The notes under the pieces were generated by a model, which did no database searches, was not told where the DNA came from, and saw only the letters and a program-made list of their open reading frames with translations. The translations under genes and the position numbers were made by a program. Below, piece after piece: positions 1 through 64,000 of a stretch of 64,000 nucleotides of DNA (position 1 is its first letter; each line of letters opens with the position of its first letter). Source of the DNA: Thiospirochaeta perfilievii (GTDB taxonomy: Bacteria > Spirochaetota > Spirochaetia > DSM-2461); NCBI RefSeq assembly GCF_008329945.1, contig NZ_CP035807.1, positions 248,001 through 312,000 of the forward strand. Reading direction: 5' to 3'.

Positions 1-134
1 CCTAAATTATTTAGCTCATCTACCCTAGTGCTTATAGAACTTATAGTGCTATTCTTTTTAGTATTATCCATCTGTATAAATTCTACATTAGAACAACTAA
101 ATGAAATAAAAATTAGCAGGCTTACAATCAACAT
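1..134 (-). CDS. Lipoprotein, N-terminal part (runs off window)
   Basis: Reading leftwards from an ATG at 134, the first 44 codons are open to the window edge. They encode a short hydrophobic signal segment ending in a lipobox-like ISFSC with Cys at about residue 14, then a polar Ser/Thr-rich stretch. This is the look of an acylated, membrane-anchored lipoprotein. The rest of the gene lies outside the window, so no function can be given. The start has no strong Shine-Dalgarno sequence upstream (AT-rich, T-runs). Confidence 0.5.
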   Translation of the reverse strand, partial: MLIVSLLIFISFSCSNVEFIQMDNTKKNSTISSISTRVDELNNL

Positions 135-247
135 CTTACAATTTAAAATTTTCAATTTTTAAACTCTTTTTTTTTAATTTATCAATTTATTTAAATTATT
201 TCAACAATTTTTTATAATATAATTATTCAAGTAAATTTTTGTGAATT

Positions 248-521
248 TAACGATGCTATGATAGAAAGTGTAAAAGGTTGCGACTGGTGCTATAATTAAG
301 TCAGTACTTCTTAAAAGAAGAACGGCCGATGGCTGTAAGCGGACTGGGACATATTATGAACCCGTTTTAACGATTAGCAGTCATCAGTCGCATTAACATG
401 TTGAGGATGAGATTATATTTCTCATACCCCGTATAGACGTATGATTATTATACTCCTCTTCTTTTAGGAAAGAAAGATTTTTAGGAGGGATGAAATGGAA
501 TTCATGGGAATTGACCTTCAT
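248..521 (+). mobile_element. IS110-family element, truncated 5' end (relic)
   Basis: This segment matches 63532-63801 closely, from TAACGATGC through the transposase start. It contains the full 5' non-coding region and only the first nine codons of the transposase (ATG at 495; MEFMGIDLH). Homology then stops and the frame closes at 537-539. The remnant abuts a helicase relic on the other strand, so the rest of the element was lost by deletion. It has the same orientation as the right-hand element. Confidence 0.8.
276..494 (+). ncRNA. Candidate IS110 bridge RNA region (relic copy)
   Basis: This is the non-coding part of the left IS110 remnant. Potential helices are: GCGACTGGTG (280-289) with CATCAGTCGC (382-391), including one G-U; ACGGCC/GGCTGT near 322-336; GGG (346-348) with CCC (361-363); and ATGAG (407-411) with CTCAT (421-425). 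Two helices differ from the right copy by changes that keep pairing. In IS110-group elements the bridge RNA is known to be encoded upstream of the recombinase. Assignment here is inference from position and covariation. Confidence 0.5.
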
Positions 522-1233
522 GTTCATCACCAAGTTTAGTAATTTCGAGAATCTCTATGGCACTACTTTCAAATAACCCAGGACTCTCTTTTGTAAAAAT
601 CTCAGCTTCAATATTTGATTCTCAAAATTCATTAAGATGCTGATTTAAAAGTCCTTCATTTGGTGTTATTAAAACTGTTTTATTAACTTTTAGTTTCCCA
701 CTGGAATAGTGGTTAAATTGCATAAGATTTATATGCATTAGTAAGGTTTTCCCACTACCAGTAGCATTATACAGTGCTATTTTGTTTAGATCTTTTTCAG
801 AATACTTAGTAATTAGATTGACTTTATCCTTTGCTTTTTTCCCTTTGTTATGAGTAGTTATTTTATCATTAATAGTATCTAGTTCACTGTTTAAGTTTTT
901 TAATAATTCATCTTTCTCATTAAAGTATTGATCCAAGTATATCTCTACAAATAAAAGGGATAGATACTGGAAATATTTCCATTTAATATCTCGTCCCATA
1001 GCTGCTGTATGACGTATAATATTATCGTCATATTCTGCTAGTTTATCGTTACTGATTTTCTTCTTAGTAGCTGTTATATTATTAATTAATCTATTATAAA
1101 AATAACTGTTACCATTTTCATCTGCTGCAAAGATAATTGAGTCATTAAACTACTTAGCAAGTTGTTAAAAACTTTCCATTCCCAACAAGGATAATATATA
1201 AGAGTTTATTACTAATTTTTCATTAAATTTCAT
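522..1233 (-). pseudogene. SF2-type helicase, N-terminal fragment with three in-frame stops
   Basis: From an ATG at 1233 one reading frame continues to the IS110 junction. It is interrupted by TAA (1165-1167), TAG (1150-1152) and TGA (622-624) but no frameshift. The translation shows an alpha-helical N-terminal region, a Walker A NATGSGKTLL, and a motif Ia-like KTVLITPNEGLLNQH, as in DEAD/DEAH and type III restriction-like helicases. Everything after motif Ia is missing, replaced by the IS110 remnant. It cannot make a working helicase. Its original system is not identifiable, although a role in restriction or another defence system is plausible from the neighbourhood. Confidence 0.7.
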
Positions 1234-1354
1234 ATTCTTTCCTTTTACATAAACAACTAATCAAGCAATAATTAGTATGTAACTGCTTTAAAAGTCTATC
1301 TTATGGATAAAAAGCAACTTTTATACATAATTTATCAAACAACGGTCAAACAAA

Positions 1355-2014
1355 TTATTTAGACCATGATGGAACATAGGTTCTTGCTCTTGTTCCAACA
1401 CTTTCATCGTATATAGATATTTTATTTTCTTCTAAAGTCTCTTTTATTATCCTTGATACCATTGCAGTATTTTTAGCATCAATGCCAAATCGTTCTCTTA
1501 AGCTAGTATTAGTCATATAATTGCTTTGTAAATACCTTAAAACTGAGTGCATATATGTTGCTCTAATTTTATCCTGTCTATCCATTTCTTTAAGTTCTTT
1601 ATGGGCAGATAGAATACTTATAGTATATTCATTTGTTGATCGAAATATTGGTGCTGGGAGTTGATAAATTTCAGTTTCAAATACAACCTTATCACCCTTC
1701 CTTCTACATTTTTCAATATCACGAATAGTATAGTGATATCTTACTATATTTTTTGTCCAATTGTTTATAAATTTCCAATTTTTTATCATTTGATAACTTA
1801 CTTCTTCATGGTCAGTAAAGGAATATTCACCCAATATAATATCTTCAGGTTTCTGAAATGCAACAGTTGGTTTTCCAATATCATGAAGTAACCCAGCAAC
1901 TATAAATTTATACTTTTTATCTTTAATAGCTCCAAATATTACTTTTAAGGTATGCCCAAGAACTCCATATCTATGGTGCTTATTTTGCTTTATTAGAAGT
2001 GTTTTCCAATACAC
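1355..2014 (-). CDS. HD-domain / AlbA_2-type C-terminal chimera
   Basis: The 219-aa protein has two unrelated parts. Residues 1-105 look like an HD phosphohydrolase core (GHTLKV, then GLLHDIGK, TDHEE, and a later RYHY). Residues about 115-219 match the C-terminal part of AlbA_2/Schlafen-like ATP-binding regulators (LPAPIF, then MDRQDKIRATYMH, TNTSLRERFGI, SRIIKE, YVPSW). The N-terminal AlbA_2 and ATPase parts of such a regulator are absent. It therefore looks like a deletion-born fusion of two genes rather than a normal family member. The frame is open and could be translated; function is unknown. Confidence 0.5.
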   Translation of the reverse strand: MYWKTLLIKQNKHHRYGVLGHTLKVIFGAIKDKKYKFIVAGLLHDIGKPTVAFQKPEDIILGEYSFTDHEEVSYQMIKNWKFINNWTKNIVRYHYTIRDIEKCRRKGDKVVFETEIYQLPAPIFRSTNEYTISILSAHKELKEMDRQDKIRATYMHSVLRYLQSNYMTNTSLRERFGIDAKNTAMVSRIIKETLEENKISIYDESVGTRARTYVPSWSK

Positions 2015-2114
2015 CGATAAAAAAAACTATTTCTAGTCTGGTTCATTTACAAAACTCCTTTATTTTAAAAATGTTGATCAAATTCCCATTCTAATTAACA
2101 ATTTAGCGCAATAA

Positions 2115-2390
2115 TTGTCTGATAAGTTACTTAGGTGTGCCATAGATTATCTTAACTCAATAGGCATTAGAGAAGTATATCTATTTGGTTCTTTAGCTAG
2201 AAAAGAGACAACTACTTATTCTGATATAGATCTTACGGTTAGAGGAATTAAACCTGAAGATTTTTTTACAGTTTATGGTGAATTACTTATTAGAAAGACC
2301 AATTCAATAGATTTGATAGATCTAGATATACAATCAGATTTTGGAGAACAACTCACCAAAAGTGGTGAGCTAAAGAGGATTTATGTATGA
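2115..2390 (+). CDS. MNT-type nucleotidyltransferase antitoxin, orphan
   Basis: A minimal nucleotidyltransferase of 91 aa with the GSX10DXD signature (G25-S26, D37-D39). MntA-type antitoxins use this fold to AMPylate HEPN toxins. It is a close relative of the protein at 24971-25270, with the same IKPEDFF and YGELL blocks. That relative has an intact HEPN partner starting at an overlapping ATG. Here the overlapping ATG (2387) gives only a 12-codon frame, so the toxin was lost. The nominal start is a TTG and the N-terminus is about eight residues shorter than the relative, so it may be slightly truncated. Confidence 0.65.
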   Translation: MSDKLLRCAIDYLNSIGIREVYLFGSLARKETTTYSDIDLTVRGIKPEDFFTVYGELLIRKTNSIDLIDLDIQSDFGEQLTKSGELKRIYV

Positions 2391-2555
2391 ACTTACCTAA
2401 AACCCAAGAGGGATTTAAAAATTAAGAAACACTCATCTAACTGGAGTGAAGAAGATCTTGTAGATTATATTCCTGATAGAATTATTGAAGCTATAAAACC
2501 TACTGATATAAATTGGATACGTGAACTCGATAGCTTATTAGATGATTGGAAATAG
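2391..2555 (+). pseudogene. Unrecognised gene fragment
   Basis: An open frame of about 54 codons without a start codon follows the orphan antitoxin directly. The translation is charged, with Trp residues (SSNWSEEDLVDYI, NWIRELDSLLDDWK), and ends at TAG 2553-2555. It looks like the C-terminal end of a gene joined here by deletion. I do not recognise the family. Its end overlaps the nominal beginning of the next nucleotidyltransferase frame. Confidence 0.25.
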
Positions 2556-2596
2556 AAATAATTGAAATAATACTCTATAAACAGTATTATAAACAT

Positions 2597-2914
2597 ATGA
2601 TTCAGGATAAGAAGTTAGAAAAAATTAGAGATATCATTATAGAGGCTGTTCATCCAGATAAAATTATACTATTTGGTTCTAGAGCCAGAGGAACAAATAG
2701 AGATGATAGTGACTACGATATATTTATTCTAAAAAGCGGAATAGAAAATGAAAGAGTCGTAACAAGAGCTGTTAATAAAGCCTTATTTAGGGGTCATATT
2801 TATGATGAGATTGATTTAATAGCAGCAAATCCTGAAAAATTTGAAAAACATAAAGATAACAGATATTTAGTCTACAAAGATATAAACGATCAAGGTGTAG
2901 CTATATATGGATGA
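2597..2914 (+). CDS. MNT-domain nucleotidyltransferase antitoxin
   Basis: A 105-aa nucleotidyltransferase, counted from the ATG at 2597, with the signature GSRARG and DSDYD (G27-S28, D39-D41 from that start). A longer open frame begins at 2546, but it overlaps the fragment before it and adds a non-conserved leader. The gene overlaps the HEPN gene by 8 bp, the usual arrangement of MNT/HEPN toxin-antitoxin pairs, where the nucleotidyltransferase neutralises the HEPN RNase. It is only distantly related to the other nucleotidyltransferases in the window, so it is a separate lineage. Confidence 0.75.
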   Translation: MIQDKKLEKIRDIIIEAVHPDKIILFGSRARGTNRDDSDYDIFILKSGIENERVVTRAVNKALFRGHIYDEIDLIAANPEKFEKHKDNRYLVYKDINDQGVAIYG

Positions 2915-3287
2915 TAGTTTAGATCCTAAAGTCTGGATAAATAGAGCCAAAGGGAACCTACTCAGGGCTAAATTACCCATGGAAGATGGTATGTATTACG
3001 AAGACTTCTGCTTTGATTGCCAACAATGTGCTGAAAAGGCATTAAAAGGTTTAATTGTTCATTTAGGATTAACTCCACACAAGACACATTACTTTGGTAA
3101 GTTATTTGAAGAGATATCTAAAAGATTAATTCTACCAGATTGGTGTGAGGATGTTTTTGAACTAAATGATTACGCAGTAATAACTAGATACCCTGATGAT
3201 TTTGTAGAAGTAACTAAAGAAGAGTACATCAGAGCCTTAGAGATAGCTGAAAGAGTTTATACATGGATCTCTGGAATTGTAAAATAG
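2907..3287 (+). CDS. HEPN-domain protein (toxin partner)
   Basis: A 126-aa all-helical HEPN protein with the family core CFDCQQCAEKALKGL in helix 2, a PHKTHYF turn and a TRYPDDF segment before the last helix. This subfamily (HEPN/DUF4145- or pfam05168-like) is paired with an upstream MNT gene. The classic RX4HXY RNase motif is not obvious here, unlike in the two other HEPN toxins in the window. Its exact activity is therefore uncertain. The 8-bp overlap with the upstream gene implies translational coupling. Confidence 0.75.
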   Translation: MDDSLDPKVWINRAKGNLLRAKLPMEDGMYYEDFCFDCQQCAEKALKGLIVHLGLTPHKTHYFGKLFEEISKRLILPDWCEDVFELNDYAVITRYPDDFVEVTKEEYIRALEIAERVYTWISGIVK

Positions 3288-3475
3288 ATATTTTACCTCA
3301 GATAATACTGATTCTTTAATTATAGACTTTAGAACTGACTTTACCACTAATTTAACAGGAGTATTAAGTTCTTCTGATAACTCCTGCTCTATTGCAACTA
3401 AATCCAAGAGATCTATCTTTACAGGTCTTGCTATCTCTATAAGAATATCAACATCACTATTTATTTATAGTGGTC
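3288..3475 (-). pseudogene. mntA-like antitoxin relic (C-terminal part)
   Basis: On the minus strand this stretch matches, imperfectly, the last 60 or so codons of the mntA gene at 26128-26424. Shared landmarks are the ACCTCAGATA end, the E/Q-rich loop region, and the ATATCAACATCACTATTTAT block that encodes the catalytic SDVDI strand. It has no start and contains indels. It is the most diverged relic together with the one near 24.3 kb. The rest of the gap to 3632 contains a short fragment (GHQSLDDEFPENIYYG) that I do not recognise. Confidence 0.5.
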
Positions 3476-3632
3476 TAATTAATCAAACAGCTATCTAGTA
3501 TAATTAAATTCACATCCTGTCATTATGCTGCTATTAATTGTACTCTACCATAATAAATATTTTCAGGGAATTCATCATCTAAAGATTGATGTCCAAAGAT
3601 CTCTCTTAATTCTTTATTTATTTTAAATATTC

Positions 3633-5675
3633 TTATATTTTATTTGTATACTCCCTTAGATATTTAAAAGGAAATGGTACTACTGTGCTTTTACCTAGGC
3701 TTACAAAATCTACATCCATTGTAGGAAGTAATTTGTCAAAGAATAGTTTTGATTTACCATCTGATTCTATTCTTCTAATTGAACATGTAGATATATTTCT
3801 TTCGTTAAGAGCACCTCTTTGGCCTACAAAATAGAGTGCGTGGTCATTATCTAATTCTGAATATTTTATTTCACCTTGGTTTATTAGTATTGATTTTAGA
3901 CTCTCTTTTGAACGGGAAACCTTTAGTCGTAAACTATAATTCTCTAGTAGAAAATCCCTGATTGATTTTCCCTCCTTAGATTTTAAATTAATAGTTTTAC
4001 TAATAGCTTTTTTACTTAGTTTATTTTGACCTAACAATCTAAACTCGTTAACTACACTATGATCATTACCTAGCATAGGAGTTAATTCATCTGCTAATTT
4101 AATGCCAGTAGCTATACTATCTGGTATTGGTGAATTTACCTCGTGTAACTGATTCTCAAGAAGTTCTAAGTCAGGAAGAACTATCTCTCCATAATTATTT
4201 ATTATATTTATGTTATCATCCCATTTGATAATCCCTTCGACAAAATATCTATGTTCGTACATTTCAATAATATCTAATTGCTTACTAGATAGATCAAATG
4301 AGTTACTCTTAAAATGTTCAAACTTGAGATTCCCTTCTGTGTTTACTACTAGAATAGAGTAAATATATATTTTCCTTTTAGATTCTATTCTACTTTTTCT
4401 AGATATGAATGTTACATCGCTATTAAAACCAAGTACCTTCCAGTTAAATAGAGAGATGGAACCCTTTAATATATCGTTTTTTATTAATAGCTCTTTTAAG
4501 AGAGTCTTGACAATTATCTCTGGTTTTTTAGAGTTCTCTAGAGTATCTAAAACAATGTGCTGCGTCGCATTACCACTACTATCTTTTATATATGGGTCTT
4601 CTTTTTTATCTCTTAAATATTTATCTTTACTATATATTATTACAAAGTTAAGATCAGAATCGGCAACCCCTTTCTCTGTAACTATGATACTATTCTCAGT
4701 AATACTCTGGATTAAACCCTTTAATTTATTAGAGATCTTTTTAGATTCAGTATCAGTAATTGTATTGTAAATATTGATGCTTTTACCTATGAGTAATTTA
4801 GTTAAATCTTTGTTGTTTTTTAACACAGTATTTTTAAGTTCTAAACTAGATAAATCATCATACTTTGAAAACTCAATATTCATATAATCAGAAAGATTAG
4901 TTTTTATACTTTTAAGTACTCTATTATATATCCCCAGTCTACAATTCTGGAAATCTTCTACCGATTTAATGCTTAAACTATCTACATTTACTTTTGTACC
5001 ATCTATACCTAATTTTATATATGATTTTGTATCTTTATCTTTATCAAAGTTTCTTCTTAATGAACCAGTAGAACCATCTACTAAATACTTTGGTTCTTTG
5101 AGGTATCTCTTATACTTTTCTTTTTTCAAATCGTTATAGTTATTATATTCCTTAAGAAAACCAAGGAACTCTCTATAGGTCGAAATATCTACAGTAATGC
5201 AGTTCTTACTGTTTAGTTTAACCTCCGCAATCTTTAAAGCACCTTTTCTATATCCTCGTTTCTCTTTATCTAAATATAGACAGAGTTTTCCTGTTATATT
5301 TGAAAAATGATATTGAGTAAATTTGGATTTAGATAATGCTAGATAGTTAAGTAGTAGATTAGCGATAATTCTAACAGATTTCATATCACTTAAATCATAT
5401 TGATATTTTTCTATTGTAAAATCTACATTACTATTTGCTATGGTATATTTTAAATTATGACTATCGACATCACTATTAAACATGAGGTAAGCACTTTCCC
5501 ACCCAGAATATAGTACAGCTTTAGCTTTGTAATTATCAGTTAAAAACTCATCTAACTCTTTTGCTCCAAACCAATTCTTTTTCTGATCACTTTTAGTAAT
5601 AATAAAGAATTCAAAATCCCTATCTAAGTTCTTCTTTTTTAATTCAATAATTAATCTGTTTGAATAGAAACTCAT
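3633..5675 (-). CDS. ddmE: DdmE-like prokaryotic Argonaute (plasmid defence)
   Basis: The 680-aa protein is the second gene of an operon with a helicase-nuclease gene, overlapping it by 4 bp (ATGA). Its length matches DdmE, the catalytically inactive pAgo of the DdmDE system (about 690 aa in Vibrio cholerae). DdmE uses short DNA guides to find plasmid DNA and recruits DdmD. A MID-like segment is suggested by VIIYSKDKYL (about 345-354), then TQH (371-373) and a helix KTLLKELLIKND with SLFNW after it. The remainder (about 413-680) would be PIWI. No catalytic DEDX tetrad is evident, as expected for DdmE. Sequence similarity is weak by eye, so the call rests largely on partner, order and size. 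Confidence 0.6.
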   Translation of the reverse strand: MSFYSNRLIIELKKKNLDRDFEFFIITKSDQKKNWFGAKELDEFLTDNYKAKAVLYSGWESAYLMFNSDVDSHNLKYTIANSNVDFTIEKYQYDLSDMKSVRIIANLLLNYLALSKSKFTQYHFSNITGKLCLYLDKEKRGYRKGALKIAEVKLNSKNCITVDISTYREFLGFLKEYNNYNDLKKEKYKRYLKEPKYLVDGSTGSLRRNFDKDKDTKSYIKLGIDGTKVNVDSLSIKSVEDFQNCRLGIYNRVLKSIKTNLSDYMNIEFSKYDDLSSLELKNTVLKNNKDLTKLLIGKSINIYNTITDTESKKISNKLKGLIQSITENSIIVTEKGVADSDLNFVIIYSKDKYLRDKKEDPYIKDSSGNATQHIVLDTLENSKKPEIIVKTLLKELLIKNDILKGSISLFNWKVLGFNSDVTFISRKSRIESKRKIYIYSILVVNTEGNLKFEHFKSNSFDLSSKQLDIIEMYEHRYFVEGIIKWDDNINIINNYGEIVLPDLELLENQLHEVNSPIPDSIATGIKLADELTPMLGNDHSVVNEFRLLGQNKLSKKAISKTINLKSKEGKSIRDFLLENYSLRLKVSRSKESLKSILINQGEIKYSELDNDHALYFVGQRGALNERNISTCSIRRIESDGKSKLFFDKLLPTMDVDFVSLGKSTVVPFPFKYLREYTNKI

Positions 5676-8600
5676 AATCCAAAACCCTCCAAGATATATT
5701 CTGCTGCGACTTTATTTATATTCCCTTCTGTATCATAGAGATATGGAATAACAGAAATGTTATCAATCTGTTTTATATTTGATGGAGTATCATCGTCCAT
5801 AAGGATATTTATAATATAGACACTTTTTGCACCAACTATAGAAGCCTTTGATTTAATTTTATCGATATATACACTTTCATCGATAAAATAGTCTCCTTTC
5901 CAATATTTAAAATCTACATAGATACCATCTATAGTTTTGAAGTCGAATTTCTCGTACTGTTCAATATCGAGTTCTTTAAGCTCAATTCCAAAGATCTCTC
6001 TAAAAATAAATGAGCCAGCAACTTCTCCCAAAGCACCCTTATATATGTTGTTAAAAACTGGAGGTGTCAACATATATTTATATTCTGCAAACTCCCTAGC
6101 ATATGATTGTTCTTCAAAGTAATCTCTAAGCATAGGAATCTTTAGAAGATCCGTTAGTCTAGACTCTATCTCATTAACTTCTTTATATTGATTATTAGGT
6201 TTAAATGAGATATCTACATCTTTAAATTCATACTCTTCTTTATACCAATATTCACTACGACTCTTTTCTAGTTCTAAGAATAAATCCTTAAATTTACTAT
6301 CAATAATACTTAGATCAACTACTCCTGGGTTACGTAATACTGTATTTCTCATCTCTTTCCACATTTCTATTGAATATATGCTCCAAGATTCTTGATTTAT
6401 AAATCTAGTAATTAATATAGATGATCTGTTAGATTTTGTAGAAGCTCTATTTATGTACTCGATCTCTTTGTTATCTAAGTATTCATCAGCATCTAATGAA
6501 TCTAATATGTATTCGTACTCTTTAACTGTAATTAGATCCTTGGGTAGCTTAGTTTTACTTAAGATATCCTTAAGTTCATAATCTATTAAGATATCTATAG
6601 TAGGGCTTTTTATATTTGATCTTGAAACTCGACCTAAAGCTTGTAGTATTATTTTAACTACTGCTCTGTTAAATACAGATGTATTATATAGGTTGGTACA
6701 GGTATAGTTATTTCTACTAAAAAGATTTTGTAACATATCGCTAAAATCTTTAGGGGATATTGCACCACTTTGTAAAATAAACTCCAACTGGAAAATATAT
6801 TTATATAGGTCTTTATCATCTAATTCTGAATTGAAAACATTTATAAGAATATTTGTTGGTTTATCTAGGTAAATGCCATTTATATCGATCTCAGATCTTG
6901 CTTCAAAATCATTTATCTTTACATAGTCAGCACCTTTTGGAATAGGAAATTGCAAATTCTGTCCTGCTCCTACAGTCTGATAATTGGTCACAATAAACCT
7001 TCTTTTACCAAGACTAAGATCCTCGATAATTTTACTTTTTTTAACTTCGAAATTATTGCCACTCAATGTCACAATAGATTCACTTTCACCAAAAACCATC
7101 TCAGCAAAATTTTTAAAGAGAGCTAAATCAAACTTTTCATCATCAACTTTTAACTGTTTGTTAAAGAAACATATAAAGGAAGTTAGTTTTCTATTACCTA
7201 TAAAGTGCTTATATGCTGTAAATAATCTAAAATACCTTTGAAGAACAAATTTATCACCACTAACTCTGAATTTAAAGTCATTAGCAGCTCCTTCATCTCC
7301 AAATAGATCAACAAAGCTACCTGAATGAATATAATCAACACTGACATCAATTTCTTTGTAGTATTTAGACCACTCGTCTGCTCTATTTTTTAAGCGATCA
7401 AACTCGCTATCACTAATTTTATAGAAATTATCCTGTAGATTACTTTTTAGATAATCTAGGTCATAGTTATTGAAGTTACTATTTATAGTTGCAGTTGCAG
7501 ATATACCTATAACCATGGAGTTATTACAGATATCCTTAATAAACTTCTCTGGTGTATCTATAAAACTACATGATCTTATTTTTGATCTAGTTAAATGTTC
7601 TTTACTATTAACAATATCAAATATTGAGAAACCATTTTCATAAAAATCTCTATTGAGCAGGTAATCCGTCTTTGATGAAGAGAAAGTCTTATTTTCTAAA
7701 ATATTCTCTGAAAGTATTTTTATATTATCACCATCTAAATGAAAATGGCTAAGCATTGTTTTAACACAGTTATCAAGACTCTCATTTTCGTCACAATAGT
7801 CATTGGCCCAATATTGAATGCTATTCTGGAAGCTTTGTATAAACCCATTTAGCCTACTTAATACAAAAGTTAACCTATTGAATTCATTGTTCTCTACTTT
7901 ATCTGTAATTCAATTTCCATGTCTTTCTATATCCTGTACAAAATATAGTAACTGCCACCTATTGCTGGTAACGGTATGGTAGTAATAATCATATAAAAGG
8001 AAGTTTTTCGAGAAGTTATTTAAATCTTGGTGACTTTTAACTGGGGATTGTAGATTTAATTCATTATATAATTTAGATGAAATATCCTGTAACGTTATTA
8101 ATTGCTCACTGTTTTTTTCCTTGTTTATTTCATATGGTAGTTCTCTTCCTCTGATTCCTTGATAGATGTTGTTAAATAGGCTTATTACAGATATTCGATG
8201 CCTTATACCAGTATCTATAATATTGTTAATTAGAGCATCTTTTGAACTATCAAATTCATCTATAAATACTAAATCATCTTTTATTATATCCTTGAACCCT
8301 ATTGAACGACCCAAAAGGGATGTATTAGTTCTAATAAACTTATCTACCGAGAGGAAAATAATAGTGTTCTCTTCTATATATATTGATGGGTATAACTTAC
8401 CTACCCAAAATAGATCTTGGTCGTCTTTTAATTTATTTAGTTTAGAAACACCAATACTTGTAAGATACTTTTTTAAAGCTATTCTAAATTGTGGTTCTAG
8501 CTCTTTAGATAGTTTTTCTTTTATCTCTTTTTTATATGATTCATCATAAACATTATTATACCTATTTATATACTGATCTAAGTTTCTGTATTCCTTATCC

Positions 8601-8917
8601 TTAAAATCATCTGGTATGTATGTCTTAATCTCACTCCAGTTATTTAATACTGAATCTACATTTGAATCTATAAATAGAACATATTTCTCAAAATCTTCAT
8701 AATTATCATTATCAATAAACAGTTGTTTTAATTCTTCTAATGGTAAATTCTTTTTAAGATTAGTAATGAAATAGATCTTTCGTTTTTGAGAATTAAAACT
8801 ACAATAATTATGAAACATGTATCTAATTACACTATATGTCTTACCGAAACCTGTAGGCATATTCAATAGCAATAAGCCATTCTTAAATTTGCAATACTTC
8901 TCTAATAATTCTTTCAT
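5672..8917 (-). pseudogene. ddmD: DdmD-like helicase-nuclease, interrupted by in-frame TGA
   Basis: One reading frame runs from ATG 8917 to 5672 (1081 codons) with a single TGA at 7910-7912. This leaves open parts of 335 and 694 aa. The first part has Walker A MPTGFGKT (20-27) and a DEFD motif II (220-223). The second has motif III-like SATA (86-89) and motif VI-like QALGRVSRSN. A C-terminal PD-(D/E)XK nuclease has GALGEVAGSF, then EKFDFK and YVDFKYWKG (D615, K617 of the second part). SF2 helicase plus C-terminal nuclease beside a pAgo-like gene is the DdmD layout. No frameshift is present, so a substitution created the stop. Without readthrough the nuclease half would need its own start, and the helicase is inactive. 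Confidence 0.65.
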
Positions 8918-9021
8918 ACTTCAAAACAATAACACTAGAATGTTATATCTGTCAAATATTTAGACTTAAAGGGTTATCACAAATTGATTATCAGTCTATA
9001 GCATCTTCTTTATCTCAATGA

Positions 9022-9043
9022 TATAATATTTTTAGGAGGGATA
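9022..9043 (+). promoter_or_regulatory. -10 box and RBS of the WYL regulator
   Basis: TATAAT at 9022-9027 is followed by a strong Shine-Dalgarno AGGAGGG (9034-9040) three bases before the ATG at 9044. A convincing -35 box is not visible, and the resulting leader would be very short. The 126-bp region back to 8918 is shared with the divergent ddmD promoter and is the natural place for autoregulation by the WYL protein. Confidence 0.4.
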
Positions 9044-9910
9044 ATGAGTAAAGAAATTCAGTGGGTTAAAAATAAGCGATTCGAATTTATTGAGGAGAGT
9101 CTCTACTGGAGAAGTACTATTAGACGAAAGGATATTATAGAAAATTTCAATATTTCTATAGCACAAGCCACTAGCGATTTATCTGAATATAAAAAACTAC
9201 ATTCTGAGAATCTAAATTATAATAGAAGTGATAAGTGCTACAAAGTTTCTGATAATTTTACACCCTATTATGCAAAACTAATATCTAACAATTATTTTGA
9301 CTCTATTACAGTAAGAGAAGCAAATACATCATATTACACACCTGAGATCGCTGTTGTTCCTAAAGTAAATAGAGAAGTTAAACCAGAAATATTACAAAAT
9401 ATAGTTCACTGTATAAATAACAACTGTAGTATAAAAATAAAATACATTTCAATGAATAGTTCTAAAGAGACATGGAGATTAGTTACACCACACTCATTTG
9501 CTGATGATGGAAGTAGAAAGCATATTAGAGCGTTCTGTCACAACAATAAAGATTTTAGAGATTTTCAAATTGGTAGAATACTAGAAACTGGTGAATTAAA
9601 TGATTTTCAGGTTGATAAATCATTGGATCTTTTATGGAGTAGTAAATTAATTATTCAAATAACTCCAAATCCTAAGTTAACTCTAGAGCAACAAAAAGGT
9701 ATTGAGTTTGAGTACAATATGGTAAATGGATTAAGGGATATTGAGATAAAACCAGCATTTTTTAGGTATTTATGTAATAATCTCGATATTGAAAAACGTA
9801 AATCAAGAGAGCCGTACTTAGTAATAAACAACATGAAAGAGATTGCTAACAAAATAAAACTACTTGAGGAATTGACTAAAAATAATACTAAAAATATAAA
9901 TATAACCTAA
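9044..9910 (+). CDS. WYL-domain defence regulator (CapW/BrxR type)
   Basis: The 288-aa protein starts with a winged HTH. The order RFEFIEESLYWRSTIRRKDI, then NFNISIAQATSDLSEYK, then SENLNYN and KCYK is typical of the CapW/BrxR group. A WYL domain follows at about 135-205 (IKIKYISM, then WRLVTPHSF, HIRAFCHNN, FQIGRI) and then a C-terminal extension. These dimeric repressors control phage-defence operons and are thought to sense nucleic-acid ligands. It is divergent from the ddmDE operon, which is the likely target. Unlike its target, the gene is intact. Confidence 0.8.
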   Translation: MSKEIQWVKNKRFEFIEESLYWRSTIRRKDIIENFNISIAQATSDLSEYKKLHSENLNYNRSDKCYKVSDNFTPYYAKLISNNYFDSITVREANTSYYTPEIAVVPKVNREVKPEILQNIVHCINNNCSIKIKYISMNSSKETWRLVTPHSFADDGSRKHIRAFCHNNKDFRDFQIGRILETGELNDFQVDKSLDLLWSSKLIIQITPNPKLTLEQQKGIEFEYNMVNGLRDIEIKPAFFRYLCNNLDIEKRKSREPYLVINNMKEIANKIKLLEELTKNNTKNINIT

Positions 9911-9932
9911 TAGTATCATTTGTAGATAAAAA

Positions 9933-10066
9933 ATAAAGCGCAGCTTTAAACCATAGATTAGGGATACGTAGGGTTGCTCTGCAAAACCGCAGGCAATGTG
10001 CATACATCTGGCGAATCGGAGCCCGGAATAGCCCGACCTGGCTTAGCCAGGGAATCCCCAAACTAA
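9933..10066. repeat. Structured GC-rich repeat, copy 1
   Basis: An island of higher GC in AT-rich DNA, related to 20908-21044 and 23938-24057. It shows three successive hairpins: TAAAGC-GCA-GCTTTA; TTGC-TCT-GCAA inside GGGTTGCTCTGCAAAACC; and CCTGGC-TTA-GCCAGG. The last is flanked by GGGAT near the start and ATCCCC at the end, which can also pair. An 18-nt segment at 9992-10009 is found inverted in copy 2. No ORF fits it. It may be a mobile repeat or an RNA element. Confidence 0.7.
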
Positions 10067-10089
10067 TCTTCTAATACTTCAAACAACAC

Positions 10090-10368
10090 TAATCCTCTGG
10101 TGCTATCTCACTCTTTTTAAGAGTTTAATAAAGTTCTGGGTAGATGCCTCAGCTTCTGCTGGCATAATCTGGGAAAAATCGTGTCTAACCCTATTGGTAT
10201 TACTATGATCTATCTTTAGTTTTTTTATAAAGTTGTGATGTAAACCACTACCTGTTCTACGGGTAAATACCTTTAGTAGTTATACAAACTACCTGCAAAG
10301 TAATCACTCTACTCCCCTGTAGTATCTTTAATATAGGACTCTAAAAATGCAATGTGCATAGATCTTAA
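10090..10368 (-). pseudogene. Small gene relic, unrecognised
   Basis: On the minus strand a start-like MHIAFLESYIKD is followed by stops. A separate frame then reads RTGSGLHHNFIKKLKIDHS, with VRHDFSQIMPAEAEAS and a TAG end after it. The pieces lie in different frames with stops between them, so this looks like the remains of one or two small genes. I cannot name the family. The rest of the 9911-10396 gap is repeat copy 1. Confidence 0.25.
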
Positions 10369-10396
10369 CTAAAGCTTTATTTATTGGAATTAGTTT

Positions 10397-13300
10397 TCAA
10401 TTTACATGTGATCTGACATTTTCTAATAAATATTTTATACATGTATCAAAATAACGATACTTTCCCCATAAGTGCATATTTCCAATTATAAATAACCTCT
10501 CCTTTGCTCTGCTAGCAGCTACATTCAATAGATTAGGTTTACTAGAAGCCCATGATTTTGCTCCTGGCTTTTCAGGATTACCGCCTAAAACAAGTATTAC
10601 AACATCAGCTTCTTTTCCTTGAACAGTATGAATTGTTCCAGCATTAATGCCATTAAACTTTTTTGCAATTTTTTTTAGATTCCTAACAACATCTCTAAAA
10701 GGTGATATTAAAAATATTTGATTACTAGCAATATCTTTTTCAAGTAAGTATTGAATTAAGTGTTCTGTCTGTTTTCCTTCTTCCTTAATCCAATGACCCT
10801 GTGCGTCTTTTGATTGAACATCAATCCATTGACTAGGGGTAATAATATTATTACTTTGAATATTATTTTTCCCTGAAACCATCATTCCATCATATGCTAT
10901 AGTATTACATATATTAAACATTGGATTATTACACCTTCTATGTACTTTTAAAGGAGAACCAATCCAAATTTTACTTTCATCAGTATCAATATATGTTCCC
11001 CAATTATTTACCCTATCTGCAAGCAACTGAACAGAACTTCTTGAAGGCATGAATATATCAGGGACATTAAACCGTTTTTTAATAGCGTTTTGCCAAGAAA
11101 ATGGTATATTAACTATAGGCTCTAACTGAAACGGGTCACCAACAATTACTGAATGTTGTGATCTCCATATTGCACCAGCAGCATTTTGAGGAGCAGATTG
11201 GCCAGCTTCATCAATTAGTAACCAACCCAAACTTTCTTTTTTTAATCTTGAAAATAATCTAGAATATGAAGCAAATGAACTAGATAATACAGGTACAATC
11301 AAAAACAGTGTTCTCCAACAATTAAGAACAGATACCTCTTTAACCTCTTTTGGAAGGCTACCTGTAAGAACATCGTTGAATAGTGCATTTAAATTAGTTT
11401 TTACACTTCGAGCATTAATCATAATAAAAGCTTTATGTAACTTTAGTGAAGCGATAAAAAGTTCAGCTCTGACTTTATTCCACTCATCATCAGCCCATGG
11501 TGAAGACTTTTCAGTATAATCAAGATTCTTCTTCCATCTATTAATATCAGGGATAGTATGTTCTCCCCACTTCTCTTTAGAATCTAAAATTATTTTTTCA
11601 AGATTTTTTAAATTATCTCTATTAGAATCTAACTCTTTTTTACTTTCTATGAATATAAGATTATAGTGTTCATAATTACGGTCAATATCATTTTGTAACT
11701 TTCTTAATTCAGAAAGTTTTAAAACCAATTCTTTATCTAATTCTATGAATTCTAAATCTTTAATATTCCAAATTTTGAACTTTCTACCAAATGTAAATAT
11801 TATCTCTAATAAACTAGGTTTAAACTCTTTATGTCTCAATCTATAATCATTATTAATTTCTATATTATCATTAATTGATCTTATCTCTTGTTGCAGTTTT
11901 TCTTTCTCTTTTTTCCAAATTTCTTTATTCTCAAAGTTTTTAGAATAAATCGCTTCATTCCGCAATATTACTTCTCTAATTTTATCTATATTAATAATAG
12001 CATTGAATACTTCTTGTCTCTTATTTCTTAATCTGTTTTCTAAACTGTGGAGTTTCTTAAATTTCAATAAGGACTTAGTCCATTCTTCTTTGCATAATAC
12101 TGGATCAGTTTCAAAATATTTTAGTTCTTCTAAAAAATGTTTTACGTTACTATCATGCCTACCAAAATAGAAATCTGATGCAAACTTACTCCTATTTGAT
12201 TTGTTCCCTAAACGTCCTGCGAACAGGCCCCATGATTCATTAGACATTACTTCATTACTTATTTCTTTAAAATAGTTAATATATTCCAGCCATGATTCAT
12301 CAATGGCATTAATACCTGGTATCTCTAAAGTAACATTTTCTACAGCTCCATTATTATTAGAAGCTATTACCATCTCATAACCACAAATTTCTTCTTGGAG
12401 TTTTTTTATCTTCCTTTTATAACTTCCTGATTCCCATTCTAAAGAAGAATCTTCTATAAAACCATTGAATGGATCATCTAGTGAAGCAATTTTAATAGCT
12501 CTTTCTACTACAATATTCGCCATCAAATCTCTCAATAAAGTAGTTTTACCAGTTCCAGGAGGGCCATTGACAGAAAATAAATCTACATTACTATTAAATA
12601 AAGAGTTTAATGCAAATTGCTGGCTCAATACCAACGGAAAATGACCTTTACTAGGCCATCTACCTTTAGGATATTTATTAGGTGCAAGCATATTGTAAAC
12701 AAACTTTAAATCCTTTCTACAATCTACTCTCTTATTAACGTTTGTATCATTATTGATTGTTAAATATTTAGATAATGGTACACCTAAGTCAGAATTAGTA
12801 GTAAAACTTGACAGTTTCTCCAGTTCATCTAAATAGAAACTATTTAAAAAATCAGATTCTGTATTAGAATCTTTAGATTCATAGATAGATACAGGCTTAA
12901 TCCTTATCTCAAGATTGTTTATTAATTTTTCATACCCTAATCTATCAATTATAGTATTAAACATTATTTTTAAGTTTCTATAATTTGGTTCTAATGAATT
13001 TCTATCATTTCTACCAAATTGGTTAATATAATCATTAAAAAACTGTTTTATATCTTGAAATGACTCATCAAAACCCTTTAACCAATTTCTAGAATTAATA
13101 TCATTTTCTAATGTATTATTTATTGCCCAAGAAGAAGAAGATAAAATAATCGAGTCTTCTATAGGTATACCCATTGCATCTAAGGTTATAAAAAATAAAC
13201 AAGATTCTGAGAGTTCTCTTTCATTAAAAATATTTTCATCATGACCAAATTTTTCTGAAAGTATATTTTCTATAATATTCTGCTTGTAGACACCTATGTA

Positions 13301-13501
13301 AAGATGATATTGACGAGACTGCTTATATTCTAACTTTGGGTAATGCTGACCTGAAGGATTATTCCAAATGCAAGAATAATCATCCTCAAATAAAAAAACA
13401 GGGTCTTCTTTACTGTGATTATTTACAAATGGAATAGATTGAGGAGAGAAATATTCGATTGCTTTCCAATAACCTAAAATACTTGATTGTTTTTTGAACA
13501 A
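10397..13501 (-). CDS. Large SF1 helicase (Upf1/Dna2-like)
   Basis: The 1034-aa protein has an uncharacterised N-terminal domain of about 280 residues. A split SF1B helicase core follows: Walker A NGPPGTGKTTLLRD near 310, a long charged coiled-coil-like insertion at about 360-690, motif II IDEAGQSAPQ, motif III VGDPFQLEPI, then TIHTVQGKEADVV and AASRAKERLF near the C-terminus. This layout (AAA_11/AAA_12) is seen in Dna2/NAM7-type helicases found in many defence islands. It is transcribed in the same direction as the type I restriction genes, 230 bp downstream of hsdR. No nuclease motif is visible. A DNA or RNA helicase in defence is likely but unproven. Confidence 0.75.
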   Translation of the reverse strand: MFKKQSSILGYWKAIEYFSPQSIPFVNNHSKEDPVFLFEDDYSCIWNNPSGQHYPKLEYKQSRQYHLYIGVYKQNIIENILSEKFGHDENIFNERELSESCLFFITLDAMGIPIEDSIILSSSSWAINNTLENDINSRNWLKGFDESFQDIKQFFNDYINQFGRNDRNSLEPNYRNLKIMFNTIIDRLGYEKLINNLEIRIKPVSIYESKDSNTESDFLNSFYLDELEKLSSFTTNSDLGVPLSKYLTINNDTNVNKRVDCRKDLKFVYNMLAPNKYPKGRWPSKGHFPLVLSQQFALNSLFNSNVDLFSVNGPPGTGKTTLLRDLMANIVVERAIKIASLDDPFNGFIEDSSLEWESGSYKRKIKKLQEEICGYEMVIASNNNGAVENVTLEIPGINAIDESWLEYINYFKEISNEVMSNESWGLFAGRLGNKSNRSKFASDFYFGRHDSNVKHFLEELKYFETDPVLCKEEWTKSLLKFKKLHSLENRLRNKRQEVFNAIINIDKIREVILRNEAIYSKNFENKEIWKKEKEKLQQEIRSINDNIEINNDYRLRHKEFKPSLLEIIFTFGRKFKIWNIKDLEFIELDKELVLKLSELRKLQNDIDRNYEHYNLIFIESKKELDSNRDNLKNLEKIILDSKEKWGEHTIPDINRWKKNLDYTEKSSPWADDEWNKVRAELFIASLKLHKAFIMINARSVKTNLNALFNDVLTGSLPKEVKEVSVLNCWRTLFLIVPVLSSSFASYSRLFSRLKKESLGWLLIDEAGQSAPQNAAGAIWRSQHSVIVGDPFQLEPIVNIPFSWQNAIKKRFNVPDIFMPSRSSVQLLADRVNNWGTYIDTDESKIWIGSPLKVHRRCNNPMFNICNTIAYDGMMVSGKNNIQSNNIITPSQWIDVQSKDAQGHWIKEEGKQTEHLIQYLLEKDIASNQIFLISPFRDVVRNLKKIAKKFNGINAGTIHTVQGKEADVVILVLGGNPEKPGAKSWASSKPNLLNVAASRAKERLFIIGNMHLWGKYRYFDTCIKYLLENVRSHVN

Positions 13502-13605
13502 ATAACTCTCTCCTATGTTTTAATTTTAAATATATTATCAGTCCATTTTATCTTTAACAACAACTTTTAAAAAGTATACCTCTTTTCAATATCAATCAAT
13601 TCTAT

Positions 13606-13731
13606 CTAACTCTGCACCCATTTGAGATCTTTTATATTTCCTAACGGTTGCCAGTATCCATTTGAAATAAATTCCTGAATCTTCACTTCATTACCTTTTG
13701 GAACCCAAAGACCGTAAAACTTTTCACTCAT
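13606..13731 (-). CDS. Short ORF coupled to hsdR (41 aa)
   Basis: Its ATG (13731) shares a base with the hsdR stop (TAATG), so it would be translated by coupling. The product is Trp/Gly-rich (EKFYGLWVPKG, NGYWQPLGNI, KWVQS) and ends at TAG 13606-13608. It may be a true small gene or the start of a longer protein lost by deletion, because the DNA after the stop has no continuing frame. I do not recognise it. Confidence 0.4.
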   Translation of the reverse strand: MSEKFYGLWVPKGNEVKIQEFISNGYWQPLGNIKDLKWVQS

Positions 13732-16700
13732 TATGATATACTTCCACCTACACCTTTAAATTTTTCTACAAAGAGTGATATTTTCTGGAAGACACTCTGT
13801 TTTTTTGTTAAATACCCCGGGTTCAGAGGACTCATCTTAGGTAGAATAGAAGTTAGCTCTGTACCGTTTTCACTTGCATATTCACGCTTTAAAGATGTTG
13901 TTATATATCTTTTGGCAGCTTCTACGTTTAAAGATTCCCCAGATATAAGCTCTTTAACTTCTCTTTTTTGTTCTTTTTGTGCAAACATAAAAAAGCTATC
14001 AATAATACTAGATTTATCCTGAACACTATCAAGGTCTGTCTGATTTATAAAATCTACTACAAGACTCTCTTTTGCCCTGTTTCCAATACTTGCACGGATA
14101 ACACGTCGTATTTCGTCTATAAGATCATCTTTGTCTTTTACATTTTTATTGCTTTCAAAGATTAATTCCAGGATATAATCAAGGTTAATCTCCTGGGATT
14201 TTAAAAGATCAACTTCAAAAACAACTTCATCCCAATCAATAGTAGATTCTACCTGCTCGGCTCCAGTTCTATCTCTTCTTATCCAGTCACGGATGTCATT
14301 ATATGTTGAACGGTAATCTTGTATAGTTCTCTCTGCTGGAACTGTAATTTGCTCCATGTTTTGAATGTCTTCTTCAGTTACATAATGAGTTGCCATAAAT
14401 TCTTCTATAGCTTCAGGATCTTTTTTATCTAAAGTCTGTAGAACTTTTAATGTTGTAAACTCATCGTAGTTTTGTAGTAAGTTCTCTACTTTTAAATATT
14501 CACCAAAGAGTTTAGCAAACTCCTTTTTATCCTTCTCTTTAACGATTTCTTCAGGATTAGGGAATCTAGTATTTAACTCACTTACAATATCAATATAACC
14601 TCGTTTGGCTTCACCAGTGGCTATATCTGTAAAACCTTCTAGGTACTCTTTATAGCTCTTCTCTAAAACCATATTTTTAGTATTGCTATCACCAAAAAGA
14701 GTAATTGCATCAATTGTTGACTGTTCAAGGTCTCTAAAGGTAACAATATTTCCAAAGGTTTTAGTAGAATCATATATTCTGTTAGTCCTGGAGAATGCTT
14801 GCATTAAACCATGGTATCTAAGGTTTTTATCTACAAAGAGTGTATTAAGGGTAGGAGCATCAAAACCTGTTAAGAACATCCCAACAACAATAAGTAGATC
14901 AATTTCTTTACTTTTTACCCTTTTTGCAAGATCACGGTAGTAGTTTTGGAACTCTTTACTATCTACTCCAAAGCTAGTTTTAAACATTTTATTGTAGTCA
15001 TCTATTGCTGAAACTAGAAACTCTTTTGCACTCTGATCCATAGCTGTAGGTTCAAATGTTTCATCGATTATATCACCAATAGCATTTTGTTCTTCATTTG
15101 CTGCAAAGGAGAAAATTGTTGCTATCTTAAGGGGTTTATCACTATCTTTCTGTAGGTTACTTATAGCCTCATAATAACATTTAGCAGCATCTACACTGCT
15201 AACAGCAAACATTGCATTAAAACCACCACCATTTCCATGTAAGCGGTGGGTCTTCTGTTTAAAGTTATTAAGAATGTAGGTGGATATCTCCTCTATTCTA
15301 GAAGGGTGTAGAAGAGCTTTTTTATTCTCTGCTGCACTTAATTTCTTCTCATCGGTTTCTGTTTCAAACTCTTTGAACTTTGGTCTAACATCATTATAGT
15401 CAACTTTGAATTTAAGAACCTTTTCATCTCTAATGGCATCTGTAATTACATAGGAGTGTAACTCTGAACCAAATACAGATGCTGTTGTCTCTGCACCTAA
15501 GGCATTCTCAGGGAATATTGGTGTACCAGTAAAACCGAATTGACAGAACTTCTTAAATTTCTTTGTAAGGTTCTTTTGAGCTTCTCCAAATTGAGATCTA
15601 TGACACTCATCAAAAATAAATACAACATTCTTATGATATACAGGTAGGTGACTATCACCCTTAATAAGGTTGTTTAACTTCTGAATAGTTGTGACAATAA
15701 TTTTATTATCATCCTTATCAATATTGCTTTTAAGCCCTTTTGTACTGTCTGATCCATTTACACTATCAGGGGAGAATCTTTGATACTCCTTCATGGTTTG
15801 AAAGTCTAAGTCTTTTCTATCTACAACAAAAAATACCTTATCTATAAAATCTAGTTCAGTTGTTAACCTTGCAGCTTTAAAACTTGTCAAAGTTTTTCCT
15901 GATCCAGTAGTATGCCAGATAAACCCACCACTATCAGGTGAAGATAACTTTTTAGTACCAAAGGAACTCTCAATTTTCCAAAGTATTCTTTCAGTAGCAG
16001 CTATTTGGTATGGTCTCATAATAAGTAGAGTGTCACTAATATCAAAAACAGAGTATGTTAATATAACTTTTAATAGAGTATTCTTTTGAAAGAAAGTCGC
16101 AGTAAAGTCTTTAATATCCTTAATTAGAGTATTATCTGACTTAGCCCAGTTCATACTGAAATCAAAACTGTTTTTATTCCTTTTTGTAGTATTAGCAAAG
16201 TACCTGGTATCTGTTCCATTAGATATTACAAACACCTGTAAGTATTTAAAAAGTGAGTTGTCACTATTAAAGCTTTCTTTACTATATCTATGAACTTGGT
16301 TAAAGGCTTCGCGGATTGCAACACCACGCTTTTTAAGTTCTACCTGTACCAATGGTAATCCATTAACAAGAATTGTTACATCATACCTATTGTGATGGGA
16401 ACCAATCTGCTCAAACTGATTTATAACCTGAACTTTATTCCTAGAAACATTCTTTTTATCCACTAAATGAATATTCTTTAACCTACCATCATCCATGGTA
16501 AAGTCATAAACATGATTATCATGAATTTTGCGTGTTTTATCTACAATATTATCACTGGGATTATCAAGATACTCCTCTACAAAACGTATCCATTCCCCAT
16601 CTAAAAATTTTATATCATTTAAATCTTCAAGTTGAACTCGAACATTGGCTAGCATAGTTTCTCTACATCTAAGATCAGGAACATATTCATACCCCTGATT

Positions 16701-16835
16701 CCTTAAATCCTGTATTAGTTCTCTTTCCAGGTCAGCTTCTGTCTGATATGACTCACATATATCCCACTCTTTAGTGTACTTATCTAATATTATGAAATTC
16801 TTTGTTTCTGTAATAGTTTTATAATTTGTCACCAC
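13731..16835 (-). CDS. hsdR: Type I restriction enzyme, R subunit
   Basis: The 1034-aa HsdR has an N-terminal PD-(D/E)XK endonuclease (YDVTILVNG, then VQVELKKRG, about 155-170). An SF2 translocase follows, with Walker [12 protein letters not shown] near 310, [10 protein letters not shown] and FTGTPIF, and motif VI-type QAFSRTNR. A helical C-terminal domain contacts the methylase. Such enzymes cut unmethylated DNA far from the recognition site after ATP-driven translocation. It is the last large gene of the hsdM-hsdS-yhcG-hsdR operon, seven bases after the gene before it. All key motifs are intact and the length is normal. Confidence 0.95.
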
Positions 16836-16842
16836 TAATTCC

Positions 16843-17850
16843 TTATTTTAAATATTTTCTCTCTTCAAGGCGTTGTCGTACTTCAATTAGAGCATTATGC
16901 AGTTTCTCTTCTAAGATCTCTTTTGGAGGAAGGTTTGTCCAATATTTAGCAACCATAATATTATCTTTTTGCATATTTAATAGTTCTACTTGTTCAGAGC
17001 CCGCATCAGCACATAGTATAAGACCAATTGGGGCTTCCTCTCCCTCTTGTCTATCGTACTTATTTAACCAATTTAGATAGAGTTCCATCTGTCCTTTATA
17101 GGCTGCTTTAAAATGACCAATTTTTAACTCTACAGCAACCAATCGTTTTAGTTTTCGATGATAGAAAAGAAGATCCAGATAGAAATCCTCTCCATCAATT
17201 ATCATTCGTTTTTGACGCTCAACAAATGTAAAACCGTTACCAAGTTCTAAAATAAAGAGTTCCAACTCTTTAATTAGTGCATTCTCCAGTTCGTTCTCCA
17301 AATAACCTTCCTGAAGTCCAAGGAAATCAAGAATATACGGGTCTTTAAAACTTCCTGAGAAACCACTATCTTTTGTTAGTTCATTCTGTGTATCTGCAAT
17401 TTCTGATCGCTCGAATGCTTTCCGTTCAATCTGATTTCTTAGTTCACGTTTACTCCAGTGGGACTCACTGGCTGCCTGGGCATAAAACATCTGTGCTTCT
17501 GGAGATTTTAGAGGAATTAATGTGAGAAAGTGGGACCAGCTTAATTGTCGTGCCAATGGAACGACAATTTCAACATCCGGGAAGACTTCTGCAAACTGCA
17601 TCATTCTTCGTAAATTCCTTACTTCAAAACTTTTTCCATGAATGGTAACAAGCTCCTTTGATAATTGTGAAACAACTTGTTTACCATACTCAGCCCTCTC
17701 CCCTTTAAGTATATCCTGATTAATCCGTTTACCTACATGCCAATAGGTAATAGATATAGCACTATTAACAGAAGCAATAACATCAGCCTTACCCCTGTCT
17801 ATTAGAGTTCTTATATCAACTAAAAGATCACTAAAGAACTTATTCTCCAT
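16843..17850 (-). CDS. YhcG-family (DUF1016) PD-(D/E)XK nuclease
   Basis: The 335-aa protein has a DUF1016 N-terminal domain (about 1-160; [28 protein letters not shown]) and a C-terminal PD-(D/E)XK-like nuclease ([20 protein letters not shown] with KIGHF). It is inserted between hsdS and hsdR, a frequent location for this family, but its role there is not settled. The start is taken as the ATG at 17850, which overlaps the hsdS stop (TGATG) and has GGTGGAG eight bases upstream. A TTG at 17853 is the other option. The sequence is intact. Confidence 0.85.
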
Positions 17851-19058
17851 CAAACACTCTCCACCTTAGGAAAACTAAGCAACAGATCACGATAATACTC
17901 ATACTGCTTCTTTCTTAACTCTATCTCCTTAGGTAAACCTTCACTAATAGATGTAGTAAGTGTATCAAATTTATCTAGGATGGATACTATTTTTTCTTGG
18001 GCTACTAGAGATGGTATAGGAATTTTAAACTCTTTAACTTTAGAGTCAGAAATAGCAGGATATGCTGAACCACTTTGGTTTTCTTCAACATAGTTCTTAA
18101 AATCTGAAGTTGTAATGAAATAGAATATCCATTTAGGTAGAACAAATTCTTTATTAGCTCTTAGAACGCAATATCCAGTACTAGCAACATCACCAGCAAA
18201 ATTATCACTAATCAAACAAAGTCTTTGTTGGGTAGGTCTAGTTGTAGCAAATATTACATCGTCTTTTAAAACTAACTTCTTTGCTCTACTAGGTGCATTT
18301 TCTGAATTGATTTCAGTTACCTCTAATATAGAATTTGTCTCACGACATACTGATGATAAGTCAATATACTTATGATAACTATTAATCTCAGACCATTTTA
18401 TGTTTTTAGTTGGTATCGTAACCTCCCCTAAAGTTTTCCACTCAACTTCATCATCATTAAATGTAAGTAATTTATCACGATAATAGGTATATTGTTTTTT
18501 TCGGTTAGTAAGTTCTGTAGTAAGTTCTGTAGTAAGCTCTGTAAAGGTGTCCAGGATACGAACAATCTCTTCTTGGACTTTTAAGGGAGGGATGGGGATT
18601 TCAACAGCTCCAATTTGTCCGAAAGTAATAGCAGGCATAGTAGAAGCCCCACCTTTAGAGTTTAAACTTTTGTATATTTTAGACTGAGATAAGTATGTGT
18701 ACAAATATTTATTAGTTATTTTTTCTGATTTCAAGGTAATTTTAAACATATTATTTGCAATTGCACCATTGTTACAAATAAAAACTTTTCCTGCAGCTCT
18801 TGCTCCATAACGAATCATTACTAATTCACCTTCATTCTTTATATATCTTTGCCCAGGGTTTTCAATATAACGTGGTGGTTCATTATCATTTACAAAATCT
18901 ACAATACGTAGAAAACGAACAAAACCATCTTTTTTCCCCAGAAATTGGCTTGAGATATCAACTTGAATCCCTTGAGAGAATGAAGCAAAATCCTTAAGTT
19001 TCTTCCATTCAACATCAACCCCTTCTAATAACTTTTCCATGTAATTATGACTAGGCAT
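17850..19058 (-). CDS. hsdS: Type I restriction-modification specificity subunit
   Basis: This HsdS of about 402 aa has two target-recognition domains, each followed by a conserved helix ([18 protein letters not shown] and [18 protein letters not shown]). The start is placed at 19058 rather than 19085: AGGAG lies seven bases before that ATG, and it overlaps the hsdM stop. The central helix has three tandem TELT units encoded by a 12-bp repeat. In EcoR124-type enzymes the number of such units sets the spacing between the two half-sites. The gene overlaps both neighbours, so the whole operon is translationally coupled. Confidence 0.9.
18508..18543 (-). repeat. Three 12-bp tandem repeats inside hsdS
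   Basis: Plus-strand GTAAGTTCTGTA occurs at 18508-18519 and 18520-18531, and with one change (GTAAGCTCTGTA) at 18532-18543. Each unit encodes four residues (TELT) in the spacer helix between the two recognition domains. Slippage would change the count by whole units without breaking the frame. Confidence 0.9.
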
Positions 19059-20601
19059 TTTCAATCTCCTGGATAATTGAGTCAATTGATGTTCGTAGAG
19101 AGTCTATTTTGGTAACAGTTTCAGATATCTCTCTGTTTAGCTCAGTGATATCAATTACTTCTCTAGTGTCCTTTGCTTCAACATAGGATGATACAGATAG
19201 GTTGTAATCATTTTCTTCTATTTTACTATTATCTATAGAAACTGCGACATAATCTTTGTTCTCTTTATTGTCAAAGATCGTCATGATCCCTTTGATATGA
19301 TCATCAGTTAGTACATTGTTATTAGTCTCTTTCTTAAAGAATTCTTCTCCACTTGCATCTATAAACTGGGTTTTGTTTTCTGTTTTATGCTTTGATAGTA
19401 CTAATATGTTTACTGCTATAGAAGTACCATAGAAAAGGTTTGGTGCTAGGGATATTACAGTCTCTACAAAGTTATTATCAATTAAGTATTTTCTAATCTT
19501 CTGTTCTGCTCCACCACGGTAGAAAATTCCAGGGAAACAAACTATTGCTGCTCGCCCTTTACTGGACAGGTAGCTTAAAGCATGAAGAACAAAGGCAAAG
19601 TCTGCCTTTGATTTAGGAGCTAACACACCAGCAGGAGCAAACCGTTCATCATTAATTAGAGTCGGATCATCTGTACCAATCCATTTAACAGAATAAGGAG
19701 GGTTAGAAACTATGGCATCGAAAGGTTTATCATCTCCGTGATGGGGTTCTAAGAGTGTATTACCGAGGGCAATATTAAACTTATCGTAGTTAATATTGTG
19801 TAAGAACATATTCATTCTAGCAAGATTGTAGGTAGTATGATTTATCTCCTGACCAAAAAATCCATCTTCTATAATATGGGAATCAAAGTGTTTTTTAGCT
19901 TGAAGAAGTAGAGAACCTGAACCGGCTGCAGGATCATATATCTTATTTACACTATCTTGCTTGTGCATTGCAAGCTGGGCAATTAGTTTTGAAACATGTT
20001 GGGGTGTAAAGAACTCTCCACCGGACTTTCCGGCATTAGCTGCATAGTTTGAGATTAGAAACTCATAGGCATCACCAAATAGATCAATATGATTATCTTC
20101 AAAGTCTCCAAAACTTAGACCTTCAACCCCTTTAATAACAGCAGCTAAACTGAGGTTTTTATCTTTAACTGTATTACCAAGCCTATTACTTGTTGTATCA
20201 AAGTCAGCAAACAACCCTTTAATATCAACTTCTGAAGGATAACCATTTGCAGAACTCTCTATTGCTGTGAAGATCTCTTTTAAATCGCTATTTAAGTTCT
20301 CGTTAGTGTTTGCACTCTTAGCTATATTTGTAAAAAGTTGACTAGGGTATATAAAGTAACCCTTGGTTTTTATTGCATCATCTTTAATTTCAGGTGTGAT
20401 TACTGAATCAGGTAGACTTGCATAATTTACACTATCATCACCAGCTTCTATATAGTTTATGAAATTCTCACTAATAAACCTGTAGAATAGTGTTCCTAAA
20501 ACAAACTGTTTAAAATCCCAACCATCTACAGATCCCCGAACATCGTTTGCTATTTTCCATATTTGAGCTTGTAACTCAGCTCTCTGTGTATTACTTGACA
20601 T
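19051..20601 (-). CDS. hsdM: Type I restriction-modification DNA methyltransferase subunit
   Basis: The 516-aa HsdM has an N-terminal helical domain ([20 protein letters not shown]) and an N6-adenine methylase fold. SAM-binding motif I is [12 protein letters not shown] (about 220) and the catalytic motif IV is NPPYSVKW (about 298). With HsdS it methylates adenine in the target and protects host DNA. It is the first gene of the operon, with AAAGGAATC before the ATG. Its length is typical of the family and no defects are seen. Confidence 0.95.
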
Positions 20602-20649
20602 ATATTTGATTCCTTTAATTAATTGATACTGTTTAAATCTAATAAACCA

Positions 20650-20664
20650 TATGATATTATCATA
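20650..20664. promoter_or_regulatory. Perfect 15-bp palindrome upstream of hsdM
   Basis: TATGATATTATCATA is a perfect dyad (7+1+7) about 50 bp before the hsdM start, in the region where its promoter should lie. It could be an operator. No regulator gene lies next to it, so the binding protein is unknown. Nothing else is visible in the gap up to repeat copy 2 at 20908. Confidence 0.35.
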
Positions 20665-20907
20665 AAATATAGCATTAGATAAACAAATAACTATATATAA
20701 AAATAGTCTTCTAGTGCGAAAGGTTGATTCCCTAATAAATCCTAAAAAGATAAATTATAAGATCTTTTTATTGAACTACTTAATAGTTGTTAAGCTGTGT
20801 GTTAAATATCACGATAAATGTCCTAAATATAACCAAAACAATAAACACGTCAAATATCACTATGATCTATAGTTCATACACTTGTGCTGATCCTCCTTCA
20901 AAAACAA

Positions 20908-21044
20908 TAAAGCGCCAGCTCAGATGTATGCACATTGCCTTGGATTAGGGATACGCAGGGTTGCGAAGCAAAACCGCAGGTTCGAAGCGAAGCGTAGCCC
21001 GTAGCAGCCCGGTCTGGCATGCCAGAATCCCCCAAAAACACTAT
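20908..21044. repeat. Structured GC-rich repeat, copy 2
   Basis: Related to copies at 9933 and 23938. It keeps GGATTAGGGATACG, the hairpin TTGC-GAA-GCAA, and the final hairpin TCTGGC-AT-GCCAGA followed by ATCCCCC. The last hairpin differs from copy 1 (CCTGGC/GCCAGG) by a compensatory C-G to T-A change. The first hairpin is replaced by an 18-nt segment (20922-20939) that is the inverse of one in copy 1. It lies just downstream of the rmuC relic. Confidence 0.7.
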
Positions 21045-21065
21045 CTAAAATTACTAAACCTACCC

Positions 21066-22370
21066 CTAATCACCCCCCTCCTCTAACATACCAGTCCCCT
21101 CATCTTCTATATCCAATGTCCCAACATCCTTTAGTGTTTTTAAGGGTATCTATTGAGTTTGCTGCAGTGCTCATATGTTTATGTACCTTATCTAGGTACT
21201 CTTCAAACTTAACAAACTCTGTTTTAACAGCTTCTAGTACCTTCCATACCTCACTACTCTTTTTTTGAACTGCTAGGGTTCTAAATCCCATGTTTAGACT
21301 ATTTAATAGTGCAGATAGGGTAGTTGGACCTGTAACAGTTATTTTGTACTTGTTTTGCAAGGTTTCAACTATACCTGGCTCCCTTAAAACCTCTGCATAG
21401 AGTCCCTCTACAGGTAGAAACATAATGGCAAAGTCTGTGGTGTGGGGAGGATCTAGATACTTAGTTGATATATCTTTAGCAAAACTCTCTATAGATTTTA
21501 TTAGAGCCTTTCTAGATAACTCTACAGTAACACTATCACCATCATCATATGCGCTTAATAACCTCTCATAGTTCTCTATTGGGAATTTAGAGTCTATAGG
21601 CATCAAGACCTCATTAAAGCGTACTCTACATTTGCCTGACTACCCTTTTTAGTTGCTACATTTTGGGAGTACTGCTGGGGAGAGAGAATCTCTTCTAATA
21701 TGTTACCTAGCTGATACTCACCTAAAACACCACGGGTTTTAACATTGGATAGAACCTTCTTTAAGTCCCCTACACCAGTTGCTATAGTCTGCATCTCACC
21801 TAGACCCTTGTGTACAAGTTCAAGCCTCTCACTAACCTGTTTAAAAGACTCACCTATCCTTTTCTCTAATGTAGTTTGCAGCTTCTCGTCTACAGTTTTT
21901 CTCATCTCGTTAATCTGTTTACTGATATCTTCTCTTAGTAGATTAAGGTGCTTCTCAACAGACTCTTTAATCTCTTTTAATCTTAGTTCAGAATCTTTAT
22001 TAGCTAGGCTATTCTGATTGTTAAGTAATGTGAAGTTTTTCTCCAGCAAATTACCTCACTCTTTTGTATTAATTTTAAACTCATCTTGAAACGAAGTAAT
22101 TGTTTTAGATTGTGACTCTTTAAAAGAGTTTAAGGTTGATGCTTGCTCCTCCCTACTTTTTTTAGCCTGATCGTTAATCTCTTCTCTGTTAGTTCTAAAA
22201 TCCTCTTTAATATCTTTGTTAGTTTTATCTAATAAGGTATCGAACTTAGTAATCTGATCCTCTAAATCCCTTAGTTGAGGTTTAACATCGATATTAACCT
22301 TTCTTGTAAGGGTGAGTATTATATTTGTTATAACCACTACAATTAAAACTATTAATAATATGTTTGTCAT
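21066..22370 (-). pseudogene. rmuC: rmuC, broken in several places
   Basis: RmuC is an inner-membrane-anchored coiled-coil protein with a nuclease-like core that limits recombination. Here it is in three frames. The N-terminal part starts at ATG 22370 (AAGGTGG before it) with a membrane helix (LLIVLIVVVITNIILTL) and a coiled coil. The middle part (21603-22049) carries GVLGEYQLGNILEEIL. The C-terminal part (21100-21606) carries MPIDSKFPIENYERLL, TDFAIMFLPVEGLYAEV and TGPTTL. Between the middle and last parts, the usual residues between NVEYAL and LPIDSKFP are missing, with a frame change. The tail near 21110 is shifted once more. It cannot make a functional protein. Confidence 0.8.
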
Positions 22371-22506
22371 TTTGCCACCTTTTTGTACTGATAATTGAAT
22401 TTTACTTAGGTTGTGCGAAAGGTTGGTTCGGGGAAAACGTTGATAAAGGTTAAATATATTAATAATATTATTTATCACTAAACAGATATTAAGTAAATGT
22501 GATCAA

Positions 22507-22830
22507 TTACCCTTCAACCCTCTCTAAAAATATCTTATCCTTAAATGATCCTCTTTGTTCTCTTTTAGTGTTAACTATTTTGTAAAACTTTTCTTTTGAT
22601 ATATTTCTGTAGTCTAGTATGGAGTTTATTACTTCCTGTAAGTCTGCTAACTCCTCTATATCATTTACCTCTTTGTACTCATTTAACTCTTCCTGGAGTT
22701 TGTTAGTAAGTTCTTTATTATACTCATTATCAGTTAATATTCTTGCAATTGGATTTTTACCAGCTTCAATTATAATCTCGGGGATTCTGTCCCTAACTAA
22801 TTTATTGTACGTTATACTTTTATTATCCAT
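22507..22830 (-). CDS. MazG-like NTP pyrophosphohydrolase
   Basis: The protein of about 107 aa has YNKLVRDRIPEII at the N-terminus and the helical metal-binding EELNEYKEV plus EELADLQEVI (EExxE...ExxD type). This is the all-alpha NTP pyrophosphatase fold (MazG/HisE-like). Such enzymes remove non-canonical or excess nucleotides, and small versions are common in defence islands. The start is taken as ATG 22830, which overlaps the last codons of the HNH gene by 8 bp. A TTG at 22851 is possible. The overlap suggests that the two genes form one unit, although the HNH gene is now broken. Confidence 0.75.
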   Translation of the reverse strand: MDNKSITYNKLVRDRIPEIIIEAGKNPIARILTDNEYNKELTNKLQEELNEYKEVNDIEELADLQEVINSILDYRNISKEKFYKIVNTKREQRGSFKDKIFLERVEG

Positions 22831-23911
22831 TGTAGACCCATCCTGTTTCAAATCCCTGGTTTTTAGCCATAGAAAATAAAGGTTTATATATTCTATTATA
22901 TTTTGCTTCTAGATTATCTAAAGTAAGGTTGCTCTTGGCTATATTTAGATCGATATGGTAGTTCTCTATATATTTATCACCCTTATTTATTTCATGGTAT
23001 TCATTAAGTGCTATATGTTGTATTTTTAAGAACTGGCTGTAATATCTTCTATCAGGAAGCTTGTTACTTTTAGAAGAGTTAACCTCTTTAGATGTTGGAA
23101 TTAAGTTCCACTCCCTGTTATGTGCAGTAAAAGACCAGGGTAAATAGTGATCTATGGAGATATTATTTTTATTTAACCTATCTCCACTGTAAATGCATCG
23201 AACACTACTATGATCAACTAGAGATAACCAGAAGTTTTTTGATTATGTTAGGTTTCGACTCTCATTAGAAGGAGGAAAGAGTTTTGTCGAGAGATTTAAC
23301 ACATTAGGATTCCGCTTCTCCATATAACCTAAAAAATTATATGTTGCATAATCCTTAATTATCTTAAAGTTATCTTTTATATATCGAAGCCATGGTTCAC
23401 TAAGAATTATTGAGTTCTCTTTTTTACTCTCCTTAGACTGTTTAAAATAGTAGAGGGATGAAGGGCTATCTTTCAGACTATTTGCCCAGTTAATAACCTC
23501 TTTATTACTGGTTTTATTTATATCTTTGTTATTTACAAAAACAGATAAGAGTCTATAAGGAACCATATCTAACAAAGTAGATTTTAATGGATCTATTTTA
23601 GACTTAATGTAACTCTTTATATCTCTATTAGTGCTATTTTTTATATCAATATCACCTATTAGGTCTATAGTATTACCTAACTTATCATTCAGACCAAATG
23701 ATAATTTATAATAGGTATGAGGGAACCAGCCTAAATAGATCATTTCCACTTCAATATCAATATATGAGAACTCTCTCTTATTGGGATTTTCATGTATAAG
23801 ATTCAAAATGGATAAGAAAAAAATATACTTATAACTTGCACTAGTATTATTAAATATTGATGAGAGAGAACTTATATTTAAGTTACCATATTGTGGGAAA
23901 TCATAGCTCAT
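22823..23911 (-). pseudogene. HNH endonuclease gene with in-frame TAA
   Basis: One frame runs from ATG 23911 (a TTG at 23941 is possible) to the stop at 22823-22825, broken only by TAA at 23243-23245. The part before the stop is a helical domain I do not recognise. The part after it, about 140 codons, is a clear HNH nuclease: CIYSG, then ISIDHYLPWSF, then HNREWNLIPTSKEVNSSKSN with KLP after it. The stop falls just before the nuclease domain, so the product would lack catalysis. The downstream half has no good start. A single substitution could have caused this. Confidence 0.75.
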
Positions 23912-23937
23912 GAAATATCTTATTATATATTTTAATA

Positions 23938-24057
23938 ACAATAAAGCGAAGCTTTACACCTAGCGTTAGGGATACGTAAGGTGGCTTTAGCCAAACCGAA
24001 GGTTCGAAACGAAGCGTAGCCTGAAGAAGCCCGACCTGGGTTCCCAGGTAACGCCCA
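23938..24057. repeat. Structured GC-rich repeat, copy 3
   Basis: It contains TAAAGC-GAA-GCTTTA, then GTTAGGGATACG, TGGC-TTTA-GCCA (a paired substitute for TTGC/GCAA of the other copies), and CCTGGG-TT-CCCAGG (a paired substitute for CCTGGC/GCCAGG). These double changes keep the hairpins. It sits upstream of the HNH gene start and next to a short relic of the rmuC 3' end. Confidence 0.7.
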
Positions 24058-24076
24058 AAATCTCCTCTATTAAATT

Positions 24077-24108
24077 ACTTCTATCTCCAATGTCCCAACA
24101 TCCTTTGT
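24077..24108 (-). pseudogene. rmuC 3'-end relic
   Basis: TCCAATGTCCCAACATCCTT is identical to the rmuC tail at 21111-21130, and the minus-strand translation reads KTKDVGTLEIEV to a stop. In both places the fragment lies on the same side of a structured repeat. The repeat and the gene end were therefore copied together, or a second rmuC copy once stood here. Confidence 0.5.
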
Positions 24109-24109
24109 T

Positions 24110-24430
24110 TTTTTTAACATTACATTTGTTCTGGTATTTTTAAGGACTGTAAATTGAGTTTTATCATCAGTTTTAAAATCATTAATGGATAAGTCTTTGA
24201 TAAAGTCCTGTGTTTATTACATAGAGTGTAATATATCATTAAGATAAACTATATAATCTTTATTAACAAATACTGAACCTCTGATAATATTGACTTATCA
24301 ATAACTGGTTTTAGTGTGGATTTCAGAACTAGGTCTACTGGAGTATTTAACTCCTTAGCTAACTCTATTAAAATATCAACATCGCTCTCAGAAGTCTCTT
24401 CACCTCTTATTTATGAACCCAATATACCTA
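24110..24430 (-). pseudogene. hepT-mntA relic
   Basis: Minus-strand remnants match the HepT/MntA pair at 25802-26424. Around 24140-24270 are shadows of the toxin N-terminal half (a TQFTVL-like core and KDLSI). Around 24275-24400 is the antitoxin C-terminal half with the ATATCAACATCGCT block. Several frames and stops are mixed. This is one of the two most diverged relics of the family in the window. The following 24431-24537 shows nothing recognisable. Confidence 0.45.
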
Positions 24431-24537
24431 TCTATACAATTCCAGACTCTCGTAATTTGTGTTTCTTAATGAAACATAACTACTTTTAAGGTCTAACTCA
24501 TCCGGACAGGTTCAAATATATGTTATCTTAGAGATAA

Positions 24538-24915
24538 CTTACGATTCTATTTTACTTTCTTTTTCAAAGAAAACTTTTAAATAATGATCACCATAAACTT
24601 CTCCTATATTATCATAACCCATTGCTGTTAGAAAAAATTCTATAGGTCCATAAAATTTGGATGAAGTAAAAGTTCTTAACGTAATAATAATTATTATTCT
24701 GATAAAGTCAGGAATAAATACAATTTTAGTTTTTTTATTACATGCCTTTAATGCTAATTCTCCAATTTCTTTTTGGGTTAGAATTTCAGGGCCACCTATA
24801 GAGAGTTCTTTGGTGGATTTTCTATTGAATCAATACAGGCTCTCGCAAGATCATTACCATGAATAGGGTTTAGTTTTTTACTCCCATTTCCCAATAAATA
24901 GACCTGGTGATTAGT
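24538..24915 (-). pseudogene. SDR/NmrA-like NAD(P)-binding protein, C-terminal relic
   Basis: The minus-strand translation in pieces reads KLNPIHGNDLARACIDSIEN, then GGPEILTQKEIGELALKACN, then FIRIIIIITLRTF and GEVYGDHYLKVFFE to a stop at 24538. The HGNDLA and GGPE-T-EI landmarks are typical of atypical short-chain dehydrogenases (NmrA/sugar-epimerase-like). The nucleotide-binding N-terminus is missing and there is a frame change between the first two pieces. No function remains. Confidence 0.5.
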
Positions 24916-24970
24916 TTAATGCTAAATTTTATCAATTGATAATCTACAGTTTTATATATATTATAGTGAT

Positions 24971-25270
24971 ATGAGACTTGATGAAACTCCAATTAACTTC
25001 CAAAAAGACCTACACAATGCTGTCGGTTATTTAAACTCAATAGGAATAGAAGAAATATACCTGTTTGGATCTATAGCAAGAAATGAAGCAAATGATAAGT
25101 CTGATATTGATATTGCTGTTAGAGGTATAAAACCTGAAGATTTTTTCCAAGTCTATGGAGAACTTCTTATGAAAGTTAATCACCCATTTGATTTAGTTGA
25201 TCTGAACCTTCAAGAAGAATTTGGTGATAGGCTAATTAAAGATAAACAACTAGAAAGACTCTATCTATGA
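24971..25270 (+). CDS. MNT-type nucleotidyltransferase antitoxin
   Basis: The 99-aa nucleotidyltransferase has GSX10DXD (G33-S34, D45-D47; GSIARNEANDKSDIDIAV). It is followed, with a 4-bp ATGA overlap, by a HEPN toxin with an RX4HXY motif. The arrangement and motifs match MntA/HepT-type pairs, where the antitoxin blocks the RNase by adding AMP to its tyrosine. The closest relative in the window is the orphan at 2115-2390. The gene starts at an ATG with weak upstream pairing. Confidence 0.8.
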   Translation: MRLDETPINFQKDLHNAVGYLNSIGIEEIYLFGSIARNEANDKSDIDIAVRGIKPEDFFQVYGELLMKVNHPFDLVDLNLQEEFGDRLIKDKQLERLYL

Positions 25271-25683
25271 AATTACATAAGTTAATAGATGCTGAATTTG
25301 CAAGTATCAACAAAGAACTTGATGTATTAGAACTTCTAAATAAAAAACTTCAGACAAATTTATCCCTAGATGAAATAGAGGTAAGAGCTGCAGCAATGAC
25401 TCTAGTATCCATTTACAACGGGATAGAGAAAGTACTTGAAAGAATAGTAAAAGATAGAAATCTAAAACTAGACGGTTCTAACTGGCATACAAACCTATTA
25501 AATACATCTCTTGAAAACAATATTATTCCTGAAGCTGTATTTAATGATTTAAAAGGATTTCTTGCATTTAGACATTTTGTTAGACATGCATACAGCTTTC
25601 AAATAAAAATAGAAGCGATAACCTCTATAATAAAAAAAGTCCCTACTATGACTATCAAACTTATAAATAACCTTAAATACTAA
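25267..25683 (+). CDS. HEPN RNase toxin (HepT-like)
   Basis: The 138-aa helical protein carries the RX4HXY motif (R102, H107, Y109; RHFVRHAY) of minimal HEPN ribonucleases. The tyrosine is the residue modified by MNT antitoxins in characterised HepT/MntA systems. It is a different subfamily from the toxin at 25802, being longer with a different N-terminal half. Translation is coupled to the antitoxin. The reading frame is complete and ends at 25683. Confidence 0.8.
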   Translation: MKLHKLIDAEFASINKELDVLELLNKKLQTNLSLDEIEVRAAAMTLVSIYNGIEKVLERIVKDRNLKLDGSNWHTNLLNTSLENNIIPEAVFNDLKGFLAFRHFVRHAYSFQIKIEAITSIIKKVPTMTIKLINNLKY

Positions 25684-25801
25684 TATAAATCCATGATGAC
25701 ATAAACTTATTAGTATAACTCTGCAAAAAGCAAAACTAAAAAGAGTAAATTACTAAATACGTTTCACTACAGGAATATTATTATCTGAAATTGAGAAGAT
25801 A

Positions 25802-26131
25802 TTAAACTAATTCACATATTGAAGTAATTAACTTTGGAATTGTTCTAGTAACAGTCGTCCATATTATTTCATAATCTACGACATCATACCCATGAATTAA
25901 TCTATCCCTTATTCCAGCCATAGCTTTCCATGGAATAGAGCTATTAGATTCTCTAAAATCATCTGGGATTCGCTTTGATGCTTCACCAATTATTTCTAAG
26001 CATCTAATAACTGCAAATTGAGTTTTATCATCAGATTTAAAATCTTCTATAGATAATCCTTTAGTGAATTCCTGAGTATACTGCATAGAATTAATTATAT
26101 CTTTAAGATATACGTTAAAATCCTTTTTCAC
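25802..26131 (-). CDS. hepT: HepT toxin (DUF86 HEPN RNase)
   Basis: The 109-aa HepT has the active-site motif RX4HXY at R75-H80-Y82 (IRDRLIHGYD) and the family's conserved FAVIRCLEIIGEASKRIP helix. In described systems it is an mRNA or tRNA ribonuclease kept inactive by AMPylation from MntA. It overlaps mntA by 4 bp (ATGA). This is the intact member of a family whose fragments occur at five other places in the window. Confidence 0.9.
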   Translation of the reverse strand: MKKDFNVYLKDIINSMQYTQEFTKGLSIEDFKSDDKTQFAVIRCLEIIGEASKRIPDDFRESNSSIPWKAMAGIRDRLIHGYDVVDYEIIWTTVTRTIPKLITSICELV

Positions 26132-26424
26132 AGGTACTGAACCTCAGATAGAATAGAATCCTCTATTATAGGTTTTAATGTTGATTTTAGAACAAGATCT
26201 ACTTTAGTATCAAGATCTTCAGAAAGTTCCTGCTCAAGAGTTATAAGATCAAATAAATCTAATTGTGTTGGTCTTGATAAATCTATTAGAATATCAACAT
26301 CACTATTTATTTTTTGTTCTCCTCTTACATAAGATCCAAAGATACCAATTTCACTAATTCCTGAATTTAATAATCTTTTTTTCTTTTTTAGTAGTGTATC
26401 TTTTATAATATGTAGCTCAGTCAT
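26128..26424 (-). CDS. mntA: MntA antitoxin (AMPylating nucleotidyltransferase)
   Basis: The 98-aa protein has GSX10DXD (G30-S31, D42-D44; GSYVRGEQKINSDVDILI). It AMPylates the HEPN tyrosine in the partner. Its sequence is the parent, or close sister, of the relics near 3.3, 24.3, 45.1, 60.7 and 61.65 kb. The upstream region to about 26500 is also shared with 45176-45300, so promoter DNA was copied with the gene. Confidence 0.9.
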   Translation of the reverse strand: MTELHIIKDTLLKKKKRLLNSGISEIGIFGSYVRGEQKINSDVDILIDLSRPTQLDLFDLITLEQELSEDLDTKVDLVLKSTLKPIIEDSILSEVQYL

Positions 26425-26556
26425 GTAACCCTCTTACTAATATTATACTACTGCTAAAGTTATTTAAATAGAAGTTAAATTAATTTTATATATCCTAGAA
26501 TCTTAAAATTGATATTCATAATTTTATTATAATCTAACATTTATTCATCTAATGTA

Positions 26557-26766
26557 GCCAATATTGTAACCTTTGAGAAGCTTTCACATTACTGCTTGAA
26601 ACATCTGACTAAGGATCGAGAAGTAAGAGTTGTTGGAAGGTTAAAACAGGAAAAATTAAATGTTAATGCCATTGAACCTGATTCAAGAATAGTTATTGTT
26701 GCAGAGCATGTAGAATTTAAACCAGTTCTAAACATGCAAAGTGATACTGATAGAAAAGTGGTATAA
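26557..26766 (+). pseudogene. Single-stranded DNA-binding protein, C-terminal fragment
   Basis: An open frame without a proper start translates to NIVTFEKLSHYCLKHLTKD, REVRVVGRLKQEK, and SRIVIVAEHVEFKP, ending at TAA 26764-26766. The VVGRLKQ and IVAEHVEFKP blocks are the last strands of an SSB OB-fold. The first half of the protein is missing and the acidic tail is not typical. It is followed directly by a good terminator, consistent with the true 3' end of a gene. Confidence 0.6.
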
Positions 26767-26771
26767 ACTTA

Positions 26772-26804
26772 TAGGGTTCATCTTTATGGTGAACCCTATT
26801 TTTT
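26772..26804 (+). terminator. Rho-independent terminator
   Basis: TAGGGTTCA (26772-26780) pairs perfectly with TGAACCCTA (26790-26798), followed by a run of six Ts. It ends the ssb fragment. On the other strand it lies at the end of the broken ParE gene, whose stop is at 26803, so it may serve both directions. Confidence 0.75.
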
Positions 26805-27096
26805 ATGTAAGTCTATCAAGCCAATAGAATGGTTTTCTATGTGTATTAGCAATTGCTGCAATGATTATTTTATTATCATCAAGAAAATATACAACTTTGT
26901 ATGGAAATGTTTTTAATAAAATTCTATGAGTTGATTCAGTTTCCTTTTTCCAGGCTTCTGGGTATTAGATAACCCTCTCTAGAGATAAATCAACCTCTTC
27001 CTTAAATCTGTTTCCCAACCCCGTTTCCATTAGATCATAGTATTCTATAGCATCTTTATATTCATCATAAGCGATCTCTAAAAATTCTATCGTCAT
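26803..27096 (-). pseudogene. ParE/RelE-type toxin with in-frame TAA
   Basis: A 97-codon frame from ATG 27096 (sharing a base with the antitoxin stop, TAATG) reads MTIEFLEIAYDEYKDAIEYY, then RFKEEVDLSLERVI, then TAA at 26965-26967. It continues in frame with YPEAWKK, HRILLKTFPYKVVYFLDD and AIANTHRKPFYWLDR. This is the full ParE/RelE fold, broken only by one nonsense codon after residue 43. The toxin should be inactive, leaving the antitoxin with no partner. Confidence 0.75.
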
Positions 27097-27299
27097 TAAC
27101 TTAATTTAAATCCTGTATACGGAACTGTTTTCAGTTTTCCACTTTTATATGCCGCTACTCTTTTTTCAATTTCTGTTTCCCAAATAGAGTCTAAACTTAA
27201 ATCTGGTTTATCAAGACTAGTTAGTAATCCATCTATCAAAAGAGCTTTCTCTTTTGGAGGCATATTTAACGCTTCTTTAAATAATTCTTGTGTATTCAT
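27096..27299 (-). CDS. Addiction-module antitoxin
   Basis: The 67-aa protein reads MNTQELFKEALNMPPKEKAL with LIDGLLTSLDKPD and WETEIEKRVAAYKSGKLKTV after it, the pattern of the 'putative addiction module component' family (TIGR02574-like). Its C-terminal region binds a ParE/RelE toxin. It precedes, and overlaps by one base, a ParE gene that now has a nonsense codon. The antitoxin itself is complete. Confidence 0.75.
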   Translation of the reverse strand: MNTQELFKEALNMPPKEKALLIDGLLTSLDKPDLSLDSIWETEIEKRVAAYKSGKLKTVPYTGFKLS

Positions 27300-27553
27300 A
27301 TGCTTATTGTATATTTCTATAGAATAACTGTAAAGGTTCCGGGATTAAGAGTTTATACTAAAGTCTGGAACTCAAATCATCAATATCATCTTCAATTCTT
27401 TTAAGTAGTTATTTTGAAAATATCTTGATTACATCGTTACTATGCTTACTTGACAATTCACAAGTAGTACGTAATAAATGTACAAATAATGATTATGTAA
27501 TTTTGATATTCACCAAATAATCTAAAAATAATTATTAAAATATTGGAGATCTT

Positions 27554-27809
27554 ATGAAAAAAATTAAAAGTTATAACTTTTATGGTTATTATCCTGTCTA
27601 TTACTTCATGTTCTTTACTGGATAAAATATCTTTAAATTTCCTTCCTAGTGGAGTTGGTTTGATGTCTAAGTGGGGACAAGATCATTAATACCTCACTAT
27701 AAATAATAAAGATACGGTGGAATCAAATCCTTTTATTTTATCAGCTTACTATCCTGAAGAAAGACCCGTTCTGGTCCGCATTATAGAGAGGCGTAACAGG
27801 TACTGTTAA
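27554..27809 (+). pseudogene. Small lipoprotein gene, frameshifted
   Basis: After GGAG and an ATG at 27554 (MKKIK), a one-base shift is needed to enter the frame ITFMVIILSITSCSLLDK. That segment is a hydrophobic stretch with a lipobox cysteine. The second frame then meets TAA near 27690 and continues in frame to 27809 (TINNKDTVESNPFIL, YYPEERPVLVRIIERRN). The pattern suggests a dead lipoprotein gene with one frameshift and one nonsense codon. No family is recognised. The upstream 27300-27553 is empty apart from AT-rich DNA. Confidence 0.4.
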
Positions 27810-27833
27810 ATTTTTTTTTAATATGGGATATAA

Positions 27834-27863
27834 AAAATAACAACTACTTTGAACTGTTATTTT
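27834..27863 (+). terminator. Possible terminator hairpin
   Basis: AAAATAACA (27834-27842) pairs perfectly with TGTTATTTT (27855-27863). The stem is AT-rich, and the T-run is part of the second arm. It lies between the dead lipoprotein gene and the next gene. Confidence 0.4.
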
Positions 27864-27960
27864 ATATTATATGAATTCTTATATATTCTACATTAACTTC
27901 ATAATTCCTTCATAATTAGGATCTATATTTAAATCATATTATTTTATTGAGGAGAATTTC

Positions 27961-28179
27961 ATGAAGCAAGGAATTATTGTATTAGTATTATTAGTAGGAA
28001 CTATTTTTGTTGTATCAGCAAATGGGTATGGAAGAGATGAAACTGAACGACAAGGGCGAAATGTTGTAGCTCCAGAGGATTGTACACTTGATGAACCTGG
28101 TACAGGGTACTTAGATGAAAATAAAAGAGGTTATCAAAATCAACCCAACCCTAAAGGTCGAGGTAGAAACAGAAGTTAG
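27961..28179 (+). CDS. Small secreted hypothetical protein
   Basis: The 72-aa protein has a clear signal peptide (MKQGIIVLVLLVGTIFVVSA) and a mature part of about 50 residues rich in Gly, Asn, Arg and acidic residues (GYGRDETERQGRN, PEDCTLDEPGTGYLDENK, PKGRGRNRS). There is one cysteine and no lipobox. The Shine-Dalgarno GAGGAG is well placed. It may be periplasmic or secreted, and I do not recognise a family. It lies upstream of, but is probably separate from, the RND operon. Confidence 0.65.
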   Translation: MKQGIIVLVLLVGTIFVVSANGYGRDETERQGRNVVAPEDCTLDEPGTGYLDENKRGYQNQPNPKGRGRNRS

Positions 28180-28334
28180 TTTAATTAGGGTTTTCTTTCC
28201 AGTTTCATATTTAACTAAATACTTTAAGAGTAGTAATAAATTTTACGACCATATATAAAAAGCTATATATATAAAAATAAAAATATCATTGTGTTTATAT
28301 TTAATATAACTAACAATAATAAAAGAGGTTAAAT

Positions 28335-29657
28335 ATGAAAAAGTTGTTATATATTCTAATATTTTTTTCTTTATTAGAAATCAATGCTTTAGATTTTGAA
28401 ACTGTTTTAAAAAATGTAAATAATACATTTGAAATTAAAAATAGTGTACTAGAGATTACTAAGTTAGAAAAAGAACTAATAGAAATAAAAAATCCTGATG
28501 ATTTAATAATTAATCTTACTCCATCTATTAAATTGATAAATCCTGAAGATAGTACATTTATAGATGATGCAGAGATTACAGGAACGATTTCTACAAACAT
28601 TTCTACTGGTCTAACTAAATTGGAAAAAGAGAAAGTTCTTTTTGCTAATAATAATTTAAGATTATCAAAAATGAAACTTGAAGAAATTAAGTTTACAACA
28701 TATATAAAAGTTTTTGAGTTATATAAAAAATTATGGTTATTACAAGCAGAAGAAAAGGTAATTAGATTAGAATTAGAAGCTGCATTAGAGTATGAAGAAT
28801 TGTTAACTAATAGTTTTGAATCTGGAACATCTACATTATTTAATTTATATAGTTCTGTAGAGCGTAAAGAAAATACCGAGATATCTTTAAATCAAAATAT
28901 TTTAGAACAAAGGGTATCTATGTATGAACTTATGTTCACTATTGGACAAAATATGAAGCCAGAACAGTTAGAAAATATAAATATTAAGGTTACAGAACTA
29001 CCTGATTCAAAAACTTTATATAATTGGTTATTAGAAAATAGTAATTTAATTAAAATAGAAAAAATTAAGTTATCAGAACTTATAGAAACAACAAATAGAT
29101 TGGATGATTTTGATGTTGATATGAGTATTAGACCATTTTATAGTTCACCTGGCAATGCCTATTCTGCATCTGCGAATTACAACTTTACATCAAAAGAGCT
29201 AACACCTACACTATCTTTTAACATATCAAATAATTCAGATACATGGAGTACTGGTATTTCTATGAATTTATCCGTAGGATCCAATAAAAGTGATAACTTA
29301 GAAAGTGATTCTTTAGAGGTAGAATATGACATTGCACAAGCTAAACTTAATCTTTTAATTGAAACTCTCAATCTAAACTTAAAAAAAACTTATCAAAAAT
29401 ATATTCAAAATAGAGAACTCCTCTATCAAGCTGAAGGAAACTATAAAAATGCAAAATTAGGAAATGATTTAGTTAAAACTAAAATAGAACTTGGACAATT
29501 ATCTAAATATGAACTGTTAGAATCAAATGCAAATCTTTTAAGATCACAATGGAAAGTTGAATCAGCAAGGGTTAATTATCAATTATCTTGGTTAAGTGTT
29601 CTTGAAAGTTCTAGTTGGTATAGTAAGACTGTTATTGAATATGAACTAAATGATTAA
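28335..29657 (+). CDS. TolC-family outer-membrane efflux protein
   Basis: The 440-aa protein has a signal peptide (KKLLYILIFFSLLEINA) and the two long helical hairpin repeats of TolC-like outer-membrane factors (KLELEAALEYEELLTNSFES- and KNAKLGNDLVKTKIELGQLS-type segments). The middle has beta-barrel-like alternation (ASANYNFTS, STGISMNLSVG). It would form the exit channel for the RND pump encoded next. It is the first gene of a three-gene operon, with 12 bp to the RND gene. Confidence 0.85.
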   Translation: MKKLLYILIFFSLLEINALDFETVLKNVNNTFEIKNSVLEITKLEKELIEIKNPDDLIINLTPSIKLINPEDSTFIDDAEITGTISTNISTGLTKLEKEKVLFANNNLRLSKMKLEEIKFTTYIKVFELYKKLWLLQAEEKVIRLELEAALEYEELLTNSFESGTSTLFNLYSSVERKENTEISLNQNILEQRVSMYELMFTIGQNMKPEQLENINIKVTELPDSKTLYNWLLENSNLIKIEKIKLSELIETTNRLDDFDVDMSIRPFYSSPGNAYSASANYNFTSKELTPTLSFNISNNSDTWSTGISMNLSVGSNKSDNLESDSLEVEYDIAQAKLNLLIETLNLNLKKTYQKYIQNRELLYQAEGNYKNAKLGNDLVKTKIELGQLSKYELLESNANLLRSQWKVESARVNYQLSWLSVLESSSWYSKTVIEYELND

Positions 29658-29669
29658 AAAGGAAAAAGT

Positions 29670-32600
29670 ATGAGTGAAGATAAAACTATTTTAAGTAAAA
29701 TAGCATCTAAAAGTATAGATAACTATAGAATTGTCTATTTAGGTATGCTGTTATTAACATTATTAGGAATATATTTTTATCAGATTCTTCCTAGAGAATC
29801 AAAACCAGAAGTGGTATTCCCAAAAGTTAAAATTAATACAAATTATTTGGGAGCTTCTCCAAGTGATGTAGAGTTACTGATAACAAATAAACTTGAAGCG
29901 ACATTTTCTGGTATTGATGATATTGAGTTCATGACATCTTCGTCATTAGCTGGTAGATCAGAAATACAGATAGATTTTTTTCCTGAAGTTGATATAAATG
30001 AAAAACTAAATGAAATAAATCAAGCAGTTGCTTCTATTAAAGACCTACCAGAAGAAGCTGAAGATCCATTAGTAAAAGTTTCTACTACAGCTAATAGACC
30101 ATTTGTTGTATTAAGTTTAAGTGGAGATTTAACTCCTGTTGAGTTAAAAGAAGCCTCTGATCTGATTACAAATGATCTATTAGCGATAAAGGGTGTAAAT
30201 GAAGTTAGGGTTTCAGGTGCTCAGACTCCAGAGATAAGAATAACCGTTGATCCTGCAAGACTTGCTCAATTTAATTTAACTATAACAGATCTTACTGGCG
30301 CTATAAATTCTCATCATAAAAATACTCCTGCTGGTGATGCTATTATGGATGGAAGACATTATTTTATTAGAGTTTTAGGAGCATATAAAAGTATAGACGA
30401 AATTGGAAAAACATTAATATCTCTACCTAATGGTGAAACTAGATTTTTAAAAGATCTTGCAACAATTGAAGATAGTTATAAACCACAAACAAATTATTCT
30501 AGAAGAGCAATTAATTTAGGAAGTGATAATCCTTCTATGAAAACAGCGATAACACTATCTCTTTATAGGGATGGAGGAACAGATATCATTGGTCCAAGTA
30601 ATAAGGTTAAAGAAATTTTATCAAAAATAGATAATGGACGTTTTCCTGATGGCTTAGATGTGATGGTTATTCAAGATGATGCAATTACAGTTCAACAGGA
30701 TCTCGATGATGTAATTGGAAATGCAATTTCTGGATTATTAATTGTAGTTTTGGTTTTATTTCTATTTTTAGGATTAAGCGAGGCTTTAATAACATCACTT
30801 GTAATCCCATTTTCACTTTTTATATCTTTTATTGCTTTAAATAGCATGGGAATGACATTTAATACAATGACTCTTTTAGCAATGATTATTGCTTTAGGTC
30901 TTTTAGTAGATAATGCAATTGTTGTAATGGAAAATGTTGTACTTTATAGAGAAAAAGGTCTTTCTAGGTTACAAGCAGCTAAAAAAGGGACTGCAGAGGT
31001 TGCCCCATCAATTTTAGCTGCGACATTAACTACAATTGCGGCATTTATACCTATAGCTTTTATGGGTGGTAGGATTGGACTTATAATTAGTGTAATTCCA
31101 ATAACAATTATATTTATAATACTTGCATCTTTAATAGTATCTTTAACTATTTCCCCAATGCTTAGTTCTAGATTACTACCTAAAAAAACAGGCCCTAAAA
31201 AAAGTCGGGAGTTTTCTATTGTTAAAGAAGTTATTGAGGCTCTATTAGTAATAGGTCTTTTTATGATGGCTTTCTCTACAAATGGTAAACCAGGGCTATT
31301 ATCCCTAATAATGGCATTAGTAATGTCTTTAATATTTGTTGTAAGAGTCTATTCAAGATATAAAAAGATTAATGCATTTGAAAAGATCTCTTTAGGATAT
31401 GAAAAACAGTTAAAAAAATTGATTAATAAAAGAAGAAATAGGATTTTAGTACCATTAATTACTTTTATACTTTTTATAGGTGTTTTATCCACACTACCTC
31501 TTGGTTTATTAAAGATTGAATTATTTCCAATCAAGGATGAATCCTCACTCTATATAGTTATCTCAACACCTGAATTTAGTACTCTTGAAAACACAGATGA
31601 AGTTACTAAACAGATTGAAAATATCATTCTTGATTTAAATGGAATAGATACTATTTATACTGAAGTTGGTGTTACGTCGGCTAGAGACTCTGAAATTGTT
31701 TTGAATTTAAAACCAGAATCTGAAAGGAGTTGGACTACAAAAGAGATTATGCCTACCCTGCTAAAGGAATTTTATACTATTCCAGGAATTAAAGTTAGTA
31801 TTGGTACATCTGCAGGGGGAAAATCTACAAATAGTCCAATACAACTAAGGCTAATAGGTAATGACCTCGAACAATTAGCAACCTACTCTTCTGATTTTGT
31901 TAAGGAGTTATCTTTAATAGACGGTGTTGGCAAACCGGTAACAGATTTAGAAAAAGGATATCCTGAAATACAAGTAATAATTAAGCCAATAATAGCATCA
32001 GATTTGGGTCTCGATTCAACTATTATTGGTAACATTGTCAAAACTGTTATCAGCGGGCAATATAGTGGAACATTATTAAATAATGATGGAGATGTTCCAA
32101 TTAGGTTTACTACAAATGATCTAAAGGTTGATTCTATACATGATATGGAAAAGATAATGATAAAGCTAAAAGATGGAAGTTGGATTCCTTTAACACAAGT
32201 AGCATATATTGCAGAAACACTTGGTTTAGGAACAATTAGGCACAATGACGGAGTGCGAACTGTTATGGTATACGCACAACTTATGCCAAACGCAAACCTT
32301 AAAGATATAGTAAATAATTTTGATAGGGTTTTAACATCATTAGGAACTCCCAAAGGTATAACTTACGAATGGACAGGTGATGCTGCAGATTTAGATTCAT
32401 CATTTAATGAAATGTCTATTAATTTAGCATTAGCAATGTTAGTTGTATTTTTAATATTAGCAATGCAGTTTAACTCTCTGTCCCAGCCAATGGTTATTTT
32501 ACTTTCAGTTCCAATGGCAATTATAGGAGTTTTCTTAGGACTAATATTAACAAATAATAACTTTGGGTTATACGCTTTTATGGGTGTAATAGCCCTTGTA

Positions 32601-32933
32601 GGAATAGCAGTTAATGATGCAATAGTTTTAGTTGATACTATTAACAGAAATAAGAAAAATGGTATGAGTCTAAAAGAAGCTTTAACTGATGCTGGACATA
32701 GCCGTTTTGGACCAGTCCTTGCAACTTCTTTAACTACAATTGGTGGTATATTACCTTTAGCTTTTAAAGATGAAAATTTTGCACAATTAAGTATTTCACT
32801 AATTTTTGGACTTATAACATCAACTATTCTTACATTAATTGTATTACCAATTATATACCATATAGTAGAAGAGACTAAAATTAAGTTTAAAAAAAGAATA
32901 CCTATATTCATTGATGAGGAGAAAGTTTTATGA
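29670..32933 (+). CDS. RND-family efflux transporter (AcrB/HAE1-like)
   Basis: The 1087-aa inner-membrane proton antiporter has twelve expected membrane segments and two large periplasmic loops. TM1 is at about 20-40 (LGMLLLTLLGIYFYQILP). The TM4 motif reads GLLVDNAIVVMEN, with one Asp of the usual pair replaced by Asn. The TM10 region reads GIAVNDAIVLVDTINR. An unusual extra hydrophobic segment (VIEALLVIGLFMMAFS) follows the first half. It pumps drugs, lipids or metabolites with the lipoprotein adaptor and TolC of the same operon. It overlaps the adaptor gene by 4 bp. Confidence 0.9.
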   Translation: MSEDKTILSKIASKSIDNYRIVYLGMLLLTLLGIYFYQILPRESKPEVVFPKVKINTNYLGASPSDVELLITNKLEATFSGIDDIEFMTSSSLAGRSEIQIDFFPEVDINEKLNEINQAVASIKDLPEEAEDPLVKVSTTANRPFVVLSLSGDLTPVELKEASDLITNDLLAIKGVNEVRVSGAQTPEIRITVDPARLAQFNLTITDLTGAINSHHKNTPAGDAIMDGRHYFIRVLGAYKSIDEIGKTLISLPNGETRFLKDLATIEDSYKPQTNYSRRAINLGSDNPSMKTAITLSLYRDGGTDIIGPSNKVKEILSKIDNGRFPDGLDVMVIQDDAITVQQDLDDVIGNAISGLLIVVLVLFLFLGLSEALITSLVIPFSLFISFIALNSMGMTFNTMTLLAMIIALGLLVDNAIVVMENVVLYREKGLSRLQAAKKGTAEVAPSILAATLTTIAAFIPIAFMGGRIGLIISVIPITIIFIILASLIVSLTISPMLSSRLLPKKTGPKKSREFSIVKEVIEALLVIGLFMMAFSTNGKPGLLSLIMALVMSLIFVVRVYSRYKKINAFEKISLGYEKQLKKLINKRRNRILVPLITFILFIGVLSTLPLGLLKIELFPIKDESSLYIVISTPEFSTLENTDEVTKQIENIILDLNGIDTIYTEVGVTSARDSEIVLNLKPESERSWTTKEIMPTLLKEFYTIPGIKVSIGTSAGGKSTNSPIQLRLIGNDLEQLATYSSDFVKELSLIDGVGKPVTDLEKGYPEIQVIIKPIIASDLGLDSTIIGNIVKTVISGQYSGTLLNNDGDVPIRFTTNDLKVDSIHDMEKIMIKLKDGSWIPLTQVAYIAETLGLGTIRHNDGVRTVMVYAQLMPNANLKDIVNNFDRVLTSLGTPKGITYEWTGDAADLDSSFNEMSINLALAMLVVFLILAMQFNSLSQPMVILLSVPMAIIGVFLGLILTNNNFGLYAFMGVIALVGIAVNDAIVLVDTINRNKKNGMSLKEALTDAGHSRFGPVLATSLTTIGGILPLAFKDENFAQLSISLIFGLITSTILTLIVLPIIYHIVEETKIKFKKRIPIFIDEEKVL

Positions 32934-34255
32934 AAATCACAAAAAGATTATCAACTAGTTTAATAATAATATTACTATTTATAGGTTGTACAAAAACTAT
33001 AGATTCTGAAGATTTAGATAATAATAAGATTACTATGGATCTAACAACACCACCTCCAGGTTCTAATGCAACACAAGAAAAATGGGATTCCTTTGACAAT
33101 CAAAAAAGACAAGATTCATGGAATAAATATATTTTAGAGAATACTCCTGGAGACAATGTTGCAGCTATAGAAGATATTGATGAGACTCCTGTCCGTGGTA
33201 GTGGTGGTGGCGCTGGTGGATCTTCTACAGTTGCTGTTATTGTAGGTGAGCTTACAAAAGCTCCTATAAATGTGAACTATTATGGATTAGGTGAACTTAT
33301 TGCAGGTGAAGAAATTAAAGTAAATCTAAGTTCTAGTGGAACAGTTCAAGGATTATACGTAACAGAAGGAGATTTTGTTGAAGTAGGAGACTTGCTCTAT
33401 TCATTAGATAGTAGTGATGTTATTAAGGATATAGAGAGATCTAGTGATAAATGGGATAATGAACTTGAATTAGCTGGAATAAAGTTAAGTGAGGTCCAAG
33501 AAATATATGAAACTAATAGTAGTTTATTTGCTAAAGAGCTAATATCAAAATCTGAATTTGATAAAGCAAAACAAGCTTTAAAAGAATCAGAGCTTAATTT
33601 TGAGAAGATAAAACTTGCAAAAACTAGCGAAATTGAAAATTTACAGAAGAGTCTAGAAACAACATTAGCAATAAGCCCTTCAAGAGGATATATTTCCGAT
33701 ATTACATTTAATAAAAATGAGTTTATAACTTCATCAGATTTTATTGAAATTATTAATATTGAAAAGGTTGAAGCTATAATACAAGTACCGGAAAATATTA
33801 TAACAAGAGTTAAATTAGGACTTAATGTTGTAGCAAAAAAAGCTTCCGCAAACGATTATATCTTAAACGGTGTAATTACATCCATAGGATTCAAATCAAA
33901 TAGTAATAGAACTTATAGTATTACTGCTGAATTTGATAATCCTAACCAAAAATTACTACCTGGTATGCTAATGGAAACAGAGATAGAGCTATTACAATTG
34001 ACATCTAATTTTATAGTTCCAAAAGCTAGTATAATTACAGAAGGTGAAAATCATTTTATATATCTAATTGAAAATTCAATTGCAAAAAAAGTACCTGTAG
34101 AATTAGGTCGATCTAGAGATTCTCTAATACAAATTAATGGTAAAATAAGTAGTGGCGATATATTTGTACTGGTAGGCCAAACATATTTACAAAAAGATTC
34201 TGCTGTAAACATCATTGAAAAAAAAACATACCTACCAGAAAGTAAAACATTTTAG
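32930..34255 (+). CDS. RND periplasmic adaptor lipoprotein (HlyD/AcrA-like)
   Basis: The 441-aa protein has a lipobox ending at Cys20 (LLFIGC). A polar, low-complexity linker follows (about 25-100, including RGSGGGAGGSS), then the membrane-fusion-protein core. The lipoyl/barrel-sandwich half-motifs SSGTVQGLYVTEGDFVEVGD and ISPSRGYISDITFNKNEFI flank a helical hairpin. The C-terminal part has a beta-barrel domain (LLPGMLMETEI). It links the RND pump to TolC. The adaptor comes last in the operon, whereas many operons place it first. Confidence 0.9.
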   Translation: MKITKRLSTSLIIILLFIGCTKTIDSEDLDNNKITMDLTTPPPGSNATQEKWDSFDNQKRQDSWNKYILENTPGDNVAAIEDIDETPVRGSGGGAGGSSTVAVIVGELTKAPINVNYYGLGELIAGEEIKVNLSSSGTVQGLYVTEGDFVEVGDLLYSLDSSDVIKDIERSSDKWDNELELAGIKLSEVQEIYETNSSLFAKELISKSEFDKAKQALKESELNFEKIKLAKTSEIENLQKSLETTLAISPSRGYISDITFNKNEFITSSDFIEIINIEKVEAIIQVPENIITRVKLGLNVVAKKASANDYILNGVITSIGFKSNSNRTYSITAEFDNPNQKLLPGMLMETEIELLQLTSNFIVPKASIITEGENHFIYLIENSIAKKVPVELGRSRDSLIQINGKISSGDIFVLVGQTYLQKDSAVNIIEKKTYLPESKTF

Positions 34256-34541
34256 TTTTAAATGATTTCTATAAATAGATAGTATCCGTCTGTATTTAAG
34301 GCGGGTAATAATATTTTACTCCAAAATCAATTGTAGATATTTGAGATATATTAATTATTCCATTTTTAGGTAATCTAGATTCTTCTAATGTTGTAAAAAT
34401 TTTCAGGAACCTCATAAATACTCTTCATGTAAACATATTAACTTTTTTTCCAAAACTTCACAGTGAATTGGAGAGAGCCACTTGAATATTTAATGTGTGT
34501 TAATTTGTGTCGTATAATCTATACGGAAGACATTGATGAAG

Positions 34542-34566
34542 AACCCGGATGGAGGACCCGGGTTCA
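34542..34566. terminator. Hairpin between convergent operons
   Basis: GAACCCGG (34542-34549) and CCGGGTTC (34559-34566) pair perfectly around a 9-nt loop. This is a GC-rich stem in AT-rich DNA, between the RND operon and the convergent ABC export operon. There is no strong T-run on either side, so it may act as a bidirectional block or processing site. A smaller CGTATA/TATACG stem lies at about 34511-34526. The gap 34256-34572 holds no gene. Confidence 0.5.
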
Positions 34567-34572
34567 TATAAG

Positions 34573-35841
34573 CTAAAAATATTTTAAATAATCTATTAAA
34601 TTAAGATATTCATTTTTTAGTATAGTAAAAAGATTATTATGGGCCTGTTGTAATGCTAACTCTGCAGCTAATAATTCCAGTTCAGAATATTCACCTGCGT
34701 CGTATAAGATTTCCGCTTCTGATAATAGAATCTTTGTTTGCTCATACTCATATCTTGTAATTTCTGACTCAAGACTACTACTCTCAACTAAATCCTTTGA
34801 CATTTCAAAATCGAGCTTAGCTGCATTTAGTTTTAATTCTTTATCTTTTACTGATAAAAGATACTCCTCCTTAGCACTATCTTTTTCAGATTTATTTATA
34901 TTATCTAATCCTAAAGTGAAACCTACAGAAGCAGTAAAGCTATCTTCAACTACACCGTTCTCAGTTATTCCTAATTTTGCACTAAAAGAAACATCAGGAT
35001 CATATACCCAAATAGCATTATAGTTTAACATTGCTTTCTCTTCATTAATTACAGACTGTAGATAGTTACTGTTTTTAAAATAGTCTCCACTACCATTTTC
35101 AACCATAGTTTTTAACTGCTCAATTAAAACTTGCAACTCTTCTATTTCTAAAATTTCAATAACTACATCTTCTTTTGTGGCGCCTAACTGAGAATACAAA
35201 CTGCTTTCAAGAGTATAAAAACTCTGTTTTTGATCTAAAAGTTTCTTTCTGGCATTTGACCAGTTAATTAAAGAGTCCTGTAATTCATCTAAAGTTATAG
35301 AACCATTTTCATATCTATCTTTATTATCACTGTACAAAGACTCATATCTGTAAGCTTCTTTTTCTAGAAGATCGAGACTCTTTTTTCCAACCATCCAACT
35401 AAGAGCTTTATCAATAGTATTTTTAGAAGTACTATCTATAGAATTCTTATAGTTTAAAAGGGCTAAATCATACTCTACTTCAGAAAGAGTTACATTTTTA
35501 TTATGAGATAGAGGGTTAATTGATACTCCTATCTCTCCATTTAAATTATTATCAAAACTACCGTTAACAGATAACTGATCTATAACAGGAATATTTAAAG
35601 ATGAAATAAAACTATTTGTACCATCCTCTTTAAAAGAACTATTAAATGATACTTTTGTTTCATCTAATTTAATATAAGATTCTACATTATCTTCACTATT
35701 TTCCAGTGTTATTTTACTTCTAATTGAATCACTACTGTTTTCAAGGGAGAAGTTAACAATCTCGTCAATTGTTGTTAATGATGTTTGAGCAAAAAGAGAA
35801 GCTGTAGTTAATATTAGAACTACTAAAACTTTAACTTTCAT
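34573..35841 (-). CDS. TolC-family outer-membrane protein
   Basis: The 422-aa protein has a signal peptide (MKVKVLVVLILTTASLFA) and long amphipathic helices in two repeats (YESLYSDNKDRYENGSITLDELQDS-type and YEQTKILLSEAEILYDAGEY-type), as expected for a TolC-like channel. It is the last gene of a MacAB-like export operon and the start lies right after the upstream permease stop. It is not closely similar to the TolC protein at 28335. Confidence 0.8.
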   Translation of the reverse strand: MKVKVLVVLILTTASLFAQTSLTTIDEIVNFSLENSSDSIRSKITLENSEDNVESYIKLDETKVSFNSSFKEDGTNSFISSLNIPVIDQLSVNGSFDNNLNGEIGVSINPLSHNKNVTLSEVEYDLALLNYKNSIDSTSKNTIDKALSWMVGKKSLDLLEKEAYRYESLYSDNKDRYENGSITLDELQDSLINWSNARKKLLDQKQSFYTLESSLYSQLGATKEDVVIEILEIEELQVLIEQLKTMVENGSGDYFKNSNYLQSVINEEKAMLNYNAIWVYDPDVSFSAKLGITENGVVEDSFTASVGFTLGLDNINKSEKDSAKEEYLLSVKDKELKLNAAKLDFEMSKDLVESSSLESEITRYEYEQTKILLSEAEILYDAGEYSELELLAAELALQQAHNNLFTILKNEYLNLIDYLKYF

Positions 35842-37140
35842 TTAAGCCTCCCTTAAAACATCAGAAATATCGCCTTTTACAGCGCTAAATGAAGGTAAAA
35901 CACCTAACAATCCACCACACATTAAAGCTAATCCAACACCTGATAAAACTGCAAAGGGTTTAACAGAAGTATTAACAATAGATGCTCCAGTTAACTCAGA
36001 AATTAATGGAGACATAGTTCCTAAGACAGTAGAAGATAGAGCTACTGATAAAATTATTCCTATAATCGCTCCAACAAAACTTAGCATAACAGACCACAAC
36101 CAGAACTCTTTAATAACCTGGATTCGTGAAGCTCCTAAAGCTCTCTCAATTGCAATCTCTCTTCTTCTTCCTAAAGCTTCAACAACCATGATACTAAAGA
36201 TCCCTAATGAACTTGTTAAAAGCAATACAATACCTAAAATCTTTACTGATATAGAGAAAATAGAGACTGTTTGTCTTAACTCTTCCATATATGTAGATTC
36301 TCCTCTTGGATTACCTTCCCATACTGTTACATTTATATCATCACCATAATTAGTTGCTACAACGTTATTTATATCTGCGGTAACTTTTTCTATAGAAGTT
36401 GACTCACTTTTAATAACAAGGTTTCCAGCCATAAAATCTAACATATTTTTACCACCACTGTTTGATGGCATCATAGAAGTTACAGGAAATATTACATCAG
36501 CTATTGAGTATGCTCTTCTTGCAACTTCAGATGGAGTTTCATAAACACCTTCTACACTGTAATAAGATACTGCATAGTCATCCTGATCCCGACCTCTTCG
36601 AAATGCAGGAGGAGAGATTTTCTGACCTAAAGCATTATCTGCAGAGCCAAAAAGTGTTTCGGCTGTCTCTTCTGATATCCAAACCTTTTTTAAACCAGTG
36701 TTATAATCCTCATCTGTCATTTCCAGCCCGGCAACAATATCTAAAGAGTATACATTCAGGTACGATGTATCAGTACCTAATGAGTTCCTAACTTGGTAAG
36801 AAATACCGTTTATTGTTAAATAATCAATAGGCATATTTAGAATTAATGCGGCATTTGTAACTGTAGAACTATCTGAAACTAACTTTTCAACTATAGTTCT
36901 ATCCCATTGTGTAGGTCTCTCCTGCTCAATCTGGCCATCATCACCCCACTCTCCATTTGCAACTTGTAATACAATTCCATCACTACTCATAATCGAATTA
37001 ATTTCATTCTCAATAATAGATCCAGCACTAAAAGATAGTATAAGGATTCCAGTTCCAAGAGCTACAGCAAGAATAGTTAATGATATTTTTACCGGGGTTT
37101 TAGTCCAGTGTCTTAAAAGCATTGTTATTAGTTTTTTCAT
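35842..37140 (-). CDS. MacB-type ABC transporter permease
   Basis: The 432-aa permease has the MacB/FtsX layout: an N-terminal membrane helix (KISLTILAVALGTGILILSF), a periplasmic domain of about 230 residues, and three C-terminal helices (ILGIVLLLTSSLGIFSIMVVEALGRRREIAIERALGAS; then two more). This family couples ATP hydrolysis in the cytoplasm to movement of a periplasmic adaptor rather than moving substrate across the inner membrane. It pairs with the second permease of the operon. Confidence 0.85.
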   Translation of the reverse strand: MKKLITMLLRHWTKTPVKISLTILAVALGTGILILSFSAGSIIENEINSIMSSDGIVLQVANGEWGDDGQIEQERPTQWDRTIVEKLVSDSSTVTNAALILNMPIDYLTINGISYQVRNSLGTDTSYLNVYSLDIVAGLEMTDEDYNTGLKKVWISEETAETLFGSADNALGQKISPPAFRRGRDQDDYAVSYYSVEGVYETPSEVARRAYSIADVIFPVTSMMPSNSGGKNMLDFMAGNLVIKSESTSIEKVTADINNVVATNYGDDINVTVWEGNPRGESTYMEELRQTVSIFSISVKILGIVLLLTSSLGIFSIMVVEALGRRREIAIERALGASRIQVIKEFWLWSVMLSFVGAIIGIILSVALSSTVLGTMSPLISELTGASIVNTSVKPFAVLSGVGLALMCGGLLGVLPSFSAVKGDISDVLREA

Positions 37141-37150
37141 ATATCCTCCC

Positions 37151-38578
37151 TTAACCTGCTGATCTCATAGCTTCTGCAGCTTCTATATTCATACTCTGTC
37201 TTGCAGGTAAGACTGAAAATAACAGAGTTAACATTGATGATAAAACTACACCTAAAATTATATAGAACCAGGACACTTCACCTAATCCTAAAGACTCTTC
37301 CATAGTCATAGACAGAGGTAGCGCTAAGAATGTTCCTAGAATCGATCCTATTACTGTTATTAAAACTGCTTCTTTTACAAAAAGCATCATAATACTGTTC
37401 TTAGAAGCTCCTAAAGCTTTTAAAATACCAACATGTTTTTTCATTCTTAATGATCTACTCATTAAGATGTTTGATACATTAACAGATGCAATAAATAGTC
37501 CCGCTAAACTTAAGAAAAGTATTAAGAAACTTATTCCACTGTTTCTAGATACAACTTTTGTAGCTTCATTCCTGGGGTTTGAAACAATAACCTGACCTTC
37601 TCCATACTGGCTTTCAAACCATGTTTCAAGTTGCGATACAGTACTATCTAAAAGTGTTACATCATCAACATAAAATCGTAATTGTGTGTCACCAAACATT
37701 CTCATAAAAGCATTATTTGAAACAGATTTTTTAGGGGTTAAGAACCTATTATCATACTTTGTTCCAGTTTCAGCTAAAACTCCTACAACAGTGTATACAT
37801 TTCCCCAACTTGCAATTTTTTTCCCTGTTAAATCATCTAAATTATTAGTGTTAATTTTTTTTGCAAGCTCTGAACCTAAAATAATTGGATTACCATTAGA
37901 TGAGTAATCTGAATCAGCAAATAGGCTACCTGTTTCTGCTTCAAACTCCCATGCCAGGAAGAATTGAGAAGTTACCTGGGCGCCATTTAACTCTTCCTCT
38001 TCGGATAGTAAATAGTCAGGATTATCCTTCATCTTCTGTAGAGTTTCATCCATCTGTTCTCTGAAGTCTCCACCTGGACCCTCTGGAGGGGCTTGCTGAT
38101 CTCCAGGACTATCTTGAGCAGGTTGTTCTACTCCCCCATCAGTAGTAGGCTTTTGTATATCCGTGTTATTTGTCGAAGTTTCCTGACCGTTACTTCGACC
38201 CTCAGGTCCACCGAAGTTTCCTGTAGAACTGTCTTCAGTAATTAATTTTATTCTTGATGAAGATACAACATAGGAAAAAAGAACATCGTCTATTAAATCC
38301 CCTGCTTCCAGGTCTGAAACTGTTAAAACAGTTGTATTTGGAGTTTTCTCAATAACAGGGTAATCCATATCCTCTAAATTAGCTCTTGTTGTAACAACAA
38401 CCTCTTTGTATGTTGCAGAGTTTAGAAGGTCTTCACTATAATCTTTAGTATGAAACATTAAAGAGAGACCTGAAGCTGCGGCTCCTACACCTAAAGCAAC
38501 TGCAATAATTAGTAGACCTGATTCAAGTATTCTACTAATGAACCGTCTTTTCATAATTAAATTAGTCTCATTAGACAC
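37151..38578 (-). CDS. MacB-type ABC transporter permease with low-complexity insert
   Basis: The 475-aa permease has the same layout as its neighbour: an N-terminal helix (LLIIAVALGVGAAASGLSLMF) and a C-terminal FtsX domain (MKKHVGILKALGASKNSIMM). Its periplasmic domain holds a Pro/Gly/Gln/Asn-rich stretch at about 117-172 that looks disordered. It overlaps the ATPase gene by 8 bp and precedes the other permease by 10 bp. Two different permeases suggest a heterodimeric MacB-like exporter. Confidence 0.85.
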   Translation of the reverse strand: MSNETNLIMKRRFISRILESGLLIIAVALGVGAAASGLSLMFHTKDYSEDLLNSATYKEVVVTTRANLEDMDYPVIEKTPNTTVLTVSDLEAGDLIDDVLFSYVVSSSRIKLITEDSSTGNFGGPEGRSNGQETSTNNTDIQKPTTDGGVEQPAQDSPGDQQAPPEGPGGDFREQMDETLQKMKDNPDYLLSEEEELNGAQVTSQFFLAWEFEAETGSLFADSDYSSNGNPIILGSELAKKINTNNLDDLTGKKIASWGNVYTVVGVLAETGTKYDNRFLTPKKSVSNNAFMRMFGDTQLRFYVDDVTLLDSTVSQLETWFESQYGEGQVIVSNPRNEATKVVSRNSGISFLILFLSLAGLFIASVNVSNILMSRSLRMKKHVGILKALGASKNSIMMLFVKEAVLITVIGSILGTFLALPLSMTMEESLGLGEVSWFYIILGVVLSSMLTLLFSVLPARQSMNIEAAEAMRSAG

Positions 38579-39263
38579 TCTTGCCTCCTTTATTATCTAC
38601 ATCACTATGTAATAGCCCATCTTTAATATTTATAATTCTTTTTGCCCTTAACCCTTGGTCTGGACTGTGGGTTACCATAGCAATAGTAACTCCATTTTTA
38701 TTAAGCTTTTCTAGAATATCCATAATCTCATGACCTCTATCCGAAGGTAAGTTTCCTGTAGGCTCATCGGCTAAAATTAAATCAGGATCATTCGCTAAAG
38801 CTCTTGCTACCGCAACCCTCTGCTGCTCTCCACCACTCATCATAGTTGGTAAGTGTTGCATTCTGTGTTCTAAACCGACTTCATCAAGTAACTCTTTTGC
38901 TCTGGCCTTTCTTTTCCCATATGTAACTCCTGCATAACCTAAAGGTAACATTACATTTTCTAAGGCACTTAATTCTGGGAACAAATTAAAACTCTGGAAA
39001 ATAAAGCCAAAATGTTTGTTTCTAATTCTTGCCAACTCTTTATCTGGAAGAGCTGTAATATCATAATCCTCAAGTAGGTACTGGCCGGAACTAGGGGTAT
39101 CTAAAATACCCATAATATGCATTAGAGTAGACTTTCCAGAACCGGAAGGACCCATTATAGAAACATAATCACCTCTATTTATTGTTAAATTAATTCCTTT
39201 TAAAGCGTTAACTTTAACCTCTCCCAAGTCGTATAATTTGTTTATATTTTTTAATGTAATCAT
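38571..39263 (-). CDS. ABC transporter ATPase (MacB/LolD type)
   Basis: The 230-aa ATPase has Walker [10 protein letters not shown] (about 39-47), Q-loop FQSFNLF, signature [15 protein letters not shown], and Walker [12 protein letters not shown] followed by a switch His (AMVTHSP). Length and motifs match the LolD/MacB/FtsE group, which powers the FtsX-type permeases encoded downstream. It is eight bases after the adaptor gene. Confidence 0.95.
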
Positions 39264-39271
39264 GTTATCTC

Positions 39272-40564
39272 CTATTTCTCTAATTTAATCTCTTCTTGGT
39301 CTATAAAGTTCTGGTAACTACTAATAATGACCTGATCACCAGCTTCTACACCGCTTAAAATCTCAACCTTATCTCCACTAATTGTTCCATACGTAACTTT
39401 TGTTTTTACAGCTACATCACCTTCTACCACATATAGATAAGCCTGATTTCCTGATGTTAAATATGACCCTCTTGGAAGAAGTAAAGCGTTCTCTTTTGTT
39501 CCTAATGGAATCTCTGCTGCTGCAGAAGCTCCTACTGTTAAATCAACATCTCCTACAGGTTTTGCTCTAACTTCAATTGTTGCGGACAGAGAGTCTGAGG
39601 AAACAGATGCCACAGAGCCTATTTGAATAATTTCTGCTTCTATAACAGTAGAACTAATAACAACTTCCATCTTATTTCCAACCTCTAAAACAGATCTGTA
39701 CTGCTCATAAACCTCTAAATCGATATATACATCATCTGTATTAGCAACAGTAAATAACTCTGTGCTTTGGCTAATTAAACTTCCAGGAACTGATAGTTTC
39801 TCAGATATATTTAAAACAGATCCATTTATAGGACTTGTAATTTTTGAGTCCTCAATATCTTCATTTAATCTTTCTAGATTTAACTCATTCTGCCTGATCT
39901 GTGTCTCTTTAGACCTTACGTTTAACTCACCCTCTTTTTTTGCTTTTTCAAGATTTAATTCAAGGTCTTCTCTCTGTTCTTCTAAAGCTGTAAGTTTATC
40001 AAAAGCATCTTCATAATCAGACTCTCTTGAGCTTTTTAAACTCATTAAACTTTTCGCTTTTTCCAAATCTTCTTTTGCATCTATAATATCTGCTTCAACT
40101 CTTTTAATAGAAATTTCAAGTTCTTTAATAGTGTATTTGTTAGAGACTAAAACCTGTTCTAAAGCTATTTCCTGGGTTTCAAGACTATTTTCTAAATCAA
40201 CTTTGTCTTTCTCTAAATCAGGAACATCAAGTTCTGCTAATACAGTATCTGTTGTTACACTGTCTCCTACTGAGACATTTAACTTATCTGCATATCCTTC
40301 GGACATATTTACTATTGAAACCTGAGTAGGAAGAACAACTGTTCCACTTGCTTCTGTTGAAGTTGTTAATGAACCTTTTGTAACTTTAGTTACTCTGTAG
40401 TCTCCAATTGTCTGAATTTTCTGAGTAGTACCTGCCACTATAAAAACAACAATAACTGCCACTATTGCTGCAACTATTCCAAAAGCAATTGCCGCCTGCC
40501 TTTTTTTCTTTTTTGAAATTAATGGTGCTGAATCATCAACCTGGATTATTTTTCTTTCAACCAT
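39272..40564 (-). CDS. Membrane-fusion adaptor (MacA/HlyD-like)
   Basis: The 430-aa adaptor has a membrane anchor at about 22-45 after a KKKKR stretch, split lipoyl half-motifs (VNMSEGYADKLNVSVGDSV and ITSPINGSVLNISEK) around a long coiled-coil hairpin (about 110-220), and a C-terminal beta-barrel domain. The start is taken as ATG 40564, which has GGAGGAAGG just upstream. A longer frame to 40720 exists but lacks such a signal and would precede the anchor with unrelated sequence. It is the first gene of the ABC export operon. Confidence 0.85.
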   Translation of the reverse strand: MVERKIIQVDDSAPLISKKKKRQAAIAFGIVAAIVAVIVVFIVAGTTQKIQTIGDYRVTKVTKGSLTTSTEASGTVVLPTQVSIVNMSEGYADKLNVSVGDSVTTDTVLAELDVPDLEKDKVDLENSLETQEIALEQVLVSNKYTIKELEISIKRVEADIIDAKEDLEKAKSLMSLKSSRESDYEDAFDKLTALEEQREDLELNLEKAKKEGELNVRSKETQIRQNELNLERLNEDIEDSKITSPINGSVLNISEKLSVPGSLISQSTELFTVANTDDVYIDLEVYEQYRSVLEVGNKMEVVISSTVIEAEIIQIGSVASVSSDSLSATIEVRAKPVGDVDLTVGASAAAEIPLGTKENALLLPRGSYLTSGNQAYLYVVEGDVAVKTKVTYGTISGDKVEILSGVEAGDQVIISSYQNFIDQEEIKLEK

Positions 40565-40629
40565 TTCCTTCCTCCATGATGCCACTATAAACCTCTTTGG
40601 AAATCCTATGGTTAACACTGTGTAAAAGA

Positions 40630-40657
40630 ATTGTAAACTATGTAAAATAGTATTCAA
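40630..40657 (-). promoter_or_regulatory. Candidate promoter of the ABC export operon
   Basis: On the minus strand TTGAAT (40652-40657) and TACAAT (40630-40635) are spaced by 16 bp, about 60 bp upstream of the adaptor start. They fit sigma-70-like boxes. The choice of start at 40564 is consistent with transcription beginning near 40623. Confidence 0.4.
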
Positions 40658-40755
40658 TGTTGAGCAAATCATTTGAAAAGCAATATCACTAGAATTCCTT
40701 AGGATAAATAAGGAAAGCAATTCATTTTAAATAGGGATTTTACCTAATAATCTCC

Positions 40756-41340
40756 CTACTTTCTCACTGCTTCTAAATTACCATTATCATCTAGTTGATA
40801 TCTAACTAATAAATGCTCCCTTTTTACCCTTGCTAGCTCCCCCATGTAAGCATCTCTTTCTACAAAATAAGGATGATTTACCTTATTTTCCCCAGAAAAT
40901 TCCTTATCTAGGGGATCTTCGGGGTATACCATTCCCGTATCCCTTAGGGGGGGAACCATTTACAGTAATATTAGACTCAGCTAAATCTAAAAAGGCATTA
41001 AAAAGCCTAGATTCTCGGTCTATAAACCTTTTAAAGTTATCAAGATCTTCTAGGGTTGTTACATCATCTAAAAAAATTAAATCTTCAAACCCATAACTAC
41101 TAGATATTAAATGCCTTCTTTGTCTAAGAAATAAGTACATAAAAATTGTTCTCTCTGTATCTGTTAAACTTTCATCCCTTTCCAAATTACCAATAGTAAC
41201 CAAATCCATTACCTCATTGAATTCTATAATTCTTGATAATGGCCTATGCTCAACCTCTTTTAGAAAAAATTCCCTTGTTTCCTGGTAAGGGGGCCACCAC
41301 TAGCCCATTCTACGTATTCACCAGTAGACTTAAACTCCAT
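40756..41340 (-). pseudogene. Unrecognised gene with two poly-C frame changes
   Basis: Three minus-strand pieces join into one protein of about 194 aa: MEFKSTGEYVEWASGG (ATG at 41340), then EFFLKEVEHRPLSRIIEFNE with DLVTIGNLERDES and a helical middle, then DTGMVYPEDPLDKEF and KREHLLVRYQLDD. The frame changes at a run of five Cs near 41287 and at a run of seven Cs at 40947-40953 (minus strand). Losing one base of the C7 run would join the last two pieces. I do not recognise the family. It could be a decayed gene, a phase-variable gene or a homopolymer sequencing artefact. Confidence 0.45.
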
Positions 41341-41948
41341 TACAGGGGTAATTGTTGCTTTTTGGAACCAGGAAAGATTTATTTTTTGTTTATCACCGAA
41401 TTAGGTAATCTCCAGATTAAAGTCTTTAAAAAATGGCATAACCAAACGAACAGCTTCCAATATTTCGTTATATTCAGCTAAATGATTACTTTTTAAGTAA
41501 TATAGAAATGGAGCGATATTTGATGCATCTGTCCGTAATTGTTTTTTATCCTGTAATATTTCAAACTGTCTTATTGCTGTCTCCTAGATTCACGCAGCCT
41601 GTTGTATCTTGGGAATAGAACATTTCTTCATTAGTTATTTCTAGTAAATTTTTTTAATGTTGGTCGAAAATAGAATTTGTACCCATAATCTCCAAAGTAC
41701 GTTTCAATAAAAATAGAATTTGTTACTTTAAGACCATTAAAGAGAAGGTCACTAGCCCCTCCATTATTTCTTACATAATCTCCTAGATCATCATTGACTA
41801 TATTTCTTAGTAACTTAAATAAATTAATAATGTTGCTTTTCCCTGCCCCATTTCCTCCAATAAAAACATTGAGGTTCTTTAGTTTAAAATTTTCCAGATT
41901 TCTAATTGATTTAAAACCTTTTATTGTTATTTTATCCAGAGAATTCAT
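41341..41948 (-). pseudogene. AAA ATPase (RecF/SMC-like, COG4637 type), broken
   Basis: The N-terminal 105 codons (MNSLDKITIKGFKSIRNLEN and the P-loop GGNGAGKSNIINLF) are the start of an ABC-class ATPase, as in many anti-phage ATP-binding proteins. After FTRNN the frame breaks. Other frames continue with EITNEEMFYSQDTTG, then QFEILQDKKQLRTDASNIA and PFLYYLKSNHLAEYNEILEA, with an in-frame TAA after FNLEI. The signature, Walker B and C-terminus are missing. The gene is dead. Confidence 0.6.
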
Positions 41949-42171
41949 TTATCTACCTCCCATCTTTTTGTGGAACTCATATTTAAGTTTGAATTTAGAG
42001 ATTATATCTAATTCTAAAACTATTGAAGATAGTATAAACTTTTCAAATCATTCTTCAAGCATTACAATAAAATAAAAGAATAGACTCATTACTCAAATTT
42101 TGTGGCTTGCAACTACAAAATTGTAATATAGGTACTATTAATTAATTCTAATGTCAAAATTAGGGTTCAAA

Positions 42172-42193
42172 TATTAGTCTTATTTGACTAATA
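42172..42193 (+). promoter_or_regulatory. Candidate HipB operator
   Basis: TATTAGTC (42172-42179) and GACTAATA (42186-42193) form a perfect 8-bp dyad with a 6-bp spacer, ending 17 bp before the hipB ATG at 42211. HipB proteins repress their own operon by binding palindromes at the promoter. The location argues against the longer TTG start at 42184, which lies within the dyad. Confidence 0.5.
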
Positions 42194-42210
42194 ATCAAAA
42201 AAAGACTAAA

Positions 42211-42504
42211 ATGTTATTCATGAGCATGATAAATTTATTACAGAAAACTCCTGGTGAGATTAATTCCATTTTAGCCAAAAGAATGGCAAATATAAGAAAA
42301 AGAAGGAAAATAACACAAAAACAGCTTAGTTCAAAATCAGGTGTAACTTTAGCATCCCTAAAAAGATTTGAACAAACTGGGGACATATCACTTATATCAT
42401 TTACCAAAATAGCTATTGCATTAGAACTAGACAAAGAACTTAATACATTATTTACTGCCCCACACTTTAATTCCATACAGGAGATAATTAATGAACAAAA
42501 CTAG
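42211..42504 (+). CDS. hipB: HipB-like HTH antitoxin
   Basis: The protein of about 97 aa has an XRE-type helix-turn-helix (RMANIRKRRKITQKQLSSKS with GVTLASLKRFEQTG after it). It overlaps hipA by 14 bp, the normal order of HipBA modules. HipB binds DNA as a dimer, represses the operon and neutralises the HipA kinase. Three nearby ATGs (42211, 42220, 42226) are possible starts. The first is used here. Confidence 0.8.
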   Translation: MLFMSMINLLQKTPGEINSILAKRMANIRKRRKITQKQLSSKSGVTLASLKRFEQTGDISLISFTKIAIALELDKELNTLFTAPHFNSIQEIINEQN

Positions 42505-43606
42505 GGTAATAAATGTTTTATATAATAACCAAAATGTTGGAACCATGGCACTTTACAATAAAGCACTTTGTGCATTTGAGTACTCAGATACCTGGTTAGA
42601 TAATGGTTTCTCTATTAGTCCATTATCCATACCCCTAGAAAAAAAAGTATTTATTCCTAACTACGATCCCTTTAATGGATTATTTGGAGTTTTTTCTGAT
42701 AGTCTCCCAGATGGATGGGGCCAACTTTTACTTGATAGGTTATTAGTTAAAAAAAAGATAAATCCTAGGGAATTAAATCCCCTAGAGCGACTCTCAATTA
42801 TTGGATCATCTGGTATGGGAGGCTTAACCTACGTGCCAGAAATAAATATTGAACGCAATACTACAGATTATAATCTTGACCAAATAGCCGAAGAATGTTC
42901 AAGAATTCTTAAAAATGAAGATTCAGGGGATCTGGATTCCCTTTTTATACTAGGTGGTTCATCTGGTGGAGCAAGGCCTAAAATGCTAACCACAGTTAAT
43001 GGGGAGGATTGGATAATAAAATTCCCTAGTTCCCTAGATACAGATAATATAGGAAAAGAAGAATTTGACTACTCTAATTGTGCAATGGAATGTGGAATTG
43101 TTGTGGAAGAAACAAAACTATTTCCTTCTAATAAATGCTCTGGTTATTTTGGAACCAAAAGGTTCGATAGAAATACTCATTTCAAACCACATATGATTTC
43201 TGTTTCCGGACTATTAGAAGTTACCCACAGGATTCCAAATCTGGACTACAACATACTTATGAAGCTTACCCTACAGTTAACTAAGGACATGTTACAATGT
43301 GAACAACTATTTCGTTTAATGTGTTTTAATGTTTTTGCTAATAACCGGGATGATCATTCAAAGAATTTCTCCTTTTTATATAACCATATAACTAAAGCAT
43401 GGACCTTATCCCCTGCCTACGATTTAACCCATAGTTTTTCCCTAGGGGGAGAACATGCAACAACTATTAACGGTAACGGTAGAGACCCAGGAATAAAGGA
43501 CATACTAGAGGTTGCAAATATTATAGGGCTAAATAAAACCAAGGCAAAACAAATAGCCCTTGAGATTAAAGATAGTGTCTATACGAACCTAAAAAATTAT
43601 CTATAG
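42491..43606 (+). CDS. hipA: HipA-family serine/threonine kinase toxin
   Basis: The 371-aa protein is shorter than E. coli HipA (440). It has the N-subdomain (FGVFSDSLPDGWGQLLLDR), the Gly-rich loop LGGSSGGARPKM, ATP-binding WIIKFPSS, catalytic NRDDHSKNFSFL and the metal-binding LSPAYDLTHS. HipA phosphorylates glutamyl-tRNA synthetase in E. coli; other members hit other targets. All active-site motifs are intact. This is a two-gene HipBA unit, unlike the split three-gene unit at 61.8-63.4 kb. Confidence 0.9.
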   Translation: MNKTRVINVLYNNQNVGTMALYNKALCAFEYSDTWLDNGFSISPLSIPLEKKVFIPNYDPFNGLFGVFSDSLPDGWGQLLLDRLLVKKKINPRELNPLERLSIIGSSGMGGLTYVPEINIERNTTDYNLDQIAEECSRILKNEDSGDLDSLFILGGSSGGARPKMLTTVNGEDWIIKFPSSLDTDNIGKEEFDYSNCAMECGIVVEETKLFPSNKCSGYFGTKRFDRNTHFKPHMISVSGLLEVTHRIPNLDYNILMKLTLQLTKDMLQCEQLFRLMCFNVFANNRDDHSKNFSFLYNHITKAWTLSPAYDLTHSFSLGGEHATTINGNGRDPGIKDILEVANIIGLNKTKAKQIALEIKDSVYTNLKNYL

Positions 43607-43698
43607 ACGACATTAACCCATAATGTCTATTACACAAGACATTTAATAAAACCTGTATATTATTTAAATGCAGTAACAAATAAAGATAAAAATAGTAC

Positions 43699-43744
43699 TG
43701 CGAAGCAATACTTCGCACCCCCTTGTTATATTTAATTAAATATA
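43699..43744 (+). other. Hairpin and palindrome after hipA
   Basis: TGCGAAG (43699-43705) pairs with CTTCGCA (43711-43717), followed by CCCCC instead of a T-run. Ten bases later TATATTTAATTAAATATA (43727-43744) is a perfect 18-bp palindrome right before the AGGAGCGG ribosome site of the next ORF. The first may be an imperfect terminator of hipBA, and the second a promoter or operator. Confidence 0.4.
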
Positions 43745-43754
43745 AGGAGCGGTT

Positions 43755-44306
43755 ATGAAACTAAATTACAACGTACCAAAACTATTTGACCTAGACAGAG
43801 TTTACACCTACCAGGAACTTGTTAACCAGGTTTTCTACCTAGAAAGTAAATACTGGATACTGAACAAAATTTTTATTGCACCCACCAGGGATGGTGGTTT
43901 ATATTTCTTCACAACAATTAACGATTACACAGATATAAGAACCTTAGCTGTAGAGCGGATAATTAATCTTAGCATTGGCGACTCTCATTTTGAAACACCT
44001 ACCGATTTTGATCCTCAAGATTTTCTTGATACAACTTTTAATTTATCTTTTGGAGAACAGGAATAATTTAAAATCCTTTTTGATAAAAGTCAGACTCTTT
44101 ATATATCAGAAAGGAATTGGGCAAAGGAACAAAAAATAGAAATATTAGATGATGGGAACTTACTTCTTTGGCTACGAACGTCTGGTCGTCATGATATAAA
44201 AAGGTGGGTACTAAGTTATGGTGCAGATGCGGAACTCTTAGAGCCAGAGTCCCTAAGAAAAGAAATAGCCGATGAATTAATCACAATGAGTAAAAGATAC
44301 AATTAA
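43755..44306 (+). pseudogene. WYL regulator fragment fused to a foreign N-terminus
   Basis: From 43889 to its end this matches the WYL regulator at 58474-59457 almost base for base. The first 45 codons (MKLNYNVPKLFDLDRVYTYQ and LESKYWILNKIFIAP) come from something else and carry the ribosome site. At 44064-44066 the frame has TAA where the intact copy has GAA, a single G-to-T change. After it the frame remains open to 44306. The HTH and half of the WYL fold are missing, so this is a dead chimera. Confidence 0.75.
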
Positions 44307-45165
44307 CAACTTGATTTCCCATATAGTTCAGTTGCTATAAAATGAAAACAAATATATTTCACCGTAAAATTAAATGTATAATAAAATAGCGTAGTTTAAA
44401 CTTTTATATTCGTTTTTAGTATGGATTTAAAGTTTAGTTCACATAATAAATGGTGTTAATTTAGCAAATATTGGAAATTTCCCTGGCATTTTTCTTCAGT
44501 TCCAAAAAGGTTAATAAAATCAGGCTTGAAAGTCTTGTAGTTTAGTAACATCAGATTTTAAACTTGATATACTTAACTCCTATTCTATTAGAGAAGCTAG
44601 AGTATAAGTTTTAGACTCCTTACCAGAACTTTTACTCCAGTAGGTTCTGTTGGGAATTACGAAATAGTTATATTAACTCATTCATTACTACACTACTTTT
44701 AAAGAGTTTATGAATGTTGTTATTTTTCTTGTATTGCATCATAATAGTAGCATAATTATGTAATGGAGATGTGAAATGCCACAAATAATACCAATTAAAG
44801 ATCTTCGGAATACAACAGAAATATCTCGTAAATGTCATGAAACCAATGAACCAATATTTGTAACAAAAAATGGATATGGAGATATGGTTCTAATGAGTAT
44901 AGCAACATATGAAAGAGATATAGCTAGAACTGAATTATTAAATAAAATTGCTGTAGGTGAAGAAGATCTTAGAAGCGGAAATGTAATAGAAGCTGAATCA
45001 GCGTTTAAAGATCTTCAGAAAGTTCCTGCTCAAGAGTGATAAGATCAAATAAATCTAATTATGATGGTCTTGATAAATCAATAAGTATATCAACATCACT
45101 ATTTATATTTTGTTCTCCTCTTACATAAGATCCAAAGATACCAATTTCACTGATACCTGAATTTA
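43889..45165 (+). repeat. Duplicated block, copy A (with internal deletion)
   Basis: 43889-45016 matches 59038-60168 (WYL 3' half, intergenic, Phd antitoxin) with few differences. After 45016 the match jumps to about 60688, where the mntA relic resumes. Thus copy A lacks about 0.52 kb that in copy B contains the ParE toxin gene. The break falls at ATCTTCAG, which occurs in both flanks as ATCTT(C)AG. Confidence 0.85.
44776..45039 (+). CDS. Phd/YefM-type antitoxin, orphan
   Basis: The 87-aa protein is identical to the antitoxin at 59928 for its first 80 residues (MPQIIPIKDLRNTTEISRKC, TKNGYGDMVLMSIATYERD). It then has an altered tail (QKVPAQE) read from an antisense mntA relic. The toxin gene present after copy B is deleted here. 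It may still bind DNA and the toxin of the other copy, because the Phd N-terminal domain is intact. Confidence 0.75.
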   Translation: MPQIIPIKDLRNTTEISRKCHETNEPIFVTKNGYGDMVLMSIATYERDIARTELLNKIAVGEEDLRSGNVIEAESAFKDLQKVPAQE

Positions 45166-45221
45166 ATAATCTTTTTTCTTTTTTTAAGAAGTGTACCTTT
45201 TATAATATGTAGTTCAGTCAT
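45012..45221 (-). pseudogene. mntA relic (N-terminal part)
   Basis: The minus strand from the ATG complement near 45219 matches the first two thirds of mntA (26128-26424) including GSYVRGE and the D-x-D strand, with a one-base change in the Lys-rich run. The C-terminal part and hepT are lost. Upstream DNA to about 45300 also matches the mntA upstream region. Confidence 0.65.
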
Positions 45222-45300
45222 TAAAACCTTTTACTAATTTTATACTGCTGATAAGTTTATTTAAATAGAAATAATATTAATTTTATACCTCCTAGAATCC

Positions 45301-45420
45301 GATGCGCAAAAGGCTTTGGAACAAATAAATGAAAAACAGTATGGAATTGAGCTTATTAATCCTGTAAAACTAGGAATTAGTTTCTTTGGAAAAGAAATTG
45401 ATGTTCTAGTAAAAATATAG
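45301..45420 (+). pseudogene. AAA-ATPase-like/PD-(D/E)XK protein, C-terminal fragment
   Basis: A frame without start reads DAQKALEQINEKQYGIELIN and KLGISFFGKEIDVLVKI to TAG 45418-45420. The ALEQI-Y-IGI-F pattern is that of the C-terminal nuclease-like part of the DUF1703/AAA-ATPase-like family. Only about 40 codons remain. The following 45421-45579 shows nothing. Confidence 0.45.
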
Positions 45421-45579
45421 TCCTATAGTTTGTTACCTTCAATCCTGAATAATTCTACATATTATTATTTAAAGCCTGTCACAGCCCATAGTCCAATCTT
45501 GAATAGCGAATCTTTAACAATTTCCCAGATCCATTTATGCAAATGAAAGTTTTTTTCATGGTATAAAACATTTCTGATC

Positions 45580-46224
45580 TTATTTATCATATTTTTCTAA
45601 TATATTATTAGCCCGTGCTACATAAAGAACAGAGATTTTAATTAATTCATTAATACTAGATACTCCTAGCTTCTTTTTAATTTTTTCAATATGAGTTCCT
45701 ATAGTACTGCTAGAAATAAATAATTCATTACCTATTTCTCTCACAGTCTTTCCTTGACTTAAGTAATGGAATATTTCAGATTCCCTTTTTGACAATTTAG
45801 ATAGTGGATTATCTTCTACTAACCGTTGCTTTATAGAAGGAGAAACAAAGCTTGTTCCAGAGATTATTGTAGTTAGAGCCGGGATTATTAATTCGCCTAC
45901 ATCATCCTTTAGTAGATATCCCGATGCTCCTAATTCAATACTCTTTCTAAGATAATAAGGATCACAAACCATACTAAGCATTAAGACTTTAGTTTGAATG
46001 TTTTTATTAGCTATTAGCTTTAGGATATCTAAACCATCTGGCTGGTTATGGAAAATAAGATCCATTATTATAATATCAGCCTCTGTTGAATCTAATAGTT
46101 TTTTTAAATCCCCAGAAGAAGAGGCTTCTCCTACAACAATAAACTGCTTATCCGAGAGTAAAATTGATTTTATTCCCTCTCTTATTAATGGATGATCATC
46201 AACTAAAATAATTGAATATGTCAT
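45580..46224 (-). CDS. NarL/FixJ-type response regulator
   Basis: The 214-aa protein has a receiver domain with acidic pocket D9-D10, phospho-acceptor D55 (IIIMDLIF) and the conserved Lys in SGYLLKDD. A LuxR-type HTH is at about 145-205 (LSKRESEIFHYLSQGKTVRE with IGNELFISSSTIGTHIEKIK after it). It is the partner of the histidine kinase upstream, with a 4-bp overlap. Its target genes are unknown; the outer-membrane/lipoprotein pair divergent from the kinase is a candidate. Confidence 0.9.
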   Translation of the reverse strand: MTYSIILVDDHPLIREGIKSILLSDKQFIVVGEASSSGDLKKLLDSTEADIIIMDLIFHNQPDGLDILKLIANKNIQTKVLMLSMVCDPYYLRKSIELGASGYLLKDDVGELIIPALTTIISGTSFVSPSIKQRLVEDNPLSKLSKRESEIFHYLSQGKTVREIGNELFISSSTIGTHIEKIKKKLGVSSINELIKISVLYVARANNILEKYDK

Positions 46225-48041
46225 TTAGTCTTGTCCTTCCAAGATAATGAAACCGTATAGCTCTTTATTTTCTTCTCAATTTTAAGGGTTCCATTTAATG
46301 TTGTGGCCCTATATTTCATAATCTTCATACCATGTCCTGGAATTATTTTAAAATCATTATCCTCAGTAAAGGAATTAGTAATAGTAACATATAAAAGGTT
46401 CTTATCTTTTTTAAGAGAGATTTCAATGTCACCATTATTTGAATGTATTAAAGCGTTTTTCATCGCCTCACTTATTATGTAATAAACGTGAACCTCATCC
46501 TCTCTTTTAAGTATAGGGAATTCTGGATCAATAATCAAAACAATACTCTTATTATAAATTGCCTTGAAACGGGTAACAAGCTCTTTTAATGCGCTATTTA
46601 GTAAAAAGCCTTCTTTTTCAGGATAATATTCATGAATAAGAAGACGAATTCTTTTGTTAATATCTTTAGATGTCTCATTAATTTTTCTTAATACTTCCAA
46701 GTCGCATTTATTTTGCTTTATGTGCCCATTGCTAAGATATTCTAGCCCAAAAGTCAATTGACCTACACCATCATGAAGTTCTCGCCCAATTTCATTACGT
46801 TCTTCTTCGCTCAGGGTCAAAATTGTTTTTTGGGCTTCTTTCGCTTCCTTTGAACTTCTCCCAAAATCTGCAGCTAAGAAAAACGTTGCAAATAAACAGT
46901 AAATCCAATTAGTATACGGCATTATTTGCCAGTCGTAACGACTTAGAATCATATCTACACAATCCTTAATATTTCCGAACAATAGGAATGATAATCCTAT
47001 CATGTGTATAATTTCCTGCTTGTCACCTTGGAATAGTTTGTTAATTGAATCAAATATTAGATATAATACAAATAACATCATAATAATATATGGATAAAAG
47101 GATAAATAATAAGAGGCAGAAAAAGGTAATATAATAAAAAGAAGTGAGTGAAGAACTAAAAAGGCAGTGAGTATCCAATAAACCAGTATTAAATATTTAT
47201 TTCGCCCTAAATCTGTCTTCCATATAAAAAAAATACAGGCTAAATAGTAAGCAATAAATTGTAGTTTTTTCACTAGAAGATAGGGTGCACTAGGCCAGAT
47301 CTCATATATAGAAAAATAACTTCTTACGATATTACCAAATGCCATAAATATTGTGCAAAAACCAAAGAACAGGTATGTCCTCCAGTTTGCAGACTTCATA
47401 AAAAAGAGAAGAAACTGAAAAAAACCTAGAAAAATTAGGCTTCCAAACATTAGTAACTCAATGGACCGACTTCTTGATAGATTTGTTTTTATTTTTCCAG
47501 TATCACTTATTAAAACTCTTTCCCATAAACCTCCCTTAGGATGAGTACTGTTTTCAACATCATACTCTATAATATTTCTCCCTGGTGTTGGGGCAAACGT
47601 AAAAATAGTTTTATGTGCATTTTCTTTGGGGAGAACACCAAAATACTCGTCCCATGAGGCTCCTAAACGTACATTATTAACGGTAAGGATATAGCTTGTT
47701 CCTGCACTTGTAGCCATTATCTCGATATATTTAGGGCAGTTTTCTTCTGTAAAAAATAAATTGCAAACATATTTGCCTCTACCTGAACCATCAGAATATA
47801 TTGAGTTCCATATCCCTGGAACTTTAAGTAAATACTCTTTACCCTTTGAGTCAAAAAATTGCCAATCGCCTTTTAACGATAAGACTTTACCACTATATAA
47901 TTTATCCCAACTAGATTGCCCCTTATTTACATCAATTGTGTCTATTTTATAAATCTCAGGTATCGACATTAATATTATTAGTAATAAAATTAGTGTAGTA
48001 TATATTACAGTTTTGTATTTACTATTTTTTAACTCAAGCAT
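46221..48041 (-). CDS. 7TM sensor histidine kinase (NarX/DesK-type)
   Basis: The 606-aa protein has an N-terminal membrane helix (about 11-27) and a periplasmic galactose-binding-like sensor of about 150 residues (7TMR-DISMED2-like). Seven membrane helices follow (about 195-395), then a HisKA_3 dimerisation helix with H423 (NEIGRELHDGVGQ). The ATPase domain has an N-box SEAMKNALIHSNNG and a G-box GHGMKIMKYR. It phosphorylates the adjacent LuxR-type regulator. The sensor probably binds a periplasmic carbohydrate or similar ligand, by family analogy. Confidence 0.85.
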   Translation of the reverse strand: MLELKNSKYKTVIYTTLILLLIILMSIPEIYKIDTIDVNKGQSSWDKLYSGKVLSLKGDWQFFDSKGKEYLLKVPGIWNSIYSDGSGRGKYVCNLFFTEENCPKYIEIMATSAGTSYILTVNNVRLGASWDEYFGVLPKENAHKTIFTFAPTPGRNIIEYDVENSTHPKGGLWERVLISDTGKIKTNLSRSRSIELLMFGSLIFLGFFQFLLFFMKSANWRTYLFFGFCTIFMAFGNIVRSYFSIYEIWPSAPYLLVKKLQFIAYYLACIFFIWKTDLGRNKYLILVYWILTAFLVLHSLLFIILPFSASYYLSFYPYIIMMLFVLYLIFDSINKLFQGDKQEIIHMIGLSFLLFGNIKDCVDMILSRYDWQIMPYTNWIYCLFATFFLAADFGRSSKEAKEAQKTILTLSEEERNEIGRELHDGVGQLTFGLEYLSNGHIKQNKCDLEVLRKINETSKDINKRIRLLIHEYYPEKEGFLLNSALKELVTRFKAIYNKSIVLIIDPEFPILKREDEVHVYYIISEAMKNALIHSNNGDIEISLKKDKNLLYVTITNSFTEDNDFKIIPGHGMKIMKYRATTLNGTLKIEKKIKSYTVSLSWKDKTK

Positions 48042-48257
48042 GCTTTAAGAATAAATGTTTTATGTTCATGTGTAAATGTAACAAATAAATTTTTAGAACC
48101 CATTAAATGGATACCTTATAATACATTGTTTAACTGGGTAAAAATAGAACTCCCTGTAAAAATGGCAAAATCCACTATATATATAGTATTATGCATGCCT
48201 TATTATTGCTTATAGTCTGGTTTTTTTGACAACAAAGTAATTTTAGCAGGAGTTTTT

Positions 48258-48797
48258 ATGAAAATAAGTAAGTCTTTTTTAGTATTAGTATACTTTTTAT
48301 TACTTTCAACCATGGTATTTAGTAATGATTTAGTACAAATAGATTCGGTGGATGTTGCAGCTAGCAACTATTTCCCTTTTGGTACCTATAGTAAATATAA
48401 ATTAACAGGAGTTGGAGTAGAAGGACAGGTAAACTTTCAAGTAGAGCCAATAAAACCTGTTTGGCTATTTGGAACCTTTGGTTATAGTTATGGAATAACA
48501 AAAACAGAGAGAGTAACTAACTTTAACGATATTAAAATACTTATTGGAGGGTCTTACACCTTTAATATCATAGATAAACTAACTATTTCTCCCCAATTAG
48601 GTGTAGGTATTATGCTACATATAATAGATCAAATGGGAGTTTACGTCGACCAATTAACTTCTATAGAAGCAAAACTAAATTATGAATTAACAGATAAAAT
48701 AGGCCTGGTTTTTACCCCATCCTTCCTTTTCTTTCCAGAAAACAATCATTTAGGAATGGAGCTTGGTTACACTATTGGATCTAGGATAAGGTTGTAG
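48258..48797 (+). CDS. Small outer-membrane beta-barrel protein
   Basis: The 179-aa protein has a signal peptide (KISKSFLVLVYFLLLSTMVFS) and alternating amphipathic strands (VGVEGQVNFQVEP, WLFGTFGYSYGI, LTISPQLGVGIML, IEAKLNYELTDKIGLVFTPS) ending in an aromatic/basic tail (LGYTIGSRIRL). This is the pattern of an 8-strand OmpW/OmpA-like barrel. A GCAGGAG ribosome site lies before the ATG. It is followed after 9 bp by a large lipoprotein gene, probably co-transcribed. Confidence 0.7.
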   Translation: MKISKSFLVLVYFLLLSTMVFSNDLVQIDSVDVAASNYFPFGTYSKYKLTGVGVEGQVNFQVEPIKPVWLFGTFGYSYGITKTERVTNFNDIKILIGGSYTFNIIDKLTISPQLGVGIMLHIIDQMGVYVDQLTSIEAKLNYELTDKIGLVFTPSFLFFPENNHLGMELGYTIGSRIRL

Positions 48798-48806
48798 GAG
48801 ATATAA

Positions 48807-51332
48807 ATGAAACTAATAAAAAAAATTGCATTATTAACATTAACAACAGTACTACTTTTAAATTGTAGTAATATGCTTATGGATTTAGAAGAAATTGATG
48901 GTACTGCCACTGAAATCTTATCAAGTGGGGATGTTTTAACTTTACCATTAACTAATGGAACAACACCAGAAACCATTGCTGTCAAAGCCTTAGATCAGGA
49001 TAATGATGGTGGAATAGATGGATTTGATTTAGATAATGATGGAATTATCGATATTTTATTATTTGAACCATCTAGCCAAGGTATTTATCCCGCAGATATA
49101 AATGGTGATGGAACAATTGATTGCTATGTTTTATTAGATAATGGTAACGTAGTATTTTCAAGTACATCCACAGGAACAACTAGCGACCTATGGCTATTTA
49201 AAAATTCAAGTAATCTAATAACAGGTATAGTTAGTAGCGGAACTTCTTCTACATTAACATCATCATTACCAAGTAAAACAGATTCTGTTTTACTTGGCGG
49301 AGAAATTATAACAATTCCAGTAGCTGGTAGTACTACAAATAAAGTTTTTGCCCAAGTGATAGATATAGATGGAGTAGCTCCTATTGATGGTATAGATTTA
49401 GATGGAGACACTACGACTATAGAACTAACCCTTGGAACACCAACAGGAGGTTTTTACCCTGCAGATGCAAATGGTGATGGAACCATAGATTTTTATATAA
49501 CAGTAAATAACGGTGATATTATAATAACAAAAGCAAGTGATGGAACTACTACAGACATAAGTGTATTACTAGATGGTACAACAAAAAAACCTACGAGTTG
49601 GGATACAACAGGTAATAGTACAGGGGATATAATAATTCCTAAATCAAATGATGGTGTTTTAACACCAGGTGAAGTTGTTAAGCTACCAACCACTAATGGA
49701 GCAACAACTGGAACTACCTATGCTAAAGCTTTAGATTTAGATAAGGATGGAAAAGTTGATGTTTTTGATATTAATGGTGATGGAGCTGGGGATATTCCTT
49801 GTGGTTTGCCTACGGGTGGCTATTACCCATCAGACCCTAATTCCGATGAAGTAGTAGATTTTTATGTTTATGTCCCAACTAATGGGGATATTATTTTAAC
49901 TAAAACAAATACTGGGACAACAAATAATGTAACTGTAGTTGTAGATAATACAGGCGGGCTTGTTGGCTTTGATACTACTGGGGATGGAACTTCTGATATA
50001 ACAAATCCTACATCGACAGATACAACGGCTCCAGCTAATCCTACTTTAGGTACAATTACAGCAGGTGATACAAGCATAACAATTAACTGGAGTGAGCCTA
50101 CTGACGCTGACTTTGCTTCAATAGAGTACTCTGGAACTGGAATAACAACAGGAACAGTAGCTAAAGGAACAACTACAAAAGAGATTACTGGTTTAACTAA
50201 TGGTACAGCATATACAATTACAATTAAATCTGTAGATACAACAGGTAATAAATCAACTGGTGTATCTTATGCATCAACAACACCTGTAGCACCAGTAACC
50301 TTTGGGAGTGCTACTCAGGTTATTGGACAAGCTGATTTTACATCAGCAATTAGTGGTACATCAAGTTCTTTAATGCATTACCCTATTGGTTTAGAGGTAA
50401 TTGATGACAAATTATTTATCGCTGATATGAACAATCATAGAGTGTTAGGCTTCAATAGCATACCTACAACTAATGGTGCTACAGCAGATTTTGTCTTAGG
50501 GCAGGCTGATCTTAATAGCCGAGTCAACGGAACAAATGCTACATCATTTTATTCGCCTTATGCTGTAAGCAGTAACAGTTCTAAACTAGCAACTGTGGAT
50601 TGGGGAAACTGTCGAGTTTTAATATGGGATAGTATTCCAGACACAACACAAAAACCAGCAGATGTTGTTGTTGGACAGTCCAATATGACAAGTTCAGTTT
50701 CGGGAACAGCTAGTAATTTAATGAAGTTCCCTAAAGATGTTTATTTAACAAATGATAAGTTACTTGTGGCAGATTCCGGTAATAATAGAGTCTTAATTTG
50801 GAACTCTATACCAACAACAGATGGTATAGATGCAGACATCGTCCTTGGGCAACCAGATTTTACTTCGAGTGATCCTTATACAACGTCATCTACTATGAAC
50901 GATCCAATTTCTGTATGGAGTAACGGAATAAAGGTTATAGTTTCAGATAGAAACAATCATAGATTGTTAATTTGGAACACATTCCCAACTTCTAATGGTC
51001 AGGCTGCAGACGTTGTTATTGGTCAAGAAAATTTTGTTACTAATGGCTCAGATACAACCGCATCGACATTTAAATACCCTTTGGGTATTTCTGTCTCAGA
51101 TTCAGGAAAGCTCTACGTTGCAGATGGTAACAACAATAGAATTTTAATGTTTAATTCTATTCCTACTGTAAATGGGGCTTCAGCAGATGATGTTATTGGT
51201 CAAACCGATTTTAGTTCTTCCAATTATGGAACCACAAGTTCAAAATTTTATGATCCTAGAGATGTAGTTGTAAATAATGGTATATGGGTTGCCGATATGC
51301 AGAATAACCGAATATTAAGATTCGATGAATAA
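48807..51332 (+). CDS. Large lipoprotein: Ca-loop repeats, FnIII and NHL repeats
   Basis: The 841-aa protein has a lipobox with Cys20 (VLLLNC). Three acidic repeat blocks follow (about 55-110, 180-230, 305-360), each with two to three DxDxDG-type loops (DQDNDGGIDG, DLDNDGIIDI, DINGDGTID) like thrombospondin-3/dockerin Ca sites. An FnIII domain lies at about 410-490 (APANPTLG, ITINWSEPTDADF, TIKSVDTTGN). Five to six NHL/beta-propeller repeats (about 500-841) have VIGQADFTS and ADMNNHRVL-type signatures. It is probably surface-exposed, with a binding or scaffold role. Confidence 0.8.
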   Translation: MKLIKKIALLTLTTVLLLNCSNMLMDLEEIDGTATEILSSGDVLTLPLTNGTTPETIAVKALDQDNDGGIDGFDLDNDGIIDILLFEPSSQGIYPADINGDGTIDCYVLLDNGNVVFSSTSTGTTSDLWLFKNSSNLITGIVSSGTSSTLTSSLPSKTDSVLLGGEIITIPVAGSTTNKVFAQVIDIDGVAPIDGIDLDGDTTTIELTLGTPTGGFYPADANGDGTIDFYITVNNGDIIITKASDGTTTDISVLLDGTTKKPTSWDTTGNSTGDIIIPKSNDGVLTPGEVVKLPTTNGATTGTTYAKALDLDKDGKVDVFDINGDGAGDIPCGLPTGGYYPSDPNSDEVVDFYVYVPTNGDIILTKTNTGTTNNVTVVVDNTGGLVGFDTTGDGTSDITNPTSTDTTAPANPTLGTITAGDTSITINWSEPTDADFASIEYSGTGITTGTVAKGTTTKEITGLTNGTAYTITIKSVDTTGNKSTGVSYASTTPVAPVTFGSATQVIGQADFTSAISGTSSSLMHYPIGLEVIDDKLFIADMNNHRVLGFNSIPTTNGATADFVLGQADLNSRVNGTNATSFYSPYAVSSNSSKLATVDWGNCRVLIWDSIPDTTQKPADVVVGQSNMTSSVSGTASNLMKFPKDVYLTNDKLLVADSGNNRVLIWNSIPTTDGIDADIVLGQPDFTSSDPYTTSSTMNDPISVWSNGIKVIVSDRNNHRLLIWNTFPTSNGQAADVVIGQENFVTNGSDTTASTFKYPLGISVSDSGKLYVADGNNNRILMFNSIPTVNGASADDVIGQTDFSSSNYGTTSSKFYDPRDVVVNNGIWVADMQNNRILRFDE

Positions 51333-51345
51333 AAAATAACAATAC

Positions 51346-51391
51346 TTTATATAGCTACGGGAAACCGTAGCTATATAAAATATGCTTTTTT
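51346..51391 (+). terminator. Strong rho-independent terminator
   Basis: TTTATATAGCTACGG (51346-51360) and CCGTAGCTATATAAA (51365-51379) pair perfectly over 15 bp with a GAAA tetraloop. The T-run at 51385-51390 follows a few bases later. It ends the barrel-lipoprotein unit. The remaining gap to 51558 has no gene. Confidence 0.85.
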
Positions 51392-51558
51392 AATATTTTC
51401 TAAATCTATTTTTGAACATTCTAAGTTCATATAATTACTCCTAAGTTTTTAATTTTTCTTATCCCAACAGTGGCTTTTTTAAGATGTAGTAACGACTTCT
51501 TCCATTTATTCCACCTTTGTTATTTTTTTTAAAAATTAATTTTACTTATTGAATCTCA

Positions 51559-54500
51559 TTATAACCATAATAATTTTCGATCCAATACATTTAAGTTATT
51601 TGACTCTAATACATCTAGATAGAAGTCTAACTGTTTATTATATTTCTCTATCTTTTCTGGGGTTGGTTTTCCTGTTTTAAAGTCGATGATTACCCAGCCA
51701 TTTCCAGTTTCATCATAGTATATAAGGTCTATAAAACCTCTTTTATTATCCTGGTTAAACTCTAATTCAAATCTATGTTCAGCACCTGAATTCAGCTTTG
51801 AATATACAAAACTCTCATAAAATTTATTCATACTTGTTATTATTTTATCTCTATCCTCTTGTTTAAAAATAGCTTCTCTTTTGAAAATAGAGTCTTTATT
51901 CTCATTAAATTTTTTCCAGTACTTCTCTATAATTTTATGGGTTTTCTCACCTAATAATGCAGCACTAATTTCACTGGTTTGGGTACTGTCAGAAGTTGCA
52001 GATATTATGTCTCTAGATGTAAAAGATAAAGTCTTTAGATTATAAGCTATGTACTCTGGAAGAACTCGATTAACTAAATTTCTCTCATCTGAAGATAGAT
52101 GAATACATACATTTGGGTCTTGTTCGTATAGATCCATTAAATAAATATTCAGTCCCTCTGTTATCATTTCTAAATAACTATTCTTTATAGCTGCTATAGA
52201 TTCATCTTTTTTAATTTTTAAAGAACCAGAAATAACTACATCATGTTGGGCCCTTGTTAATGCAACGTATAAGAGACGTTTCTTCTCTGCTAAATGCTTT
52301 AAAACGTCTACTTGTTTCAAGATTCTATGACTAAGGGGATTGTAATCTCCTATTTTAAAGCCTACTAACTCTCTGTTTTCATTATTTATTGCGTAATTAT
52401 TGTATTTTAGGCTCTCAGAAGTAACCTGAGTTGTTAAGCCCTTTTCACTATTGCCTAATAAAACTAGAGGATAAGCAAGCCCCTTAGTTGAGTGAATTGT
52501 ACAAATCTCAATAGATTTAGCGCCATCAGAAATATAAAACTCTTCATCTTCCTTTGAGTTAGAAAAATAGATTGCAGACTCAATGCTATTAAGAAAGTCA
52601 GAAAAACTACCGGTTTCTGACTCTTCAAAGTCCATACAGATATTCAGAAACTTGTTAATATTAGAAACCCTTTGACTAATATCATCAAAATGGGCATAAA
52701 CACTATAAAGATTAGAGTCCTCCACAATATATTTAACCAAAGTAGATAGCGTACTAGTTTTATAGAGATTTATATACTCCTCTAGTACAGGGGGTATAGT
52801 TTTAGATTCTATAAACTCTTTAATCTCTCTATCTTTAAATCTCAAAATATTTGACCGTAGAGCTCCAACAATATAATATCGATCTTTTTTAGATAGATAT
52901 TCTTTTTTCTTTGAGTATATATGTATTGCTTTTAAAACATTAAAAATGTCGTTAATCTCTTTAGTCTGATAAAAATCCTCAGTCGCTGAAACCTTAGAAT
53001 CTATTCCCAATTTTTTTAAACTCTTTTTAAGCTCTACCATTTTACTACTACTATCAAAAAGGATAGCAATAGCTTGTTTGTTCTCATTAATAAGATTCGA
53101 GATATGAGTGTAATCACTGTTTCTGTAATGAACTATGTCATAAATAAAATATGAGATCCTATCAATTTCTGACTCTTCTGAATCTGATGAGATTAAGAAT
53201 TTAAAACTTCCTCTGTTTTCTCTTTCACTTTTTCCAACATGTAAGTCCTGGGCTGTCGCTTCATAATCTTCTGCCCCCTGAAGGATTTCTCTGAAAATTT
53301 TATTTACAGAGTTTAAAACAACACCGTCACTTCTATAGTTATTACTCATATCCTCTATAGATTGAAAAAGACTCTTATCCTGGACAGCTTTATTGAAAAC
53401 TTCTAGTTGGGCTCCTTGAAAGGAGTAAATTGATTGTTTGCTATCCCCTACTACAAATAGATTAGTATCCCTATTCATTGCTCTTTTTATAATTGAAAAC
53501 TGTACCTCGTTTGTATCCTGAAACTCATCAACCATAATGTATTTATAATCAGTAGAACACTTATCGATTATCTGGGAGGTTTTTGTAATAATAATATCAA
53601 AATCTATTTTACCAAGCTCAATAAGTTTTAAATCATAATCATTTTTTATCTCTGCCAAAATTGATTTAATTAGTTTAATTACATCAAAAAATAGATCCTC
53701 TTTAACTTGATCAATTTCACTATAATATTGTAGGTATTTATTATCTAATTTATTTTTAATATCATTCAAAATAGGATATTTTTTTTCACCTAATGTCGGA
53801 GCTTTAGCAATATCTACATCACTCCATTTTTTTGCATCAAATCTTTTAAAGTTATCTATATATTGATTAAACCAATTCTCTCTAATCGTATCTTCTTTTA
53901 TATCATCATATACGTCGTATAATTCAGGTAACGGAAAAAGTTTTTCTATAATTTTCTTAAAATCATTTATTGAATTACCACTATCAAAAGATTTAAAACT
54001 ATTTCTGAATCCTAGATCAAAAACATATTTTTTTATCAAATTGGAGAAAAAATATAAGGGTAAATAATTTGTAATATTTTCTATCTCGCCAGTGTTAGAT
54101 TCAAAGACATTAAATATGATAGAATCTAACTCTTTATTTTTTATTTCATCATCAATAATATCAAGTTTAGAATCAATTCTTGCTATATCTGCATTAGATT
54201 TTATAATATCTAAACAAAAAGAATGAATTGTAGATATCTTTGCTTTACTAATATCGATTAGAGCCTTATTTAAAATATTTGAAACAAATTCTTTCTCATT
54301 TCTATCAATATTATCATTGGCTTCTTTTATGGAATTATAATCACCATCTTCAGAATCTAATTCATTGAAAGTTATTATCTTCTCTATTAGTCCAAAGATC
54401 CTGGATTTCATCTCTAGAGCTGCAGCTTCAGTATAGGTGATAGTTACAATTTGACTAACAAAGGCTGCCTTTGTCTTTATAAAGTAACTACTTTGAGTGG

Positions 54501-54636
54501 AGTAATCTTCTCTAAAATAATCAAAACCTAATAATGCATTTATATACCTTCTACTAAGTGTATATGTTTTTCCACTTCCTGCACCTGCACTAATAGCAAA
54601 GCTTTTTTGTATACTAAACTTATTTATACTACTCAT
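51559..54636 (-). CDS. addA: AddA/RecB-like helicase-nuclease
   Basis: The 1025-aa UvrD-type helicase has Walker A SAGAGSGKTYTLSRRY (about 15-30), motif II MVDEFQDTNE, motif III GDSKQSIYSFQGA, motif V STKGLAYPLVLL and motif VI VALTRAQHD. The C-terminal RecB-family nuclease has HRFELEF, RGFIDLIYYD and VIIDFKTGKP. With the AddB-like protein it should process double-strand ends for recombination and degrade linear foreign DNA. It overlaps the addB-like gene by 8 bp. It is shorter than Bacillus AddA (about 1230 aa). Confidence 0.8.
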   Translation of the reverse strand: MSSINKFSIQKSFAISAGAGSGKTYTLSRRYINALLGFDYFREDYSTQSSYFIKTKAAFVSQIVTITYTEAAALEMKSRIFGLIEKIITFNELDSEDGDYNSIKEANDNIDRNEKEFVSNILNKALIDISKAKISTIHSFCLDIIKSNADIARIDSKLDIIDDEIKNKELDSIIFNVFESNTGEIENITNYLPLYFFSNLIKKYVFDLGFRNSFKSFDSGNSINDFKKIIEKLFPLPELYDVYDDIKEDTIRENWFNQYIDNFKRFDAKKWSDVDIAKAPTLGEKKYPILNDIKNKLDNKYLQYYSEIDQVKEDLFFDVIKLIKSILAEIKNDYDLKLIELGKIDFDIIITKTSQIIDKCSTDYKYIMVDEFQDTNEVQFSIIKRAMNRDTNLFVVGDSKQSIYSFQGAQLEVFNKAVQDKSLFQSIEDMSNNYRSDGVVLNSVNKIFREILQGAEDYEATAQDLHVGKSERENRGSFKFLISSDSEESEIDRISYFIYDIVHYRNSDYTHISNLINENKQAIAILFDSSSKMVELKKSLKKLGIDSKVSATEDFYQTKEINDIFNVLKAIHIYSKKKEYLSKKDRYYIVGALRSNILRFKDREIKEFIESKTIPPVLEEYINLYKTSTLSTLVKYIVEDSNLYSVYAHFDDISQRVSNINKFLNICMDFEESETGSFSDFLNSIESAIYFSNSKEDEEFYISDGAKSIEICTIHSTKGLAYPLVLLGNSEKGLTTQVTSESLKYNNYAINNENRELVGFKIGDYNPLSHRILKQVDVLKHLAEKKRLLYVALTRAQHDVVISGSLKIKKDESIAAIKNSYLEMITEGLNIYLMDLYEQDPNVCIHLSSDERNLVNRVLPEYIAYNLKTLSFTSRDIISATSDSTQTSEISAALLGEKTHKIIEKYWKKFNENKDSIFKREAIFKQEDRDKIITSMNKFYESFVYSKLNSGAEHRFELEFNQDNKRGFIDLIYYDETGNGWVIIDFKTGKPTPEKIEKYNKQLDFYLDVLESNNLNVLDRKLLWL

Positions 54637-56968
54637 CAGATACCTCTAATTCTTTATCTAAAATATTTTGGTGGCATATATTTTTAATATCACACCATTT
54701 ACACTGTTTCTCATTAGAGTTATTAAATACGAAGTTACCACTATTTATAGAATCCCTCGTTTTAAATATTAGATCTTTGATATTCGATATATATGTTTCA
54801 TCAAATAAAACTGATGATTTTACTTCATCTGTAGACATTTGGGCAAAGTGATAATATGGATTATTCCCTTTAAAACTAAGAAGTGAAGAGAAGAAGTTTT
54901 TATCTTCTGATTCAATCTGTGTGGCATACAAAAGGTATAATCCTAGTTGAATATCTTTAAGCTCTTTAATCTCTTGGGTTTTATCAGTATCAATTTTTGA
55001 GTTACATTTTTTAGATTTGTAATCTAATATATTTACTTGCTCTTCCAAAGAGTCATATCTATCAATAAAACCTTTTATAAAATGGTTGTTATCATCAGCA
55101 TCTGGTGGATTATATGGTTTTAGTTCATGATCTAACTTGAATTCTTTCTCAAATTCACTAGACCGGAAATAGTTTAATTCGACTGCATTTTCTATATAAT
55201 AATCTACAAACTTTGCCAATAAACCAGGTTCTCTGTCATCATTTAGACCAGCCTGTAAATTAGAAAGAAACAGTTTATGATAAATATTCTCTTCTCCACG
55301 ATTTTCTGCTACTTTTTGGATATCATACGCTTCAACAGATTTATTTTGCATTAAATCATATAGAAATCCTTGATCTATTGTGTCATTTTCTAAATTCTTT
55401 ACATCTTTACTAAATAGTTCAAAACAGAGGTGCATTAAACTTCCCTCTTCTAAAACATCAAACCCATCTTTCTCAGCTCTAGGAGCTTCTACTCTTATTT
55501 TATTTAAGTATAAGTATTGTAAGGGACAAGTAGTATATCTATTTATTTGAGAGGCAGAAAGATGCCTTGCATCAAATCCTTTGACATTTAAACCATCATA
55601 TTCTGTGATTTTATCTATCGAGATACTTTGTAGATATTCTGTATAGCTTTCTTGTTTTATAGCTTTACCATCTAATGCCAAATCTGATTTACTTTTTATT
55701 CCAGAAACATCAATTTTGTTACTATTACTATTTTCTTTATCTATAACAATTGAAGGTGCTAACTCTTTTTTTCCACTGTAACTTGCTGTTACAAGATATA
55801 AATTGTCACATATACTCTTAAGATACATATATAGCTCTTTAGAACTTTGATAATAATCGTTTAAATAGAAAAGATTGATATCCTGGTCATATGTATATAG
55901 GAAATTATCTGAAGGTTGTGGTGGAAAACTGTTAATATCAGCACCTATAAAAATAATATGTTTATACATCTTACTTAGCCCAACAAGTTGATTTGCTTCT
56001 GTAATCTCTATTCCTACTTTACTATCATGAATCTGAGTCTCTTTTAATATCGCCTCTCTCTTCTGTTCAGTAAACTTAAGACCTAATGTTTTAAATATAT
56101 TTTCATAATCCCCTATTCTATTTTTAGCTATATTATATGCTGTTCTAACCTCAGTACTATTTTTATTACAAAAGTTGTTTAATGGTGTTCCTATAGATGA
56201 AAAACCCTTCATGTTAAAATCTGGCATATAAATTTTGAAAAGTTTTGAATACTTCTTAATATCAGTTGTTACATATATAATTTCATTATCTGAAGCACCT
56301 TCTTCCATTAACTTCCTTGCTATTTTAATTGATGTTTTAACTTCATCAGTAGAATCAAAGACCTTTACTTCTGGAAAAATAATCTGAGGATTATTTGGGT
56401 TTTCCTCTATCTTCTCAATTCGATTAAAATCTCTATTTAGTTTTTGAAGAATTGACTCTTGTTTTTTTGATTTAATGAAACTTAATTTATTAAGAGTGAA
56501 TGAATCAATAAATAGATCATCATATTTATTAAAATTTTCCTTGGAGTAATGTGTTTCAAAATAATCTTCAATATCAGAGATATCACCAAGCTTATGCCTA
56601 TTTTTATATTCTACATACTCCGTATAAATTTTTTCTATAGCTATTAGCTTTTCACCTGATATTATTGATTTAAATTGAACTTCATTTCTACTACATTTTG
56701 TAAGAAAATCAAATATAGTGTCTATAGAGTTACTATCATCATTTAAATAATTGAAATATATAATATCGTTATCTTTTATTATTTTATGGATGATGCTGGA
56801 ACTTGTAACTTTATCGATAATAATTTTATCAGATTCATTATCGTAAAACTCTTTTATTAGGTTATCTAAGGTTATGACTTTATCAAAAACTCCAGTTAGT
56901 TCACTTTTTTGTAATTCTCTTTTTCTCTGATTACTATATGTTATATATAAACTGTTTTTTAAATTCAT
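54629..56968 (-). CDS. addB: AddB-like Fe-S PD-(D/E)XK nuclease subunit
   Basis: The 779-aa protein has a degenerate helicase-like N-terminal half without a visible Walker A. A C-terminal RecB-type nuclease carries LSASQINRYTTCPLQYLYLN, GSLMHLCFELF, KGFIDRYDS and VNILDYKSKK. A final CKWCDIKNICH, together with the earlier TCP cysteine, gives the four-Cys pattern of the AddB 4Fe-4S cluster. It forms a complex with the AddA-like protein. It is shorter than Bacillus AddB and diverged in the first half. Confidence 0.75.
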   Translation of the reverse strand: MNLKNSLYITYSNQRKRELQKSELTGVFDKVITLDNLIKEFYDNESDKIIIDKVTSSSIIHKIIKDNDIIYFNYLNDDSNSIDTIFDFLTKCSRNEVQFKSIISGEKLIAIEKIYTEYVEYKNRHKLGDISDIEDYFETHYSKENFNKYDDLFIDSFTLNKLSFIKSKKQESILQKLNRDFNRIEKIEENPNNPQIIFPEVKVFDSTDEVKTSIKIARKLMEEGASDNEIIYVTTDIKKYSKLFKIYMPDFNMKGFSSIGTPLNNFCNKNSTEVRTAYNIAKNRIGDYENIFKTLGLKFTEQKREAILKETQIHDSKVGIEITEANQLVGLSKMYKHIIFIGADINSFPPQPSDNFLYTYDQDINLFYLNDYYQSSKELYMYLKSICDNLYLVTASYSGKKELAPSIVIDKENSNSNKIDVSGIKSKSDLALDGKAIKQESYTEYLQSISIDKITEYDGLNVKGFDARHLSASQINRYTTCPLQYLYLNKIRVEAPRAEKDGFDVLEEGSLMHLCFELFSKDVKNLENDTIDQGFLYDLMQNKSVEAYDIQKVAENRGEENIYHKLFLSNLQAGLNDDREPGLLAKFVDYYIENAVELNYFRSSEFEKEFKLDHELKPYNPPDADDNNHFIKGFIDRYDSLEEQVNILDYKSKKCNSKIDTDKTQEIKELKDIQLGLYLLYATQIESEDKNFFSSLLSFKGNNPYYHFAQMSTDEVKSSVLFDETYISNIKDLIFKTRDSINSGNFVFNNSNEKQCKWCDIKNICHQNILDKELEVSDE

Positions 56969-56982
56969 TTAATTCCCTATAG

Positions 56983-57099
56983 TTAAAAGTCTATTTTTAT
57001 AAAAAGATCGAAAAGTTTTGCAATGCCTAGAGGAAGGGTTTTAATTCTCCCAGCCTTATCATGATATTTTATCATAAAGGCATTAGAAAGAAGTTCCAT
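56983..57099 (-). CDS. Short ORF between SGNH hydrolase and addB (38 aa)
   Basis: ATG 57099 is preceded by GAAGGAG at good spacing and the frame ends at TAA 56983-56985, just before addB. The product (MELLSNAFMIKYHDKAGRIK, then TLPLGIAKLFDLFIKIDF) has a possible amphipathic C-terminal helix. Good ribosome site and position in a tight operon suggest a real small protein. No family is recognised. It fills the 158-bp gap that would otherwise separate the genes. Confidence 0.5.
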   Translation of the reverse strand: MELLSNAFMIKYHDKAGRIKTLPLGIAKLFDLFIKIDF

Positions 57100-57126
57100 A
57101 GTTACTCCTTCTTCAAATATATTATC

Positions 57127-57651
57127 TTATTTGAAATTCCCTGTATATAATTTTAATTCTTTTACATATTTATCTTTACTGATTATACCAGCTATAGCCT
57201 GAGCTATTTTATGTCCCCCATACTCAGATGGTTCTATTGGGGATACTGTGGAAAAATCTTTCTCTTCAGTGGTTTTAAATATATCTTCTACAATAAGAAC
57301 ATCTGAATCATCTTCTGGATTGTTACATTTTATAATTTCCCTCAGTTGTAATGCATCATTTCCACCAATACTAATAAAAACATGTTCAGAGTACTCACTA
57401 GTAGTTTCCTTTGTACTATTTGTTGGGATTCCTCTAAGTCCGTCCTCGATGTCATCTCTATAAGGGTCTAATAAACTATTAAAATCAATTTGGTTTTCTA
57501 AATCTTTGCTTTTAGCTCCATCTTTTGCTATTAGATTTACAACATCTTCTTCGTTTAAATATTTAGCTAATAGATCCTTAACACTCCAGTCCTCAATAAC
57601 ATATCTTCCATTATCAAATATGGAATCTCCTAATAATATTACTTCTTTCAT
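57127..57651 (-). CDS. SGNH/GDSL-family hydrolase
   Basis: The 174-aa protein has block I GDSIFDNGRYV with the catalytic Ser, block III SIGGNDALQL, and a C-terminal EPSEYGGHKIAQAI in place of the usual DxxHP. There is no signal peptide, so a cytoplasmic esterase/lipase-like activity is likely. Its start codon overlaps the stop of the gene before it (TAATG). The location in an operon with AddAB-like genes is unusual for this family. Confidence 0.7.
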   Translation of the reverse strand: MKEVILLGDSIFDNGRYVIEDWSVKDLLAKYLNEEDVVNLIAKDGAKSKDLENQIDFNSLLDPYRDDIEDGLRGIPTNSTKETTSEYSEHVFISIGGNDALQLREIIKCNNPEDDSDVLIVEDIFKTTEEKDFSTVSPIEPSEYGGHKIAQAIAGIISKDKYVKELKLYTGNFK

Positions 57652-58349
57652 TATTTCTTTTCCTTTTCATATGATTCAATTTTCTTATTAAATCTCTCTT
57701 CCATCTCATCAGGAATTATCCCTCGAATAGGCAGTAATTTGTACTGATGAGGATGAGAATGCTCCCAATATTCTTCATCTGGCCATATAACACAGTAAAC
57801 ATTTTCGATACCATAAGTATATGCTTCTTCCATATAACTTTTAAATGATTCTTCAAGTATTTCTTCTGGTAAACATCGGTGTTTACTTCTTAAATAATTT
57901 TCATGTTTTAAAAATTGTTCTTTCGACCACGGTGTTCCGGTTACTATAACAGCATACAGAGTATTACAGTAAATAAATTCGACAATATCCCCTGCACTGT
58001 ATTTAGTTGGTAGATCAATCCCTCTAAAGGGTGTTTTGCTAGGAATCAAACATCCATCATGATAATTACCTAAAGAGTTATATATTCTTGTAGTATCACT
58101 ACCACGATAAATAACATCTAAAGCTATCTCAGTTATTTCAAAATGAGATATATAGGTCTGTTCTTCTTCATCATCTTCTTCTATCTCATAATAATCTTTA
58201 TAATCAGAAATATTTCTAAAATTATTAATTATATCCTCAGCTTTTTTTAATGATGTATAATAACCTACTCTTTCTTCCCTAAGCTCCATAGGATAAACTA
58301 ATTCACCTTCATATGTGTAAAATTTTAATAAAAATATAGCTTGTTCCAT
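57651..58349 (-). CDS. Hypothetical protein, first gene of the AddAB-like operon
   Basis: The 232-aa protein is acidic, rich in Tyr and Trp, with no signal peptide or membrane segment. Visible features are EEDDEEEQTY (about 67-76), KYSAGDIVEFIYCNTLYAVI (resembles an SH3-like or DUF small beta domain), YCVIWPDEEYWEHSHPHQYK, and a C-terminal charged helix. I do not recognise the family. It overlaps the SGNH gene, so the four or five genes here are one operon, facing a WYL regulator. Confidence 0.6.
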   Translation of the reverse strand: MEQAIFLLKFYTYEGELVYPMELREERVGYYTSLKKAEDIINNFRNISDYKDYYEIEEDDEEEQTYISHFEITEIALDVIYRGSDTTRIYNSLGNYHDGCLIPSKTPFRGIDLPTKYSAGDIVEFIYCNTLYAVIVTGTPWSKEQFLKHENYLRSKHRCLPEEILEESFKSYMEEAYTYGIENVYCVIWPDEEYWEHSHPHQYKLLPIRGIIPDEMEERFNKKIESYEKEKK

Positions 58350-58391
58350 AATGTACTCCTGCTTTTAATGAGTTAAGTCTATAAGCTTCGA

Positions 58392-58408
58392 ATGACAAAA
58401 AGTGTCAT
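58392..58408. promoter_or_regulatory. Candidate WYL operator ATGACA-N5-TGTCAT
   Basis: ATGACA (58392-58397) and TGTCAT (58403-58408) form a perfect 6-bp dyad with spacer AAAAG in the 124-bp region between the divergent starts (58349 and 58474). Its location suits control of both the AddAB-like operon and the regulator gene itself. The dyad itself is plain in the sequence; its role is inferred. Confidence 0.5.
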
Positions 58409-58473
58409 AGTAAATAAAATTGCAAAAAAATTATAAATTAGTTACACTTTCTAAAAAGTTCCATGGAGTTATC

Positions 58474-59457
58474 TTGAAAAAAATAAGAGATTTTTTTGAA
58501 ACAATTACAATTCTTTCTAGACCACAAGGGGTTACTTATAGCGAACTAGCCGAATTACTTGGTTGTAGTCACAGAACAGCAGTAAGAGAGATTGAATATA
58601 TTTATACTATTTTTGACCTTGAAGAGTCATTAAGTAATACTGGAAGAGAAAAGAGATTTTATCTATCTGAAGAAAATGTTAAAAATTTTACAACAGTAAA
58701 AATGCCAAACTTAAACCTTTCTGCAGCAGAAACAACAGCACTAATACTACTATGGGGTAAATCTAAATGGCTTCAAGATTCTACCTATCAAGAACATTTA
58801 CGAAGAGCATTTAATAAAATATTTACAATTGATGATTATAAATTAGATCAATTTAAAAATCTATCTAACATCATGTTACTAGGTGAGTCTCATAATAAAA
58901 ACTATGCAAATAAAGAATTAATTATTGATGATCTGATTCATGCCATGGTACAAAAAAGAAGATGTGATATAACATATCACTCCTACCATAACGATACTAG
59001 AAAAAGTTACTGTATTAATCCCCTACATCTTTTTCAAAGGGATGGTGGTTTATATTTCTTCACAACAATTAACGATTACACAGATATAAGAACCTTAGCC
59101 GTAGAGCGGATAATTAATCTTAGCATTGGGGAGTCTCATTTTGAAACACCTACCGATTTTGAACCTCAAGATTTTCTTGATACAACTTTTAATTTATCTT
59201 TTGGAAAACAGGAAGAATTTAAGATTCTTTTTGATAAAAGTCAGACTCTTTATATATCAGAAAGGAATTGGGCAAAGGAACAAAAAATCGAAATATTAGA
59301 TAATGGAAATATTATTCTTTGGTTACGAACCTCTGGCCGGCATGATATAAAAAGGTGGGTACTAAGTTATGGTGCAGATGCGGAACTCTTAGAGCCAGAG
59401 TCCCTAAGAAAAGAAATAGCCGATGAACTAATCACAATGAGTAAAAGATACAATTAA
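58474..59457 (+). CDS. HTH-WYL transcriptional regulator
   Basis: This DeoR-like winged HTH (about 327 aa; TYSELAELLGCSHRTAVREI) is followed by a linker and a WYL domain (RCDITYHSYHNDTRKSYCIN, PLHLFQRDGGLYFF), and a C-terminal WCX extension (LWLRTSGRHDIKRWVLSYGA). The start is placed at TTG 58474 because GGAG (58465-58468) lies 5 bp before it. An upstream TTG at 58420 has no such signal. WYL proteins often regulate defence or DNA-damage genes. The intact copy allows decay of its duplicate at 43.9 kb to be read. Confidence 0.8.
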   Translation: MKKIRDFFETITILSRPQGVTYSELAELLGCSHRTAVREIEYIYTIFDLEESLSNTGREKRFYLSEENVKNFTTVKMPNLNLSAAETTALILLWGKSKWLQDSTYQEHLRRAFNKIFTIDDYKLDQFKNLSNIMLLGESHNKNYANKELIIDDLIHAMVQKRRCDITYHSYHNDTRKSYCINPLHLFQRDGGLYFFTTINDYTDIRTLAVERIINLSIGESHFETPTDFEPQDFLDTTFNLSFGKQEEFKILFDKSQTLYISERNWAKEQKIEILDNGNIILWLRTSGRHDIKRWVLSYGADAELLEPESLRKEIADELITMSKRYN

Positions 59458-59927
59458 CAACTTGATTTCCCATATAGTTCAGTTGCTATAAAATGAAAAC
59501 AAATATATTTCACCGTAAAATTAAATGTATAATAAAATAGCGTAGTTTAAACTTATATATTCGTTTTTAGTATGGATTTAAAGTCTAGTTCACATAAGAA
59601 ATGGTGTTAATTTAATAAATATTGGAAATTTTCCTGGCATTTTTCTTGTGTTCCAAAAAGGTTTAATAAAATCAGGCTTGAAAGTCTTGTAGTTTAGTAA
59701 CATCAGATTTTAAACTTGATATACTTAACTCCTATTCTATTAGAGAAGCTAGAGTATAAGTTTTAGACTCCTTACCAGAACTTTTACTCCAGTAGGTTCT
59801 GTTGGGAATTACTAAATAGTTATATTAACTCATTCATAACTACACTCCTTTTAAAGAGCTTATGAATGTTGTTATTTTTCTTGTATTGCATCATAATAGT
59901 AGCATAATTATGTAATGGAGATGTGAA

Positions 59928-60188
59928 ATGCCACAAATAATACCAATTAAAGATCTTCGGAATACAACAGAAATATCTCGTAAATGTCATGAAACCAATG
60001 AACCAATATTTGTAACAAAAAATGGATATGGAGATATGGTTCTAATGAGTATAGCAACATATGAAAGAGATATAGCTAGAACTGAATTATTAAATAAAAT
60101 TGCTGTAGGTGAAGAAGATCTTAGAAGCGGAAATGTAATAGAAGCTGAATCAGCATTTAAAGATCTTAGGAATGAGTTTTTTGACTAA
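59928..60188 (+). CDS. Phd/YefM-type antitoxin
   Basis: The 86-aa protein has the Phd/YefM N-terminal DNA-binding fold (IIPIKDLRNTTEISRKCHET, FVTKNGYGDMVLMS) and an acidic helical C-terminus for toxin binding (EEDLRSGNVIEAESAFKDLR). It overlaps the toxin gene by 17 bp. A GGAGATG ribosome site precedes the ATG. The copy at 44776 is identical except for its tail. Confidence 0.85.
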   Translation: MPQIIPIKDLRNTTEISRKCHETNEPIFVTKNGYGDMVLMSIATYERDIARTELLNKIAVGEEDLRSGNVIEAESAFKDLRNEFFD

Positions 60189-60498
60189 CCTATATAAGAT
60201 AAACCTAACCCAGAAAGCATATGGAGATCTTAAAGATATTTATAGATATATTAAAGAAGAGCTACATAATAAAAACTCTGCTTTAAAAGTTATAGATGAA
60301 ATTGAGAATCGAATATTGCTATTAAAGGATTATCCTAAAACAGGAGTGTTTGTTAAAGATGAAGTTCTAGTTAAAAGAGGATATAGAAAGCTTCTTGTTA
60401 ATAACTATATAGCGCTTTATCTAATAGACGAAGACAGAAAGGTTGTTAATATTATTAGAGTTGTGTATGGAAAAAGAGACTATCTAGAATTAGTGTAG
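60172..60498 (+). CDS. ParE/RelE-type toxin
   Basis: The 108-aa protein has the RelE/ParE fold: YKINLTQKAYGDLKDIYRYI at the N-terminus, LKDYPKTGVFVKDE in the middle, and YRKLLVNNYIALYLIDEDRK with IIRVVYGKRDY at the C-terminus. RelE members cut mRNA on ribosomes; ParE members inhibit gyrase. I cannot separate the two here. It is coupled to the Phd-type antitoxin and looks intact. Confidence 0.85.
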   Translation: MSFLTNLYKINLTQKAYGDLKDIYRYIKEELHNKNSALKVIDEIENRILLLKDYPKTGVFVKDEVLVKRGYRKLLVNNYIALYLIDEDRKVVNIIRVVYGKRDYLELV

Positions 60499-60596
60499 TG
60501 CACAATTTTTTATGACTATAACCATAAAAACTCATGTCTCTGATCGTAATTTCATTATTGCACGAGTATGCAACCAAATATCCTGGTCAGACTCTG

Positions 60597-60848
60597 CCTG
60601 AGATCCTTTTTCACAGGTACTGAACCTCAGATATAATAGGTTTTAATGTTGATTTTAGAACAAGGTCTACTTTAGTATCAAAATCTTCAGAAAGTTCCTG
60701 CTCAAGAGTGATAAGATCAAATAAATCTAATTGTGATGGTCTTGATAAATCAATAAGTATATCAACATCACTATTTATATTTTGTTCTCCTCTTACATAA
60801 GATCCAAAGATACCAATTTCACTGATACCTGAATTTAATAATCTTTTT
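60597..60848 (-). pseudogene. mntA relic (middle and C-terminal part)
   Basis: The minus strand closely matches mntA codons from SGISEIGIFGSYV to the end, plus the first codons of hepT (MKKD-type start at 60606). A small deletion removes part of EDSILSE near 60625. The N-terminal Lys-rich part is replaced by the IstB fragment at 60845, so the two relics are joined at a Lys/Arg-coding A-rich run. Confidence 0.65.
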
Positions 60849-61263
60849 TTCGTCTTAAAGAGTCACCTTTTAGCTCAATTCTATAAGATCCATATACAAT
60901 CCTATCCATAATTGCATCAGCTATTGTGGAATCACCAATTAACCCATGCCATGACTTTACAGGTAGTTGAGATAAGAATATTGTTGATTTTAAACCATGT
61001 CTGTCTTCAAGAATATCTAACAGAGCTAGACGATTATCATTGCTAAATGTACTTAGCCCAAAGTCCTCTAATATTAATACATCTGCTTTAACTATTTTCA
61101 TTAACATTTTGTGGTAATGACCTTCACGTTTTGCCTCTTTTAGATCAGCAAATAATCGACTCGTTAATTTGTACATGACTTTATAGCCAAGATCACAAGC
61201 TTGGCGGCCCAACGCACTACCTATAAAGCTTTTTCCTTTATGTAAAACTTTACATAAAGGAAA
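60835..61263 (-). pseudogene. istB: IS21-family IstB ATPase, truncated
   Basis: The translation shows GKSFIGSALGRQACDLGYKV, then KADVLILEDFGLSTFS (Walker B), DRHGLKSTIFLSQLPVKSWH and ADAIMDRIVYGSYRIELKG. These are the IstB transposition helper motifs. The N-terminal domain before the P-loop is missing and the frame starts inside a palindrome at 61230-61265. No IstA gene remains. It is a relic of an IS21-like insertion. Confidence 0.75.
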
Positions 61264-61265
61264 AA
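61230..61265. repeat. Near-perfect palindrome at a P-loop/P-loop junction
   Basis: TTTTTCCTTTATGTAAA (61230-61246) and TTTACATAAAGGAAAAA (61249-61265) are perfect inverted arms of 17 bp with a 2-bp centre. Reading outwards, each arm enters the lysine codons of a different ATPase P-loop: GKS of IstB on the minus strand and GKT of the ExeA/TniB-like relic on the plus strand. Confidence 0.85.
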
Positions 61266-61600
61266 CCTGTATTTTTAGAATGGCTGTAGACTCTTTAAAT
61301 CCTGGAATGTTTAAGTCATTCTACATATGCCATACTTCTGTTGGAATTCAAGAATTTTATACACACTTATGTAATATTTTTGGTTTACAACCCGCAGGAA
61401 GAAGAGCTGCGATGTTTAAAAGTATCCATGAGTATATCTTAAATATGCATAGGACTACGAATATTCACCCTATTCTAGTTATAGATGAAGCGGATAAACT
61501 AAGTACAGAGATATTACAGGAGTTAAGACTAATTGCAAATTTCAATTATGACTCTGTAAACATTGTGGTAAGGATAGTATGTGTAGCAAAACCAAAGGTA
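61249..61600 (+). pseudogene. ExeA/TniB-like transposition ATPase, truncated
   Basis: The plus-strand frame reads GKTCIFRMAVDSLNPGMFKS, then FYICHTSVGIQEFYTHLCNI, GRRAAMFKSIHEYILNMH, HPILVIDEADKLSTEILQEL and LIANFNYDSVN. These match AAA ATPases that accompany transposases (ExeA/TniB group). The N-terminus before the P-loop and the end after VCVAKPK are lost, the latter replaced by another mntA relic. No transposase gene remains next to it. Confidence 0.7.
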
Positions 61601-61715
61601 CTGAACCTCAGATAATATAGATTCATTTATAATAGGTTTTAATGTTGATTTTAGAACAAGGTCTACTTTAGTATCAAGATCTTCAGAAAGTTCCTGCTCA
61701 AGAGTGATCATTAGT
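61598..61715 (-). pseudogene. mntA relic (C-terminal 38 codons)
   Basis: The minus strand reads ITLEQELSEDLDTKVDLVLK, then STLKPIINESILSEVQYL, the end of MntA. It begins abruptly at TGATCACTCTTGAGC and lacks all catalytic residues. Together with the relic at 60597-60848 it brackets the two transposon ATPase fragments. Confidence 0.65.
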
Positions 61716-61805
61716 TGTCATAATAGAAACTCCACCTTAACGATGGCTTACAGGGGAATAGAAGAGTTTTTTTAGCAATACCCTATAAGCTCAACATTTT
61801 TATTC

Positions 61806-62780
61806 TTATGTAATGATACTTATAGCTTTTAATCTATCAATAATTAAGTTTTTTGCTTTAAGTTTCATTTCTTTAGGCATAAAGCTATGATTTATTATCT
61901 CTATTATTCCATTTTTATTATTAATGAAGTTTTCTAATATTTTTTTAATAACTGGCTTACGTATCCCAACAAGTTCACCTAATAAATAAAAATCTGAACC
62001 AGTATAAAATCCATATTTATTAAACGAATCAGAATATATACCATCATCTTCCGCTTTTGTTAAATCGAGGGCAAGCACTCCAATTGTAGAAGGATTAGGA
62101 AATGCATGAACTAAAAGCTGATCATAATTAGGTGTCAATCCATCATAAAAAGCTGTTTTATTGTCTTTATATTTTATTAGGCTAATATTTTTTAAATGCA
62201 TATCATCATTTCCAATAAGATAAGCAAATACTATTCTATTAAATAACTCTTTAACAACTGAAAGCTTACCTCCACACATTTTACGAACAAGAATTAAGGC
62301 TTCTTCGTAGCTTTTATTATATTTATTTTGACTTTTTATATTAAATGCTTGGGCTAAATCTTCTTGATGTATTTTTTCACCATTATTTCTATCATATCTT
62401 TTTGTTATATAGACTTCTTCTTCATCCAAAAATTGTATATTTGCAGAAAGAGCAGTATCTATTCCTAAAAATCTACTTAAAGACATTGCACATTGTTCAT
62501 TTTCTGCAGCATATGGAAAAGATTCTGGAGATGGCTTTAAAATATATTCACCTCCAATAGTAACAATTTCAAATTCATTATCGCTATTTAAAATTAATGA
62601 TAGTTTTTGCTGTACCCCAGATATAGACATCCCATTAGTAAACTTTATACCTTTAGTAAAAAATTCTTTTCTTGAAAAATTCAATTTATATATAGGTCTA
62701 AATTTTCCAAAAAAATCTTTTTCAATTTTTCTAATCTTTGTCTCTTTATCAATATTTTCTAGAGTTAATCTACAGATCAT
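61806..62780 (-). CDS. hipT: HipT kinase toxin (HipBST type)
   Basis: The 324-aa HipA-like kinase lacks the N-subdomain 1. The Gly-rich loop region reads TNGMSISGVQQKLSL with the two serines S52 and S54 (SIS). The equivalent SIS serines are the autophosphorylated residues of E. coli HipT. ATP-binding YILKPSPESFPY, catalytic LIGNDDMHLKNISLI and metal-binding LTPNYDQL are intact. E. coli HipT phosphorylates TrpS. It overlaps the hipS-like gene by 4 bp. Confidence 0.85.
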   Translation of the reverse strand: MICRLTLENIDKETKIRKIEKDFFGKFRPIYKLNFSRKEFFTKGIKFTNGMSISGVQQKLSLILNSDNEFEIVTIGGEYILKPSPESFPYAAENEQCAMSLSRFLGIDTALSANIQFLDEEEVYITKRYDRNNGEKIHQEDLAQAFNIKSQNKYNKSYEEALILVRKMCGGKLSVVKELFNRIVFAYLIGNDDMHLKNISLIKYKDNKTAFYDGLTPNYDQLLVHAFPNPSTIGVLALDLTKAEDDGIYSDSFNKYGFYTGSDFYLLGELVGIRKPVIKKILENFINNKNGIIEIINHSFMPKEMKLKAKNLIIDRLKAISIIT

Positions 62781-63094
62781 ACTTTATCCTTTATAATTGT
62801 AATTGCTCCAATTAAATCTTTTCCATTATTTAATAAAATTCCAAATTTATCTTCTTTATCGATGTGTTGCATATTACTTTGTAAATCCAATAACCATCCT
62901 TCACTCACTAGATTTTCAAAAAAAGGAAATAGATCAATGCTGTAATATTTTGATTTTGAAAAAGGAAAATTATATCCTATTGGAGCTCCAAATATAATGT
63001 AATCGCTATCATAAGTAAAACAGAATCCTTCTTTTGTATTTATTAGAGTACCAGCAAGGTAATTATTAAAATATACATACCCTATTCGATCCAT
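62777..63094 (-). CDS. hipS: HipS antitoxin (HipA N-subdomain-1-like)
   Basis: The 105-aa protein corresponds to the N-subdomain 1 that in HipA is fused to the kinase: YVYFNNYLAGTL, FPFFENLVSEGWLLDLQ, KEDKFGILLNNGKDLIGAI. In HipBST the separate HipS is the antitoxin for HipT. Gene order B-S-T and overlaps of 13 bp and 4 bp fit the described system. Confidence 0.85.
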   Translation of the reverse strand: MDRIGYVYFNNYLAGTLINTKEGFCFTYDSDYIIFGAPIGYNFPFSKSKYYSIDLFPFFENLVSEGWLLDLQSNMQHIDKEDKFGILLNNGKDLIGAITIIKDKV

Positions 63095-63378
63095 AATTTT
63101 AATCCTAATGTATCAAGAAGCTGTGTCAAAATTTTATAGTTTAGATTTATATCTCCTGATTCAATTTTCACTAAACTTGCATAAGAAATCCCTGATAAAT
63201 CGCTAAGTCCTTGAAGAGTAAGATTTTGATTTTTTCGTTCTTTTCGAACAACGTCTGCGAGTTCAGTTATAGGCTTTATTCTTTTTAAGGAGTTATATTT
63301 TAATAATTCCTCTTCCATTTCCTGAAATTTTATTTTTATACTATTTAATTCTTGATCTATCATACAAAATTCCTTCAT
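63082..63378 (-). CDS. hipB: HipB-like HTH component (HipBST type)
   Basis: The 98-aa protein has a coiled helical N-terminus (about 1-40) and an XRE HTH (ADVVRKERKNQNLTLQGLSD, LSGISYASLVKIESGD). An ATG at residue 6 is an alternative start. It should bind the operon promoter and assist HipS in neutralising HipT. It is not closely similar to the HipB at 42.2 kb. Confidence 0.8.
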   Translation of the reverse strand: MKEFCMIDQELNSIKIKFQEMEEELLKYNSLKRIKPITELADVVRKERKNQNLTLQGLSDLSGISYASLVKIESGDINLNYKILTQLLDTLGLKLWIE

Positions 63379-63563
63379 TATAATATAATCTTAAATTATG
63401 CTTTATTCTATACTATTTATTTGAAAATTATTAAATTATCTATTTATTGACATAATTATATGTATTTAACAATATTTAATACTTATTTCAATTACTAAAT
63501 CTATTTTTTTATATAAAACCTAGAATAAATATAACGATGCTATGATAGAAAGTGTAATCATTT

Positions 63564-63770
63564 GCGACTGGTGTTATAATGAAGTTAGTACTTCTTAAAA
63601 GAGGGACGGCCGATGGCTGTAAATCGACTGGGACCTTTGGATCCCGTTATAACGAATAGCAGTCATCAGTCGCATTAACATTGTGAGGATGATCAATATT
63701 TATCATACCCCGTATAGACGCATGATTATTATACTCCTCTTCTTTTAGGAAAGAAAGTTAACAGGAGGGA
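63564..63770 (+). ncRNA. Candidate bridge RNA of the IS110 element
   Basis: Helices that can form: GCGACTGGTG (63564-63573) with CATCAGTCGC (63664-63673) closing a 100-nt domain; ACGGCC/GGCTGT; GGGA (63630-63633) with TCCC (63642-63645); ATGAT (63689-63693) with ATCAT (63702-63706); ATAC/GTAT; and GAGGA with TCCTC closing the second domain. Two domains upstream of the recombinase fit the target- and donor-binding loops of IS110 bridge RNAs. Exact ends and guide bases are not determined. Confidence 0.6.
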
Positions 63771-63774
63771 TGAT

Positions 63775-64000
63775 ATGGAATTTATGGGAATTGACCTTCA
63801 TACAAACTGCTTTAACTGTTGCATACTAGACGAAGGGACAAGTAAAAAGGTTGTAAGTTACTCTATTGACGATGAATCTTTGGAGAAATTTTACAAGACA
63901 TTAACACCTGACACATATGTAATTGTAGAATCAACAACAAATGCTTTTAAGTTTACAGAACTAATTAGGGACAAAGTTAAAGATGTAAATATTTCTAATA
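63775..64000 (+). CDS. IS110-family DEDD recombinase, N-terminal part
   Basis: From ATG 63775, after an AGGAGGG ribosome site, 75 codons are in the window (MEFMGIDLHTNCFNCCILDE, then VIVESTTNAFKFTELI). The GIDLH Asp and the VES Glu are the first two acidic residues of the RuvC-like DEDD site. The serine of the Tnp domain would lie beyond the edge. The frame is intact as far as seen. Confidence 0.9.
   Translation, partial: MEFMGIDLHTNCFNCCILDEGTSKKVVSYSIDDESLEKFYKTLTPDTYVIVESTTNAFKFTELIRDKVKDVNISN

What the first reader, a model, noticed from the sequence alone, without database searches (positions are those of the whole stretch)
3633..9910. DdmDE-like plasmid defence operon with a WYL regulator, silenced by one nonsense codon
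An SF2 helicase with C-terminal PD-(D/E)XK nuclease, overlapped by a 680-aa pAgo-like gene, matches the DdmD-DdmE pair known from Vibrio cholerae in size, order and domains. Here ddmD has a single TGA at 7910-7912 between helicase motifs II and III while the frame continues perfectly for another 745 codons. The pAgo gene and regulator are intact. That suggests very recent loss, readthrough, or a population mixture. A CapW/BrxR-type regulator beside DdmDE is itself worth noting.
Basis: partly seen in the sequence, partly recalled or inferred. Interest (0 to 1): 0.85.

Follow-up and report, generated by a model that had tools for sequence, protein, structure and literature searches.

The report
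Plasmid-destroying DdmDE operon with stop codon
This is a bacterial anti-plasmid defence operon of a known kind (DdmDE) with a known kind of regulator beside it, in which one stop codon at an otherwise conserved tryptophan position has very probably switched off the helicase-nuclease, making it a fresh example of a defence system caught just after being lost.

Summary
ddmE (3633-5675, minus, 680 aa) and the ddmD frame (5672-8917, minus) are real DdmDE genes. Both match solved DdmE and DdmD structures by sequence and by predicted fold. The ddmD frame carries one TGA, codon 336 (7910-7912), between motifs II and III. All 12 nearest relatives have Trp there, and the catalytic motifs conserved across 58 relatives are all kept. 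TGA is an ordinary stop here: the only tRNA-Trp found is canonical CCA with a 5-bp anticodon stem, no tRNA reading UGA was found, and no other in-frame TGA break appeared in 400 kb of sampled chromosome. The likeliest reading is a genuine, recent nonsense mutation that silences DdmD and leaves DdmE without its effector. An assembly error cannot be excluded without reads. Low-level UGA readthrough, which would insert the right residue, is possible but unproven. The divergent WYL gene is a CapW/BrxR-family regulator, but its signature Trp is Lys159. A WYL gene upstream of ddmDE is already published for Vibrio cholerae (VC1772), so that pairing is not new. Verdict: a new, degenerate member of a known system in a defence island rich in broken genes.

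The parts
3633..5675 (-). ddmE: 680-aa long Argonaute-like guide protein, frame intact, own Shine-Dalgarno GGAGGG
   Evidence: PDB sequence hits DdmE 9iw3 9e-15 and 8u0j 2e-6; AF2 pLDDT 85.5; Foldseek DdmE 9ixm E 3e-37, TMq 0.72
5672..8917 (-). ddmD frame: SF2 helicase plus C-terminal PD-(D/E)XK nuclease, interrupted once
   Evidence: PADLOC DdmD; PDB LcDdmD 9ix4 7e-60, VcDdmD 6e-37; AF2 pLDDT 86.0; Foldseek DdmD E down to 5e-58, TMq 0.79-0.85
7910..7912 (-). in-frame TGA, codon 336 of ddmD, followed by A; aligned with Trp in all 12 nearest relatives
7910..8917 (-). predicted truncated product, 335 aa, motifs I and II only
5672..7756 (-). downstream ORF from the next ATG (codon 388), 694 aa; no Shine-Dalgarno seen before it
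8918..9043 (.). 126-bp divergent promoter region; TTGACA-N18-TATTGT for ddmD at 8955-8926; ATAACA-N6-TGTTAT at 8929-8946 is a possible operator but no better than chance
9044..9910 (+). CapW/BrxR-family wHTH-WYL-WCX regulator, 288 aa; WYL Trp replaced by Lys159
   Evidence: PDB CapW 9c5g 1.5e-40, BrxR 7t8k 3e-31

Best explanation
This is a DdmDE plasmid-defence operon, probably acquired horizontally, with a CapW/BrxR-type regulator transcribed away from it, inactivated by a recent nonsense mutation. In the working system DdmE carries a DNA guide, pairs with plasmid DNA and loads the DdmD helicase-nuclease, which destroys the plasmid. The regulator would normally hold the operon low and release it on a signal. 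Here translation of ddmD stops after 335 codons, before motif III and the nuclease. DdmE can still be made from its own ribosome-binding site but has no effector, so the locus should no longer clear plasmids. Shown: family identity, gene order, the stop, its position at a Trp site, kept catalytic motifs, and lack of recoding machinery. Inferred: loss of function, recency, horizontal origin, and selection for loss (for example by a resident plasmid).
For: Sequence and fold matches of both proteins to solved DdmDE. The stop is at Trp in 12 of 12 nearest relatives and 20 of 58 overall. The read-through protein disagrees with 8 of 107 strongly conserved columns, rank 46 of 59, within the range of uninterrupted relatives and about equally before and after the stop (6% and 8%), so there is no clear further decay. 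TGA acts as a stop: 29 of 201 long sampled ORFs and 6 of 29 window genes end in TGA; one tRNA-Trp(CCA) and no UCA anticodon among the tRNAs found; no tRNA-Sec over cut-off. No other in-frame TGA break in 20 x 20 kb of chromosome. The neighbourhood holds other broken genes: RmuC with a TGA and a frame change and a truncated DEAD helicase. At least four relatives carry broken ddmD. Inactivation of the related ApsAB anti-plasmid system is selected in plasmid carriers (PMC11096173), and this genome has a 32.8-kb ParA-bearing contig.
Against: No reads, no second strain and no expression data, so a single-base assembly error remains possible. No homologue exists in the 198 nearest genomes held, so the lesion cannot be dated. 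Nothing ties the 32.8-kb contig to the loss. The conservation rank is on the divergent side, which a gene dead for some time could also give.
Confidence: 0.7

Rival explanations
1. The TGA is a sequencing or assembly error and the operon is intact and active.
For: A single substitution in an otherwise open, conserved gene; no reads can be inspected.
Against: In 400 kb of the same assembly only one weak in-frame break candidate (TAA) was found and no TGA one; the assembly is in two contigs; a nearby gene has more than one lesion.
Confidence: 0.17
3. ddmD has become a working two-piece protein: a 335-aa N-terminal part and a 694-aa part started at codon 388.
For: Both ORFs are long and each keeps conserved motifs.
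Against: No Shine-Dalgarno before codon 388; the split runs through the helicase between motifs II and III and loses codons 337-387; no split but otherwise complete ddmD was seen among the relatives.
Confidence: 0.04

Closest known systems
DdmDE of Lactobacillus casei (PDB 9ix4, 9iw3, 9ixm)
   Same: Best match among solved structures for both proteins; same domain order and predicted folds
   Different: ddmD here is broken by a TGA; a CapW-type regulator lies upstream
DdmDE of Vibrio cholerae VPI-2 (PDB 8u3k, 9ezy, 9bgk) with upstream WYL protein VC1772
   Same: Helicase-nuclease followed by inactive Argonaute, HTH-WYL gene upstream, type I restriction genes near by (PMC12409362); L069 shows the same WYL-ddmD arrangement
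   Different: About 22% DdmD identity to the Vibrio-type copy in L069; nonsense codon; regulator lacks the WYL Trp
DdmDE of Nostoc sp. UHCC 0926 plasmid pn2 and related cyanobacterial and methanogen copies
   Same: Closest relatives, 36-39% DdmD and about 29-34% DdmE identity, adjoining genes
   Different: Frames intact, Trp at the stop position, no WYL gene beside them
CapW / BrxR WYL regulators (PDB 9c5g, 7tb5, 7tb6, 7t8k)
   Same: Near full-length wHTH-WYL-WCX match at about 29-34% identity, divergent to a defence operon
   Different: Lys159 in place of the Trp thought to couple ligand binding to DNA release
ApsAB of Escherichia coli
   Same: Same logic: helicase-nuclease plus Argonaute-like protein; also found truncated in nature and lost under plasmid selection
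   Different: ApsB is a different Argonaute type; the protein here matches DdmE

Membership tests
DdmDE | DdmD: SF2 helicase motifs I, II, III, VI plus C-terminal PD-(D/E)XK nuclease | tested here: met
   All present across the frame; PDB and fold matches
DdmDE | DdmE: long Argonaute-like fold adjacent to and downstream of ddmD | tested here: met
   4-bp overlap
DdmDE | DdmE catalytic PIWI residues absent | not tested
   No residue-level superposition was made
DdmDE | ddmD encodes one uninterrupted protein | tested here: not met
   TGA at codon 336; filed as a degenerate member of the family by descent, not as a working system
DdmDE | Guide-directed plasmid elimination | not testable with these tools
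   Needs a plasmid-loss assay
CapW/BrxR regulators | wHTH-WYL-WCX architecture of about 290 aa | tested here: met
   Near end-to-end match to CapW and BrxR structures
CapW/BrxR regulators | Conserved Trp-His in the WYL motif | tested here: not met
   His160 kept, Trp replaced by Lys159; 8 of 8 relatives aligned here and 3 CapW structures have Trp
CapW/BrxR regulators | Palindromic operator of about 20 bp in the promoter | tested here: inconclusive
   ATAACA-N6-TGTTAT overlaps the ddmD promoter but 158 of 300 shuffles do as well
UGA-to-Trp recoding genome | tRNA-Trp(UCA) or 4-bp-stem tRNA-Trp(CCA); widespread in-frame TGA | tested here: not met
Selenoprotein | tRNA-Sec present | tested here: not met
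   No match over the family cut-off

The most novel reading that the evidence does not exclude
The TGA is a tolerated or selected dimmer: basal tRNA-Trp readthrough makes a trace of full-length, correct DdmD, keeping an anti-plasmid system at a level that permits a resident plasmid, and the altered WYL regulator no longer switches it normally.
Probability: 0.07. Interest if true: 0.7.

Novelty: new member of a known kind. Interest (0 to 1): 0.32.

Why it matters
If true, it is a clean, single-lesion example of an anti-plasmid Argonaute system being lost while its guide protein and regulator are still readable. That makes the cost of DdmDE and the fate of orphan DdmE directly testable. It also extends the WYL-DdmDE arrangement known from Vibrio to a distant lineage whose nearest DdmDE relatives lack the regulator, suggesting that such regulators are added to DdmDE more than once. 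It does not change what is known of how DdmDE works.

Tried and rejected
Genetic-code change or suppressor tRNA: rejected. Selenocysteine: rejected (no tRNA-Sec over cut-off; the nearest relatives have Trp, not Cys). Operator palindrome: nothing above chance. Close homologues for dating the lesion: none in 198 nearest genomes; 2 of 393 in the phylum sample by the DdmD model, the window's own genome included. Viral contigs: one Vibrio-type locus only. WYL next to ddmD as a general rule: rejected; among the loci fetched only the window and L069 were found to have it; the Pfam scan counted a third WYL member among upstream ORFs that was not traced. An E. coli search with the Vibrio-type ddmD found nothing. 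Two key DdmDE structure papers were not held. A first break scan with a codon-usage threshold missed ddmD itself because its codon usage is atypical, so it was repeated without the threshold.

Full report
What is there. Two genes on the minus strand overlap by 4 bp. The upstream one (5672-8917) is open for 335 codons, has TGA at 7910-7912, and then runs open for 745 codons to its natural TGA. The downstream one (3633-5675) is 680 codons with its own Shine-Dalgarno. A 288-aa gene reads the other way from a 126-bp shared promoter region. All coordinates in the finding are right.

Identity of ddmD. The rejoined frame matches PADLOC's DdmD model (3e-31), L. casei DdmD (7e-60) and V. cholerae DdmD (6e-37) among solved structures. 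Matches lie on both sides of the stop in one frame. An AlphaFold2 model built on 43 sequences has pLDDT 86.0. Its first 20 structural matches are all DdmD, TMq 0.79-0.85, followed at a distance by DinG and XPD helicases.

Identity of ddmE. Pfam, NCBIfam and PADLOC find nothing. Phmmer finds L. casei DdmE at 9e-15 and V. cholerae DdmE at about 2e-6. The AlphaFold2 model (pLDDT 85.5) matches DdmE structures first (E 3e-37, TMq 0.72) and then human, Thermus and other Argonautes.

Relatives. The genome-contig scan returned 57 loci, and further loci came from plasmids and whole genomes. In a tree of 59 DdmD proteins the window falls in a fully supported set of 13 with cyanobacteria and two methanogenic archaea, on a long branch, at about 40% identity at best. 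No homologue was found in the 198 nearest genomes. The scattered distribution suggests horizontal transfer (inference).

The stop. In the alignment of 58 relatives, 20 have Trp at the position of the TGA, including all 12 nearest, and none has a stop. The window keeps the nucleotide-binding, DExD and SAT motifs and the nuclease E...E..D...D-K residues. At columns conserved in at least 85% of the other sequences, the read-through protein disagrees at 8 of 107 (rank 46 of 59) and about equally before and after the stop. The gene therefore shows one lesion and no clear sign of further decay.

Is TGA a stop here? The tRNA genes found by the Rfam tRNA model include one tRNA-Trp, anticodon CCA, and no UCA anticodon. 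Its anticodon stem has five pairs (U27-A43 to U31-A39), with A9 and G24 (my reading), so it lacks the features linked to UGA readthrough in PMC13092985. No tRNA-Sec reaches its cut-off. Of 201 long ORFs in 400 kb of sampled chromosome, 29 end in TGA. In that sample plus the window, the only same-frame breaks not followed closely by a start codon were one weak TAA case in the sample, one TAA case in the window, and the ddmD TGA. Recoding is therefore very unlikely, and breaks of this type are rare in this assembly, which lowers but does not remove the chance of a base error.

Consequences. Motif III and the nuclease are lost from the first product. The next ATG, codon 388, has no Shine-Dalgarno. 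DdmE can be translated on its own but should have no effector. According to the review PMC12409362, DdmE acts by guiding DdmD to plasmid DNA. Loss of plasmid clearance is therefore the expected result, by inference. PMC11096173 reports repeated inactivation of the related ApsAB operon in plasmid-carrying lines and truncated copies in natural islands. Here the genome has a 32.8-kb contig with ParA, a resolvase and a reverse transcriptase, and four relatives have visibly broken ddmD (L039, L057, L065, L067). A causal link to the contig is speculation.

The regulator. It matches CapW (1.5e-40) and BrxR (3e-31) structures nearly end to end, and 656 plasmid records hold relatives. In 393 genomes of the phylum sample only this one has a full-length match; the rest are weak partial WYL matches. 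The eponymous Trp, present in the eight relatives aligned here and in three CapW structures, is Lys159. In CapW that Trp is proposed to couple the WYL domain to DNA release (PMC9122588), so the regulator may respond abnormally (inference). A WYL gene upstream of ddmDE is already described for V. cholerae VC1772 and is under study there. Among the loci fetched only L069, a Vibrio-type contig, was found to share the arrangement.

Setting. The operon sits in a defence-rich stretch with an SF1 helicase like MkoC, type I restriction genes, and MNT-HEPN pairs. It also holds broken genes, including RmuC with a TGA and a frame change. This fits real gene loss in an island rather than an isolated artefact.

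Verdict. The regulator pairing is known, the regulator carries an unusual substitution, and silencing remains inferred. Most likely a recent nonsense mutation (0.70), then an assembly error (0.17), low-level readthrough (0.09) and a split protein (0.04).

Noticed in passing
window 9044-9910 (codon 159): The CapW/BrxR-type regulator has Lys where all relatives aligned here have the eponymous WYL tryptophan.
   Followed up: yes
window 20950-22478: RmuC gene broken by an in-frame TGA at 22056-22058 and a frame change further on; a second damaged gene in the same island.
   Followed up: partly
window 10397-13501: 1034-aa SF1 helicase matching PADLOC MkoC (8e-71) over its helicase part only; next to ddmDE, not part of it.
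   Followed up: partly
window 13731-20601: Type I restriction-modification genes with an extra DUF1016-like nuclease gene (16843-17853) between hsdR and hsdS; ddmDE in V. cholerae VPI-2 also lies near type I restriction genes.
   Followed up: no
window 2546-3287 and L127 8841-9501: Near-identical MNT-HEPN pairs about 6 kb apart, a recent local duplication.
   Followed up: no
window 43755-44066 and 58420-59457: A second WYL-type gene and a partial near-identical copy of its middle part about 15 kb away.
   Followed up: no
window 622-1098: DEAD/ResIII helicase fragment cut off after motif I, a likely pseudogene.
   Followed up: partly
window 51559-56968: UvrD-like helicase and PD-(D/E)XK nuclease pair resembling the operon that CapW/BrxR relatives flank on plasmids in L147 and L149, but here without an adjacent CapW/BrxR gene.
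   Followed up: no
L006, L007, L008, L009: DdmDE operons, an anti-plasmid system, carried on plasmids themselves (Nostoc pn2, Lactobacillus intestinalis, Persicobacter pPP11, Cetobacterium p6).
   Followed up: partly
L010 and L011 (G363 contig C6): One genome of the same class carries two quite different intact DdmDE operons about 190 kb apart.
   Followed up: partly
L039, L057, L065, L067: Four relatives have broken ddmD genes (frameshifts, deletions, an insertion), so loss of DdmDE recurs.
   Followed up: partly
L081-L084 (G000:C1:3664463-3665046): Six tRNA-Val(TAC) genes, three on each strand, in an inverted cluster near the contig end, with a seventh at 29-101 of the contig.
   Followed up: no

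Follow-up and report, generated by a model that had tools for sequence, protein, structure and literature searches.

An AddAB-type operon of Thiospirochaeta perfilievii, apparently acquired horizontally, is probably the cargo-less core of a mobile defence module

AddAB and RecBCD are regarded as housekeeping repair enzymes, which also hinder phages. AddAB/RexAB enzymes such as that of B. subtilis (PDB 4cei) have two subunits with one UvrD-type motor, two PD-(D/E)XK nucleases and Fe-S cysteines in AddB. RecBCD is likewise an end-directed helicase-nuclease, and its RecC fold resembles AddB, but it has three subunits, one nuclease and vertical conservation. AddAB-like pairs also adjoin the PLD and SNF2-helicase systems Zac (PADLOC ZacABC) and PDC-M27ABC, here at loci L006, L023 and L038. 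A further comparison is with Gabija, in which GajB motor models are joined by GajA (OLD-TOPRIM). For regulation, the closest described parallels are the WYL repressors BrxR and CapW, and the R-box of BrxR is an inverted repeat with 11-bp arms and a 5-bp spacer (PMC9122601).

The locus described here lies in a 64,000-nt stretch of T. perfilievii DNA (NZ_CP035807.1, 248,001–312,000, forward strand), called the window below, in which all six genes predicted by a first-pass annotation were present as open reading frames (Table 1). The minus-strand operon runs from the 232-aa ORF through the GDSL/SGNH-like ORF, the 38-aa ORF and addB to addA, with junctions of -1, 27, 14 and -8 nt in that order. 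A Shine-Dalgarno-like site was seen at the ATG of every operon gene except addA, which overlaps addB by 8 nt. A toxin-antitoxin system, HipA and transposon remnants adjoin the operon. No structured RNA was detected at the locus at the gathering threshold, and an empty-site comparison gave no counterpart, the histidine kinase gene at the flank having no close copy in the genomes of the taxonomic family.

Table 1. Features of the AddAB operon and its divergent regulator gene; positions are counted within the window.
Feature	Position	Strand	Evidence or remark
AddA-like subunit, 1025 aa	51559-54636	-	Pfam UvrD-helicase 3e-41, UvrD_C 1e-27, PDDEXK_1 6e-10
AddB-like subunit, 779 aa	54629-56968	-	Pfam PDDEXK_1 2.5e-23
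38-aa ORF	56983-57099	-	Strong Shine-Dalgarno, AGAAGGAGTAACT-ATG; putative coding
GDSL/SGNH-like protein, 174 aa	57127-57651	-	Pfam Lipase_GDSL 2.7e-5
232-aa acidic protein	57651-58349	-	Calculated pI 4.75
Perfect dyad ATGACA-AAAAG-TGTCAT, candidate operator	58392-58408		Divergent intergenic region
Promoter-like site for WYL gene, ATGACA-17-TAAAAT	58392-58420	+	10/12 consensus
HTH-WYL-WCX regulator	58474-59457	+	Divergent from operon; Pfam WCX 9e-16, WYL 1e-12

The two large subunits share the AddAB architecture set out above. AddA is an SF1A/UvrD-type helicase with a C-terminal RecB-type PD-(D/E)XK nuclease; every helicase motif and nuclease residue could be located, and the catalytic columns were invariant across 14 aligned sequences. 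AddB combines an inactive-helicase-like N-terminus with a C-terminal PD-(D/E)XK nuclease that carries four Fe-S cysteines and an intact nuclease site, with C481, C756, C759, C765, D636, D649 and K651 invariant in 17 aligned AddB sequences. An AlphaFold model of AddB (14 input sequences, pLDDT 77) matched the AddB fold, its best PDB match being the AddB of B. subtilis AddAB (Foldseek 1.6e-15). Structural alignment with AddB of AddAB gave Z 18.8 over 683 residues and an rmsd of 17.7, this high value probably reflecting a different domain arrangement. Sequence and fold show both subunits to be intact, as an end-degrading enzyme with two nuclease sites. The AddA scores fell far below the curated equivalog cut-offs (173 bits against 708 for TIGR02785, 154 against 861 for TIGR02784 and 127 against 650 for NF010485), so that this is an AddAB-type enzyme whose AddA is no canonical orthologue.

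No PADLOC model named the window AddAB as a defence component, the only matches being generic UvrD/GajB-type ones. Although the UvrD-type motor matched GajB models (4e-30), the operon has the AddAB architecture, and Gabija was ruled out as no GajA-type match was found in the five proteins scanned. Zac and PDC-M27 were absent from the window, the operon having neither a PLD nor an SNF2 gene.

The first-pass annotation, noting that AddAB is usually housekeeping, had proposed that this pair is not, and this was borne out. T. perfilievii has a complete, separate RecC-RecB-RecD operon at C1:1816-1832 kb. RecC was found in 23/26 genomes of the genus and family (the three without it being drafts of 71–87% completeness), whereas the window AddB was found in 1/26 of the same genomes, so that the pair is accessory and a housekeeping role for it was ruled out. 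Across 393 sampled genomes of the Spirochaetota, only one other (G152) carried a member of the window AddAB lineage. The pair is thus neither the sole enzyme of its kind in the genome nor common to its relatives, and a second, different AddAB lineage was found in the same genome directly after ZacABC (L006); the AddA tree described below excluded this second pair from the lineage in the window. The host is marked as a spirochaete by FlaA (PF04620), which was present in the T. perfilievii genome and in 21/26 genomes searched, and in 0/14 control genomes.

Relatives of the pair were sought in plasmid and genome collections. In PLSDB, only two plasmids matched, Aliarcobacter cibarius pACIB (42%) and a Sulfurospirillum plasmid (27%). 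A genome scan with one AddB sequence as query found nothing; with a three-sequence alignment as query, 84,980 species genomes yielded some 20 additional close loci, almost all of them from Campylobacterota. Most relatives are in metagenome bins, some with doubtful names. Relatives in Campylobacterota contigs and plasmids were at 41–53% identity. With an AddA profile, full-length members of the lineage scored 1,170–1,640 bits (inflated, as the model includes most of them) and canonical AddA at most about 300. A maximum-likelihood tree placed 14 AddA sequences, including that of the window, in one clade (support 100/100), within which the window AddA falls in an 11-row subset (100/100) that is otherwise almost wholly from Campylobacterota. 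Canonical Campylobacterota AddA, T. perfilievii RecB and the Zac-linked AddA (L006) all lay outside the 14-row clade, with the deep placements unsure because branches are long. On sequence grounds, then, the lineage is distinct from both RecBCD and canonical AddAB and appears to move across phyla and onto plasmids. The simplest reading is transfer between phyla, by which the window pair would be horizontally acquired. A PDDEXK_1 search of 16 host genomes found a separate canonical-size AddB (about 780–800 aa) in most and a separate canonical-size AddA (about 905–917 aa) in several, so that the lineage is extra in those hosts too.

The relatives differ from canonical AddAB in a further respect. 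Genes were nested between addB and addA in 11/17 loci of the lineage and in 0/17 canonical pairs (P = 9e-5, related loci not being fully independent); the other 6/17 pairs of the lineage were without such cargo. This cargo comprised two GmrSD genes each (L017, L033), GmrSD with HipA (L022), McrB-like plus McrC with RhuM (L021, L030), McrBC plus Schlafen/AlbA (L037), two McrBC-like sets with Fic (L025), the PLD/SNF2 system PDC-M27ABC (L023), YhcG plus RhuM (L027), GIY-YIG (L113) and a 300-aa protein without assigned identity (L028). Most junctions of the cargo were between -35 and +15 nt, with overlaps of 4–14 nt frequent. As the Zac-adjacent pair (L006) is of another lineage, and L023 and L038 adjoin such systems too, AddAB-like pairs of two different lineages are associated with PLD/SNF2 systems. 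In many members from Campylobacterota, addB is immediately preceded by a DEDDh exonuclease gene, which the window operon lacks, and HTH-WYL regulators were found in five Campylobacterota loci of the lineage, with a WYL-only protein in L113. The window itself has no cargo between addB and addA and no restriction gene inside the pair, so that a defence role for it rests on its relatives. A search of open-access PMC articles found no literature on this AddAB lineage or its nested cargo, which is weak evidence of absence.

Since the relatives usually carry restriction or defence genes between the subunit genes, we consider that the window AddAB is probably a horizontally acquired, non-housekeeping enzyme that provides the DNA-degrading activity at the core of a mobile defence module; the version seen here would be one without cargo, controlled by a divergent WYL regulator. 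AddAB would load on free double-stranded DNA ends, either those of linear phage DNA or those made by resident restriction enzymes, and would then degrade the invader DNA from them; where present, the partner cargo would make or recognize the targets. The WYL protein would keep expression of the operon low until a nucleic-acid signal reported infection or damage, by analogy with WYL factors that bind single-stranded DNA (PafBC and DriD, PMC11804915). More tentatively, and with somewhat less than even confidence, the loci may define a hitherto undescribed class of mobile defence system, in which a divergent AddAB chassis, often with a DEDDh exonuclease, accepts interchangeable restriction or toxin modules in the addB-addA junction, the window being a WYL-controlled version with accessory genes upstream. 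The repeated presence of GmrSD, McrBC, RhuM, Schlafen, YhcG or PLD/SNF2 genes inside the pair suggests that an end-degrading machine became a portable defence core. Such a core could give target-specific cutters a shredder of their own, or could substitute for RecBCD under phage inhibition, and the addB-addA junction is a clear genomic marker for new defence genes. The parts are already known; their combination looks new.

The regulator bears on how the operon might be controlled. Its WYL and WCX domains scored above the Pfam cut-off and HTH_11 below it. TTG 58474, with GGAG upstream, is the likelier start, because TTG 58420 sits within the -10-like box. Like BrxR and CapW, the protein lies beside a putative defence operon with an inverted repeat of 5-bp spacer. 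However, the dyad arms here are just 6 bp, and the nearest solved relatives include the WYL protein 9pfq and DriD (E 4.5e-5); the likeness to BrxR is one of architecture. The dyad, ATGACA-N5-TGTCAT, is perfect as the first-pass annotation had described it, and its left half forms the -35 of the best plus-strand promoter-like site, that of the WYL gene. On its own it is not above chance, with 46 perfect dyads of the same 6-N5-6 geometry in the window (repeats with a spacer of 0–12 occur at 0.8 per 100 bp), and it was rejected as a significant feature. The genome has no second copy of its exact sequence, ruling out a genome-wide regulon. It is plausibly a candidate operator through which the WYL protein would act on the promoter of its own gene.

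These features also bear on a different role, that of a backup or damage-induced enzyme for double-strand-break repair, in which the WYL protein, acting like DriD and PafBC, would sense single-stranded DNA arising from damage and induce the extra AddAB. The WYL-WCX architecture, the presence of DriD among the nearest solved relatives and the two intact nuclease sites are all consistent with this, and binding or sensing of single-stranded DNA is known for PafBC and DriD (PMC11804915). We nevertheless consider it rather unlikely: the match to DriD is weak, the window protein appears to have Ala in place of one of the two arginines conserved in PafB, and repair alone does not explain a patchy lineage found amid restriction cargo.

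Less likely still, the AddAB pair might serve the mobile element itself, in maintenance or recombination of a plasmid or island, with the defence genes as co-passengers. Two relatives are indeed on plasmids, and the toxin-antitoxin, HipA and transposon-remnant neighbours of the window operon would fit, but the cargo is tightly packed within the operon, often by overlap. No relative of AddB was found in phage records, and no match for AddB, the SGNH-like or the 232-aa protein in viral contigs; a phage origin was rejected on these grounds, and the absence of AddB relatives also counts against this role. Against the defence reading, the cargo could simply use the addB-addA locus as a landing site.

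The defence reading preferred here concerns the AddAB core. The first-pass annotation had proposed a regulated defence module with the first two genes as its sensors or toxins; its core falls within a lineage that is found together with genes for restriction and defence, whilst its claim for the accessory genes found little support. The first protein of the operon is acidic and had no match in Pfam, NCBIfam, PADLOC or PDB, in line with the earlier description, and a single-sequence model of it was unusable (pLDDT 45). Two relatives (G176, G280) were found among 392 other spirochaete genomes. The contig in G176 is too short for gene context; in G280 the gene is solitary, near ATPase+HNH gene pairs that we read as Septu-like, and is not with AddAB. 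The predicted SGNH hydrolase keeps the block I GDS Ser and the block III GxND. However, about 60 core residues present in all three aligned (rhizobial) relatives are missing, and block V is PIEPS, in which Glu replaces the classical His as in the whole subfamily; hydrolase activity is therefore doubtful. Its relatives occur in unrelated contexts, on rhizobial plasmids. Among the 22 AddAB-like loci L017-L038, no gene clustered with either accessory gene, and no second example of the five-gene order was found. That the five genes form a dedicated defence system, in which the 232-aa protein and the SGNH protein would serve the AddAB nuclease as sensor and effector, is thus very unlikely despite the tight operon geometry and divergent regulator, given the AddAB-free context of the readable 232-aa relative, the truncated SGNH protein with its unlinked relatives and the lack of clustering in those 22 loci. 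We infer that the two genes are co-transcribed passengers or accessories specific to this locus.

The 38-aa ORF occupies the position at which relatives carry the DEDDh exonuclease gene. It has faint similarity to residues 153–175 of that exonuclease (shuffle P about 0.4–0.9%, the match being post hoc), suggesting that it may be a relic of it.

In the extra AddAB lineage, the mostly campylobacterotal family to which the window pair belongs, the addB-addA junction acts as a slot for varied restriction and toxin genes. The 300-aa protein encoded at one such junction (L028:3306-4208) had no Pfam matches. In six loci, four of them also in the junction set, a DEDDh exonuclease of 247 to about 300 aa abuts or overlaps addB, and is likely a third component alongside AddAB there. 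The cluster F5 family, which contains the annotated Sir2 gene of L017, was repeatedly seen near the AddAB-like pair (L017, L022, L024, L026, L027, L030, and L033).

Features in the window and at other loci
Feature	Locus	Coordinates	Remark
Genes slotted at addB-addA junction	L017, L021-L023, L027, L028, L030, L033, L037, L113
DEDDh exonuclease, ExoX-like C-terminus	L022, L023, L025, L030, L033, L035		Immediately 5' of addB
ZacA, ZacB, ZacC and AddB/AddA-like pair	L006 (G000:C1:156000-174000)	5575-17359	PADLOC for Zac genes
Phd/YefM antitoxin and ParE toxin pair	Window	59928-60498	Shortly past WYL gene
86-nt direct repeat either side of IstB-like fragment	Window	60612-61711
HipA_C protein and separate 105-aa ORF upstream	Window	61806-63094
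Two ATPase and HNH gene pairs	L107 (G280:C185)	901-3660; 4560-7455

Elsewhere in the window's own genome, at L006, PADLOC matched ZacA (4.5e-76), ZacB (1.7e-116) and ZacC (3.3e-227), and a second AddB/AddA-like pair lies 137 bp 3' of ZacABC in a single run of one orientation. This pair, of a lineage other than the window AddAB, was matched by none of PADLOC's Zac models; it may be a member of the Zac system.

Besides the window with its Phd/YefM-ParE pair shortly past the WYL gene, a Sulfurospirillum plasmid carries a Phd/YefM-RelE/ParE pair, there immediately 3' of addA. Further along the window, the two repeat copies (97% identical, spaced 996 nt) and the IstB-like fragment are an IS21-type insertion remnant, and the HipA_C protein with its upstream ORF is possibly a split HipA-type toxin. 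In spirochaete locus L107, we read the ATPase and HNH pairs as putatively Septu-like; both are close to the relative of the window's 232-aa acidic protein.
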